A DNA stretch of 43,461 nucleotides from a virus. The notes beneath the pieces were generated by a model. That model made no database searches. It was not told the origin of the DNA and saw only the letters and a list, made by a program, of their open reading frames with translations. The DNA is taken from positions 1 to 43,461 of IMG/VR virus record IMGVR_UViG_3300034066_000800, one strand, 5' to 3'. The position numbers and the translations under genes are program-made. Positions 1 through 43,461 of the stretch are shown here, piece by piece; position 1 is the first letter of the stretch, and the number at the start of each line of letters is the position of its first letter.

Positions 1-2285
1 GGAACTAATAGACTGGTCATGACGTTGTACGTATTTCGTGCTGTATCGTGCAGCCACCAATCCTCAACACCCACAGAACTGTTCTTGAATAGAATCCACC
101 TCGGTCTAAACCCGGTATAAACAAACGGCCCATCTGCGCTGGCATTGCCGGTGTAGCTGCCGAAAGAAGAGTACCCGGTTACTGGGGCGAAGCAGTAGGC
201 GACGAAGGTGGCAGATGAACCATTAAGATCAATTCCAACAGTAAATACAGAAGATGTGGGCAAACTTCCAGACGTACCTCCAAAAGTGGTGTTAGCTGCC
301 CCTCCATAATTTTTTGCACTCGATAAATTAAGTGCAATATAATCATTAGCAGCAAAAGTGCCATGCCAAGAAATCCAGTTATTTGCTGTATCCCTACGTT
401 TAGTTATAATAAACTGGGGTGCTACTCCAAGTCCGTGCCCTATTGTGACATTACCAGATCCATTACCCGTGTAAGTAACAATCGAGAACCCAGCACTTGC
501 ATTAGCCCTCACCTGACTAGAGATGGAGCCTTGTGTGTTCGTGACGGTGGAGCTGCCGGCGTCCCAGCACCAGGCGACGTAAGTATCGTTTAATCCATTT
601 GTGTGAAAATAGTCGAAGGGACCTGTGCCGGATTTGGTTAAGCTAAATCCAGTCAATGAGACGCCGCTAACATACCCACGATCGTCAGTAGCGCCTGCTC
701 CACCTTCTGTGGTAGTTGAGTTGCTTGAAAGCTTTTTGCCTGTGGTGAACCCACGCACAGAGTCCTGCAATACGTGATTAAAACCTTGAGCGTTAGACCT
801 ATTTTTTATCCAGATGAGATCACTTTCAAACCCCAACCCCGAGATCGTCTGCGTGCCGCCATTGCCCGTGTAGAGCTTCACATCCATCACCGTGCTCGGG
901 TTCACGATGGTGGGTGCCGGCAGGTTTGCCGTGCAGAGCGCCTTGAAGCCGCTGGGGGCGGTGTAGGCGAAGGGGCGTTGGCCGAAGTTCCACGCGCCCG
1001 AAGCCGTAGCGTCAGTACGAATTACAGGGAACCATGTGCCAGTAAGTCCACTAAAGGCCGTACCCTGAGATACGCCATTTTTATAAAAGACAAGTGTTCC
1101 GGCATCTAGGTCAAGGGCAACTCCAATGACATCACCATTGGTAAAAGATGCGCCGTATGCGCTTTCGGTCAAAGTTGCACCATTAAATTTGTTGCCGTTG
1201 TGATGAAGGTAGATGCGAATGCCCGCAAAAGTTGCACCACTCTCAAGCGGATTGTCTGAAATGCCAGGACCGTACAGGTTGGAAGTGCCTGAAGGGGTGC
1301 TAGTTAGAGTGGTTTCCCAGTACCATTTGCCGCTTGACACACCAATCGTTCCATAACGATGTGTGCTATTTACTGTTGAGCTGTAATCTAGATTGCCATT
1401 GGCAAGTATGCCATTTGAGCTGCCGCTGAGCGGATTCAACGTGCAGTAATTCCCCCGCACCTGCCCCCCACTTCCCGTATCAACCTCGCTGCCGTTGACG
1501 GGAACGTCTACGAGGCTGTCGTTGCCTGCACCGGCGGTGACGCTGAGATTGTTTGGCGTCCAATTGTTGCTGCCGGCGGCATCCTTGCCCAGCGTGGTGG
1601 CGGTGGCTGCGGAGTTATCCGCGAAGGTCAGGCGGAACCCGTTGGTGCCGTAGGTGCCGGTGTACGCCTTAGGCACCCACACGCCGGTGGTGGCGGAGAA
1701 CTCACCAAAGCTGGTGGGGTCTAGCGCTTGGCCGTCGATGAAGTGGATGTCGGCTAGGTAAAGTGAGGCGTAATACTGGTTGTCGTATCCACCGCCGATG
1801 TAGTGAGTATTTGTGGAGTTGATGTTCCAGTCTTGGTTGGCTGGGTAACTGGCGGTGTCGAAGACTGTTACTTGTGTTCCATTGACGTAGAGCTTGACAC
1901 GGTTACTGGCCGTTGATTGAGTTACATCAACAGCAAGGCAGATGTGAAGCCAGGCAGAGGGATCCCTGTAAACAGGCGTAGTAACAAGCTGAAAGTTGAA
2001 GCCTGTTGTGTAGTTGTAAAACCAGAGCTTGTTGTTTGCGTCGAACTCTAGAGCGGTTGAATCAAGTGGGCTAGCAGCAAAGGCGTTAAACAAGCCGTAG
2101 CGAACGCCCAGCCCGCTTCGCTTCACCCACCCCGCCCAGGTCCACGTCTTGCGGTTGCCGGCTGATGCGGGGGTGCGGCTGAGAAAGGCCGAGTCGGGTG
2201 CGTTGAACCGCAGCGAACGGCTGATGCTGTACCCACCAGCACCAGCAGGAGCGCCAAGCAGCAGGCTGTTGTTGAGCACGCTCAT
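1..2285 (-). CDS. Tail fibre / receptor-binding protein, 5' portion (allele A; runs off left edge)
   Basis: The frame is open from an ATG at 2285 to the window edge, 761 codons without a stop; I read it through by hand. The ATG overlaps the stop of the upstream fibre gene (ATGA), so the two are translationally coupled. Domains seen: residues about 20-200 look like a concanavalin/LamG-type jelly roll (WTWAGWVKRSG, FIDGQALDPTSFGEF). Residues about 300-430 look like a SPRY-type fold (KWYWETT, VIGVALDLDAGTLVFYKNG). From about 450 onward it resembles a phage fibre repeat module also present in the gene at the right edge. The last part (positions 1-900) is visibly AT-richer than its surroundings, which fits a recently exchanged host-range module. 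The C-terminus lies outside the window. Role inferred: adsorption to the host surface. Confidence 0.85.
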   Translation of the reverse strand, partial: MSVLNNSLLLGAPAGAGGYSISRSLRFNAPDSAFLSRTPASAGNRKTWTWAGWVKRSGLGVRYGLFNAFAASPLDSTALEFDANNKLWFYNYTTGFNFQLVTTPVYRDPSAWLHICLAVDVTQSTASNRVKLYVNGTQVTVFDTASYPANQDWNINSTNTHYIGGGYDNQYYASLYLADIHFIDGQALDPTSFGEFSATTGVWVPKAYTGTYGTNGFRLTFADNSAATATTLGKDAAGSNNWTPNNLSVTAGAGNDSLVDVPVNGSEVDTGSGGQVRGNYCTLNPLSGSSNGILANGNLDYSSTVNSTHRYGTIGVSSGKWYWETTLTSTPSGTSNLYGPGISDNPLESGATFAGIRIYLHHNGNKFNGATLTESAYGASFTNGDVIGVALDLDAGTLVFYKNGVSQGTAFSGLTGTWFPVIRTDATASGAWNFGQRPFAYTAPSGFKALCTANLPAPTIVNPSTVMDVKLYTGNGGTQTISGLGFESDLIWIKNRSNAQGFNHVLQDSVRGFTTGKKLSSNSTTTEGGAGATDDRGYVSGVSLTGFSLTKSGTGPFDYFHTNGLNDTYVAWCWDAGSSTVTNTQGSISSQVRANASAGFSIVTYTGNGSGNVTIGHGLGVAPQFIITKRRDTANNWISWHGTFAANDYIALNLSSAKNYGGAANTTFGGTSGSLPTSSVFTVGIDLNGSSATFVAYCFAPVTGYSSFGSYTGNASADGPFVYTGFRPRWILFKNSSVGVEDWWLHDTARNTYNVMTSLLV
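934..1060. repeat. 127-bp exact repeat, internal copy (matches the right edge)
   Basis: Compared base by base, 934-1060 equals 43335-43461 at a constant offset of 42401. Immediately to the left the two copies differ (bases 933, 927 and 915 versus 43334, 43328 and 43316), then diverge strongly. The repeat encodes the end of the SPRY-like domain and the following linker, roughly residues 409-451 of the fibre, in the same frame in both copies. Confidence 0.95.
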
Positions 2286-5200
2286 TTCACGTCCGAGATC
2301 AGGCGAGCGGTGATGCGGGTGGCCGATTCGACGTAGTAGGCGATCACGTCCACTGCGCTGGCCGTTGTCGTGAGTGTAGGCGCAGTTCCGCCAGGCCATT
2401 TCCAGCTACTGCCCCAGGCCGCCGTCCGCGAGCCGGTGCCGTCCTGCGTGATCACGATCGTGCCCGACTGGCCGGCCGTGAGGTTGCTCGGGTTGGCCAG
2501 CGTCCGGTTGCCGCCGAGCGTCACGCTGAAGTTGTTGCCGGCCGCGAAGTCCGGCGTGATCGTCGCGCCATCTGTGAGCGCCACCACGCTGCCGCGCTGT
2601 GCTGCCGTGAAGCTCTGCGCTGTCGCCAGTGCCGCATAGCCCGAGATGGTCTGGCCGGCCGCGAAGGTGATCGCGCCGGTCATGGTCCCGCCAGTCCTTG
2701 ATAGAGCAGCGTTCGCCAGGTCGAAGGCCGACTTGACCGCGTTCGGGGTTGCGGCTGTCGAGGTGCTGGTGCTGCTGGTCGAATCGGTCAGCTGCACCAC
2801 GCCCACCACGCTGGTGGTGCCGGCCACAATCTTGCTGCCGCTGATCGCAGCGCCCGCTGCAATGTCGGCGTTCACGATCGCGCCGGAGAGCACCAGCGTG
2901 CCGTCTGCGTTCGGCAGGTAGATCAGGCGGTCTGCAGTCGGATCAGCGGCCAGCAGCTTGGTTTCGTTTGCGTCGTCGGTGCTGCCCTCAAACACGAGCC
3001 CAACGTTGGCGCCGAGCGTCACGTCCGCTGTGAAGGTGCCGCCAGCCCTGGGCATGGCAGCTGCAGCCAGGTCATAGGCCGCCTTCACCGCCGTGGGTGT
3101 GGCAGCCAGCACGGAGCTGGTGGTGCCGGTGCTGTCGCTCAGCTGCACCACGCCAGCCACGCTGGTGCTCGCCGATGCCACGCTGATCGCAGGCGTGGTG
3201 GTGCCATCAGTGACCGAGATGGCGCCGGAGCCGGACACGCTGGTGACGGTGCCCACGTAGTCGGCGCCCCACTCAAGGCCAGTAGCTGCAGCGCTGTTGG
3301 CGCGCAGCACTTGGCCGTTGGTGCCCACGCCGAGCTTGCTCAGCGCGGTGCTGCTCGAGGCCGCCAGCAGATCACCCTTCGTGTAGGTGGTATTGCCGGT
3401 GCCGCCCTTGCTGGCCAGCAGCGTGCCGCTGGTGATGTTGTCGGCGTTGCGGCATTCATTCGACACCTCCTCGAGCGCCGCCTGCACGTTGGTGGCGGAG
3501 ATGTTGGCGGCCGGCGAGAAGCTGACGTTGTTGGCCGACTGCGCCACGAACGTGGACGACACATCGATCACGGTCCAGCTGGACCCGTTGCTCAGCAGCA
3601 GGTCAGGCGGTGCCAGTGCAACGGTCGGTGCCGGTGCTGTGCCGGTGCCGCTGATCGACACCACCACGTAATAGCCGTTGTTGCTCGAGCTGGCGGAAGG
3701 CAGCGCGTTACCGACCGTCAGACCGATGGCTGAGCCCTCGGTGGTGACGGTTGCGATCTGGTTGGTGCTGGCGTCATAGGTGCCGGCGAAGATCACCGAA
3801 CCGGCCGAGATGCCAAGCGGCTGCCAAACGTTGCCGTCCCACAGGAAGAACGATTCGTCGAGCGGGTTGAAGAAGATCTGGCCGATAAAGTCGGCGGTGG
3901 GCAGCGCTTCGCCGAACTTCGCGGTGGAGTAGTTGGCAAGCTTGGCGCCGGTCACCGCGTCGTCGGCGATCAGCGCTGTCGCGAAGGTGCCGCTGGTGAT
4001 CTTGCTGGCCGGCAGCGCAGGGATGTCGGTATCCGCCAGCGTGGTGCCAGCCGTGACGTGCCCCTGCGCGTCCACCGTCACCTTGGGGTAGGTGCCAGCG
4101 GTGGTGCTGTTGCTGTGGTTCAGCGTGCCGCTGCTGACCGACAGGCCAGTGCCGGGCTGGATGATGCCCTTGGTGCTGCCGGTGGCGTCCGGCAGATCGC
4201 CAGGCACCAGCGCACGGAAGGTCGGCGCTGCGTCAGATCCTGTAGTCGGACCAGCGAACACCCGTGCTGCGCTCTGCGTGTCGAGCGTGGTGGTGATCGT
4301 GGCGCTGTAGTTGTCGGGGTAGGCAACCGAGAACGACAGTGGGGTGCTGTCGCTGAAACTGATCGTGCCGAGCGATGCTTGGCGCACCCAGCTGGTGCCG
4401 TCCCAGGTGTATTCGATGCCGGTGTTGGTGTTCAGCCACTGCTGGCCGATGAACGCGCCATCGCCGGATGGCGTGGAGGCAGCGACCACCGCAGCGGACT
4501 GATCCGCCAGCTTGGCGGCCGTGATCGCGTCATCAGCCACCTTGCCGGTGGTGACAGCGCCAGTGCCGAGCTTGGCTTCAACGACAGCGCCGCTGGCGAT
4601 AGTGGCCGCGAACGATCCGGTGCCGGAGCCTGTCACATCACCGGTGAGGGTGATCGTTTGGTCGCCGGTGTTGGTGCCGGAGCTGGTGCCGCTGTGGGTG
4701 CCGGAGAAGGTGCCGGACTGCGTGGCGAGCGTGCCAAGGCCAAGCGTGGTGCGCTGTGCTGCAGCGTCGGCGTCGTCGAGCAGCGCACGGCCTGCTGCGG
4801 TGCAGGGGATCTCCTCAACATCACCGGAGCCAGCGGTGCTGCGGCCGAGCAACACGTTGCTGCTGCTGGTGTCCTGCAGCTTGGCGTAGGTGACGGCGCC
4901 ATCAGCCAGCGCTGCCGTGCCGAGGTTGCTGGCCTTGGCGGTGGTGACGGCACCATCCGCCAGCTTGGCGGTCGTGACGGAACCATCCGCCACAGCCGGG
5001 GCGATCGCGCTGTAGGAGCCGGAGCGGTAGATCTGCAGCTCGCCGGTGCTGCTGTTGACCCAGCCGCGGCCGTCGAAATTGTCAGAAACGGGCGCCGAGG
5101 CGCTGATCGCCACTGAGCTGCTGTCGGCAAGCTTCGCTGCGGTGACGGCATCGTTCGCCAGTGCGGCGGTGCCGAGCTTGGTGGTGCTGGTCTGATCCAG

Positions 5201-5374
5201 CTTGTCGAGATCGATCGAGGCGGCATCGATCAGATCGAGGCCGGCATCCACCAGGTCCTTGGTGGTGACCTTCTTCGTCTGCGATGCCGAAACGTCAGCA
5301 ATGGGCAGCACGTCGGTGGCTGCCACCGAGGCCTTCGGCAGGGCTGTGAGCTGGGTTATGCGCTGGTCAGCCAA
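2282..5374 (-). CDS. Large tail fibre / tail-fibre-like structural protein (1030 aa)
   Basis: Low-complexity Ala/Thr/Ser/Gly-rich protein with many copies of a degenerate AVTxAKLAD unit (for example about residues 75-140 and 265-285) and GTxSGTNTGDQT stretches, typical of trimeric phage fibres. The N-terminus (ITQLTALP, then LPIADVSASQTKK) is a form I associate with cyanophage tail proteins and probably forms the virion-anchoring part. It starts with TTG at 5374, supported by a GGAGG about seven bases upstream. Its stop overlaps the ATG of the next fibre. Role inferred: side or tip fibre in host recognition. The exact attachment partner cannot be told from sequence. Confidence 0.85.
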   Translation of the reverse strand: MADQRITQLTALPKASVAATDVLPIADVSASQTKKVTTKDLVDAGLDLIDAASIDLDKLDQTSTTKLGTAALANDAVTAAKLADSSSVAISASAPVSDNFDGRGWVNSSTGELQIYRSGSYSAIAPAVADGSVTTAKLADGAVTTAKASNLGTAALADGAVTYAKLQDTSSSNVLLGRSTAGSGDVEEIPCTAAGRALLDDADAAAQRTTLGLGTLATQSGTFSGTHSGTSSGTNTGDQTITLTGDVTGSGTGSFAATIASGAVVEAKLGTGAVTTGKVADDAITAAKLADQSAAVVAASTPSGDGAFIGQQWLNTNTGIEYTWDGTSWVRQASLGTISFSDSTPLSFSVAYPDNYSATITTTLDTQSAARVFAGPTTGSDAAPTFRALVPGDLPDATGSTKGIIQPGTGLSVSSGTLNHSNSTTAGTYPKVTVDAQGHVTAGTTLADTDIPALPASKITSGTFATALIADDAVTGAKLANYSTAKFGEALPTADFIGQIFFNPLDESFFLWDGNVWQPLGISAGSVIFAGTYDASTNQIATVTTEGSAIGLTVGNALPSASSSNNGYYVVVSISGTGTAPAPTVALAPPDLLLSNGSSWTVIDVSSTFVAQSANNVSFSPAANISATNVQAALEEVSNECRNADNITSGTLLASKGGTGNTTYTKGDLLAASSSTALSKLGVGTNGQVLRANSAAATGLEWGADYVGTVTSVSGSGAISVTDGTTTPAISVASASTSVAGVVQLSDSTGTTSSVLAATPTAVKAAYDLAAAAMPRAGGTFTADVTLGANVGLVFEGSTDDANETKLLAADPTADRLIYLPNADGTLVLSGAIVNADIAAGAAISGSKIVAGTTSVVGVVQLTDSTSSTSTSTAATPNAVKSAFDLANAALSRTGGTMTGAITFAAGQTISGYAALATAQSFTAAQRGSVVALTDGATITPDFAAGNNFSVTLGGNRTLANPSNLTAGQSGTIVITQDGTGSRTAAWGSSWKWPGGTAPTLTTTASAVDVIAYYVESATRITARLISDVK

Positions 5375-5411
5375 AGCTCAGCCTCCAAGGGCACCACTGC
5401 TAGAGCCCATG

Positions 5412-6287
5412 TTAGTCCTCAGTTTCCTTCAGCAAGAAGTCGAGCGACTGCTCAAGGTTGATGCGGTCGTCGTCCTCCTTGAGGAGGTATTCATCAATGG
5501 AGCCGATCAGCAACCTGATCTCTCCGGTGGTCACGAAATCGATCGTGCAGTTGATGATATCGCCCGCGCGTACTTCAACGCCGGCCTTTGTCACCATCGC
5601 GTCGAATTGGTAGAAGACGTTATTAACGCCAGCATCGACTGACTTGTCGGTGAGGTAGAGCGCGCAGTCGAAGCCACTGCCGAGCTCAAGGCGCTGGATC
5701 AGCTGCAGCATCAGCAGCGGCGCTTCTGTGGTGCCGGCCGTCGTGTAATCAAAGGCGCAGGTGATCGAGCCACTGCCCGACAGCAGGCCAGCGCTGTAGA
5801 GCTGGCGGAACTTGTCGTTCAGGCTGGTGGTGTCGATCGCCTCGCGATCGGTAGCCAGCGTGTAGTCGATGACGTTGCCCAGCACGCTGTAGGACACGTC
5901 GCGCACGCGGCACTCAATCGGGATCGGCGCACCGGTGAACTGGTAGAGCGCCAGCTCATTCGCGCGCGTGTTGTTGACCGCATCCTGGAAGGTGCGGAAA
6001 AAGCGCAGGCCACCGGCTGCGTTCACGTTCACGTAGGCGGAGATGCCGCTCTCCACCGTGCCGCTGCTCCATGCAGCACCGGTGAAACAGACCAGCCCGC
6101 GGGCGTCGGTGGTGTTGATGTCCACTTTGTCGCCGGTCAGCAGGTTGTCGCCTGCACTGTCGAAGCTCAGCCGGTTCAGGCTGGTGTTCACGTCGGCAGG
6201 ATCGATCTGATCCTGCAGCGCGCTGATCAGCACCGAGGTGGCACGCCTCAGCCTGACGTTGCCCTTGGTGCCGAGGAAGAAGGTCAT
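5412..6287 (-). CDS. Distal tail structural protein, unknown function (291 aa)
   Basis: I do not recognise a named family. The protein is soluble, without membrane segments, and rich in beta-type sequence, with an acidic C-terminus (LLKETED). It starts MTFFLGTKGNVRLRR and lies between the tail hub and the fibre genes. Its ATG overlaps the stop of the preceding gene (ATGA, 6284-6287), so the pair is probably made in step. Position and composition suggest a baseplate or distal-tail component linking the hub to the fibres; that is inference from context only. Confidence 0.7.
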   Translation of the reverse strand: MTFFLGTKGNVRLRRATSVLISALQDQIDPADVNTSLNRLSFDSAGDNLLTGDKVDINTTDARGLVCFTGAAWSSGTVESGISAYVNVNAAGGLRFFRTFQDAVNNTRANELALYQFTGAPIPIECRVRDVSYSVLGNVIDYTLATDREAIDTTSLNDKFRQLYSAGLLSGSGSITCAFDYTTAGTTEAPLLMLQLIQRLELGSGFDCALYLTDKSVDAGVNNVFYQFDAMVTKAGVEVRAGDIINCTIDFVTTGEIRLLIGSIDEYLLKEDDDRINLEQSLDFLLKETED

Positions 6288-6733
6288 GCGATCACGCCGC
6301 CAGCGATAAAGTCGCCATCAACCGTGAACTGGATCGGTACGGTCACCAGCTCGCCGGTGCTGACGCCAACCTGCGCCGAGGTGATGTAGGCGAAGAACTC
6401 CAGATCATCGGCTGCGTCATCACTGATGCGCAGGCGGAGCTTTACGCGATCGGTCTCGGTGACGGCGCCCACCTTCTGCACCTTGCCGAGCAGTGCGGTG
6501 AACTGCGCCAACGTGGCCGACTCGCCGGCCTCGAGGCGGTAGTAGAGCAGCGTGGCCGAACCGCTGGCGGACTTCAGGCCAGGCGTGAAGGTTGCGGCGG
6601 TGCTATCGATCGCGGTAGTGCTCAGCAGCTCCACGCTGGTCTCAACCGACCAGTCGCGGATCTTCGCCACGGGTTTGTAGGCCGCGCCGTCCCAGAACTC
6701 CAGCTTGCCCGTGCGGCCTGTGTAGAAGCCCAT
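6284..6733 (-). CDS. Tail-tube-fold-like distal tail protein (149 aa)
   Basis: The start MGFYTGRTGKLEFWDG, followed by a VAKIRDWSVETSVELL stretch and a TTAIDS turn, is the pattern of phage tail-tube proteins (a beta-sandwich with a characteristic early WS..T strand). A separate, better placed major tail protein exists at 15711-16646, so this one is more likely a second tube-fold protein at the tail tip. It is followed by an ATGA overlap with the next gene. A 26-base gap separates it from the hub gene upstream. The fold assignment is by motif memory, not by search. Confidence 0.6.
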   Translation of the reverse strand: MGFYTGRTGKLEFWDGAAYKPVAKIRDWSVETSVELLSTTAIDSTAATFTPGLKSASGSATLLYYRLEAGESATLAQFTALLGKVQKVGAVTETDRVKLRLRISDDAADDLEFFAYITSAQVGVSTGELVTVPIQFTVDGDFIAGGVIA

Positions 6734-6759
6734 GAACGGCGGCCCAGTCTGAAATCAGG

Positions 6760-9700
6760 CTAGCGAATGGTGAAGCCACTATCCGCGAAGGATGCGATCA
6801 GGCTCAAGGTCTCTGCGCCCGATTGCACGCACGGATGTTCAATGGCCTTCACCGAAACCTGTCCGTCCTCATCCATTTGCACCTCCGTTACTCGGAACAC
6901 CCGCTTGCGGGTGATTGAGGTGCCGAGCACGAACAGGCGGCCGACATAAGGCGCCAGCGCTGAGGCGGTGCCGTTGGTGACGGTCACGCTGTCCACGCTC
7001 ACCACCGCGCTGCCGGACTGGTAGACCAGCGCCTTCAGGCCGCTGCCGTTCGGCACCTGCCCGATCGGCGTGTTGAGCACACCGCCGGGCTCCACCACGC
7101 CGGTGCTGACCTGATCCCACTGGTTCTCGCCGATCGCCACGTAGATGTAGCTGCCGGGCTCCAGCACGCTGTCGGTGGGGAAGGTGGAGAACTCGATCGC
7201 GCGGCGGATGTGGCGCCGCTGGTTGCACAGCAGCTTGCCGAACAGGACCGCCTGGCTGCGGTTGGTGACGTACTGGGAGAGGTCGAAGGTCTGGCGCACG
7301 CTGTTGGCCTCGAGCGCATCAGCGCGGCTCACCTCCACGCTGCGGTTGCGCGGGAAGACGCCATCGATCTCGGTGTCGCGGTAGATCACCGAGGCGATCA
7401 GATCCTGCACGCTGCTGCCGAAATCGAGGAACTCCTCGCGGTAGCTGTCCTCGAGGATGTTGCCCTGGTTGAACAGCGCCGAGATGGTGACTTGGCGGGT
7501 GATGTTGCCTGCGTCATCGCAGGGAACGGCAGGCACCAGCGTTTCGCGGCCACCGACACGGCCGAGCTCGAGCAGCGAGAACGGTGCCACGTCCGCCCAG
7601 AACTGCCGCCACGGCACCTGCTCGGCGATCACGCCATCCATGAACAGCTGGTTCTGACGGCAGAAGCGCTTGGCCAGTGCCAGCGCCTTGAGATCAACGC
7701 CGCCGATCTTGGCGAACCGTCCGATGCCGTTCTCGCCGTCGAGGATTGTGTCGAGGAAGATGTCGGGCGCGTAGCTGCTGGAGCCATCCGGCTGTGAGGG
7801 GTAGGTGCCGTCATCGCGCAAGCGGCGCAGCTTCTTGCCCTCCAGCGTGAACACCGACAACGAGCGCAGGTCCTGGATACCTTGGCCGCTGTAGGCGTTG
7901 AAGCCGAGCAGCGTCAGGCCGCTGTAGAGGTTGGGATAGTTGTTGAAGGTCTCAATGCGCTGCTCCGTCACAGCGCTGATCGAGAACTCGGGACCACCTT
8001 CAAAGCTGAAGCTGGTCTGGGTGTCGGAGCGCATGGAGAACAGCCCCCACTCGTCCACCTCGTAGGGGTTGACGTTGATCGGTGGCTTCAGGCCTTGCCG
8101 CGCGCGCACGCTCCCGAGGAAGGTGAACTGCCCGCCAGCCGGTCCGGGGATGATCTGCACGTCGCCGCTGTTCTCGATGTAGGCGAAGTCAGCGAAGCCG
8201 TGGAACTGCATCTCGGCAGCAGGCTCAGCGATCGGATCAAAGCGGAACTGCCAGTTGCCGATGTTGTCGCCTGCGATGAACTTCAGCGACATGAAGTTGT
8301 CCACGTCAGCGCCACGGCGCACGGCGAAGATGTAGGGCAGCCGGCTCCACTCAGCGCCGGTGCGGCGGTAGCGCAGCCAAAAGAAGGCAGCGCGCACCTT
8401 GGTGCCGTTGTCGCTGTCGCGGAACCGCTCCACCTTCTCCTTGCCGTACTTCGGCGCACGGCCCTGGATGCGCTTGAACACCTTGGCCTTCAGCGCGAAA
8501 TCCACCACGCGGCACTCGGTGATGGTCTCGTAGCCGGCCTCCTCCATCTTCACCAGACACTTGGTGTTGAAGTAGTCGTTCCAGCTGTTCGGATTCTCGA
8601 GGTAGCGCTGTAAAAAGCCAATTCTGTCGTTTTTGGTTGCGATCTGGCTGCGCAGGTTGGCGTCACGCGCCGCCATTGCATTCAAATCGAGATTGTTGGC
8701 GTCTGCGTAAAGCTCAGCCAGCTCCTTTTGCAAACGGCTTTGCCGCCTGAGCAGAACCTTGCGGTCTTCACGCAGGGTGCCACCCTTCGGCGTGTTGAAG
8801 CCATACTCTCGAATTGCCCAGTCGAGCTTGGACTGCTGATTTCTCAGGCGCTTGCTCAAGGTCGCAATTCGGACTCTGGCTTCCCTGATCCACTGCCTCC
8901 TTCTGTCGATGAACGCTTGATTGGTGTTGTTCTTCTTGCGCTCTGCGCTGATCTCCTCTTGCCATTCTTCGATCTGGTTTCTTTCGTCGTCTCGGCTCTG
9001 ACGGGTGTTGAGCACCCTTTGGGCAAATGGATTGATGCGATCGTCGAAGATGTCGCCATCGTCGTTGACGATGCTGTCAAGCTCGCCTGCAGTCCACCGA
9101 TGATCCCGAAGGTCTTCAATCTGAGCGATCAGCGAGTCGATCTCGCTCAGCTTTGAACTGATGCCGCTTCCAACGCCGGACTTGAGAATCGATTCATTGC
9201 GCAGCAGCTGATCGTTCAGCGTTTCGACTTCACCCTGCAGCTGGATGATCTCGCGCTGCGCTTCGCGGCCGTTCTTCTTGAAATCCTCGGTGCCGTAGTC
9301 CTCGATCGGGCAGATGCCAGCCTCGATGCACTCCATCGAGACACGCATGGCGCCGTCCTCCAGCTCCACGTTCTTGATCGGTGCCGCCACGCGGAACTTC
9401 GCGCTGCCGAGCTTGTAGGTGCTGGCCGCATCGATGTAGCTGGACAGAGTGCGGCGCAGCTCCTTGGCTGCGCGCCCAGTGTCGCTGCCGCCTGATCCGA
9501 TCTGCCGGAAGATCAGCGTCATGCGCTGACCGATCGGGACGGTGGGGCGCGCATCGTTCAGCACGTTCAGCGGCCAGTAGCTCTCCAGCCCGCTGATCTC
9601 AACGCCGAGCGGTGCGTCCTTCTCCCTGCCGTCCTCATCACGGTCGATGTAGACCACGTTGATCGGGATCGGTGCGAAAACACCGAACCGTGTCATGGTG

Positions 9701-10386
9701 CTCGGCGAGAAGGCCTGGCTGAAGCCGTCCAGATGGTTGTCGCCGATCAGGGTCGGCCGGTAGGCGATGCTGCTGGCGGCCTCGCCGATGCGCGTCGGGT
9801 CGCTCTCATCGCCGCGGATCAGATCAGAGAACCGCAGCGGCCGGTTGGCGCCGAGATACGCCCAGGTCTTGCCGGCTGCCAGCTGACGGATCGGTGTCTG
9901 GCCGAACGCAATCCGGCCGGGTCCGATGCGCTGGATCTCGGACGCGCCGATCACCACCAGCATCTGCATGAACTGGCTGGAGCCCTCGCTATGAACAGCC
10001 GACCACACCAGCGAACTCGCCACGCGCACGCCGCCGGTCGGGTTGTCGTCCACGTTGCAGTAGACGAGGTTTACCGGGTCGCCGTACTTCGCCAGCTCCT
10101 GCTGTGAGTTGAAACCAAACCGCGGGGCGAACACCTGATCACGCCGCTGCCGCTGGTTCTTCTGCTCCATCTCCGGCTTCGGAGCGAGCAGGTAGCTGAC
10201 CGCCTGCAGGATGATGCCGACCACCGCGAGGATGATTGAGATCGGTTCGGCGCGCAATTCCTGCAGCTTCTCCTCACGCGATCGCGTGAAGTCGTGCTGC
10301 ACCGCCAGAAACTCCAGATACTCCTCTTCGGAGACCTTGAGGATCTGGATGAGCTCGTGCTCGTAGGGCAGCAGCTTGCGCGTCAT
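6760..10386 (-). CDS. Tail tip hub protein, lambda J-like (1208 aa)
   Basis: This is the longest protein of the tail, directly after the K-like peptidase gene, as gene J is in lambda. The N-terminus has a hydrophobic stretch (about residues 49-69, ISIILAVVGIILQAVSYLL). A hub-like beta domain follows (residues about 90-370; NLVYCNVDDNPTGGVRVASS, PIPINVVYIDRDEDG). About residues 375-600 (coordinates 9260-8590) are a charged, heptad-rich coiled-coil segment that is AT-richer than the rest. The C-terminal part contains further tip domains (RQVTISALFNQGN, VSRADALEANSVRQTFDL). Expected role: the central hub at the tail end that plugs the tube and carries fibres. Its ATG overlaps the stop of the upstream gene. 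Confidence 0.82.
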   Translation of the reverse strand: MTRKLLPYEHELIQILKVSEEEYLEFLAVQHDFTRSREEKLQELRAEPISIILAVVGIILQAVSYLLAPKPEMEQKNQRQRRDQVFAPRFGFNSQQELAKYGDPVNLVYCNVDDNPTGGVRVASSLVWSAVHSEGSSQFMQMLVVIGASEIQRIGPGRIAFGQTPIRQLAAGKTWAYLGANRPLRFSDLIRGDESDPTRIGEAASSIAYRPTLIGDNHLDGFSQAFSPSTMTRFGVFAPIPINVVYIDRDEDGREKDAPLGVEISGLESYWPLNVLNDARPTVPIGQRMTLIFRQIGSGGSDTGRAAKELRRTLSSYIDAASTYKLGSAKFRVAAPIKNVELEDGAMRVSMECIEAGICPIEDYGTEDFKKNGREAQREIIQLQGEVETLNDQLLRNESILKSGVGSGISSKLSEIDSLIAQIEDLRDHRWTAGELDSIVNDDGDIFDDRINPFAQRVLNTRQSRDDERNQIEEWQEEISAERKKNNTNQAFIDRRRQWIREARVRIATLSKRLRNQQSKLDWAIREYGFNTPKGGTLREDRKVLLRRQSRLQKELAELYADANNLDLNAMAARDANLRSQIATKNDRIGFLQRYLENPNSWNDYFNTKCLVKMEEAGYETITECRVVDFALKAKVFKRIQGRAPKYGKEKVERFRDSDNGTKVRAAFFWLRYRRTGAEWSRLPYIFAVRRGADVDNFMSLKFIAGDNIGNWQFRFDPIAEPAAEMQFHGFADFAYIENSGDVQIIPGPAGGQFTFLGSVRARQGLKPPINVNPYEVDEWGLFSMRSDTQTSFSFEGGPEFSISAVTEQRIETFNNYPNLYSGLTLLGFNAYSGQGIQDLRSLSVFTLEGKKLRRLRDDGTYPSQPDGSSSYAPDIFLDTILDGENGIGRFAKIGGVDLKALALAKRFCRQNQLFMDGVIAEQVPWRQFWADVAPFSLLELGRVGGRETLVPAVPCDDAGNITRQVTISALFNQGNILEDSYREEFLDFGSSVQDLIASVIYRDTEIDGVFPRNRSVEVSRADALEANSVRQTFDLSQYVTNRSQAVLFGKLLCNQRRHIRRAIEFSTFPTDSVLEPGSYIYVAIGENQWDQVSTGVVEPGGVLNTPIGQVPNGSGLKALVYQSGSAVVSVDSVTVTNGTASALAPYVGRLFVLGTSITRKRVFRVTEVQMDEDGQVSVKAIEHPCVQSGAETLSLIASFADSGFTIR

Positions 10387-10760
10387 CGATCCATCCAGAA
10401 GTAGCGCGCCACGCCATCAGGCAGCGGCGCCTGAACCACATTCTGCCCCGGTCCGATGAACAGCAGCGCCCGGCCGAGACAGGTGCCGAGCGCTGTGCCA
10501 CCACCGGCCGGCAGCAGTGCCACCGCGCCGCGCTGCGGGCGCTTCAGCGGGCTGCCGTGCTCGAGCACCCAGCGCACGATCATGGAGCGCGGAAAGGTCT
10601 CTTCGTTCCAATCGCGATAGACCCACGCGAAGTGCTCGCGGTAGCTGGTGAGCCCCAGCCGATCGCGCACCTCGCACGCCAGCTGAAAGCAGTCGGTGAG
10701 CCCGCTGCCATCGCCCGGCCGGTGTCCCCAGCCGTAGCCGAGTCCCACCAGGTCATTCAT
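10383..10760 (-). CDS. NlpC/P60-like tail assembly peptidase, lambda K-like (125 aa)
   Basis: The N-terminal segment LGYGWGHRPGDGSGLTDCF matches the start of phage NlpC/P60 cysteine peptidases. The Cys of the DCF motif (about residue 24) would be the nucleophile, and a candidate His follows in EHGSPLKRPQRGAVALL. At 125 residues it is short and carries no JAB domain, unlike lambda K. It lies between the L-like and J-like genes and overlaps both by four bases. Known role of the family: processing or assembly of the tail tip, and cell-wall cleavage at infection. Catalytic activity is inferred. Confidence 0.78.
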   Translation of the reverse strand: MNDLVGLGYGWGHRPGDGSGLTDCFQLACEVRDRLGLTSYREHFAWVYRDWNEETFPRSMIVRWVLEHGSPLKRPQRGAVALLPAGGGTALGTCLGRALLFIGPGQNVVQAPLPDGVARYFWMDR

Positions 10761-11221
10761 CGCAGGTAGAGCTCCGAGTTGAGCGGCAGCGGTCCCACCA
10801 TGTCGCGGGTGAAGCTGCGGCCGGGGAAGCTGGAACCCACGCTGTCGATCGCCGAGCGGAAGCGCAGCTCGATGGTGGTCTCGCTGAAGCTGGCGCCGAG
10901 GCCGATGTAATAGTCGGTGGCGGTGTTGGTGATGGCGCCGGCAGCGTTCAGCCAGGCGGTCGTGAGCGTCAGCTCGCTGAGCCGGTTGCCGTTGCCCGCC
11001 TCAACCAGCAGCAGCGCAAAGTCCACATGGGGGAACAGCACCTGCAGCTGCGCGTTCTCACCGTTCAGTGTGGCCAGAGCCCCTTCGGCGCGAAATGGCG
11101 CGAAAAAGTAGCTCTCGCTCTGCAGGATGGCGGTCTGCGCCACGAAATAGTTCTGGTAGCGGTGCGTGACGCCATCGGTCGTCTGCAGCTTGAAGAACTG
11201 GCAGATGCGGATCTCAGCCAT
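10757..11221 (-). CDS. Minor tail protein, lambda L-like position (154 aa)
   Basis: Soluble protein of 154 residues located where lambda has gene L, between the M-like and K-like genes. It begins MAEIRICQFFKLQTTDGVTH and has alternating beta-strand-type sequence with no obvious metal ligands. Lambda L carries conserved cysteines for an iron-sulfur centre. Here only one Cys is seen near the N-terminus, so function should not be copied from L. Its start shares base 11221 with the stop of the upstream gene, and its stop overlaps the K-like start. Tail-tip role inferred from order. Confidence 0.7.
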   Translation of the reverse strand: MAEIRICQFFKLQTTDGVTHRYQNYFVAQTAILQSESYFFAPFRAEGALATLNGENAQLQVLFPHVDFALLLVEAGNGNRLSELTLTTAWLNAAGAITNTATDYYIGLGASFSETTIELRFRSAIDSVGSSFPGRSFTRDMVGPLPLNSELYLR

Positions 11222-11610
11222 CAGAAGTCGATCTCTCCGATCAGGGTGATCGAGACACGGCTGCGGCCGGTGTACACCGACTGCACCTCAGGCGGCCCGG
11301 CATACTCCCAGCGGATGCTGGTCGGTGCCTGGATGTAGCCGCGCAGCGTGTCGGTCATGCCGGCGAACAGGTCAGCCGGCAGGGTGAAGCGATCGAAACC
11401 ACCGCTCGAGCCGTTGTAGTGCGCCAGCAGCTGCGATGTGGTGGCGTCGGAGATGTTGTCGAAGCCGAGCTGCAACTCAAAACCACTGGGGCGGCTGCCG
11501 AAGGCGCGTTTCACGGTCGCACCCGACAGCGCCCGGTAGGTCTTCACCGGGAAGGTGCCGAGCTTGAAGGCTCGGGTCGTCGGCTTGATCCGGGGGAACT
11601 GCTCAGCCAT
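11221..11610 (-). CDS. Minor tail protein, lambda M-like (129 aa)
   Basis: First gene after the tape measure, the position of lambda M. The sequence (RIKPTTRAFKLGTFPVKTYRAL, then LQLGFDNISDATTSQLLAHY, ending RVSITLIGEIDF) has the layout of short phage minor tail proteins that cap the tape measure/initiator complex. It has no membrane segment. Translation is coupled to both neighbours by one-base or touching junctions at 11610 and 11221. Family assignment is by order and general pattern. Confidence 0.72.
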   Translation of the reverse strand: MAEQFPRIKPTTRAFKLGTFPVKTYRALSGATVKRAFGSRPSGFELQLGFDNISDATTSQLLAHYNGSSGGFDRFTLPADLFAGMTDTLRGYIQAPTSIRWEYAGPPEVQSVYTGRSRVSITLIGEIDF

Positions 11611-14600
11611 CAGCGCAGCCCCACACGGGTTCGGGTGGACGGGCTCTGCTGCAGTTTATCGAGCGTCATGGTCATCCCACGCTTTGCGCCGTCGCGGGAT
11701 GCAGCGCGCCGGGTTTCGGCCATGGCAGCCTCGAGCTGGTCGCGGCTCACGTATTCGACGCCGCCGATGTTGGTGCTCTGGAAGCTCATGTTCAGCACCG
11801 GGGCGCCCATGCCTTGCGTCGGCCCGGCACCCATGGCCTCGCGCATCTTGTCCTGCCCCTGCAGCGCCACCGGGATGCGGCGCCCATCAGGCAGCGGCAC
11901 ATAGGCCTCGGGCTTGCTGCCCTCGCCGTAGAGCGCCAGCTGCGGCCGGTTGGCGATGCCGCCCTGTGCGTAGCGCTTGAGGGGTGCAGCGCCTGCGCTG
12001 GTCATCACGCCGCCATTGGCGAACTTGAAGAAGCCACCGCCGAACGCGCCGCCCAGAAGTTGATTAAGGCCGAAGCGCAGGAGCATGTTGCCGATGTCCT
12101 TCAGCACGCCAGAAGCAATGCCTTTGAGCACGTCACCAAGATTTTCGGCGCCGGTCATGGCCGCCTCAATGGCTGCATCAATGCTGCCGATAATGCCTTC
12201 GCTGATGGTTCCGCCAATCGCAGCCTTGAGCTCCTTGAACTCAGCCGCGCGCTTCTCGTCTTTCTCTCGTTGCTCGCGCGCTTTCTTCTCGGCCTCCGAT
12301 TCTTGGATTGTCTTGTCCACGATCTGCCCCTGCAGGCGCAGGCGCTCCTTGATCGCCTCCACCTGCTTTTCCAGTTCCTTGCGCAGCGCGCTCTCCACCG
12401 GCAACGTGGCGATCCGCGCCTCAAGCTCGGTCTGCAGCGCCTCCAGCTTCAGCTTTTCGATCGCGGCAACACCTTCCAGCTCGGTGCGCAGCTTGGCGAT
12501 CTCGGGGGTGATGCCCTGCTTCAGCAGCTCGAAGTAGCGCACCTCATCGCGCAGCTTGTTCCCGGCCGCCTCCTGCTGGCTGCTGAGCGCATCGGTGATC
12601 GCGCCGTATTTCTGCTCCAGCGCCGTGATGGTCTGCAGCTCGTTCAGCCGCTGCTGCTGGCTGGCGAGCGCACCCTGCGCGGCGCTGAGGTTGGCGCCGG
12701 CCTGCGTCACGCCGGCCATCGCCGGAGCGGTTGCCGGGGGCAGCGCAGGCGCCATCGGTGCAGCGCCGGCACGCATGGCCTGCGGCAGGAACTGCTTGTA
12801 GGCGCCGGACTTGAACACCGACCACGCGCCGAAGCCCTGGCTCTCGAACACCTTGCGCGCGGCGCTGGCGTTCACCGCCGGATCGAACAGCGCCTCATTG
12901 CTGCCGATGCCGAACGATCGCCGCCGCTCCGGTCCCATGCGGCCGAGCATGTTGACCTGCCAGAGGCCGTAGCTGTTGTCGCCGGTGGCTGCGTTGTTGT
13001 TGTGCTCGTTGCTGCGGCCGCCAGACTCGGCCATGGCGATCGCCGCCATGATCGAGGCATCGCGGTCGTTGAAGCCGGCCGCCAGCGCCAGCGCCTTCAG
13101 CTGGCCGGCGTTCAGCTGGCCGCGGCCGACAGAGCCCGGCATCAGCCGGTTCGGCCCCAGCGCACCACCAGCACCACCTGCGCCACCGAGCGTTGCGGCT
13201 GCATCAGCCGCCCCCTGCTTCATCTTCTCCGCCAGCTTCTCGCCTGCGTCCTGCAGGATGTTGCTGACCTGGCGCGCGTAGCCCTCCTGCAGCTTGCCGA
13301 TGCCCTCGGCCACGCTGATCTTGAACTCCTCCAGCCGACGCTGCAGATCGGTCTGCGCATCGACGGCGCCGCGCTCGTTCTCAATCCGCTGCTCGTCATA
13401 GCGGCGGAAGATCTCCTTCACCTCCTTGGCGGTCTCGATGCCCTCGGTGGAGAGCCCCGCAGCAGCCAGCCGCTGTCGCTCAGCTTCCAGCTGGCGATCC
13501 TCCAGCGTTTGCTGCAGCTTGGTGCGCGTGTCGGCGATCTGCCGCTCAATCTTCAGCCGCTCATCGGCGAGATCGCGCTCGAGCTCCATCGCGCGCTTGA
13601 TCGTCTCGCGCTGGAAGTCGGCGATCTGCTCAGCATTGCGCTGCGCTGCATCCGCCAGCTTCTCCTCCGCGTCCTGGCGGATCTTCAGCTCGTCCTCCAG
13701 CGCCTCCTTGCGCGCACGCTGGCGAGCCGCTTCCCGCTCGCCGGCTGCGGCCTCACGCGCTTCGCGCTGGTCAGCTGTCGGGTTGTCGCCCATTGAGCCC
13801 ATCGCCCGCTGGCGCCGCTCCGCTTGGAACTGCGCGAACAGCTCCTCAGCGCGCTGGTTCTGGAAGCGGTCGATCTCGAAGCCGTAGCGGAAGAAGCCGC
13901 CGATTCCGAACTTTTTGCTGGCTTCTTTCTGCGCTTGGATGGTGGCGCGGATCCGGTCCGCCTCGCGCTCTTGTGAGCCTTCCGTCAGCCGCAGCGCATC
14001 GGACACCCGCTGCAGCGCGCTGGTGAAGCCACGCAGCAGCGCGATCGCGGTCGGCCCGAAGGCCTTGGCGATGCCTTCGCCCGTGCGGCGCAGCTCGTTC
14101 TGCAGATCGGCCAGTGCCTGCGCGCCGGTCTGGAACTGCGCGTTGAGCTTGCCGAGCTGCGTGTCCTGCAGCTTGCCCAGTGCCCGCAGCACCACATCGG
14201 TGGTCACCTGCCCTTGGGCTGCCAGATCCTTCAGCTCGCCGATCGAGACGCCGAGCTCCTTGGCGATCGCCTGCGCCGCCAGTGGCGCCTGCTCACGGAT
14301 GGAGCGCAGTTCCTCACCCTGCAGCACGCCGGAGGCCAGACCCTGCTTCAGCTGGATCAGTGCGTTGCTGGTTTCCTGCGCCGTCGCGCCGCTGTTGCGC
14401 GCGGCCGCCGAGAAGCCGATGAAGGCCTTCTCCAGCTCCTGAATGGTGATGCCGGTCGGACGCAGCGAGGCATAGAGCGAGGCGAAGCTGCCCTGCGCCT
14501 CGGTGGTGCTGATGCGCAGCGTCTGCGCGATCCGTGCCGCGGCCGCCTGCGCTTCGTTGTATTCGCCGAACTCATCGGTCAGCGCCTTGAGCCGCACCTG

Positions 14601-15029
14601 CGCGCTCTCGGCCTGCAGACCCACGTCAGCGACGAACTTCACCGCCAGCGCACCGCCAGCAGCCGCCGCAAGGCCGCCAAGGCTGCCGCCCATGGCCAGC
14701 AGTCCACCGCCGCCTTTGGTGGTGCCCGTGAGCTTGGCCTGCTGCCGCTGCAGCTTCTCCAGCTCAGCCGTATAGAACTTGAACTGCCGGCTGCCGATCT
14801 GCGCTTCGTTGCGCAGGTTCGTCATCACCGTGATCTGACGCTGCAGCGAGTTGAGCGATCCACCGGCCGCCTGCGCCAGCTTCTTGTTCGCCGCGTAGAG
14901 CCGATCGAGATCCTTGCTCGAGCGGTTGGCCTGCTGCGCCATGCCCTGCAGGCCGCGCTTCAGCTGGTCGAGCCCCTGCCCTTCCAGCTTGGCGGTGAAC
15001 TTGATCGCCGTGTCGAGGGTCATCGCCAT
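11610..15029 (-). CDS. Tape measure protein with internal lysozyme-like domain (1139 aa)
   Basis: It sets tail length and is ejected ahead of DNA. Residues about 85-330 form the tape-measure core (ALTDEFGEYNEAQAAAARIA, REQAPLAAQAIAKELGVSIG). About 400-610 are highly charged coiled coil. Near residue 650-760 there is a soluble lytic transglycosylase-like domain: AIAMAESGGRSNEH with the likely catalytic Glu near residue 666, then NSYGLWQVNMLG. A second coiled coil follows, and a hydrophobic Gly/Phe-rich segment near the C-terminus (FGGGFFKFANGGVM). Such a domain would locally open peptidoglycan during DNA entry. It begins three bases after the GT reading frame ends, the expected neighbour of tail chaperones. 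Confidence 0.92.
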   Translation of the reverse strand: MAMTLDTAIKFTAKLEGQGLDQLKRGLQGMAQQANRSSKDLDRLYAANKKLAQAAGGSLNSLQRQITVMTNLRNEAQIGSRQFKFYTAELEKLQRQQAKLTGTTKGGGGLLAMGGSLGGLAAAAGGALAVKFVADVGLQAESAQVRLKALTDEFGEYNEAQAAAARIAQTLRISTTEAQGSFASLYASLRPTGITIQELEKAFIGFSAAARNSGATAQETSNALIQLKQGLASGVLQGEELRSIREQAPLAAQAIAKELGVSIGELKDLAAQGQVTTDVVLRALGKLQDTQLGKLNAQFQTGAQALADLQNELRRTGEGIAKAFGPTAIALLRGFTSALQRVSDALRLTEGSQEREADRIRATIQAQKEASKKFGIGGFFRYGFEIDRFQNQRAEELFAQFQAERRQRAMGSMGDNPTADQREAREAAAGEREAARQRARKEALEDELKIRQDAEEKLADAAQRNAEQIADFQRETIKRAMELERDLADERLKIERQIADTRTKLQQTLEDRQLEAERQRLAAAGLSTEGIETAKEVKEIFRRYDEQRIENERGAVDAQTDLQRRLEEFKISVAEGIGKLQEGYARQVSNILQDAGEKLAEKMKQGAADAAATLGGAGGAGGALGPNRLMPGSVGRGQLNAGQLKALALAAGFNDRDASIMAAIAMAESGGRSNEHNNNAATGDNSYGLWQVNMLGRMGPERRRSFGIGSNEALFDPAVNASAARKVFESQGFGAWSVFKSGAYKQFLPQAMRAGAAPMAPALPPATAPAMAGVTQAGANLSAAQGALASQQQRLNELQTITALEQKYGAITDALSSQQEAAGNKLRDEVRYFELLKQGITPEIAKLRTELEGVAAIEKLKLEALQTELEARIATLPVESALRKELEKQVEAIKERLRLQGQIVDKTIQESEAEKKAREQREKDEKRAAEFKELKAAIGGTISEGIIGSIDAAIEAAMTGAENLGDVLKGIASGVLKDIGNMLLRFGLNQLLGGAFGGGFFKFANGGVMTSAGAAPLKRYAQGGIANRPQLALYGEGSKPEAYVPLPDGRRIPVALQGQDKMREAMGAGPTQGMGAPVLNMSFQSTNIGGVEYVSRDQLEAAMAETRRAASRDGAKRGMTMTLDKLQQSPSTRTRVGLR

Positions 15030-15032
15030 GGA

Positions 15033-15389
15033 TCAACCCTCCTTGTTCATCGCTGTCAGTGCCGCGCCTTCCATGACCTGCAGATCCTCCAGGAGAGAGC
15101 GCGGCTCCTTCACTTCGTACAGTCTAAAGAGCCATTCCAGAGCGCCGTAATCGAGCCCGATCGGCCCGCCCATCGACGTGCGCCACTGCGTTGAGATGCG
15201 CAGGAACATCACCACCGCATCCCAGTTCTCAGGCCATACCTCAAAGTCTTCGGATGAGGCCTGTTCGGGCAGATCAAGCCCGAACGCGGCCGCATCATCC
15301 TGAGACTCATCAACGACGCCGCCGCCGGCCCAGTGCTCGGCGGCCTCGGTCAGTTTTTTCGTTTGCCCTTCGCCAGGCTCTCCAGCCAT
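15033..15389 (-). CDS. T-frame of the G/GT tail chaperone (expressed by -1 frameshift)
   Basis: This frame lies one base back from the G gene and overlaps its last 40 bases. An ATG exists at 15389, but the more likely expression is as the C-terminal half of a G-T fusion made by frameshifting at 15353-15359. The first residues after the slip, LTEAAEHW, continue smoothly. The sequence (DLPEQASSEDFEVWPENWDA, MGGPIGLDYGALEWLFRL) resembles the short DUF1799 family, found next to tape measure genes. GT proteins bind the tape measure and recruit tail-tube subunits. The frame ends three bases before the tape measure start. The mechanism is inferred from sequence and position. Confidence 0.85.
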   Translation of the reverse strand: MAGEPGEGQTKKLTEAAEHWAGGGVVDESQDDAAAFGLDLPEQASSEDFEVWPENWDAVVMFLRISTQWRTSMGGPIGLDYGALEWLFRLYEVKEPRSLLEDLQVMEGAALTAMNKEG

Positions 15390-15694
15390 GCGGTCACCAC
15401 GGCCGCGGCGACCAGAGGCACGTTCAGCAGATCGGCCTTGGCCTTCTCGCTGAAACGCACCTCCTCACCCTTGGCGTCCTGGATGCCCTTCCAGCCGGTC
15501 AGCACCTCGGCGCACAGCTCGTCATCGTTAAGATCACCAGCCTGGATCAGGTCCCAGATCTCGCGGATGCGCTGCTGTGGCAGCCGCTTGAAGACTGCAT
15601 CGAAGGATTGTTTCTCGAACCGGCCACCATCGATGGGAAACTCAACGGTGACCGGCCAGCTGTAGCTCTCAGTTTGAGCGAGAACAAAAGCCAT
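15350..15694 (-). CDS. Tail assembly chaperone G (114 aa)
   Basis: Located between the major tail protein and the tape measure, the invariant place for G. The protein is small and charged (WPVTVEFPIDGGRFEKQSF, LLNVPLVAAAVVTAWLESL) and ends LAKGKRKN, the last two codons being the slippery AAA AAC. Most ribosomes stop here and give G; a fraction shift into the T frame and give GT. Both are chaperones that keep the tape measure soluble and are absent from the finished tail. The start is ATG at 15694, 16 bases after the tail-tube stop. Confidence 0.85.
   Translation of the reverse strand: MAFVLAQTESYSWPVTVEFPIDGGRFEKQSFDAVFKRLPQQRIREIWDLIQAGDLNDDELCAEVLTGWKGIQDAKGEEVRFSEKAKADLLNVPLVAAAVVTAWLESLAKGKRKN
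15353..15359 (-). promoter_or_regulatory. Programmed -1 ribosomal frameshift site (A AAA AAC)
   Basis: On the minus strand the heptamer A AAA AAC is in the correct phase: zero-frame codons are AAA AAC, followed directly by the G stop TGA (15350-15352). After a one-base backward slip, decoding continues CTG ACC GAG into the T frame. This is the classical X XXY YYZ arrangement used for tail chaperone G/GT ratios in lambda-like phages. The stop immediately after the heptamer would also favour pausing. Confidence 0.9.
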
Positions 15695-15710
15695 GCATTA
15701 GCTCCGTAGA

Positions 15711-16646
15711 TCAGGTGTAGACCAGGCTCAGCTCATCGTTGCCGGCGCTGGTTGGCACCGCAACATAGGGCAGGTTCAGCATCTGGATGCCGTCCTGGTC
15801 AGAGTAGCTGGGGTTGGCAATGTCGGACTGAGCCGTCGTGAAGGTCACGATGTTGCCGGCCGTGCCGCCGTGCTGGAAGCTGATTGAGCCAGTGCTCGAG
15901 CCCGTCGCGATCGTGAAGAAGTCCTTGGTGGCGATGCTGGGCGCCTCGATCACCACGTCGCCGGCAGGCGCGCGGTTCACGATCAGCGATTCCTTCGTGC
16001 AGCCCACCAGCTCGCGGTAGACCACCTCGTTTGCCATCTGGAAGCTCAGGGACTGCAGGCAGCCGCTGTAGCTGAAGATGGAGAAGTTGGAGGTGTTGCC
16101 GTTCTTGAAGATCAGCGGAGCGGCTTGGTTGGCGTAGGTAGGGCTGGGCAGGCTCTCGTCGGTCGGAGCGTTGTAGATGCCCGTCATGGTGAAGGAGATC
16201 ACCGGGATCTGCCCCACCTCGGCGTTGAGCTCAAAGGTGCCGCGGCAGCCGGTCACCTTGTGGCGGATGCCGTCGTTGTGGAAGTAGATGGTCACCGAGC
16301 TGAAGCTCGCGCTCACCGGTGCATAGGTGACGCTGGTGGTGGCCACCACGGTTTCGGAGAGGCCGCAGGCCTTCAGCACCGGGCCGTAGGCGGGCGCAGT
16401 GCCGGCAGTGCCGGAGCCGGCCAGTTCCACCTCAAAGGTCACCTCCACGCGGGTCTGCGCCAGCAGCTGATCGCTGTTGCCCAAATACGGCCGGATCAGG
16501 TCGCGGGTAACGGTGTCAGCCTGCAGCGGGGTGATCTCAAGGTTCCGCACCAGGATGGCGTTCGCCGAGCCAGTCGGGGTGGGATCAGTCCCGTAGGTGG
16601 TTTCAGTCTTCGCCAGGATCAGGCGTTTGCGGCTCAGGAGCGGCAT
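15711..16646 (-). CDS. Major tail tube protein (311 aa)
   Basis: Beta-rich protein without membrane segments, directly upstream of the G/GT genes, where the major tail protein always lies. The start MPLLSRKRLILAKTETTYGTDPTPT and later EVTFEVELAG, VISFTMTGIY and SISFQHGGTAG are typical of the long tail-tube family of siphophages. The C-terminal part could be an extra Ig-like surface domain, but I see no clear repeat. It overlaps the small preceding gene by 44 bases. It would polymerise on the tape measure to form the non-contractile tube. Confidence 0.85.
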   Translation of the reverse strand: MPLLSRKRLILAKTETTYGTDPTPTGSANAILVRNLEITPLQADTVTRDLIRPYLGNSDQLLAQTRVEVTFEVELAGSGTAGTAPAYGPVLKACGLSETVVATTSVTYAPVSASFSSVTIYFHNDGIRHKVTGCRGTFELNAEVGQIPVISFTMTGIYNAPTDESLPSPTYANQAAPLIFKNGNTSNFSIFSYSGCLQSLSFQMANEVVYRELVGCTKESLIVNRAPAGDVVIEAPSIATKDFFTIATGSSTGSISFQHGGTAGNIVTFTTAQSDIANPSYSDQDGIQMLNLPYVAVPTSAGNDELSLVYT

Positions 16647-16779
16647 TGCTCGTTACCTCTTCGGGGGGTTCGGAGGAAGTGGCCGGCTCTGTCCGCTCGA
16701 TGAGCTTCCGTTTGCCGGTTTTGGAGTCCAGCAGGTAAGTCCCGCCTTGACCCCAGTATTCATCGACCATCGTAGCCAT
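16603..16779 (-). CDS. Small acidic protein of the tail module, unknown (58 aa)
   Basis: Begins MATMVDEYWGQGGTYLLDSK, chosen because the ATG at 16779 lies just after the stop of the preceding gene (16782). The upstream in-frame ATG at 16833 would overlap that gene by 52 bases. The C-terminal half is Pro/Glu-rich and acidic (EPPEEV, TPDPGED), probably disordered. It overlaps the start of the tail tube gene, which suggests coupling. I do not recognise a family. A role in tail-tube assembly or as a linker peptide is only a guess from position. Confidence 0.65.
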   Translation of the reverse strand: MATMVDEYWGQGGTYLLDSKTGKRKLIERTEPATSSEPPEEVTSNAAPEPQTPDPGED

Positions 16780-16781
16780 GA

Positions 16782-17207
16782 TCAGCTCGCCAGATTTGTG
16801 ACGGAGGTTCGATACATCACACGATAGTCGCACTGGATTTCTCCAGCCGCGCCGTCCGCTTCTGTGAAGTTGAAGGTGACACCGATCGGCTGCACATCGA
16901 TCGCGTAGCCGCCCAGCGTCAGGTCGGCCATCACCTTGCCGTGCAGGCTTTCGATGATCGGATCAGCGAGCTGATCAGGCACCGCACCGCGCACGATCAC
17001 CGTGATGCGCACGATCATCGACCAGTCGAGCGTCGGCAGCGCCGTGTTCTGCGCCGCGGTGTCGCTGAGCGGCTCCACCACCAGCGCCGGGCTCTCGGCA
17101 CGGCTCACCGGTTCCACGCGGCTGCGGTAGATCCGCGTGCTCACGCCGGTGGTGCCCGCCAACGCAGACGTGACAGCAGCCAGAACTCGCTCGCGCTTGG
17201 TGGTCAT
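16782..17207 (-). CDS. Tail terminator / tail completion protein, lambda U-like position (141 aa)
   Basis: Sits between the head-tail joining protein and the tail tube. The sequence has the alpha/beta pattern of tail terminators: an N-terminal helix (RERVLAAVTSALAG), then strands such as SPALVVEPLSD and WSMIVRITVIVRG, and a closing CDYRVMYRTS strand. Such proteins form the ring that stops tube growth and docks to the head. It overlaps the upstream gene by four bases. Function is inferred from order and strand pattern. Confidence 0.75.
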   Translation of the reverse strand: MTTKRERVLAAVTSALAGTTGVSTRIYRSRVEPVSRAESPALVVEPLSDTAAQNTALPTLDWSMIVRITVIVRGAVPDQLADPIIESLHGKVMADLTLGGYAIDVQPIGVTFNFTEADGAAGEIQCDYRVMYRTSVTNLAS

Positions 17208-17482
17208 ACCTTCTGCAGTCCGATCTCAACGAAGGCGCCGTCATCGATCAGCCGCGTCTCGCGCACCGTGTAGGCCACGCCAGCCACCGTGATCGCGTCG
17301 CCGTATTTCAGGCCGCCGAAATCCGCCGCACGGGCGGTCAGCGAGTAGTCGGTGCTCAGCACCATGTCGCCAGAGATGATCTGGCTCGGCATGTCGAGGA
17401 TGCCCAACGCCGAAACGGCGCCAGCCGTGCAGCTGACGCCGAAGTCGTCGAGGAACCCGTTCAGATCCTCGGTGATCGCCAT
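17204..17482 (-). CDS. Head-tail joining protein, lambda FII-like (92 aa)
   Basis: A 92-residue protein with a compact beta pattern. The segment ITVAGVAYTVRETRLIDDG followed by AFVEIGLQKV is characteristic of the FII-type head-tail attachment proteins that bind the portal/W complex and present the surface for tail docking. The order capsid, small proteins, this gene, terminator, tube is as expected. It shares a base with the upstream gene and overlaps the terminator start by four. Confidence 0.75.
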   Translation of the reverse strand: MAITEDLNGFLDDFGVSCTAGAVSALGILDMPSQIISGDMVLSTDYSLTARAADFGGLKYGDAITVAGVAYTVRETRLIDDGAFVEIGLQKV

Positions 17483-17871
17483 CAGCCGTACTTCTTCAGG
17501 CCGTAGCCGTTGACGGAGTAGGTGGTGGTGCCGCTGGAGGCGATGGTGCCGACGAAGCGGATGTAGCGCTTCAGCTCATCGCGGTTCAGCGTGATCACCT
17601 GCTTGCTGGCAGCCTGTGCCACAGCAGTGAAGCCGCCGCCGGTGACATCAGAGAAGTCGCCGGAGGTGGTGGTGTCGCTGTGCTGGATCTTGCCGGTCAT
17701 GGTGCCGGAGCCACCGGCTGCGCCAGCGTCAAGGATGATCTGGATCTCGCCGTCGAACTCGAGCAGGTCGGCGATGTTGGTGGTGGCGCCGGTGAAGGTC
17801 GCGGTCTCTTGGCCAACGGGGTGCAGCGGGAAGTGCTGCAGCTTCTCAATCGTCTGCTGGTAGATCGCCAT
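17482..17871 (-). CDS. Head or connector protein of unknown function (129 aa)
   Basis: Beta-type sequence with a Gly/Thr-rich centre (LDAGAAGGSGTMTGKIQHSD) and a C-terminal FVGTIASSGTTTYSVNGYGL. Such jelly-roll-like small proteins next to the capsid gene can be decoration or head-completion proteins. No recognisable family motif. Its start overlaps the end of the preceding small gene by 26 bases, so it is part of the same operon. Function not assigned. Confidence 0.7.
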   Translation of the reverse strand: MAIYQQTIEKLQHFPLHPVGQETATFTGATTNIADLLEFDGEIQIILDAGAAGGSGTMTGKIQHSDTTTSGDFSDVTGGGFTAVAQAASKQVITLNRDELKRYIRFVGTIASSGTTTYSVNGYGLKKYG

Positions 17872-18064
17872 CGGTGGTCACCTTGGTGCGGGGTTTGCGT
17901 TTGGGAGCCTCCTGAGGCTCGGGTGCGGGCTCGGGCTCGGTCACCAGCTCCGCCTTCTGCACTGCCACCAGGTAGCGAATGTCAGCCGCTGAGGCCTCCA
18001 CCACATCGCCGGCCTTGACCGACTGACCACCAGCAACAGTGTCGTGCAGGATCCTGATCTTCAT
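17846..18064 (-). CDS. Small head protein with Pro/Glu/Lys-rich tail (72 aa)
   Basis: The first 40 residues (MKIRILHDTVAGGQSVKAGD, ending YLVAVQKAELV) form a small beta domain of a kind often found right after the capsid gene. The remainder is a Pro/Glu stretch followed by a short basic cluster (KRKPRTK) and an acidic end, probably disordered. It may be a minor head protein or head-tail connector. I can only support that it is coded: good start, operon position and protein-like composition. Confidence 0.65.
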   Translation of the reverse strand: MKIRILHDTVAGGQSVKAGDVVEASAADIRYLVAVQKAELVTEPEPAPEPQEAPKRKPRTKVTTDGDLPADD

Positions 18065-18106
18065 AGGTTCAAGGGGCAGCCGTTAGGCCGCCCCGCCTCC
18101 TGCAGA

Positions 18107-19930
18107 TCAGAGGGTGTTGTTGCCGCGGCAGAAGCCCTCAGGATGACGGACGGCGAAGTCCACATCCTGCAGAGCCACCACGCGCACGGTGCCGCTGGTG
18201 CTGTGGGTGTAGGGATCCACGGTGAGATCCAGACCAGACCACATCGCCATGATCAGCTGGCTCCACACGGCAAAGAAGATGTCGTTGGCAGCCACCTGGT
18301 TAGACACCACGGCGTTGTAGCCGTTGACGGTGCCGCCGGGCTCGAACACGTAGGCGCCGGTATCGGTGCCCTTGTCCTTGGTCTTCAGAGCGCCGCGCAT
18401 GGAGGCGTTCATCAGGTAGGCCATCGCGCCGATGTCGGCGTTATCGGCAGCGATCAGGCTCTCCATGTCCACCACCTCGGCGTAAGTCGGGGTGTTGGCG
18501 GCGAAGTCCTTGGTGTTGATGCCGGTGGTCAGCTTGATGCCCAGAGGCTGGTTGGAGTTGCCCAGGCCGTAGAGACCCACGCGATCGATCTCAAGTGCCA
18601 GCACGGTGGCGAGATCCTGGCGGATCATCTGCTCCACGTCGATGCTGGACTGCAGCATCAGGCGGCGGCTGTAGTCGGTGAAGGCGCCCACGGTCTTGGG
18701 GCTCAGGTTCACCTGATCGACGGTCTGGTTGCTCTCGGTGGGAGAACCGGACTCAGCCACCCAGTAGGCGGTTGCAGCGCCGGTCTGGCGGGGGATCGCC
18801 ACGTTGCCGCTGAGGCCGGTCAGCGAGGTGACGCCCAGACCAGCAAGGGCGGAGCGGTTGCGCAGCAGCTCGATGAAGGAGCCGGGGCGGAAGTCGGTGC
18901 CGACCAGATCACCAGCCGAAGCGGCAGATGCAACGGTCAGGTCGCGGCGCAGCACCTCGTTGGGCACCATGATGCCCTGCGCGGTCTTGCCAGCCTTGGC
19001 GGCAGCAGCCTCAGAGCACTCACGCTCGAAAGCGGCGGCTTCCCACAGCTTGCGGTCTTGGGGGTTGGCGAGAGCATTGATGGCGCGCTGGAAGGAGAAG
19101 CTGCGCACTTCCTTGTCGGTCATGCCGATGTCGGAGGCCTTCTCAGCCACGGGCTCAACCTTGGCGCCGATCTTCTCGAGCACAGCAGCGCGAGCCTCGT
19201 CGAGGCTGCGGCCACCCTCGATCAGCTGGCGGCCGAGATCAGCCATGCCGTGCTTTTCGGTCAGAGCAGTGATGCCGGAGATGCGGGCGCGCTCAGCTTT
19301 GGCAGCCTCAGCAGCCGCTTCAGCCCGCACCGCCGAGATGTCGGGGGTGTTTTCCATCGGAACCTCAGGTTCTGTTTCGGGGGTTGGTGATGCGGCGGAG
19401 GCCGCAGGATCGGCCTCGAGAGACCGACCCACACCCACAGTGGGGTCTGCAGGTATGCTAACCACGCTCACTTCGTAGGGAGCCCAGCTGGTAGCGACGA
19501 AATCACCGCTGCCGCGTTGCTCCATGTCGTTGATCGCGTAGCCGAAGCTTACGTTGCGCAGCACGCCGTCACGCACATCCGCGAGCACTTCCTGCGCGAA
19601 GGCGTTGCGGCTGAACTTGACCTTGGCGTAGCCGCGCTTTTTCTTGCCGTCGATCCACGCGCGCTCAACAACACCGATCACCTTGTCGGGATCGTGGTTG
19701 AACAGCAGCGGCGCAGAATCATTCAGCCGCGAAAGATCAGCGCTGCGCTCATCGTGGCTCAGCACTTCATTGCCGAAGTAGCGAGCGACAGGAAACTCGC
19801 TCGAAAAGGGGAACTCAATCGACCGCTCGTCTTCGCTGACCGTGAAGTCAGCAACTTCCGAGCGTTTCAACAGTTGCCCTTCAAGGTCACGCGATAGATC
19901 CATCGGTGGTGTCCGGGTTGTCTGTCCCAT
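18107..19930 (-). CDS. Fused prohead protease and major capsid protein, HK97-type (607 aa)
   Basis: Residues about 20-185 look like an HK97-family (S78) prohead protease: LLFNHDPDKVIGVVERAWID contains the catalytic-type His, and VRNVSFGYAI-like and YEVSVVSIPADP segments carry the expected Ser region. Residues about 200-285 form a charged Ala/Glu-rich scaffold (delta-domain) helix. From about 300 the protein is an HK97-fold capsid subunit (SFIELLRNRSALAGLGVTSL, QDLATVLALEIDRVGLYGLG). Both enzyme and shell are thus made as one chain and presumably separated by self-cleavage. Lambda and HK97 encode them separately. The start may be ATG 19930 or 19903; both overlap the portal gene. Confidence 0.88.
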   Translation of the reverse strand: MGQTTRTPPMDLSRDLEGQLLKRSEVADFTVSEDERSIEFPFSSEFPVARYFGNEVLSHDERSADLSRLNDSAPLLFNHDPDKVIGVVERAWIDGKKKRGYAKVKFSRNAFAQEVLADVRDGVLRNVSFGYAINDMEQRGSGDFVATSWAPYEVSVVSIPADPTVGVGRSLEADPAASAASPTPETEPEVPMENTPDISAVRAEAAAEAAKAERARISGITALTEKHGMADLGRQLIEGGRSLDEARAAVLEKIGAKVEPVAEKASDIGMTDKEVRSFSFQRAINALANPQDRKLWEAAAFERECSEAAAAKAGKTAQGIMVPNEVLRRDLTVASAASAGDLVGTDFRPGSFIELLRNRSALAGLGVTSLTGLSGNVAIPRQTGAATAYWVAESGSPTESNQTVDQVNLSPKTVGAFTDYSRRLMLQSSIDVEQMIRQDLATVLALEIDRVGLYGLGNSNQPLGIKLTTGINTKDFAANTPTYAEVVDMESLIAADNADIGAMAYLMNASMRGALKTKDKGTDTGAYVFEPGGTVNGYNAVVSNQVAANDIFFAVWSQLIMAMWSGLDLTVDPYTHSTSGTVRVVALQDVDFAVRHPEGFCRGNNTL

Positions 19931-21425
19931 TATCGTTCGCTACTGCTGCGTTACCGGCCGGCACCACATCGGCGCTGGGGTCGGTGTCGAACTTCAGGTC
20001 CAGCTGCTCGGCATCGTCCAGCTCCTGCCGGCGTGCGCGCATCAGCTCCTCGAGGTCGCCGCCCTGCTCCGCGACCACCTCACTCAGGGTCTTGAAGCCG
20101 TTGCGCACCGCCAGCGCGTAGGCCTCCACCTCCTTGGCAGGGTCCACCCATGCCCAGCCGCGCGGCATCCACCGCACCGCCTTGTAGCGATCGGCCTGCA
20201 GCTCGTAGTTCGGCAGCGGCAGCGCACCGCTCAGCACGGCCATGTCGAGCCAAGCATCGAACACCCGCTGGTGCAGGTTCTCGATCAGCCAGTTCTGCAG
20301 GATGCGCCAGTGGTCGCGGTCCTCCAGCAGCGAGAGCCGGCTGCTCGAGTAGTTGGTCTGGCTGAAGTCGCGGCTGATCGTCTCGTAGCTGCAGCCGACA
20401 CCGGCCGCCATTGCCCGCAGCATCGCCCGCAGGAACGGCTCGAACTGCCCATCCGGGGCATCCAGCTGCGGCACGCTCACCGACTCGCCGGGCGCCAGGT
20501 ACTTGAACACGCCGGGCTCGAAATTCGACACCCGCTCGCCGTTCATCACCTCATCGCCCTGCAGCTCGCCCTCGGGGCTGGTGATGAAGCCCATCAGCGC
20601 GGAGCTCGCGCGCGCGCGCACCACCTCGGCCTGCTCATAGCCCTGCAGGTGATGCAGCCGCTGGATCGCGCTGGCGAACCACGTCACGCCGCGAGTCTGC
20701 CCCGGCCGCTCCATCCGGTAGAGGTGGATCACCTCCTCGGCCGGCACGCGCTTGTGCCGCTGCGTCGAGATCTGCTGGTTGCTGAACTGATAGTCGCCGG
20801 GGTGATAGGCGAGGAAGTGATACGCCACCGGGCGGCCCCAGGTGTCCACCTCCACGCCCATCCTGATTTCATTGCCCTGCTGGCTGCGGCCGTTGAGCCC
20901 GTCATCCAGCAGATCAGCCTCGAGCACCTCGATCGCCAGCGGCACGCTGCTGCCGCCGAACGGCTGCTTCACCAGTCGCACGAACACCTCGCCCGACTCG
21001 GCGCAAGCCCGCACCACCAGCCGCTCGATGTCGTGGAACGTCAGCTTGCCGCCGGTGTGGCAATGCCGCGCCTTCGTCCACTGGCGCCATGCCTGCTCAA
21101 TCTGATCGTTGATGCCACCATCCAGCCGGCCGCCGCGCAGCATCCGCACCTGCGACTGGAACGGGATGCCCTGCCCCACCACGTTGCCCTCGATGGCACG
21201 CAGCGCCTGGCGCGCATAGTCGTTGTCGCGGCACAGCTGCCGTGCCCGATCGCGCAGCTTCTGCGCCGAGCCGTACACCTCGCTGTCCGCGCTGGTGTTG
21301 CCCGTCACCCAGTCAGCCGTCAGCCGCGAGAACTTCGCGCCTTCATACATCCGCCGCCGCGGTGCCTTCACCGGTTCCGGTGTGCCGCGCTGCAGCCAGC
21401 CCAGAATTGCGCTGCGGACGCCCAT
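19887..21425 (-). CDS. Portal protein, lambda B family (512 aa)
   Basis: Typical length and order (terminase, connector, portal). The sequence shows the lambda-type portal pattern: RDNDYARQALRAIEGNVVG near residue 70, GEVFVRLVK near 155, GVTWFASAIQRLHHLQGYEQ near 260, and the clip/crown region YSSSRLSLLEDRDHWRILQN near 370. The dodecameric portal forms the DNA entry and exit vertex and anchors terminase and the connector. Its stop overlaps the start of the protease-capsid fusion by 44 bases and its start touches the preceding gene at 21425. The C-terminus is acidic and probably flexible. Confidence 0.9.
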   Translation of the reverse strand: MGVRSAILGWLQRGTPEPVKAPRRRMYEGAKFSRLTADWVTGNTSADSEVYGSAQKLRDRARQLCRDNDYARQALRAIEGNVVGQGIPFQSQVRMLRGGRLDGGINDQIEQAWRQWTKARHCHTGGKLTFHDIERLVVRACAESGEVFVRLVKQPFGGSSVPLAIEVLEADLLDDGLNGRSQQGNEIRMGVEVDTWGRPVAYHFLAYHPGDYQFSNQQISTQRHKRVPAEEVIHLYRMERPGQTRGVTWFASAIQRLHHLQGYEQAEVVRARASSALMGFITSPEGELQGDEVMNGERVSNFEPGVFKYLAPGESVSVPQLDAPDGQFEPFLRAMLRAMAAGVGCSYETISRDFSQTNYSSSRLSLLEDRDHWRILQNWLIENLHQRVFDAWLDMAVLSGALPLPNYELQADRYKAVRWMPRGWAWVDPAKEVEAYALAVRNGFKTLSEVVAEQGGDLEELMRARRQELDDAEQLDLKFDTDPSADVVPAGNAAVANDNGTDNPDTTDGSIA

Positions 21426-22015
21426 CAGAACCTCACGAACAGGTTGTGTGGGCTTCCGAGCCCATTTGCGACCATTGTGGCCGCCTGTTCGCGCTTAACC
21501 TCCGCCTTCAGCTTGCTCTCCAACTGGATCAGGTCCGCCATCTCGTACTTCTTCAGGCTGCGCGTGCCGATCTTGTACTCCTGCACCACGCCGCCGGAGA
21601 CGATCGCGCGGATCGCCGCCTGCACTGCCTCGAGATCCTTCTGCGCCTGCGAACGGCCATCGAACGCGCTCGGCTGGCCGGTGTAATCCAGCCCCGGCAG
21701 CACCGTCAGCTGCCCAGCGCCGATCGTCGTCACCGCACCGCCGGTCGTCGCAGTCGCCACCGCCTGCCAGTACCACTGCCCGCTGGCAAAGCCGTCCGTG
21801 GTGGTCTTCGCGATCGTGAACGTCCACCCGCTGCCTGCCGGTGTGCCCGCCACCGTCACGCCGGCCACCGTTGCGCCCTGGTGGTTCGTGTTGGTGCGCA
21901 GGTAGTAGGTCAGCCCGTGGTTGCTGCCATCGATCGCAGCGCCGAGGTTGTCGCGTGACGCCTCATCGCGCCACGTCACCGTGTCACCGGCCCTGATTTG
22001 CGCGGGGATGTTCAC
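21425..22015 (-). CDS. Head-tail connector with W-like C-terminus (196 aa)
   Basis: Lies between terminase large subunit and portal, the place of lambda W. The C-terminal third (FDGRSQAQKDLEAVQAAIRA, then KKYEMADLIQLESKLKAEV) is the helical segment shared by W-like proteins, including the repeated pattern of 'LIQLE..L..E'. The first 130 residues are a beta-rich domain (ATVAGVTVAGTPAGSGWTFT) not present in the 68-residue lambda W, so this is a longer version or a fusion. Expected role: stabilising packaged DNA and joining head to tail. Confidence 0.75.
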   Translation of the reverse strand: MNIPAQIRAGDTVTWRDEASRDNLGAAIDGSNHGLTYYLRTNTNHQGATVAGVTVAGTPAGSGWTFTIAKTTTDGFASGQWYWQAVATATTGGAVTTIGAGQLTVLPGLDYTGQPSAFDGRSQAQKDLEAVQAAIRAIVSGGVVQEYKIGTRSLKKYEMADLIQLESKLKAEVKREQAATMVANGLGSPHNLFVRF

Positions 22016-22019
22016 GGCC

Positions 22020-23894
22020 TCACCAGCTGGTAGCGAACGAAGGCGCTTTGCCCTTGCTCGATCTTAGCTGCGGCTTGCTCGCACCATCAGCTGCCTTCTG
22101 CAGCCTTGCTTCCAGCTGATCCCAGATTGTTCTGCGGTCGTACCGCGAATAGAGCCGATTTAATCCCGCATAGGCATAGACCAGGCAATCCAATGCCTCG
22201 TTACGGGCGCTTGGTTTCTTCACCCATTCCCTCACGGGAAATCCCTTCACGTACCGCAGCGCCTGCTTCTCAGCCGTCAGCTGCTCGAAATACTCCCCAC
22301 CCGTCTGCGCGTGGAAGTGCAGGTAGCCCTCGCCCGGTTCGTTGTGCTTCAACCTGCCGAACAGCGTGGTCTTGATCGTGTCGCCACCCACCGGCCACAC
22401 CTGCGCGCCGCGCTTCAGCGTCTGCCCCTTGGCGTTGATGTCCACCTTGCCCGGCTTGCCGATCGGCGGCTTGCCCCGCTGGCTCTGACCCTTGATGGCG
22501 ATCACGCCCACACCAGCGCGCTCCCGCGCGTACTGGTACACCTCCGCCGTTGCGTGGCCGCCGGAGTCCACCGCCACCACATCCGCCCGCAGCTTGCCGC
22601 CACCGGCGTGCTCCCATTCGTGCAGCACCAGCAGGTCCAGCTGCTTCCACACCTCCGCCTGGCACGGGTCGCCCGCGATCTCTTGGTGATCGATCAGCCA
22701 GCCCTCCTCGCCGCGGCCCCAGCCCCACACGCTCACCGCCAAGCGATCACCGGCTGAGCCGCCACCGCCCTGCACGTCAACACCGATGGTCACCGCCAGC
22801 ACGCCATCCGGCAGCCTGCCGCCCGCATAGGCCTCGCATCGCTCCAGCAGCGTGCTCGCGCTCACCTTGCTGGCGAAGTCCTCCTCCCATGTCTCCGCCA
22901 GCCGGGTGTTCACGAAGCTCTTGAGCATCGGTGCGTCCGACTTCGCCCGCAGGAAGTCGTCCACCATGTCCGCCCAGCTCAGCCAACCCAGCGGGCTGTA
23001 GAGCCCCGACAGCTGGAAGCCGGCCGTCTTGCCATCGCTCGGCGCCGTCGCGCGCCACTCACCCTGCCGCAGCATCGCCGGCTTGTGGATCTCGGCGAAC
23101 CGCTCGTGGCAGTGCTCGCATTCGTAGACCGCTGTGCTCGGGTCGTTCTTCTCCCACTTCAGCTGCGGCCACTTCAGCCACTGCATCGCGCCACAGCTTG
23201 GACACGGCACGAAGAAGCGCCGCTGGTCGCTGCGCTCGTACTCCGCCTCGATCCGTGAGAAGTCCTTCACGGTCGGTGTGCTGGTCAGCAGGATCTTCCG
23301 CCGCGCGAACGTGGTTGCCCGCTTCTCCGCCAGGCTCACCGGATCGCCCTCGCCGTCCACGTCAGCCGGGAAGGCGTCGATCTCGTCCATGAAGATGTAG
23401 CGGCACGGTGTTGAGCGCAGGCCTGTCGCGCTGTTCGCACCCGTCAGCAGCATCATGCCGCCGGGAAACTCCTTCGCGAACATCGTGTTGCCCGAGTCGC
23501 GTGCCCGTGCCGGCGCGATCTTCTCCGTCAGCACCGGCGTCTCGCTGATCAACGACTCCAGCCGCTGCTTGCTCAGCCTCTTAGCCATCTCCACGGTCGG
23601 CTGCACCAGCAGCATCGGTCCCGGTGCGTGCGCGATCACATAGCCCAGCCAGTTGCTCCCGCTCTCCGTCTTCCCAGTCTGCGCTGCGAACATCATCACC
23701 ACCCGCTGCACCGTGCTGGTGGTACTCAGGCAGTCCATCGGCTCACGCAGATACGGGGTCCGGTTGGTGCGCCACGGTCCAGGCTCCGCTGAGGCCTTGC
23801 TGCTCAGCCGCCGGTGCTTGTCCGCCCACACGCTCACCGTCAGCGGCGGCTCCGGCCGCAGCCCGTCCATGAAGGCCGTGCGCCAAACGCTCAT
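22020..23894 (-). CDS. terL: Terminase large subunit, GpA family (624 aa)
   Basis: ATPase and nuclease that packages and cuts DNA. The N-terminal ATPase shows an AAQTGKTE Walker A-type loop (residues 70-77) and an IFMDEID Walker B (167-173), then STPTVKDFS (motif III region). A zinc-ribbon-like pair CPSC (231-234) and CEHC (259-262) is typical of GpA. The C-terminal RNase-H-like nuclease includes LAVTIGVDVQGG and VVAVDSGGHATAEVYQY acidic strands and the closing NEALDCLVYAYAGL. Length matches the family. It overlaps the small subunit by four bases. A GpA-type terminase implies cos-type cutting in lambda, but not in every relative. Confidence 0.95.
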   Translation of the reverse strand: MSVWRTAFMDGLRPEPPLTVSVWADKHRRLSSKASAEPGPWRTNRTPYLREPMDCLSTTSTVQRVVMMFAAQTGKTESGSNWLGYVIAHAPGPMLLVQPTVEMAKRLSKQRLESLISETPVLTEKIAPARARDSGNTMFAKEFPGGMMLLTGANSATGLRSTPCRYIFMDEIDAFPADVDGEGDPVSLAEKRATTFARRKILLTSTPTVKDFSRIEAEYERSDQRRFFVPCPSCGAMQWLKWPQLKWEKNDPSTAVYECEHCHERFAEIHKPAMLRQGEWRATAPSDGKTAGFQLSGLYSPLGWLSWADMVDDFLRAKSDAPMLKSFVNTRLAETWEEDFASKVSASTLLERCEAYAGGRLPDGVLAVTIGVDVQGGGGSAGDRLAVSVWGWGRGEEGWLIDHQEIAGDPCQAEVWKQLDLLVLHEWEHAGGGKLRADVVAVDSGGHATAEVYQYARERAGVGVIAIKGQSQRGKPPIGKPGKVDINAKGQTLKRGAQVWPVGGDTIKTTLFGRLKHNEPGEGYLHFHAQTGGEYFEQLTAEKQALRYVKGFPVREWVKKPSARNEALDCLVYAYAGLNRLYSRYDRRTIWDQLEARLQKAADGASKPQLRSSKGKAPSFATSW

Positions 23895-24424
23895 CGGTCT
23901 GCCTCCACCAGCGCCAGCAACGCATCGCGGTGCTCATCGCTCAGCAGCTGGTGGATCACCGCAGGGTCAGTCTCACCCGCCAGCTGGTGCGACAGCCGAT
24001 CGGCCAGGTTGCTCAGCGCCTCTCTCACGCTGCGTCCAATCTGAAACGCCTGCTTCTTCACCTCATCAGCCGGCACCAGCTCCTTGCGCTGCTGCGCCAC
24101 CTGCAGCTTCGCCAGCTCCGCCTGGTAGTGCTCACGCCGTGCCCGGCTTTCGTTCAGCTCGGGGATCGCATCATCCGGCAGCCGGTCGATCGCCTTGCGC
24201 AGCTCCACCGGCGTGCGCGGCTCCACCGGGCTTGGCTGGCTCACCTTCGCGTTATGGGTCGCCTTGGTGTTCCGGTTCCACAGCTCCAGCGCTAGGTCGC
24301 GGTCCAGCCAGCGCTTGCCGTCTTTCTCCACCACCGCAGCAGCAATGCGTGAGCGCACAGCTGCAGTCACAGCGGCCTTGCTGCAACCTTTCAGCGCGGC
24401 AAACTCAGAAAACGTGACCAGCAC
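23891..24424 (-). CDS. terS: Terminase small subunit, Nu1-like (177 aa)
   Basis: The N-terminus is a winged-helix/MerR-like DNA-binding element (LVTFSEFAALKGCSKAAVTA, then GKRWLDRDLALELW), the form used by Nu1-type small terminases. The middle and C-terminus are helical (LNESRARREHYQAELAKLQV) for oligomerisation and contact with the large subunit. It directly precedes and overlaps the GpA gene. The 292 bases in front of it lack a gene and carry inverted and direct repeats, fitting a packaging site that this protein would bind. Confidence 0.85.
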   Translation of the reverse strand: MLVTFSEFAALKGCSKAAVTAAVRSRIAAAVVEKDGKRWLDRDLALELWNRNTKATHNAKVSQPSPVEPRTPVELRKAIDRLPDDAIPELNESRARREHYQAELAKLQVAQQRKELVPADEVKKQAFQIGRSVREALSNLADRLSHQLAGETDPAVIHQLLSDEHRDALLALVEADR

Positions 24425-24716
24425 TCAGGTCTCGGATCTAGCGTTGAGTTAACTCAGCCTAGTTAACCCCTTAACGCACGGGGGATCTATACGCTTTGAT
24501 CTCACTCTGAGACCCATTAGGTACCGCTGAGACCTGACGCTAGCCGAAGCGCGGGGTTGCGAAATACCCCCGACCTGGCCGGTGGGGAGGACCCGACCCC
24601 CTCGGCCCAAACCCCTTGCGGCGCAAGGGATCTCAGCGATGGGGGTGCGTGACGATACAACGATGCCGTGATCTCAACATGGGTCGCAGTTGAGAACGCC
24701 TGCGCTGCAAGGGATC
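24425..24716. other. Gene-free region upstream of terminase: putative packaging (cos) region with repeats
   Basis: No credible gene. It holds a 12-bp palindrome (TGAGTTAACTCA, 24445-24456) followed by further TTAAC copies (24463-24467 and 24471-24475). AGGTCTC near 24427 is inverted as GAGACCT near 24530. A hairpin CCCTTGC/GCAAGGG lies near 24617-24633. The 16-mer GCAAGGGATCTCAGCG occurs twice (near 24627 and near 24708, the latter touching the end of the GPZ-like gene). In lambda-type genomes this spot holds cos. The assignment is by position; the cut site itself cannot be seen. Confidence 0.45.
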
Positions 24717-25445
24717 TCAGCGCCTGCCCAGCTTGCGCTGCACCTCGGCCTCGTAGGCCTTGCGCACCTCGGCTGGCCATGCCTGCCCGAAGGCCTTGGT
24801 GAGGATCTCGCGCACGGGGAACTGCGGGCGCCGCTGCTTGGGGTTGGGGTCGATGGTGAACACCCGCCGGGTGCTGCGCTCCAGCGTGGAGGTGCGGCTG
24901 ATGAAGCCCTCTTTGCGCTCGAACACGGCCTTGATCGAGCTGCCCGGCTTGACCGGGCCGACGAAGTACTGCCCACCGCCTTGGCGTGCCTGGCCGAGGA
25001 TCGTGGCGTACTTGCTCAGCGACACGTTGCCTGCTGCGTTGGTGAGGCCTGAGCCCTTGGCTGGCACCAGCACAGCGCCGGGCGCTTCACGGGCGATCTT
25101 GCTGGCTGCGAGGTCGGCGCCCTTCAGCTTCGGCGTGGTGCCCTTCACGATCGGCTGCAGGTAGCGGCCTGCCGCATTGCCGCGGCCTTGGGGGTCGGAG
25201 CGGAAGCCCACCTCGGTCTCGAGGGTGTCAGGCCGTGCGAAGCGCACGTAAGTGCCGTTGAGCGTCCAGCGGGTCGGCTGGTCGATGTAGCGAGGGGTCT
25301 GCTGCTTCAGCTCCGCCTGTGCAGCACGAGCGGTGGCTGTGAGCGCCCTGGAGGTGGCAAAGCGCAGGTTCTGGTCCGTGAGCAGCGCCACGCGGCTCGA
25401 GAGCCGTTGCAGGTCGCTCTGGAGGTCGATGCGCACGGTTGCCAT
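24717..25445 (-). CDS. Minor tail protein Z (GPZ)-like protein (242 aa)
   Basis: The N-terminal half matches the GPZ-type pattern: LRFATSRALTATARAAQAEL, then PRYIDQPTRWTLNGTYVRFA, a helical segment followed by the PTxWTxN turn. The remainder is basic (PNPKQRRPQFPVREIL, ending QRKLGRR). Such proteins are required for correct tail length or tail joining in lambda. Unusually it lies upstream of terminase rather than between connector and tube genes. The following 292 bases separate it from the terminase genes. Family recognised by motif; role in this phage inferred. Confidence 0.7.
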   Translation of the reverse strand: MATVRIDLQSDLQRLSSRVALLTDQNLRFATSRALTATARAAQAELKQQTPRYIDQPTRWTLNGTYVRFARPDTLETEVGFRSDPQGRGNAAGRYLQPIVKGTTPKLKGADLAASKIAREAPGAVLVPAKGSGLTNAAGNVSLSKYATILGQARQGGGQYFVGPVKPGSSIKAVFERKEGFISRTSTLERSTRRVFTIDPNPKQRRPQFPVREILTKAFGQAWPAEVRKAYEAEVQRKLGRR

Positions 25446-25495
25446 GGATCAAGGGTAGGGGCGGCGGCCCGCCCCATCCAGCGAGAAGGGGTGAG

Positions 25496-25717
25496 CTAGC
25501 GGGAGGCCTGCCACTCCGCAGCCGCCGCATCCAGTGCCGCATGAGCCTCGCTGCAGGCGCTGAGGCAGTCCATCTGGAATCGGACGTGATGCGGGTCTTT
25601 CAGGTCGGGATCTTCGTCGCGCCATTTGCAGGCGGTGATGAAGTCCTGCGCGAGGTCACCGACGGGATCGTTGCGATCCCGCTGCGCCTTGAGCCATGAG
25701 CCGAAGGATTGAGCCAT
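25496..25717 (-). CDS. YozE/SAM-like fold small protein (73 aa)
   Basis: The segment SFGSWLKAQRDRNDPVGDLA near the N-terminus is the signature of the YozE SAM-like family (a short helical bundle with F.xWLxxQ..RxDPIGDLA), found in Firmicutes, phages and plasmids with unknown function. The C-terminal helix is Ala-rich (HAALDAAAAEWQAS). It starts at ATG 25717 and is the first gene after the repeat-rich region near the primase gene. Probably an early protein; no activity can be assigned. Confidence 0.65.
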   Translation of the reverse strand: MAQSFGSWLKAQRDRNDPVGDLAQDFITACKWRDEDPDLKDPHHVRFQMDCLSACSEAHAALDAAAAEWQASR

Positions 25718-25759
25718 GAGTCGATCCGGTAGTGGCGGACGAAAGCAAATCTAGGGGGT

Positions 25760-26063
25760 GAAGGCAAGTAGAAGGCAAAAACCCAGTCGTGGCGGGGGTG
25801 AAGGCAAAACCCCACATTTTTCCTCCATTCCCTACACACGTAGCGTTTCCCCTATCTGTGACCCCTTACCCCTGTGATGTGATGTGATCTAGGGGGATTA
25901 GGGTTCAGGTAGGTATTGCAAGGGGTTTGGCCTTCGATTTGCCTTCGCCCCTGCCCTCGATCGAAGGCAAGTTGCCTTCGATTTTTGGGGTCAGCCGATG
26001 GCGGCAGGAAGGCGAACGCCAACCAGCGTGGTGGTTCTTGCCTTCGGATGCTTTTTTGCCTTC
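25760..26063. repeat. Iteron-like cluster of GAAGGCAA: candidate replication origin
   Basis: The octamer GAAGGCAA occurs eight times in about 300 bases. Forward copies start at 25760, 25771, 25800 and 25963; inverted copies (TTGCCTTC) start at 25939, 25972, 26038 and 26056. A one-mismatch inverted copy lies at 25928. The cluster covers the gene-free stretch 25718-25990 and enters the 3' end of the primase-helicase gene. The region also holds short runs of T, C and a GTGATGTGAT repeat (near 25876). Iterons next to a D5/P4-alpha-type primase-helicase commonly mark the origin bound by that protein. Function inferred. Confidence 0.6.
25960..25982. other. Perfect 11-bp-arm inverted repeat containing two iterons
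   Basis: ATCGAAGGCAA and its exact reverse complement flank a single G. The structure lies nine bases beyond the stop of the primase-helicase. On the plus strand it is followed by TTTT (25983-25986), giving a terminator look, but the nearby genes read the other way. It could therefore be an origin dyad or a block to antisense transcription. Confidence 0.6.
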
Positions 26064-28444
26064 ACCTCTGGGAACACCACCAGCAGGCGCTGAAGCAGCA
26101 AACGGGAGGCCTTGACGGTCGGGTCGTTGGGTGGATCGATCACCCAGCGGCCGTTGCCATCCTTGAAGCCCTCCTCCTGATACCAGCGGCACAGGTGCGC
26201 CCAAACGGTGAGCAATGGGGTTTCCGCCTCCTCATCCCACGAGAGGCCGATCTCATCGCAGAAGTCCCAGAGGTGGCTGCCCTTGCGGCGCACGGCGCGC
26301 ATGGCTTCACGTCCGGTCTCGTAGTCGATGCCGTGCTCAACGGAGAGCTGGAGGCCTTCCAGCAGCCAGTTGAGAAAGGCGGGGCAGATGTGGCGATGGA
26401 TGAACTCAGGGTCATCCTTGAGGCGCGGGTCAGCCTTGAGGTGCTCTGGCCTAGTGGGCACCGCCATGTAGGTGCGGCGGAACTGGAAGACGTGGAATCG
26501 GGTCTCGATGGCGGCCTGCTCGCCGGTGAGCGATGGCTCTTTGTTGAGGTTGAAGACGAACAGGCAGTTCGGGATGAAGGTGGTCTCCTGAACGCCTTTC
26601 ACCTCCCATGCGAGCTCCTCGCCGGAGATGGCGCCCTTCAGGGCTTGAAGGCTGTCGATGTGGACGAACTGGCTGTTCTCGGAGCTCCAGTTGATGGAGG
26701 CATCACGGAGCGGCGCGATGGGGAACTTCCGACCTTGGTCGTACTGGCGGAAGTCGGCGAGGGTGCAGGAGGAGAAGTTGCGAGCGCCGAGCGTGTCACG
26801 CAGTGCGGTGCGGATGGTGTCCTTGCCGTTGGAACCGGAGCCGATCATCAGCAGAGCTCTGGGGCGACCGCGTGTGGCGCGGTATTTCGTCAGATCAAGC
26901 GATGAGCCAAGGATGCGCTGGAGGGTGTCCTGATCGGTGGGTTCCACGGCCTCGAGCAGGCGGAACATGTGCTCGGGGTTGGCCTGGGGGTCGTAGTCGT
27001 AGTCGGTGATGTAGGTGAAAGGCACCGCGGGGTTGTGCGGCGTGAAATGAAGGGTGAAGCGGCTGCCTTGCCACGTCCAACTGACGACGCCATTCCGGCA
27101 GTTGATGGCGTTCGGTGGGTTGACGCCTGATGCGCCGAGCTTGGTGCGCATCCATGCCAGAGCTTCGGTCACGTAGCGAGGTCGCGCCCATGGGTGGATG
27201 CACTCACCTTCCTTGCCTTCTGTGGTGTGAAGCTGCTCGAGGAATGCAGCGATCAGAGGCGACAGCTCATCGTCTGTGATGGGTTGGTAGTGGCAGCCAC
27301 TCCAGAAGTGCAGGATGTCGTCATGGCAGATCCAGCGGCTGTTGATCTTGTCGAAGACGCCTTGCTTGACCAGAGGCAGCCAGTCGGAGTTCTTGCTGCG
27401 CAGGCTGAAGTTGATCGCCTCTGTGACTTCGGCGAGCGGTGCATCGTGTGATGGCGCTGGTGTGATCTGCTGCTGGCGGTGCTGGCGTGCCTGGCGGTTG
27501 AGGTGATAGCGCAGGCGATCCGGCCAGCCTTTGTCTGCGGTGCGGGGTTGTTCTGCGGCACTGCGCAGGCAGGTGAGTGCTTCGCGTTCGGGCAGCGGCG
27601 GTGAGCAGCGTGCGGCAAAGGAGAGCACCACCTGCTCGGGTGTGCCGCTGACAAGAAGGCCTGCAGCGCGTGCGGCGTCATCGATGGCGAATGCGACAGC
27701 TGCGAGGCGGAAGCAGTCGTTGTTGCGGCCGCCTTCGGAGGTGCCTGATGTTGCGAGCTGGCTGAGCTCCTTGGGCAGCAGCTCCTCGAGGTTGATGGTG
27801 TCCGGCAGTTGTACGGACGACAGGGTGATGGCCGTTGCGGGCTGCTCGGGTTCGGGGAGGCAGGCCTCAATGTCTTCGACGTTGTAGGTGCGTTCGGAGC
27901 AGGTGACGATCGATGCGAGCTCACCGAGCGTGCCATCGGCCTTGACGTGGAAGGTGCCGGGCAGGCGCATGACGCGCGAGGGGTTTTTAAGCGCGCGATC
28001 GGCATCAGCGTGATCAAGCAGGCGCTTTTGGAGGATGCGCCAGTGCTGCGGGCTGATGGGATCGTTCAGCACCCAGTAGCAGTGGATCGACTTCCCGCCG
28101 GTGTCCACCTGGATGGTGGGTTCTGGCAGGCCGAGCTCCTGCCATGCGTTGAGCTGCCAGTCCTTGGGGCGATCGTCCCATTCGCAGAAGAAGGCACGGC
28201 AGCCGGTGATGTCGGCATCGGTGTCACCGCCATCGTTGATGACGACGTAGACGCCGCGGCCTTCTGCTTGCCACTCCTCTACGGCCTTGCGGGATGGTGG
28301 CGCCTTGCGGCCGCGATCGTCACCTTTGGCGGGGTGACCATTGGGGAAGAAACCCCGAAGACGCGCGGTGCCGGTGGGTTTTCCGATCACCTTGAAGAAG
28401 GTGCGGATCGCGCTGAAATCAGGCGTCTTCTGTAACGTTGTCAT
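25991..28444 (-). CDS. Primase-helicase, D5/P4-alpha type with RepB-like primase domain (817 aa)
   Basis: Initiates and unwinds for phage DNA replication. Residues about 60-170 form an archaeo-eukaryotic/RepB-like primase: acidic CEWDD (87-91), DTGGKSIHCYWVL (114-126) and NPSRVMRLPGTFHVK (154-168). About residues 360-520 are the D5 N-terminal region, then a superfamily-3 helicase with Walker A GSGSNGKDT (535-543), Walker B-like ASINWSSEN and sensor FIPNCLFVFNLNKEP. The C-terminal part is winged-helix-like. I chose ATG 28444 (MTTLQKTPDF) because the upstream extension to 28600 overlaps the VRR-NUC gene and lacks family features; no strong ribosome site is seen. It ends beside the iteron cluster. 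Confidence 0.88.
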   Translation of the reverse strand: MTTLQKTPDFSAIRTFFKVIGKPTGTARLRGFFPNGHPAKGDDRGRKAPPSRKAVEEWQAEGRGVYVVINDGGDTDADITGCRAFFCEWDDRPKDWQLNAWQELGLPEPTIQVDTGGKSIHCYWVLNDPISPQHWRILQKRLLDHADADRALKNPSRVMRLPGTFHVKADGTLGELASIVTCSERTYNVEDIEACLPEPEQPATAITLSSVQLPDTINLEELLPKELSQLATSGTSEGGRNNDCFRLAAVAFAIDDAARAAGLLVSGTPEQVVLSFAARCSPPLPEREALTCLRSAAEQPRTADKGWPDRLRYHLNRQARQHRQQQITPAPSHDAPLAEVTEAINFSLRSKNSDWLPLVKQGVFDKINSRWICHDDILHFWSGCHYQPITDDELSPLIAAFLEQLHTTEGKEGECIHPWARPRYVTEALAWMRTKLGASGVNPPNAINCRNGVVSWTWQGSRFTLHFTPHNPAVPFTYITDYDYDPQANPEHMFRLLEAVEPTDQDTLQRILGSSLDLTKYRATRGRPRALLMIGSGSNGKDTIRTALRDTLGARNFSSCTLADFRQYDQGRKFPIAPLRDASINWSSENSQFVHIDSLQALKGAISGEELAWEVKGVQETTFIPNCLFVFNLNKEPSLTGEQAAIETRFHVFQFRRTYMAVPTRPEHLKADPRLKDDPEFIHRHICPAFLNWLLEGLQLSVEHGIDYETGREAMRAVRRKGSHLWDFCDEIGLSWDEEAETPLLTVWAHLCRWYQEEGFKDGNGRWVIDPPNDPTVKASRLLLQRLLVVFPEVKAKKHPKARTTTLVGVRLPAAIG

Positions 28445-28517
28445 GTCTGCAGGTAGTGGCTGTGGACTGTGGCCGGGGTGTATGGAGCACCACCGGCCGC
28501 TTTTTTTGGCAGGTGCA

Positions 28518-28877
28518 TTATGGGCTGCCCTGCACGATGACGACGGCATCTGCAACAGTCCGCACCACACCAGCGATGCCACCAGCTGATCGGACGGCAT
28601 GGAGCCAGTGGGTCTGAGCAGGTGAGAGGCGACCTGATGGTGTCTTGATTTCGAGCGACGTGAACACGGCGATGCGCTGGCCGACCATTTCGGGTGTGAC
28701 GGTGACGGTGCGCCAGCCGATCAGGTCGGCGGAGCCGCGTGCAAGGCCGAAGGTGACGAGGCGGCCGGTGCGTGGATCAGGGAGCGAACCGACCTGGTTG
28801 CGGAACAGTCGGGCATCGGGGTGCGTGCCGAGCGCGAGACGGATGCGCTGCTGCAGGTCGGTCTCAGAATTGGCCAC
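28518..28877 (-). CDS. VRR-NUC domain nuclease (119 aa)
   Basis: A single-domain PDDEXK-type nuclease. The core is RGSADLIGW (the Asp of the motif), then FTSLEIKTPSGRLSPAQTHW (the ExK pair), and a C-terminal GGIAGVVRTVADAV strand. This is the standard layout of standalone VRR-NUC proteins, common beside phage helicases and proposed to resolve or cut branched DNA. Its start overlaps the end of the methyltransferase by 14 bases; 73 bases separate it from the primase-helicase. It is thus the third gene of a four-gene replication operon. Confidence 0.88.
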   Translation of the reverse strand: MANSETDLQQRIRLALGTHPDARLFRNQVGSLPDPRTGRLVTFGLARGSADLIGWRTVTVTPEMVGQRIAVFTSLEIKTPSGRLSPAQTHWLHAVRSAGGIAGVVRTVADAVVIVQGSP

Positions 28878-29710
28878 GGTGATGATCCAGAACGCGCTGC
28901 AGAGGAATCATCGCCACCTGCGGCACCACCGCATTGCCTAAGGCCTTGAGACGGTCCACCCGACCGGAAAGCCCATCATCTCCTCGACGAAGGATGGGTT
29001 CAGATAGGTAGCTTCGCCAGTCGGAATTGAGGGATCGCGGAGCATTGCCCCAGCGAGGCCATTCCGATCGATCTGCGATGGCGGCAGGGTGCTGTTCTTG
29101 CTGTCGTTGACCGTTGGGGTGGGAAGTAGCGGATACTTCTTTGTCGGTATTCCCAGCCTGCGAAAGACACCCTCTTTCAAGCTGTCCCCGTGAGTGTGGC
29201 TTGTGCTGCTTGGCTCCTGCGCCCTGGGGGTAGGCAACAAGCCACCAGCGGTCTCGCTGATGGCAGGCTCCCACAGCACTCGCCGGAATACATGCCCACT
29301 CCGCATCAAACCCTGCTTCGGCCAGTTCTCCGAGAACGGTTCCCAGTCCGTTAGAAGTGATCGCTGCGACGTTCTCCATGACGACGTAGCGGGGGGCGAA
29401 CTGTGCGAACGACTCGCATGAGCTCGTAAAAGAGACCGCTCCGAGTGCCTTGCTTGATGCCGGCTTGTTTGCCTGCGGTGCTGATGTCTTGGCAGGGGAA
29501 ACCTCCGCAAACAACGTCAGCTGTTCCCGCTGCGGGGAAGAAGGTTGAGATGTCGCCATGGATGGGTGTGTCGGGGAAGTGCTGGGCAAGAATGCGCTGG
29601 CAGTAGGGCTCCCATTCCACGAACTGCACGGTCTGGAACCCGCCGAGCCAGCGTGCGGCAAGCGAGAAGCCACCGATCCCGCTGAAGGTGTCGATGATGC
29701 GGAGGGTCAT
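28864..29710 (-). CDS. C5 cytosine DNA methyltransferase, interrupted by a +1 frameshift in a C6 run
   Basis: ATG at 29710 overlaps the helicase stop (ATGA). Motif I DTFSGIGGFS (residues 7-16) and motif IV GGFPCQDIS (catalytic Cys 73) are in the first frame, which would read into PPLRRHGERR and stop near 29351. Removing one base from the G6 run at 29391-29396 (C6 on the coding strand) restores RPRYVVMENVAAI (motif VI), HQRDRWWLVAYP (motif VIII) and RVDRLKALGNAVVPQ (motifs IX-X), ending at 28864. Corrected length is 282 residues. It may be a sequencing error, a phase-variable tract or a broken gene. The target site is unknown. Expected role: self-protection against restriction. Confidence 0.85.
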
Positions 29711-31083
29711 CGCTGCGCGTTGCTCCGCGCATTGTGGACCTTCCACGCCCATGCGGGGCTGTAGCCGCGCTGGCGTGCGATGGCCATCAGCTCGGGCAGC
29801 GTGCGGGCACGGCGGCGCTCCTGCGTGCGCTGTCGCACGGCCTCGCGCTTCAGCTCCTTCAGCTCACCATCAACCTGGCGCAGCTGACGCGCGGGCTGGA
29901 TCGGGACCGGTGTGCCGCAGCAGGGACAGGCCGGCTGTGGCGCGAAGGCCGCGAAGCAGACCTGGCAGGTGCGCACGGTTGGCGCTGCGGGACCAGCTGC
30001 GCGGCTGCGCTTCAGGCGATCGTCGAGGCTCCAGTCGCGGTGATCATCCGGAAAGCCATGGCGGTGGACGTTGCCCACATGGTCGAGGATGACGGCGTGC
30101 GCCTTGCCCGGTGCCGGGCGCAGCACGCGGCCGACCTGTTGCAGGTAGAGGCCGAGGCTGGCGGTTGGGCGCAGCAGGATGGCGGCTTCAGCATCGGGGC
30201 AGTCGAAGCCTTCGGACACCACATCGACGGTCACCAGCAGCTGCAGGCTGCCTGCGACGAACTGCCGCAGGAGTGCGTCACGATGCTGCGTTGATGTTGT
30301 GCCGAGCAAAGTTGCAGCAGCGACTCCTGATTCGGAGAAAGCCGCGGCCACGGAGTCAGCGTGCTTGGCAGAACAGCAGAAGGCAATCGCACGCTTGCCT
30401 GCGCAGATGCGCATGTAATGCGCAATGGCATCACCTGTGACGGTGGGGCGATCCATGCGGTCTGCTGCTTGCTCTGGTGAATAGTCACCAGCGCGAATAG
30501 AAATTCTTGATAGGTCCGCAACAACAGGCGGCGCGAAGATGCGCGCAGGTGAGAGGTGGCCCTTTGATGTAAGGGCTGCCACCGATGGACCGAGCACCAT
30601 GTGATCGAACATCTTCCGCAGGCCTTGGCCGTCCTGCCTGATGGGGGTCGCCGTAACGCCGAGGCGGAAGGCTTGTGGCCAGTGGCTGAGCACTGAGGAC
30701 CAGGTGCCAGCGACAGCGTGATGCGCTTCGTCGATCACGATGAGATCTGGCTGCCAGTGCTGACGATGTAGGCGCCGCGCAAGCGTCTGCACGGATGCAA
30801 CCTGCACCGGATGATCGGCTTCCGGGTGACCAGCCGCGATCACGCCATGAGACACACCCGCCAGGCTGAGCTTCGCGCTGGCCTGCAGGATCAGCTCACG
30901 CCTGTGGACGAGGATCAGCACGCGGCGGCCACGGTCTGCGGCGCTAGCGGTGATTGCTGAGAACATCACGGTCTTGCCTGCACCGGTGGGGCAGACAAGC
31001 AGAGGAGCGCGCGCGCCTTGGCGGTAGGCGCAGCGGAGATCGTGTATTGCGCGTGACTGGTAGTCGCGAAGCGTGAGACTCAT
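29707..31083 (-). CDS. Superfamily 2 DEAH helicase with C-terminal zinc ribbon (458 aa)
   Basis: Motif I CPTGAGKT (31-38), motif II DEAH (118-121), motif III VTATP (143-147) and motif VI QQVGRVLRPAPG are present, with RecA-like domain 2 starting near residue 215. Near residue 370 a Cys cluster (CQVCFAAF, then CPCCG) forms a zinc ribbon, followed by a basic helical tail (KREAVRQRTQERRRA). This is the phage UvsW/RadD-like helicase type, thought to remodel replication or recombination intermediates. It is the first gene of the leftward replication operon, with its ATG at 31083 next to the divergent control region, and overlaps the methyltransferase by four bases. Confidence 0.9.
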   Translation of the reverse strand: MSLTLRDYQSRAIHDLRCAYRQGARAPLLVCPTGAGKTVMFSAITASAADRGRRVLILVHRRELILQASAKLSLAGVSHGVIAAGHPEADHPVQVASVQTLARRLHRQHWQPDLIVIDEAHHAVAGTWSSVLSHWPQAFRLGVTATPIRQDGQGLRKMFDHMVLGPSVAALTSKGHLSPARIFAPPVVADLSRISIRAGDYSPEQAADRMDRPTVTGDAIAHYMRICAGKRAIAFCCSAKHADSVAAAFSESGVAAATLLGTTSTQHRDALLRQFVAGSLQLLVTVDVVSEGFDCPDAEAAILLRPTASLGLYLQQVGRVLRPAPGKAHAVILDHVGNVHRHGFPDDHRDWSLDDRLKRSRAAGPAAPTVRTCQVCFAAFAPQPACPCCGTPVPIQPARQLRQVDGELKELKREAVRQRTQERRRARTLPELMAIARQRGYSPAWAWKVHNARSNAQR

Positions 31084-31178
31084 GAGACTTGACCTTGGAT
31101 AGCGGGAAGGAATACCAAGGTCAGCGGCCGGATACTAGCCGCTTAAGCGGGAAATACTGAGAACTACTGGGGGAAGCG
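31084..31178. promoter_or_regulatory. Divergent control region with two inverted repeats
   Basis: This 95-base gap separates the leftward helicase operon from the rightward exonuclease/RecT operon, so both promoters should lie here. It contains TGACCTTGG (31090-31098) and its exact inverse CCAAGGTCA (31115-31123), 16 bases apart. It also contains a 12-bp palindrome CCGCTTAAGCGG (31139-31150) and an AGCGGC/GCCGCT pair (31123-31128, 31138-31143). These are likely operators for a regulator. I could not define convincing -35/-10 boxes. Confidence 0.55.
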
Positions 31179-32078
31179 ATGACAGGCAGAGAAACAGTGG
31201 TAAGTTGCGTGAGCCTTCGGTACGCGCTGCCTTTGGACAACGCCGCTTATCACCGCCATCCGGCGGTCTCAAAATCACACCTCGATCAGATCGCCCGCAG
31301 CCCGCTGCACTACTGGGCGCGGTATCTGGACCCGAACCGGGTTGAGCCTGAGCCGACGCCAGCCATGCGGCTCGGCACTGCGGTTCACACGCTGACGCTG
31401 GAGCAGGACACCTTCGCCGAGCGCTACGTGGTGGCGCCACAGTTCGATCGCCGCACCAAGGCCGGTAAGGAGGAGTGGGCTGCGTTCGAGGCTGAGGCCG
31501 CTGGCCGTGAGCTGATCAGCGCCGACGATCGCGCGCTGGTGAGCCGCATGGCCGAGGCGGTGTGGACGCACCCTGCTGCCGGTGCGCTGCTGAAGCTGAA
31601 GGGCAAGGCCGAGCACAGCTTCATGTGGACGGACGAAGCGACAGGCCTCGAGTGCAAGTGCCGGCCGGACTGGTTGACGGATGACGGCAGCCTGATCGTG
31701 GACCTGAAGACCACCGAGGATGCGAGCCCGGCTGGGTTCAGGAAATCGATCGCCAACTTCCGCTACCACGTGCAAGCGGCCTGGTATCTGCACGGCCTCG
31801 AGCAGGCCACCGTGCGCCGGCCTGAGGGGTTCATCTTCATCTGCGTGGAGAAGAAGCCACCGCACGCCGTGGCGGTCTATGTGGCCGATGGTGAGATGAT
31901 CGCTGCCGGTGGTGAGCGTGCGCTGCAGGATCTGGAGCGGCTGGCCGAGTGCCGCGCTGCTGGCCGCTGGCCGGGCTACAGCGAGGAGATTGAGCCGATC
32001 GGGCTGCCGGCATGGATGAGGCCGCGGCCGGATGGATCGCTGCCGACCGGAGCGCCAACCGAGATCGAGCTCTACTGA
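31179..32078 (+). CDS. PDDEXK exonuclease, RecE C-terminal/DUF3799-like (299 aa)
   Basis: Double-strand 5'-3' exonuclease partner of RecT. Key residues of the family are visible: RLGTAVHTLTLE (conserved His region, about residue 65), HSFMWTDEATGLECKCRPDW (about 145-165, Glu-x-Lys type and Asp), LIVDLKTTEDA (Asp-x-Lys of the PDDEXK core, about 171-180) and YHVQAAWYLHGL helix. The N-terminal YHRHPAVSKSHLDQIARSPL is the usual SxSxLxxLxxSP start of such proteins. The ATG at 31179 is preceded by a GGGGGA-type site. First gene of the rightward operon, touching the next gene (TGATG). Confidence 0.9.
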   Translation: MTGRETVVSCVSLRYALPLDNAAYHRHPAVSKSHLDQIARSPLHYWARYLDPNRVEPEPTPAMRLGTAVHTLTLEQDTFAERYVVAPQFDRRTKAGKEEWAAFEAEAAGRELISADDRALVSRMAEAVWTHPAAGALLKLKGKAEHSFMWTDEATGLECKCRPDWLTDDGSLIVDLKTTEDASPAGFRKSIANFRYHVQAAWYLHGLEQATVRRPEGFIFICVEKKPPHAVAVYVADGEMIAAGGERALQDLERLAECRAAGRWPGYSEEIEPIGLPAWMRPRPDGSLPTGAPTEIELY

Positions 32079-32221
32079 TGCGGATCCCTTCCTTGGCCAT
32101 CCGTGCGCCCGTGGCGGCGCTGGCCGGCGGCTGGTTCCTGACGGAGCTGTGGCCGATCACCTACTGGCCGGCGGTGGCCGGCTGCCTGTTCATCTACCTG
32201 ACCTTGAGACTTCAACCATGA
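32078..32221 (+). CDS. Small membrane protein between exonuclease and RecT (47 aa)
   Basis: Starts at the ATG overlapping the exonuclease stop (TGATG) and ends overlapping the RecT start (ATGA), so it is tightly coupled on both sides. The sequence, from MRIPSLAIRAPVAALAGG on, has two hydrophobic stretches (about residues 5-20 and 25-43, AVAGCLFIYLTL), suggesting one or two membrane helices. No family recognised. Its presence inside a recombination operon is odd; a membrane anchor or a toxin-like small protein is possible but unsupported. Confidence 0.6.
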   Translation: MRIPSLAIRAPVAALAGGWFLTELWPITYWPAVAGCLFIYLTLRLQP

Positions 32222-32901
32222 GCGAGTCCACAGCACTGACCACGACCGGAGGCAGCGTGTTCTCCGGCATCCAGGCATTCGAGGATGCGCAGCGGATCGC
32301 GAAGGCGCTGGCCAGCAGCACGCTGATCCCGCCGCAGTTCCAAGGGCAGCAGGGCTTCGCGAACTGCCTGGTGGCGCTCGAGATCGCCAACCGGATGCGG
32401 ATGAGCCCGTTCCAGGTGATGCAGAACCTGCATATCATCCACGGCCGCCCGAGCTGGAGCAGCCAGTTCATCATCGGCCTGATCAACGGTTGCGGCCGGT
32501 TCAGCCCGCTGCGCTACGAGATGACGGGCAGCGGCGACAGCCTGAGCTGCTACTGCGTGGCGACGGAGCACGCCAGCGGCAACGACCTGAAGGGTCCGGC
32601 CGTGAGCATGGCGATGGCGAAGAAGGAAGGGTGGGCGACGAAGAGCGGCAGCAAGTGGCAGACCATGCCGGAGCTGATGATCCGCTACCGCGCCGCGGCC
32701 TTCTGGGGTCGGCTGTATATCCCCGAGCTGCTGGTCGGCATCCAGACCGAGGAGGAGGTGGTGGACGTGGAGCCCGTGACGGTGCGCACGGCCGAACCGC
32801 CTGCCAAGTCAGCGGTGGAGCAGCTGAACGCGAAGATCAAGCAACCGGCAGCGGAGCCGGTTGAGGTGGTGGAGGCAAGCGATGCAGATGAAATCTTCTG
32901 A
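32218..32901 (+). CDS. recT: RecT-family single-strand annealing protein (227 aa)
   Basis: Anneals single strands made by the neighbouring exonuclease. The family core is clear: GQQGFANCLVALEIANRMRM (about residues 41-60), QVMQNLHIIHGRPSWSSQFI (about 65-84) and EGWATKSGSKWQTMPELMIR with a following YRAAAFWGR (about 138-165). The C-terminal 60 residues are acidic and variable and end DADEIF. I chose ATG 32218 because it makes an ATGA overlap with the preceding gene and begins the family region soon after. The 3' end overlaps the next gene. Exonuclease plus RecT form a complete recombination pair. Confidence 0.92.
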   Translation: MSESTALTTTGGSVFSGIQAFEDAQRIAKALASSTLIPPQFQGQQGFANCLVALEIANRMRMSPFQVMQNLHIIHGRPSWSSQFIIGLINGCGRFSPLRYEMTGSGDSLSCYCVATEHASGNDLKGPAVSMAMAKKEGWATKSGSKWQTMPELMIRYRAAAFWGRLYIPELLVGIQTEEEVVDVEPVTVRTAEPPAKSAVEQLNAKIKQPAAEPVEVVEASDADEIF

Positions 32902-33112
32902 GCTCGGATACCTGCAGCCACGCGAGCTGGCAGCGAGGTGGCGAGGTGTCGTCACGCTAAGCACGCTCGATAACTGGCGCAGCCAAAACCGCGGCCCGAG
33001 GTTCGTAAAGATCGGAGGCCGTGTCCTGTATCCCGTCGCTGAGGTGGAGGCCTACGAGGCTCGAAACCTGCGCGGGATGCCCAACAACCCACCTACCCAA
33101 CCGAGACCATGA
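32882..33112 (+). CDS. Helix-turn-helix protein, excisionase/HTH_17-like (76 aa)
   Basis: Reads LGYLQPRELAARWRGVVTLS, then TLDNWRSQNRGPRFVKIGGR and VLYPVAEVEAYEA. This is the winged-helix layout of small excisionase or AlpA-type DNA-binding proteins, with the turn before the W-R-x-G-P-x-F wing. The start is placed at ATG 32882 (MQMKSSEL), overlapping the end of recT; ATG 32888 is also possible. It overlaps the next gene by four bases. It could be the excisionase or a regulator of the recombination operon. It is far from the integrase, so the excisionase idea is open. Confidence 0.75.
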   Translation: MQMKSSELGYLQPRELAARWRGVVTLSTLDNWRSQNRGPRFVKIGGRVLYPVAEVEAYEARNLRGMPNNPPTQPRP

Positions 33113-33435
33113 CTTTCAAGCTGAACCTGGCGATCTTCAAGTCCACCAAGCCCGACAGCAAGGTGGACTTCAGCGGCCGGATGAACATCAAGCCGGAGGA
33201 GCTCGATGCGCTGTGCGCGTTCGTGCTGAGCCAGCCGGTTGACCAGTACGGCAGCGTGCAGGTACCGGTGAGCGGCTGGAAGAAGACCAGCAGCAGCGGG
33301 ACTGCGTATGTGAGCGCTGTGGCGCAGCCGCCCCGCGACTGGGTGCCGCCCGTCACCGCTCAGAGCGCAGCTGCCAGCCTGGCGCAGGCGACTGACGGCG
33401 TGGTGACGGAGATGACCGAGGCCGATCTGTTCTAG
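33109..33435 (+). CDS. RecT-operon protein with SSB-like acidic-Phe C-terminus (108 aa)
   Basis: The first 70 residues (MTFKLNLAIFKSTKPDSK, DFSGRMNIKPEELDALCAFV, VQVPVSGWKKTSSSGTAYV) read like a small OB-fold or beta-type domain. The tail is Ala-rich and ends EMTEADLF. An acidic tail with a final Phe is the feature by which SSB proteins bind partners, and RecT here ends similarly. A single-strand DNA-binding role is therefore plausible but unproven. It overlaps the preceding gene by four bases and shares a CTAG with the stop of the convergent gene. Confidence 0.7.
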   Translation: MTFKLNLAIFKSTKPDSKVDFSGRMNIKPEELDALCAFVLSQPVDQYGSVQVPVSGWKKTSSSGTAYVSAVAQPPRDWVPPVTAQSAAASLAQATDGVVTEMTEADLF

Positions 33436-33635
33436 GCCTGCATCAGCAGGAGCTCCAAGCGCGCGATCTCATTGACCGCGGCCTGGAGCATTTCCTGCTG
33501 GTGGTAGCACTGCTTGAGGAGCTTTGCCGCGAGCGGCCCCACCTCAGGGTGGCGTTCGATGTCGCGGCATTGCTTTTCGATCAAAAACTGTTTTTCGGGT
33601 GGTATCTGCGCCACCATCCACTCACCGAATTTCAT
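33432..33635 (-). CDS. Small helical protein, cyanobacterial type (67 aa)
   Basis: Encoded opposite to its neighbours. MKFGEWMVAQIPPEKQFLIE, then CRDIERHPEVGPLAAKLLKQ and a final helix ending ARLELLLMQA. It is predicted fully helical: two amphipathic helices joined near the Pro, reminiscent in size and layout of the NblA helical hairpin and of small proteins I associate with picocyanobacteria and their phages. Motif evidence is insufficient to call NblA. I chose ATG 33635, since upstream ATGs run into the zinc-ribbon gene region. Its stop overlaps the stop of the convergent gene (CTAG, 33432-33435). Confidence 0.6.
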   Translation of the reverse strand: MKFGEWMVAQIPPEKQFLIEKQCRDIERHPEVGPLAAKLLKQCYHQQEMLQAAVNEIARLELLLMQA

Positions 33636-33657
33636 TGTTCTGGGGCGAACTGCCCCC

Positions 33658-33930
33658 ATGTTGCCGATGCAATGCCCCAAATGCAGTAGCGAGACCATCC
33701 GGGCGCCGATCACCAACAACCGACTGCCGGATCAGGTGGTGCGCCGGCGGCAGTGCGCCGACTGCGGCCACAAGTGGTTCACGGTGGAGATGACGGTGCC
33801 GGACTATGCGGTCGGCTGGAGCGCTGCCCACCTGCACAAGCCGGTGCTGCGCGTGCCGCTGGAGCTGAGCGCTGGGCACACCAAGATGCGCGTGGAGGCG
33901 GTGGAGGAGCGCGACCGGTGGGGTCGGTGA
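33658..33930 (+). CDS. Zinc-ribbon protein resembling the NrdR N-terminus (90 aa)
   Basis: Starts MLPMQCPKCSSETIRAPITN and continues VVRRRQCADCGHKWFTVEMT: two CxxC pairs 25 residues apart with the R-R-x-C-x-x-C-G-x-x-W/F-x-T-x-E pattern of the NrdR zinc ribbon. The ATP-cone of NrdR is absent; the rest (VGWSAAHLHKPVLRVPLELS) is unknown. It could bind DNA or act as a small zinc adaptor. The start at 33658 leaves only 22 bases to the divergent gene, so promoters there would be compact. Confidence 0.75.
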   Translation: MLPMQCPKCSSETIRAPITNNRLPDQVVRRRQCADCGHKWFTVEMTVPDYAVGWSAAHLHKPVLRVPLELSAGHTKMRVEAVEERDRWGR

Positions 33931-33952
33931 AACATGCACCGCCGATGGTGTA
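33931..33952 (+). repeat. 22-bp box, copy 1 (upstream of the 34001 gene)
   Basis: Begins AACATGCACCG and ends GATGGTGTA. It matches 34244-34265 with one mismatch (C versus T in the middle). TATGCT follows at 33951-33956 and could be a -10. Placed about 50 bases before a gene with a strong ribosome site, it may be a promoter/operator. Confidence 0.55.
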
Positions 33953-34000
33953 TGCTTCAGGGGCACCGGCGGCATTGCCGCCCCCATCAAGGAGGTCTAG

Positions 34001-34174
34001 ATGGCTCACGTCATCACCACTGAGATCAACGGCCAGCCCGCAATGGTTGCCGATGATCTGGTCGCCACGCGCCGCCCCTGCGGCCTGTGGCACGTCCAGT
34101 TGGCTGACTGCGGCGCAACGCTGACAGTCAATGCCACTGAGGAGCAGGCGCACCGGATTCTGTCCGAAGCCTGA
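34001..34174 (+). CDS. Small protein of unknown function with strong ribosome site (57 aa)
   Basis: The ATG at 34001 is preceded by AAGGAGGT, the best Shine-Dalgarno site seen in this region. The product starts MAHVITTEINGQPAMVADD, continues CGLWHVQLADCGATLTVNAT and ends AHRILSEA. It is soluble and alpha/beta in appearance, with two Cys. No family recognised. It is not coupled to its neighbours and has its own upstream repeat box, so it may be independently expressed, perhaps strongly. Confidence 0.7.
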   Translation: MAHVITTEINGQPAMVADDLVATRRPCGLWHVQLADCGATLTVNATEEQAHRILSEA

Positions 34175-34409
34175 CCTCCACGCGGCCCGCCGGGGCCGCC
34201 ACCCATTTCGACAGCAGTATGAAGCAATATGTCACGCGCCCGGAACATGCACCGCTGATGGTGTAGGATGACGTCACGAGGGAAGGGGATCGGCACCTCG
34301 CTAAAAACGCGGCCAGGGGGAACAGAGCACACGACCCCACAATCGAGCTCAACAGGGCCTAAGTAAGCCCACACCGCCGGTTGGTCCGGCACACCTATCC
34401 ACTCCAGCC
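34175..34409 (+). promoter_or_regulatory. Structured leader / promoter region before the small-gene operon
   Basis: No gene seen. It holds the second copy of the 22-bp box (34244-34265), then a TGACGTCA palindrome. Possible hairpins follow: CGAGG pairing with CCTCG (near 34277-34299), GGGC with GCCC (near 34355-34370), and GCCGG-TTGGT-CCGGC (34376-34390), the last 19 bases before the next ATG. The layout fits a promoter with a structured 5' leader or a small RNA. Confidence 0.45.
34244..34265 (+). repeat. 22-bp box, copy 2
   Basis: Same sequence as 33931-33952 apart from one base. Followed by TAGGAT (34264-34269), a weak -10 candidate, and then the structured leader of the 34410 operon. Two near-identical boxes before two transcription units suggest a shared regulator. 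Confidence 0.55.
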
Positions 34410-34604
34410 ATGATCGCCACCACCCTGCTGCTGATCTGGAAGCTGTTCCTGCCGCTGCTGCTTGTGGTCGCAGTGATCGACTGGCTCACTGCCAGCGACG
34501 ATCGCCGCGTTCGCGTCCTGCACCGCACCGGTCTGAGCCAGCGTCAGATCGCCGACCGCCTCAACATCACCCGTTACCGCGTCCGTGTGGCGCTCGCATC
34601 ATGA
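34410..34604 (+). CDS. Membrane-anchored helix-turn-helix protein (64 aa)
   Basis: Residues about 3-25 are a strong hydrophobic helix (LLLIWKLFLPLLLVVAVIDW). Residues about 34-62 form a helix-turn-helix of the resolvase/sigma-like kind (HRTGLSQRQIADRLNITRYR). The combination of one membrane helix and a DNA-binding motif in 64 residues is unusual. It heads the chain of small genes running to 36752 and is coupled to the next gene by an ATGA overlap. A regulator held at the membrane is a possible reading; target unknown. Confidence 0.7.
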   Translation: MIATTLLLIWKLFLPLLLVVAVIDWLTASDDRRVRVLHRTGLSQRQIADRLNITRYRVRVALAS

Positions 34605-34732
34605 TCAACCACATCAACAACGCCATCTGCTGCCTGATCGCCGCAAGCGTGTTCGCCATGATCGGCATCGAGTCCGGTGCCCACCACCAGCCCACCCACT
34701 CCGGCACGCAGCAGGTGGTGCGGCATGACTGA
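34601..34732 (+). CDS. Very small protein with one hydrophobic helix (43 aa)
   Basis: The ATG overlaps the stop of the preceding gene (ATGA). Residues about 8-24 (AICCLIAASVFAMIGIE) are hydrophobic, suggesting a membrane helix or a signal-type segment, followed by a His/Gln/Thr-rich tail (GAHHQPTHSGTQQVV). It overlaps the next gene by eight bases. No family recognised. Evidence for coding is the coupling on both sides and composition. Confidence 0.5.
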   Translation: MINHINNAICCLIAASVFAMIGIESGAHHQPTHSGTQQVVRHD

Positions 34733-34883
34733 CCGCCGCTTCTACTTCCAGATCAAGGCCGCCAACGTGCTCGAGTGCGTGGAGGCATCCAGCCTCACTG
34801 AGGCGAAACTGATCGCCGCCGACACATGGCTCGAGTGGTGGTCGCAGATCGAATGGATCAACACCGAAGAAACCCATGGCTGA
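34725..34883 (+). CDS. Small phage protein of unknown function (52 aa)
   Basis: MTDRRFYFQIKAANVLECVE, then SSLTEAKLIAADTWLEWWSQ and an acidic end. It is an alpha/beta-type small domain with Trp pairs (EWWSQIEW). The start overlaps the preceding gene by eight bases, and its stop lies within the start of the next. No family recognised. Confidence 0.6.
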   Translation: MTDRRFYFQIKAANVLECVEASSLTEAKLIAADTWLEWWSQIEWINTEETHG

Positions 34884-35112
34884 AACAACCGGAGCAATGC
34901 TGCCTTGGCAATGGGCAGACGGACCACAGACCAGCCAGCACGGTGACGGCATCAGCCGGCCGCGGCCGAAGGCGCGCACCCGCGAGTTCCGGCTGATCGT
35001 CTACCCGCAGGGTGCCCAGCCGATGACGTGGATCACGCGCGCCGAGACCAAGCGCCACGCGATCCGCTACGCCGAAGCCCGCTGGCCAGGTGCCGCGGTG
35101 GAGGTGGCGTGA
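34876..35112 (+). CDS. Small phage protein of unknown function (78 aa)
   Basis: The first half is probably disordered (MAETTGAMLPWQWADGPQTS). The second half has a compact domain, FRLIVYPQGAQPMTWITRAE followed by TKRHAIRYAEARWPGAAVEV, a pattern of strand, turn and helix seen in small phage proteins that handle host enzymes, but I cannot name it. It overlaps both neighbours by a few bases and is basic overall. Confidence 0.6.
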   Translation: MAETTGAMLPWQWADGPQTSQHGDGISRPRPKARTREFRLIVYPQGAQPMTWITRAETKRHAIRYAEARWPGAAVEVA

Positions 35113-35306
35113 CCGACATCCGCCACCGCATCGAGCAGCTGCTCAGCGACACCAGCGCCTTCACCGCTGGTCAGACTGAGGAGCGCCAGCGCATCCGCCA
35201 GCTGATCGACATCCGCATCGACCAGCTGTGCGGCACCGTTGGGCTCCGCAACCGCCAGCAGCTCTGCGCTGAGCTGCTCCGCATCCGCCAACACCTCGAA
35301 CCATGA
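35109..35306 (+). CDS. Small coiled-coil protein, GTG start (65 aa)
   Basis: The start is GTG at 35109 in a GTGA overlap with the preceding stop. The protein (TDIRHRIEQLLSDTSAF, then RQRIRQLIDIRIDQLCGTVG and QLCAELLRIRQHLE) is entirely helical with heptad Leu/Ile spacing, so likely a coiled-coil dimer. Its stop overlaps the next ATG. No family recognised; part of the coupled small-gene operon. Confidence 0.6.
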   Translation: MTDIRHRIEQLLSDTSAFTAGQTEERQRIRQLIDIRIDQLCGTVGLRNRQQLCAELLRIRQHLEP

Positions 35307-35569
35307 ACGCACAACAGCTCGATCAGCAGCGCGCCGACATGATGGACGCACTGTACGAACGCAGCGGCCGCACCTGCAGCACCTACACCGGCCTGTGGCA
35401 GGAGTTCTGCGCCGACATCGCCGCCAACTTCCGCGACACGGACTATCCCGAGCTGCTCGCCCGCGTGGTGCGCGCCATGGATGCCACCGAGTCGGTGATG
35501 ACGCAGAAGCAGGCGCAGCAGGCGATCGAGATCTGCCGCCAGCAGCTGCTGGGGGATAAGTGGCGATGA
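35303..35569 (+). CDS. Helical early protein of unknown function (88 aa)
   Basis: ATG overlaps the previous stop (ATGA). The sequence MNAQQLDQQRADMMDALYER, GLWQEFCADIAANFRDTDY and QAQQAIEICRQQLLGDKWR is helical, with two Cys apart. No domain recognised. It overlaps the next gene by four bases. Predicted cytoplasmic. Confidence 0.6.
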   Translation: MNAQQLDQQRADMMDALYERSGRTCSTYTGLWQEFCADIAANFRDTDYPELLARVVRAMDATESVMTQKQAQQAIEICRQQLLGDKWR

Positions 35570-35754
35570 GCCGGCCGTTCAAGGCTGGCGAGGAGAACAT
35601 CGCCGCGATCCTCACGCCGGAGCTGGTGCGCAAGCTGCGCCGGCTCCGCACCGAGGGGTGGAGCTACCGCCAGCTGGCGGCTGAGTTCGACGTGGACGAG
35701 AAGCACGCATGGCGCATCTGCAAACGCATCGCATGGGGATGGCTCGATGACTGA
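35566..35754 (+). CDS. Helix-turn-helix regulator, small (62 aa)
   Basis: The ATG at 35566 makes an ATGA overlap with the preceding gene; an earlier in-frame ATG at 35560 is possible. The motif ILTPELVRKLRRLRTEGWSY followed by RQLAAEFDVDEKHAWRICKR is a helix-turn-helix of the resolvase/Hin-like C-terminal type, with the second helix RQLAAEF and recognition helix near DEKHAWRI. Such 60-residue phage proteins usually act as local regulators. Target unknown. Confidence 0.75.
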   Translation: MSRPFKAGEENIAAILTPELVRKLRRLRTEGWSYRQLAAEFDVDEKHAWRICKRIAWGWLDD

Positions 35755-35959
35755 CCAGATCAACCCGGACCACTACCGGCAAGGTGGCATCGAGTGCATC
35801 GATGCGATCGAGGCTGCCCTGACGCCGGAGGAGTTTCGCGGCTACTGCAAGGGCAACGTGATCAAGTACACCTGGCGCGAGCGCCACAAGGGGGAGGCGG
35901 TGTCGCTGGCCAAAGCGCAGTGGTATCTCCGCCGACTGCTCGGCAAACTGGAGGGATGA
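35747..35959 (+). CDS. DUF3310 protein (70 aa)
   Basis: The opening INPDHYRQGGIECIDAIEAA and the later YCKGNVIKYTWRERHKG with AKAQWYLRRL are the full signature of DUF3310, a small family widespread in phages, sometimes annotated as nucleotide-kinase-like without firm evidence. Length (70) is that of the single-domain version. It overlaps the upstream gene by eight bases and the next by four. Cellular role unknown. Confidence 0.85.
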   Translation: MTDQINPDHYRQGGIECIDAIEAALTPEEFRGYCKGNVIKYTWRERHKGEAVSLAKAQWYLRRLLGKLEG

Positions 35960-36186
35960 TGCACCTGCCCGGCCTCAACCTGCTCGAGCGCGCTGCGCTG
36001 TGGGTGCTGGTGCGCAGTCCCCGCACCAGTCTGGTGGCGGTGAAGGAACTGCACTGGCCGACCGTGTTCGTGGCGGCCAACCCGGCCGATCCAGTGGCGG
36101 AATACGTCACCTGCGGTGAGCCCGAGCCGGCCAGCATGACGCTCGAGCGTCTCTACCACCTACCGAGTCACGGAGAAGAGGAGTGA
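35956..36186 (+). CDS. Small protein of unknown function (76 aa)
   Basis: Starts MMHLPGLNLLERAALWVLVR (ATG at 35956 or 35959). The N-terminal helix is amphipathic, followed by VAVKELHWPTVFVAANPADP and an acidic C-terminus (HGEEE). The first helix is moderately hydrophobic, and a peripheral membrane association is possible. No family recognised. Coupled to both neighbours. Confidence 0.55.
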   Translation: MMHLPGLNLLERAALWVLVRSPRTSLVAVKELHWPTVFVAANPADPVAEYVTCGEPEPASMTLERLYHLPSHGEEE

Positions 36187-36530
36187 TCAGCCTGCACGCC
36201 GGCCGTCTGCTGCTGGTGTGCAGCCGCTCCGATCGCAACTGGCACGCACGGGTCATTCTTGGACCGAAGCCCGAGCACCAGCTGGAGGCTGACACCGGCA
36301 CCATGCACCTGCAGGAAGCGTTCCAGCGGGCGCAGAAGATCTACGAGGCAGCGCTGGTGAAGCTGCGCCCGGCTGGCGGCCAGCGCATGTGTTGGGACTG
36401 TCTGCATTGGTGCACCCACCGGCAGCGCTGCGAGCTGGCGTTGCCAGAATCGAAGCAGAGCGGCGGCCGCTATGCGGCGAAGTGCGAGATCTATGAGCCA
36501 GCCGAACGTGATCAGCCGCACGGATCGTGA
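36183..36530 (+). CDS. Cys-rich putative zinc-binding protein, GTG start (115 aa)
   Basis: GTG at 36183 in a GTGA overlap. The N-terminal part is basic and beta-like (LHAGRLLLVCSRSDRNWHAR), the middle helical (LQEAFQRAQKIYEAALVKLR). The C-terminus has a Cys cluster, CWDCLHWCTHRQRCELAL and then KCEIYEP, five Cys suited to bind zinc or an iron-sulfur centre. No family named. It overlaps the next gene by 38 bases. Confidence 0.65.
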   Translation: MISLHAGRLLLVCSRSDRNWHARVILGPKPEHQLEADTGTMHLQEAFQRAQKIYEAALVKLRPAGGQRMCWDCLHWCTHRQRCELALPESKQSGGRYAAKCEIYEPAERDQPHGS

Positions 36531-36666
36531 CGGCGGATGGATCGAAACGCTGGAGCCTGATGGTGGCGGTGAGCTCTACTACCGCAGCTGCGTCGGTGGG
36601 ATCTGCCGCTACTCGAGCGACCTGTGGCAGGCCGAGCTCTACCTAGACCACCTACTGGCACGCTGA
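36493..36666 (+). CDS. Small protein of unknown function (57 aa)
   Basis: MSQPNVISRTDRDGGWIETL, continuing GGELYYRSCVGGICRYSSDL and ending AELYLDHLLAR. A beta-hairpin-like small domain with two close Cys (SCVGGIC) that could form a disulfide or bind metal. It begins inside the 3' end of the preceding gene in another frame, and its stop overlaps the next ATG (TGATG). No family recognised. Confidence 0.55.
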   Translation: MSQPNVISRTDRDGGWIETLEPDGGGELYYRSCVGGICRYSSDLWQAELYLDHLLAR

Positions 36667-36752
36667 TGTTGCGCGACGTGCTGGTGCTGGTGCTTGAGTA
36701 TTGGGCGACGTGCCTGATCGCGCTGTGGGTGTGCAGCCGGATCCTGCCGTAG
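36666..36752 (+). CDS. Tiny membrane peptide (28 aa)
   Basis: ATG overlaps the previous stop (TGATG). The product, beginning MLRDVLVLVLEYWATCLIAL and ending CSRILP, is nearly all hydrophobic: one membrane helix with a short polar start. Last gene of the coupled chain. Similar tiny phage membrane peptides can act in host takeover or lysis inhibition, but nothing specific can be said. Confidence 0.45.
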   Translation: MLRDVLVLVLEYWATCLIALWVCSRILP

Positions 36753-36803
36753 GCCGGCTGCAAGCCCGATGCGAACGCAGAGCGGGAACGCCTCAGGATA
36801 GGT

Positions 36804-36857
36804 GCGGCCGGTGGTGGGTCCTCACGCGGTGTCCACCTGGTGCCCGCAGCCGGCCGC
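36804..36857. other. Strong nested stem-loop between convergent genes
   Basis: GCGGCCGG (36804-36811) pairs perfectly with CCGGCCGC (36850-36857). Inside, GGTGG (36813-36817) pairs with CCACC (36833-36837). The element lies between the end of the small-gene operon and the convergent HNH gene. No T-run follows on either strand, so it is not a standard intrinsic terminator. A factor-dependent terminator, an RNA-stability element or a small structured RNA are options. Confidence 0.5.
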
Positions 36858-36889
36858 TACGGGAACGCCCAGACTCTCCAGAAGAAGGT

Positions 36890-37207
36890 CTAGGCGCCAA
36901 CGTTACCCTCTCCCGCAACCCACCGCGCGATCGCCCACTCGCCCAGTGGTGTCCAGAAGGGCTGCGCGCGGTACCAGCTGACCCACTCCTTGTGGCCCTT
37001 CTGGCTGTTGCACATCAGGCAGCAGCTGATCAGGTTCTCGCGCACGGTGAGGCCGCCGTGCACCTTGGGCACCACGTGGTCGAGCGTCGGGCTGCGGCCG
37101 AGCGGATCGCCGCAGTAGGCGCAGCGGTAGTTCCATGCGAGGTGGATCTGATCGCGCGCGGAGCGGCGGGTGACCAAACGGGTCTCATCAATGTGGTGTC
37201 GATCCAA
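36890..37207 (-). CDS. HNH endonuclease (105 aa)
   Basis: Complete HNH motif: CAYCG (Cys 29 and 32), TLDHVVPKVHGG (Asp 43, His 44, His 50), ENLISCCLMCNSQKG (Asn 58, Cys 63 and 66, Asn 67). The four Cys form the structural zinc site of the HNH-4/McrA type. Length is that of free-standing phage HNH enzymes. It lies far from terminase, so a role as packaging partner is less obvious; a homing-type or host-DNA cutting role is possible. It overlaps the small gene upstream (37188-37370). Confidence 0.88.
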   Translation of the reverse strand: MDRHHIDETRLVTRRSARDQIHLAWNYRCAYCGDPLGRSPTLDHVVPKVHGGLTVRENLISCCLMCNSQKGHKEWVSWYRAQPFWTPLGEWAIARWVAGEGNVGA

Positions 37208-37370
37208 GGTCCGGCGGCAGGGGAACTGTCGTCACGTCGATCTCGATGATGTCCTCGTCGGGCGGGAGGAACTCGGCCAGCTGGCTGTAAATGTCGGCCG
37301 CGATGTCGTCGGGATCGGTGTTTGACCGGATGATGAGCTTGGCGGAGATCTCTAGGTAGAACGCCCGCAT
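37188..37370 (-). CDS. Small acidic protein preceding the HNH gene (60 aa)
   Basis: MRAFYLEISAKLIIRSNTDP, then DDIAADIYSQLAEFLPPDED and IIEIDVTTVPL. A ferredoxin-like strand-helix-strand pattern is plausible. It is acidic and overlaps the HNH start by 20 bases, so the pair is likely co-expressed. No family recognised and no strong ribosome site is seen. Confidence 0.55.
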   Translation of the reverse strand: MRAFYLEISAKLIIRSNTDPDDIAADIYSQLAEFLPPDEDIIEIDVTTVPLPPDLGSTPH

Positions 37371-37493
37371 GGGCTGGCCGCCGCTGGACCAACGGTAGCG
37401 GGGAGAACCGAAACGGGAAGTGTGAAGGATTGTGAACGGGGCGCAGGGTGCGCGGCCTGTGGTGTATAGTTATCTCATCAACGCAACCGACCG

Positions 37494-37655
37494 ATGCGCG
37501 TCCCCACCCGCACCCTCTCCGACGCCAGCTTGGCCATGCAAATCGCTGACCTGTGCGCCCAACACCCCAAGCTCACCGGCGCCCGCAAGGAGCGCAATGC
37601 CGCCTACCTCAAAGAGCTGGTGATCGAGCAAGAGCGCCGCGGTGCCCTGAAGTGA
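37494..37655 (+). CDS. Small basic helical protein (53 aa)
   Basis: MRVPTRTLSDASLAMQIADL, continuing KLTGARKERNAAYLKELVIE and ending QERRGALK. Helical and basic. GTGTATAGT (TATAGT at 37465-37470) about 25 bases upstream is the best -10 candidate in this gap, but no matching -35 was found at normal spacing. It is coupled to the next gene by a GTGA overlap. No family recognised. Confidence 0.55.
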   Translation: MRVPTRTLSDASLAMQIADLCAQHPKLTGARKERNAAYLKELVIEQERRGALK

Positions 37656-37930
37656 ACGACACCCTGCTGGGCCGCTGCACTGCGGCCCTTTCTGACGCCT
37701 ACGAACTGGCCGGGCCGTTTGATGATTGGACCGAGATGTGCGCTGGCGCTGTGCTCGAGCATCTCGCCGCCGAAATCGTGGCTCTGCACCAGCGCGAGCC
37801 GCGGCTGAGCGTCCACGAGCTGGCGCGCGTCCTCGCCAAAGAAGGGCGCAGTTGCCAGCCCGAGCCCATCGAAACATGGGACAGCCACCCCAGCCTCACG
37901 CCTGAGCAACGCAATCCATCTTTGAAATGA
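37652..37930 (+). CDS. Small protein of unknown function, GTG start (92 aa)
   Basis: Begins at GTG 37652 overlapping the previous stop. MNDTLLGRCTAALSDAYELA, then WTEMCAGAVLEHLAAEIVAL and SVHELARVLAKEGRSCQPEP: helical, cytoplasmic. Its stop overlaps the next ATG by four bases. No family recognised. Confidence 0.55.
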   Translation: MNDTLLGRCTAALSDAYELAGPFDDWTEMCAGAVLEHLAAEIVALHQREPRLSVHELARVLAKEGRSCQPEPIETWDSHPSLTPEQRNPSLK

Positions 37931-38118
37931 CCTACATCCTCCGAGTCGGCCCGTGGCACGTCGGGCCGTTCTCCACCCACACCGGCGCGCAGCACTGGGC
38001 GGAGCGCCACGGCTGCGATGACTACACCATGATTCCGCTCGATGACCCGGCCGAAGCGCCGATCAGGATCCACCGGCTGCGCATGGCGCCGCTGCGGCAT
38101 CCGATGCTGCGCGAATAG
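37927..38118 (+). CDS. Small protein before attP (63 aa)
   Basis: MTYILRVGPWHVGPFSTHTG, AQHWAERHGCDDYTMIPLDD, then an IRIHRL strand. A short beta domain of a kind common among phage early proteins. Its last codons overlap the left arm repeat of attP (38107-38129), so integrase binding could affect its 3' end. No family recognised. Confidence 0.55.
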   Translation: MTYILRVGPWHVGPFSTHTGAQHWAERHGCDDYTMIPLDDPAEAPIRIHRLRMAPLRHPMLRE

Positions 38119-38380
38119 TGCGCGAATGGCGCGTTGAGCTGCTCCGCCGTCTGCTGGCAGCCCCTGCCTAAGTGCTTGATTTCTCTGGAGATTTTGGTGC
38201 CCAGGGGCGGAATCGAACCACCGACACTGCGATTTTCAGGCGGATCTAGAGGCCTCACGGCGGTTCACGGAATCTCACTAAAGGTCTGATTCTGCGCTGC
38301 TTTTCCGGTTGACCTGTTCACGCTTGTTCGCGCAAGATCCGCCCCGTTCGCGCAAATCTGCGCGAATAGTGCGCGAATGG
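38107..38380. repeat. Integrase arm-type sites flanking attP (six TGCGCGAA boxes)
   Basis: A 23-bp sequence is exactly repeated at 38107-38129 and 38358-38380; each holds two tandem TGCGCGAA boxes (starts 38108, 38119, 38359, 38370). Two inverted copies (TTCGCGCA) start at 38327 and 38347. They flank the tRNA-like core on both sides, like the P and P' arms of lambda attP. The last box overlaps the integrase start codon (38377), so binding could repress int. Confidence 0.75.
38195..38239 (-). other. attP core: 3' half of a tRNA-Phe(GAA)-type gene
   Basis: On the minus strand this reads CTGAAAA (anticodon loop with GAA), the 3' anticodon-stem strand TCGCA, variable GTGTC, T-arm GGTGG-TTCGATT-CCGCC, acceptor strand CCTGGGC, discriminator A and CCA. 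The 5' half of a tRNA is absent and the preceding bases do not complete the anticodon stem, so it is a tRNA fragment. Such fragments are the crossover segment of phages integrating into tRNA genes and rebuild the host gene on insertion. The identity as Phe rests on the loop phase. Confidence 0.82.
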
Positions 38381-39489
38381 AGAGGGGCATGGCGAAGGAG
38401 TGGCAGGCCGATCGGAAGGTGCCCGGCCTCGGGCTGATGGTGCTCGATTCCGGGGTGCGTACCTATTACGTCCGCTACCGCGAGCCGAGCGGCAAGCAGC
38501 AGCACCACAAGATCGGACGGGCTGGCGTGATCAGCCTCACCACCGCCCGCGAGGAGGCGCTAAAGCTGCTCGGTGATGTTGCCCGCGGCATGGCGCCGAC
38601 CACTGCGCGCCAGCAGCTCAGGCGTAGCCCGACCATGCAGCAGCTGTTCGAGCGGCTGGATGCTGAGCACTATCCGAAGCTCCGGCTGAACACGGCCACC
38701 GGGTACCGCGTGCTGTGGCGCAAACACATCCTGCCGCGGCTGGGCAGCAGCAAGGCCGCGACCATCACCAGCGCTGACGTGATCGACCTGCTCAGCAAGC
38801 TGCCGCGCATCCAAGCCAACCGGACGCTGGCGGTGCTGCGCAAGGCCTTCAACCTGGCGGAGCTGTGGGGCATCAGGCAGCAGAACACCAACCCGTGCCA
38901 CAAGGTCACCACCGGCAACAGCGAACGCAAGCGGCGCCGCTACCTGACGCGCGATGAGCTCCAGCGGCTGCTGGCGGCCTTGGATTGCTTCGGCATCACC
39001 CGCGTGCGCTGGCGGTTCGCGCAGCTGATCCGCCTGCTGCTGCTGACCGGCTGCCGCGTCTCAGAGATCAAGGATGCCCGCTGGGAATGGGTGCAGGGCG
39101 CTGTGCTGGTGGTGCCGGCCGACTGCCACAAGACCGGACAGGACGGCAGCGATCGCCGCGTGCAGCTGCCACCGCAGGCGCTGCAGGTGCTCGAGGAGCT
39201 GCGCGCCAAATCGAACAGCGAGTGGATCATCCAAGGCGATGGCGATGGCCACCTGATCGGTTACCACCGGATGTGGGCGCAGCTGCTGGAGGCCGCCAAG
39301 ATCGAGAACCTGCGGGTGCATGACCTGCGGCACAGCTTCGCCAGCCTTGGCCTGAGCGCCGGACTGAGCCTGCCGCAGATCGGTGGCCTGCTCGGCCACG
39401 CCAGCCCGCAGACCACGCAGCGCTACGCGCACCTGATGGATGAGGCAGCTGCCGGCATGGCCGCGAAGGTGGCGGCGCTGATCCGCTAG
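38377..39489 (+). CDS. int: Tyrosine recombinase integrase (370 aa)
   Basis: Catalytic residues are all present: Arg 227 (TGCRVSE), Lys 252 (CHKTGQ), His 315 and Arg 318 (VHDLRHSFASLGL), His 341 (LLGHASPQTT) and Tyr 350 (TTQRYAHLM). The N-terminal part has an arm-binding domain of the DUF4102-like kind (VPGLGLMVLDSGVRTYYVRY) and a core-binding helix bundle (about 85-180). Start ATG 38377 overlaps an arm-type box; ATG 38389 is an alternative. It lies beside attP. Its stop shares CTAG with the convergent dCTP deaminase gene. It mediates insertion into and excision from a tRNA gene. Confidence 0.95.
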   Translation: MERGMAKEWQADRKVPGLGLMVLDSGVRTYYVRYREPSGKQQHHKIGRAGVISLTTAREEALKLLGDVARGMAPTTARQQLRRSPTMQQLFERLDAEHYPKLRLNTATGYRVLWRKHILPRLGSSKAATITSADVIDLLSKLPRIQANRTLAVLRKAFNLAELWGIRQQNTNPCHKVTTGNSERKRRRYLTRDELQRLLAALDCFGITRVRWRFAQLIRLLLLTGCRVSEIKDARWEWVQGAVLVVPADCHKTGQDGSDRRVQLPPQALQVLEELRAKSNSEWIIQGDGDGHLIGYHRMWAQLLEAAKIENLRVHDLRHSFASLGLSAGLSLPQIGGLLGHASPQTTQRYAHLMDEAAAGMAAKVAALIR

Positions 39490-40001
39490 CCCTTGCTGCC
39501 CGTCACGGCCTCGTCGCCGTTGTAGCGCCCGGTGACCGCATAGCTGCGCGCCGGGATGCTTTCCATCTTGTGGATGACGAGCTGGCCGATCTTCATGCCC
39601 GGCCAGAGCGCGATCGGATACAACCGGCGTGCGTTGCTCAGCTCCAGCGTTAGTCGGCTGCCGTGGAACCCCGGATCGATCCAGCCGGCCAGCAGATGCT
39701 CGAGGCCTTCGCGTGCGCGGCTGGACTTCAGCACGAACTGCGCAGCCACGAAGTCCGGGATGTTCAGGATCTCGCGGGTCTCGGCCAGCACGAACTCACC
39801 CGGCCGCAGCCAGTACGGATCCTCCGCGGTGTGACCAGCGATGCCATGGATCTGCAGGTCGCGGCTCTCCGCCACCTCGATCATGATCCGATCGCCCAGC
39901 AGCACGTCGATGCTGGCCGGATTGACCAGCTCAGGATCGAACGGCATCACCATCGCGTGCTTCTTGCACAGGTGGTGGATCTCGTAGTCAGGCAGCGGCA
40001 C
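39486..40001 (-). CDS. dcd: dCTP deaminase (171 aa)
   Basis: Converts dCTP to dUTP (or dUMP in bifunctional forms) for thymidylate supply. Family motifs: FDPELVNPASIDVLLGD (about residues 21-37), VLKSSRAREGLEHLLAGWID (90-109), and LTLELSN with the catalytic Glu 120, then WPGMKIGQLVIHKME. The GTG start at 40001 gives the usual length and N-terminus; the open frame continues upstream to about 40208 but that part is a shadow of the endolysin gene. It ends convergently with integrase (CTAG). It follows the endolysin gene by seven bases, an unusual place for nucleotide metabolism. Confidence 0.88.
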   Translation of the reverse strand: MPLPDYEIHHLCKKHAMVMPFDPELVNPASIDVLLGDRIMIEVAESRDLQIHGIAGHTAEDPYWLRPGEFVLAETREILNIPDFVAAQFVLKSSRAREGLEHLLAGWIDPGFHGSRLTLELSNARRLYPIALWPGMKIGQLVIHKMESIPARSYAVTGRYNGDEAVTGSKG

Positions 40002-40008
40002 AGGTTGC

Positions 40009-41091
40009 TCAGTAGTCCCACCGGACCCTAGGGCTGCCCTTGCGGATGCCGCAATGCACGAAACCTTTAGGTGCGCCGTAGCCGAGCGAGTACGGCCAGT
40101 TCTGATCACACCAGGCCTGCACGGCGTTGATGTCTGCGCCGTCGATGAAGAAGTCCACCGCACCCACGCCGATGCCGTCGTAGAGGTGCTCTGAGCTGCT
40201 GGCGCCACCGACCGATCGGTTCACGGCCGCTGGCCTGTAGCCACTCGTGATCACCACCGGCTTGCCACCGAACTGCGCGCGCACCTTCTCGAGGAACTGC
40301 GCCAGCTTCAGCGCCGTGTCGCACTGGTGCTGGTGATCGAAGCGCCTTGCTTCCTGCCCGAGCGCAAACTCACCCGCGGTGATGTGCGGCGTGATCTTCT
40401 GGCTGAACGGGCTCTCCGGCGTGAACATCGCTGAGATCGGTCCGGTGGTCTGCCGCTCACGGCCCCACAGGTCACCCTCGGCGATGCGGCGCCGCTTCAG
40501 GCCGGCCTCCACGTTGGTGCCGGGGTTGCGGTAGAGCAGCAAGGCATCGGGCACACCCGGCCAATCCTTCTCGCGCAGCCGGCGGCTGATGGTCTCGAAA
40601 CCCTTGGCGCCGTAGAACGCCGAGCCGAGGTTGTAGGCGAAGGAGATCAGCGCGCACTTTTGCGCGTCGGTCATTTCCACCCAGAAGGGAACCGTGATCC
40701 GCAGCTTTTCGGCGATGCGATCCACCTCCTGCCGCAGGAGCAGATCAGCCTCGATTGCGTTGATCTCGTCGCCTTTGCTGACGCTCCTTCCGTCGCTGTA
40801 GCGCGTCGTGCCGTAGCCGATCGTCCACGGTGCGCCGCCGCTCAGCGGGTCCGGGTAAGCCCTGAGGTGGCAGCCCTCGAACTCCTTGATCAGCTTCAGC
40901 GCTGCCGCCAGGTCGCTCTGCTTGCCGTCTTGGCTCCATGTGTTGAACCATGCCCGATCGCGGCGCATCGCTGCGGCGTAACCGTTCACGGCGAGATCCT
41001 GCTCGAGCTGCTGAATCGCGGCCGCCTGATGCGGCAGGTTCCGGTAGAAGCGGAACAGCTGCTCGATCGTGATCGGCGCGGCGTTTGCCAT
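40009..41091 (-). CDS. Two-domain endolysin: GH24 lysozyme plus M15 peptidase (360 aa)
   Basis: Degrades peptidoglycan at lysis. Residues about 58-215 are a T4/P22-type lysozyme: FEGCHLRAYPDP and WTIGYGTT give catalytic Glu 72, Asp 81 and Thr 90, and AYNLGSAFYGAKGF the later helix. Residues about 230-360 are an M15-type peptidase domain: ITSGYRPAAVNRSVGGAS, SEHLYDGIGVGAVDFFI (His and Asp ligands) and FVHCGIRKG (second His). A muramidase joined to a peptidase in one chain cuts both glycan and peptide. No signal peptide is apparent. It follows two small membrane proteins that may act as holin or spanin. Confidence 0.88.
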   Translation of the reverse strand: MANAAPITIEQLFRFYRNLPHQAAAIQQLEQDLAVNGYAAAMRRDRAWFNTWSQDGKQSDLAAALKLIKEFEGCHLRAYPDPLSGGAPWTIGYGTTRYSDGRSVSKGDEINAIEADLLLRQEVDRIAEKLRITVPFWVEMTDAQKCALISFAYNLGSAFYGAKGFETISRRLREKDWPGVPDALLLYRNPGTNVEAGLKRRRIAEGDLWGRERQTTGPISAMFTPESPFSQKITPHITAGEFALGQEARRFDHQHQCDTALKLAQFLEKVRAQFGGKPVVITSGYRPAAVNRSVGGASSSEHLYDGIGVGAVDFFIDGADINAVQAWCDQNWPYSLGYGAPKGFVHCGIRKGSPRVRWDY

Positions 41092-41094
41092 GAT

Positions 41095-41247
41095 TCAGCC
41101 CTTGCGCTTTGGGAAGGCCATGCGCGCCGCGGCAAGGAGCAGCTGAATCCAGCTGTTGGACTTGAGCGGCGTCAGGGCGATGAGCTCGCTGCCGGCCGCA
41201 ACGATGATCGCGACGATCGCGATGGTCTCGGGGCTCATGGCATCCAT
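41095..41247 (-). CDS. Small holin-like membrane protein (50 aa)
   Basis: Begins MDAMSPETIAIVAIIVAAGS (start 41247, or the second ATG 41238) and ends AARMAFPKRKG. One hydrophobic helix (about residues 8-25), a second weakly hydrophobic helix (IQLLLAAARMAF) and a basic end. It lies three bases before the endolysin start. I associate this type of protein with cyanophage and cyanobacterial lysis neighbourhoods. Holin function is inferred from position and size only. Confidence 0.6.
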   Translation of the reverse strand: MDAMSPETIAIVAIIVAAGSELIALTPLKSNSWIQLLLAAARMAFPKRKG

Positions 41248-41262
41248 GCTTGTGCCCTCAGA

Positions 41263-41496
41263 TTAGGGTTGGATCTCAAGAGCGCGCACACGGCGATCGA
41301 GATCTGCCAGCTCGGCGCGCGCATCGGTCTTGATCTCATCGACGGACTTGGCCAGCTGCACCAGCGTGGCCTCGATCCGTGCGGACTGCACCTGCATCGA
41401 GATGAGGAGTGCCCCGATGGCGACCATACCGGCGGCCAGTGCTGCTGGGAGGGAGGCAGCGAACAGGCCGCTAACGGTCTTCGGTTCGTCCGCCAT
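41263..41496 (-). CDS. Small membrane protein with coiled coil, lysis module (77 aa)
   Basis: Begins MADEPKTVSGLFAASLPAAL. Residues about 10-37 are a membrane helix (ALAAGMVAIGALLISMQVQS) followed by a coiled coil (IEATLVQLAKSVDEIKTDAR). An N-terminal membrane anchor plus coiled coil is the layout of inner-membrane spanins and some holins. ATG 41496 is preferred over 41562 because the family-like part starts here. It is 15 bases upstream of the holin-like gene. Confidence 0.65.
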   Translation of the reverse strand: MADEPKTVSGLFAASLPAALAAGMVAIGALLISMQVQSARIEATLVQLAKSVDEIKTDARAELADLDRRVRALEIQP

Positions 41497-41602
41497 CGGG
41501 GTTCCGTCGCTCGATCGCATCGTAGCGAGCGCAAAGGTCAGGCCTCCCCGAGCTGATGGCAAGGGCAGGCCTGATAGCGGTGTTCGTTGCAGGTCTACAC
41601 GA

Positions 41603-41755
41603 TCAACGGCCCTGCCCGCGATAGCGCCGCTTTCGTTGCGGGTTACGGCTGGTGCCGCTCAGCTTGGTGCGCAGCGAGCGGCCTTGGCGGGTGCGCTTGG
41701 GTGGTCCGGCTTGGTGGTCGATGCGCGCGGTGCCGGTCTTGGCTTTGGCGGCCAT
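41603..41755 (-). CDS. Small very basic protein (50 aa)
   Basis: Begins MAAKAKTGTARIDHQ and ends RNPQRKRRYRGQGR. About one third of residues are Arg or Lys, and a short protein ending YRGQGR is a form I have seen in cyanobacterial phages. Likely disordered and nucleic-acid binding, or a small virion component. Its ATG overlaps the previous stop. No function assigned. Confidence 0.6.
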   Translation of the reverse strand: MAAKAKTGTARIDHQAGPPKRTRQGRSLRTKLSGTSRNPQRKRRYRGQGR

Positions 41756-42228
41756 CAGGCTTCAGGTTCGGGTTCGGGTGCCGGCGCGTAGGGATCAGCC
41801 GGCCATGCAGGGTAGTCGGCGCCGGTGATGTAGGCCGCCAGTTCGGCGGTGTCGGCGGTGGCAGCGATGGCGTCGATCTTGGTGCCGGTGGCGAGGCGGA
41901 TGTCCTCGCGCCAAGTCTTGATCAGAGGGTCAGCTGGTGCGCCGTTGTCAGCCTCGCGGATGATGATCCAGTCGGTCGGCTGCAGCAGTGTGTTGGCGGT
42001 GTGGCGCGTCTGCTGCGTCCACTGCTCCACCAGCTGTGCGTGATCCTTGGGCAGATCTGGTCCCCAGTAGAAGCGCTGATCGTATGGCTCAGGGTCGGGC
42101 TGCTCGGTGATGCCGATTGCCTCACGCTCCTCGGGAGAGGCCAGCCGGAGCCAGTTTGCGGGATAGCTGATGCCATCGTGCTCGAAGGGCACATCAGGGC
42201 TCAGTGGGCGGCCGTCGAGGATGAACAT
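41755..42228 (-). CDS. Tail fibre assembly-like protein (157 aa)
   Basis: Begins MFILDGRPLSPDVPFEHDGI and continues YPANWLRLASPEEREAIGIT. This matches short proteins found directly after cyanophage tail fibres, related in layout to tail-fibre assembly chaperones: an N-terminal beta hairpin, a middle helix with DWIIIREADNG (residues about 85-96) and a Pro/Glu tail. It follows the fibre gene by 58 bases. Chaperone role inferred from place and similarity in form. Confidence 0.7.
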   Translation of the reverse strand: MFILDGRPLSPDVPFEHDGISYPANWLRLASPEEREAIGITEQPDPEPYDQRFYWGPDLPKDHAQLVEQWTQQTRHTANTLLQPTDWIIIREADNGAPADPLIKTWREDIRLATGTKIDAIAATADTAELAAYITGADYPAWPADPYAPAPEPEPEA

Positions 42229-42286
42229 GGCGATCAGGTCCGTGGTGTCAGGTTAGCCGGGCGAGAAGTCTTGTTCTCTAGTGGGG

Positions 42287-43461
42287 TCATCGGGCGCGGG
42301 CGTATTGAAAAGGCGATTCGGCCACAGCAAAATAGATGTAGGTGCCGCCAGATGCGTTATTCACCATACCGGCGTCTCTCCATTTGAAGCCATTAGATAA
42401 AATGTCGAGATTGTATCCAGACGTAAACCCTGATTCAGCAGTGCTCTCGTTTGGCGCCAAGGGAGTTTTGCTTACGTTTGACGAATCCCTGGCGGTGTCA
42501 TACATGGTCCACTGACCTGATGAATCCGTTCGCTTGATCAGAATAAGTTTCGGCCTGAATCCGTTATAGACAAAAACGCCATCTGACGAACCATTTCCGA
42601 CATATGAGCCCATCGAAGAGTACCCGACTAATGGCGCCCAGCAATACGCCACCATGTCGCCACGGTTATTGCTGTTCGTGTTATTCCCAATGGTGCCAAA
42701 CACTGTAGAACTTGGCTCAGAACTGCCCCAATAGTTAGAAGAGGTGATTGCAGCATCAGTTCCGTTAAGGACCAGCAACTTGTCCTTGCCGAGCGAGCGG
42801 TGATACACCACCCAATCAGTGCCAACAGTTCTTGACTTGGCGATGATCAACGAAGGAGCGACGCCTAATCCATGACCCACAGTCGGGGCATTTCCGTATG
42901 TCCAAGTGACCACACTGAACCCCGCACTTGCATTAGCCCTCACCTGACTAGAGATGGACCCAGCGGTATTCGTGACGGTGGAGCTGCCGGCGTCCCACAC
43001 CCACGCCACACGCGCAACGTTGTTGGTGTAGTTGATGTCAGGCTGCGGGCTGCTGGTATTGGCGCCGAGGGTGAAGCCGTCCGAATTGAACGAGACGAAG
43101 CCATCAGTGGTGAACTGCTCGGCTTCGGTGGTGTTGGACTTCAGCGCCCGGCCAGCGCCGCGCACGGTGTCGTAGAGCGCATGGGCAACACCGGTACCGC
43201 GTGACTTCAGCCAGGCGAAATCAGGCGAGAAGCCCAATCCGGAGACAGTCAGGGTGCCAGCGTTAGAGGTGTAGAGCTTGGTGTCGAACACCGTGCTCGG
43301 GTTCACGATGGTGGGCGCCGGCAGGTTAGCCGTACAGAGCGCCTTGAAGCCGCTGGGGGCGGTGTAGGCGAAGGGGCGTTGGCCGAAGTTCCACGCGCCC
43401 GAAGCCGTAGCGTCAGTACGAATTACAGGGAACCATGTGCCAGTAAGTCCACTAAAGGCCG
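42287..43461 (-). CDS. Tail fibre C-terminal part (allele B; runs off right edge)
   Basis: Open to the window edge in the same frame as the copy at 1-2285; the apparent GTG at 43306 is internal. The first 43 codons equal the end of the SPRY-like domain of the left copy. Then follows a fibre module (GLGFSPDFAWLKSRGTGVAH, WDAGSSTVTNTAGSISSQVR, VGHGLGVAPSLIIAKS) homologous to, but clearly different from, the left copy. Two long identical nucleotide stretches remain: 42924-42958 equals 493-527, and 42969-42997 equals 538-566. It ends in PFQYARAR. Joined to 2285-1061 it gives a 799-residue protein. Confidence 0.88.
   Translation of the reverse strand, partial: AFSGLTGTWFPVIRTDATASGAWNFGQRPFAYTAPSGFKALCTANLPAPTIVNPSTVFDTKLYTSNAGTLTVSGLGFSPDFAWLKSRGTGVAHALYDTVRGAGRALKSNTTEAEQFTTDGFVSFNSDGFTLGANTSSPQPDINYTNNVARVAWVWDAGSSTVTNTAGSISSQVRANASAGFSVVTWTYGNAPTVGHGLGVAPSLIIAKSRTVGTDWVVYHRSLGKDKLLVLNGTDAAITSSNYWGSSEPSSTVFGTIGNNTNSNNRGDMVAYCWAPLVGYSSMGSYVGNGSSDGVFVYNGFRPKLILIKRTDSSGQWTMYDTARDSSNVSKTPLAPNESTAESGFTSGYNLDILSNGFKWRDAGMVNNASGGTYIYFAVAESPFQYARAR
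43335..43461. repeat. 127-bp exact repeat, right-edge copy
   Basis: Identical to 934-1060. The match ends precisely at the last base of the window on one side and at a mismatch (43334 A versus 933 G) on the other. This exact length, ending at the contig edge, is the mark of a k-mer-sized overlap in a graph assembly. Confidence 0.95.

Follow-up and report, generated by a model that had tools for sequence, protein, structure and literature searches.

How a single viral contig comes to carry two different C-terminal halves for what looks like one tail fibre is the question raised by the stretch of DNA analysed here, a 43,461-nt IMG/VR virus record (IMGVR_UViG_3300034066_000800) that we refer to in its entirety as the window. 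On the minus strand, a frame opening at the ATG at 2285 runs through a common N-terminal part (1061..2285) and then continues in one of two ways. With allele B (42287..43334, minus strand), a complete fibre tip, the N-terminal half makes a protein of 799 aa with its stop at 42287; with allele A (1..933, minus strand), it gives 761 codons that are still open at base 1, such that A comprises repeats 1 and 2 and the start of repeat 3 of a DUF7483 tip and is without the C-terminal part of the third repeat. The initial annotation had put the divergence of the two versions at residue ~451 and had reported exact blocks of 35 and 29 bp common to both. Counted from the ATG at 2285, the two do part at codon 451, and the blocks were recovered at 493-527/42924-42958 and 538-566/42969-42997, together with a third exact block of 27 bp at 888-914/43289-43315. 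The start of the gene is overlapped by ATGA with an upstream fibre gene bearing Phage_fiber_2 repeats (2282..5374, minus strand), and directly downstream lies a small gene (41755..42228, minus strand) with a weak match to tail fibre assembly/chaperone families (E 0.002).

What connects the two versions is a block of 127 bp. The last bases of the contig (43335-43461, minus strand) are identical to 934-1060 (minus strand) over exactly this length, the match being bounded on one side by base 933 (G) vs 43334 (A) and on the other by the contig end itself; the window holds neither a further copy of the block nor a second repeat pair of this kind. The block covers codons 409-451, that is, the end of the SPRY cassette and most of the island termed I1 below, and represents the assembly-graph vertex at which A and B are joined. 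Its length equals a k that we take, from established assembly practice, to be of the metaSPAdes type. This is the outcome expected when a circle with a side branch is assembled by de Bruijn graph at k=127: the contig end recurs internally for exactly k bases, and on the far side of these the sequences diverge. Judged by this overlap, the contig is a "lasso," composed of a 42,401-bp circle, in which the N-terminal part of the fibre runs on into allele B, and a 933-bp arm with allele A. The record carries the class "linear" in IMG/VR.

Exact end overlaps of 127 bp are also present in 7 of the 20 related records examined, either from end to start, forming circles (G009, G027, G028), or from end to an inner site, forming lassos (G023, G024, G026, G029), and at the lasso junctions the branches are split by a one-base transition at the block edge. 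Several other relatives (G001, G002, G010 and others) run unbroken over the contig join, from the N-terminal part through a B-type tip to the lysis side. Since relatives cross the join and the overlap is exactly 127 bp, the window is a circle opened in the fibre gene. The circular genome that had been supposed is therefore supported by one-piece relatives as well as by an assembly-graph signature common to related contigs. L056, an independent contig from another metagenome, has its first base exactly 127 nt ahead of the position in codon 451 (TGC/TGT) that divides the two alleles. In the circular relative G009, which has a 96% identical 291-aa gene, the cut lies in joint three (I3) of the same tip. 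A scan for contigs sharing the end block of L056 returned L056 alone, and an IMG/VR search among records not very close to the window yielded no contig continuing A past base 1 and no 127-bp block. An excess of relatives' contig ends in the fibre region was considered and judged unconvincing (22 lying up to 6 kb downstream of the 291-aa gene vs 17 upstream). As for the physical ends of the genome, six related records without terminal overlap (G001, G002, G010, G011, G022, G025) have both of their termini in the interval that separates the TerS gene from the gene following it, a probable cos region corresponding to ~24424-24717 of the window (annotated as 24425..24716, no strand assigned). It is thus there, next to the terminase genes at 24.42-24.72 kb, that the real ends probably lie, rather than in the fibre.

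Lassos in relatives also branch elsewhere. The last 5018 bp of G006 (L069-L071) equal 1653-6670 exactly, with 1-1652 set against 35061-36712; this branch falls at the start of the LamG-like part and places one fibre body on two upstream sequences. G023 (L211-L213) and G026 (L220-L222) branch inside the major capsid protein gene at an exact 127-bp joint so that a portion of the capsid gene is present in two versions per contig, those of G023 being 58% and 44% identical to the window's.

Two versions on one contig with an identical joint is also what would be seen if one genome had two fibre genes in tandem that shared their N-terminal half but not their tips, and a repeat beyond the read span would likewise halt assembly at the joint. 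However, exactly one DUF7483 fibre gene is present in each of the 11 related records that span the locus without a break, as in circular G009; two-copy counts are confined to lasso contigs or to genes split over several matches; and a real duplicate would match the assembler's k of 127 by accident only. With one DUF7483 gene per contiguous relative, the tandem duplication that had been offered as the fallback is very improbable, and A and B are better regarded, as first proposed, as alternative C-terminal halves of one gene.

For the coexistence of A and B, and for the linkage of A to this genome, the evidence is the join made by the assembler together with the SPRY cassette end that both share. 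Codons 409-430 are common to A and B (100%), in a segment where relatives have a mean identity of 31-37%, which ties A to the SPRY cassette of this very phage rather than just to a shared island. On this evidence A and B would be carried by otherwise near-identical genomes in one sample. The assembler might instead have joined to this genome an allele from a different co-occurring phage that had recently exchanged the SPRY cassette and island with it. Cassettes do move between phages, and the last 211 bp of A are 89% identical to an 84-kb phage whose similarity is confined, over the 21 kb compared, to the fibre. Yet the identity of the shared 127 bp is complete even across the variable codons 409-430, whereas the remaining sharing of cassettes between lineages reaches only 87-97%, and we consider such a foreign origin unlikely. 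Allele A could come from a sister phage sharing the SPRY cassette.

The domain architecture of the fibre is informative as to why the two versions part where they do. DUF7483 (PF24299) scores well over the Pfam cut-off of 27 in both A (289 bits, E 5e-86) and B (357 bits, E 2e-106), and in both versions the tip is preceded by a SPRY domain according to Pfam. In the numbering of the 2399 frame, SPRY ends at residue 474 and DUF7483 starts at 501, so that the A/B border (codon 451, ~489 in that frame) falls within the linker between them; the suggestion that the border coincides with the SPRY/tip module boundary was correct. Moreover, a number of other phages (L004, L052, L029, L030, L032, L034, L038, L049) encode the N-terminal part and DUF7483 in separate neighbouring genes, divided near codon 455, where A and B also part, and this favours a true module border.

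The DUF7483 tip consists of three homologous ~100-residue beta repeats (hhalign E 1e-15, 8e-14, 4e-10). The AlphaFold model is nearly all beta (mean pLDDT 81, pTM 0.85) and places I2 and I3, the joints between successive repeats, on the predicted closing strand of one repeat, the linker and the opening strand of its successor. Comparison with the PDB gave no fold match of the tip at E<=0.001 and no sequence match, and the strong fold matches in a viral library are one DUF7483 protein and unnamed viral proteins, which consequently add no function. The fibre does not conform to a T4-type gp38 adhesin, SPRY and DUF7483 being the only domains found and the PDB offering no match. Among the matches listed, DUF7483 fibres are present in pelagiphages, cyanophages and Roseobacter phages; the name DUF7483 did not occur in the papers searched. 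In the reading we favour, the gene product is a single fibre of receptor-binding type, built of a LamG-like part, SPRY and three DUF7483 repeats, all of them variable and joined at islands. One related record, G012 (L118-L120), has at 20776-24129 a wholly different fibre C-terminus without a DUF7483 match, despite a 97% identical neighbouring 291-aa gene.

A codon alignment of the fibres resolves conserved islands, N0 (codons 1-58), N2 (175-285), I1 (431-456), I2 (562-592) and I3 (680-712), that alternate with the variable cassettes N1, SPRY, C1, C2 and C3. Islands N0 and N2 and cassettes N1 and SPRY belong to the common N-terminal part. Island I1 (43319..43396, minus strand) forms the joint between SPRY and tip repeat 1 and is ~90% identical in nucleotides among relatives at codons 441-450. 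The joint between repeats 1 and 2 is island I2 (42911..43003 in B, minus strand; A copy at about 480-572), within which lie the 29- and 35-bp blocks identical to A, and that between repeats 2 and 3 is island I3 (42551..42649 in B, minus strand; A copy at about 104-210), where G009 is cut. Between A and B, the cassettes are 39-48% identical in nucleotides, in contrast to 84% in the middle island.

The cassettes of B have different nearest relatives. C1 (43004..43318, minus strand; tip repeat 1) is 87-92% identical to L054/L055/L057 and 48% to A, whereas C2 and C3 of B are only 43-50% identical to these same fibres. C2 (42650..42910, minus strand; repeat 2) is 39% identical to A and at most 52% to every relative. 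C3 (42290..42550, minus strand; repeat 3) matches L056 at 97%, whereas C1 and C2 of that fibre are 43-46% identical to those of B. L054, L055 and L057 are alike among themselves in C1 (88-91%) and C3 (93-95%) but not in C2 (39-41%), and L057 and G009 have N1 (91%) as the only cassette in common. Such incongruent identity between phages is that of a mosaic adhesin, and in a permutation of sites the steps in identity were supported at <=1/2000 in 8 of 9 pairs and at 13/2000 in the ninth.

Base composition and codon usage follow a similar division. In B, GC is 0.61-0.68 in islands N0, N2, I1 and I2 vs 0.48-0.51 in cassettes N1, SPRY, C2 and C3, with the exceptions of C1, which is backbone-like in B (0.62), and I3, which is intermediate (0.52 in B, 0.58 in A). 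The same codon is commoner at conserved residues in islands (p 5e-10), including among distant phages (6e-4), where the codon conservation of I2 and I3 is nonetheless modest (0.45/0.42 vs about 0.31-0.34 expected). Exact runs with B cluster at codons 432-439 and 564-577, and those of >=24 nt gather at I1 in most relatives; L043, the 84-kb phage that over the 21 kb compared resembles the window in its fibre only, has 50 nt exact with B at I1. As far as the alignment of relatives reaches, each tip repeat is a low-identity cassette and the joints are conserved islands of DNA.

One fibre tip in two versions might also be the work of a programmed switch, by which DNA inversion or a diversity-generating retroelement would yield A and B from one genome, and a tyrosine integrase is indeed encoded at 38377-39489. 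A silent copy would, however, be needed elsewhere in the circle and is absent there, and what distinguishes A from B is indels and the replacement of whole segments rather than changes at adenines. Invertible segments of the Mu/P1 type have no counterpart here, as there are no inverted exact 20-mers anywhere in the window, a palindrome at 10262-10301 being the sole inverted pair; nor is there an RVT_1 match in the record that would indicate the reverse transcriptase of a diversity-generating retroelement. Without inverted repeat and without reverse transcriptase, the initial annotation's notion of a switched version of the same gene is not supported insofar as it implies a dedicated switch, and we regard this explanation as exceedingly improbable.

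At the start of the integrase gene (38377), an exact direct repeat of 23-24 bp is found at 38107-38130 and 38358-38381, spaced 251 bp; G001 and G012 contain similar repeats spaced 250-252, and these are possible attachment or regulatory sites. Elsewhere in the window, two adjacent overlapping ORFs on the minus strand (28864-29752) correspond to consecutive parts of the DNA methyltransferase family phrog_363, the gene being either split or frameshifted. Scans for Rfam families and for tRNAs gave no match in the window.

It is therefore likely, in our judgment, that the window is a k=127 lasso contig with two tip alleles of one gene, and that this gene is subject to ongoing, repeat-wise exchange of cassettes by recombination. 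The window encodes candidate enzymes for such exchange; neither these genes nor the make-up of the C-terminal half as three separately exchanged repeat cassettes had been recognised in the initial annotation. A RecE/exonuclease VIII-like nuclease (31179..32078, plus strand; phrog_412, E 8e-107; Pfam DUF3799 PDDEXK) is adjacent to and overlaps a RecT-like single-strand annealing protein (32032..32901, plus strand; phrog_561, E 2e-80; Pfam RecT at 23.0 bits, under the cut-off of 24), an arrangement characteristic of a module of nuclease plus annealing protein, and the RecT-like protein is conserved in relatives. Red-beta has a minimal perfect pairing of 23-27 bp (PMC3945230), and the exact blocks shared by A and B, of 27, 29, 35 and at least 127 bp, lie above the published minimum for Red-type annealing. 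It is plausible to envisage two such phages meeting in one cell, where the RecE/RecT-like system, or another homology-dependent pathway, would anneal ends at near-identical islands, with the result that one or several tip repeats would be swapped in frame. A and B would then be the product of one exchange event with its border in island I1. That the RecE/RecT-like pair performs the island exchange is the simplest account of these genes and blocks, and the A and B tips would presumably bind different receptors. A more far-reaching proposal, which we put forward only tentatively, is that of a combinatorial adhesin, in which the three tip repeats, the LamG-like part and SPRY are independently exchangeable and the joint DNA is kept near-identical, even across unrelated phages, as an annealing site for the recombinase.

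Exchange at conserved sites has precedents. In T-even phages, as cited in the relevant passages of PMC7468147 and PMC12529663, adhesin segments are exchanged at conserved motifs. The resemblance lies in hypervariable segments between conserved motifs, at an adhesin locus, with exchange at the motifs; compared with the adhesins treated there, the present fibre belongs to an unrelated protein family, in a siphovirus with integrase and RecE/RecT-like genes, and its variable segments are whole homologous ~100-residue beta repeats along with the LamG-like and SPRY parts. Coexisting and shuffled module variants have been described in the pan-genomes of cryoconite phages (Bellas 2020, PMC7468147), and variable host-recognition metaviromic islands in marine phages (Mizuno 2014, PMC3909814). 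There too, alternative host-recognition modules coexist on near-identical genomes and shuffle independently, but those variants are at the level of genes or regions, whereas exchange is here resolved to single repeats within one protein. C-terminal swaps have been described for many receptor-binding proteins (PMC10684548), and closely related phages with a near-identical N-terminal part and alternative C-terminal parts are found in that work as well as here; its tail-fibre example swaps non-homologous C-terminal domains, in contrast to the divergent homologues exchanged repeat by repeat at DNA islands in our case. Rad52-like phage recombinases are capable of relaxed homologous recombination (De Paepe 2014, PMC3945230), and the RecT/Red-type annealing of diverged phages via short identical stretches described there is akin to what we propose for the putative RecT-like protein of this phage. 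The principle of exchange is accordingly known; the novelty lies in the fibre family and in tracing exchange down to individual repeats.

The capsid protein is closest to that of Synechococcus siphovirus S-LBS1 (60%), a phage of 34.6 kb that encodes an integrase and a low-GC tail fibre (PMC6157547). S-LBS1 is the closest cultured relative by this protein and has the integrase and the low-GC tail fibre in common with the window phage, though it is not among the best 30 DUF7483 matches listed. The locus provides, at the level of sequence, a case of host-recognition diversity in phages related to freshwater Synechococcus siphoviruses, one that reveals the site of exchange in the protein, the unit of exchange (one structural repeat) and candidate enzymes. 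It also illustrates how a virus record classed as "linear" can in fact be a circle, broken precisely where the population varies, so that end-to-inside overlaps of length k could be mined for such sites. If the combinatorial reading were true, the phage population would hold a repertoire of tip combinations in place of a few alleles.
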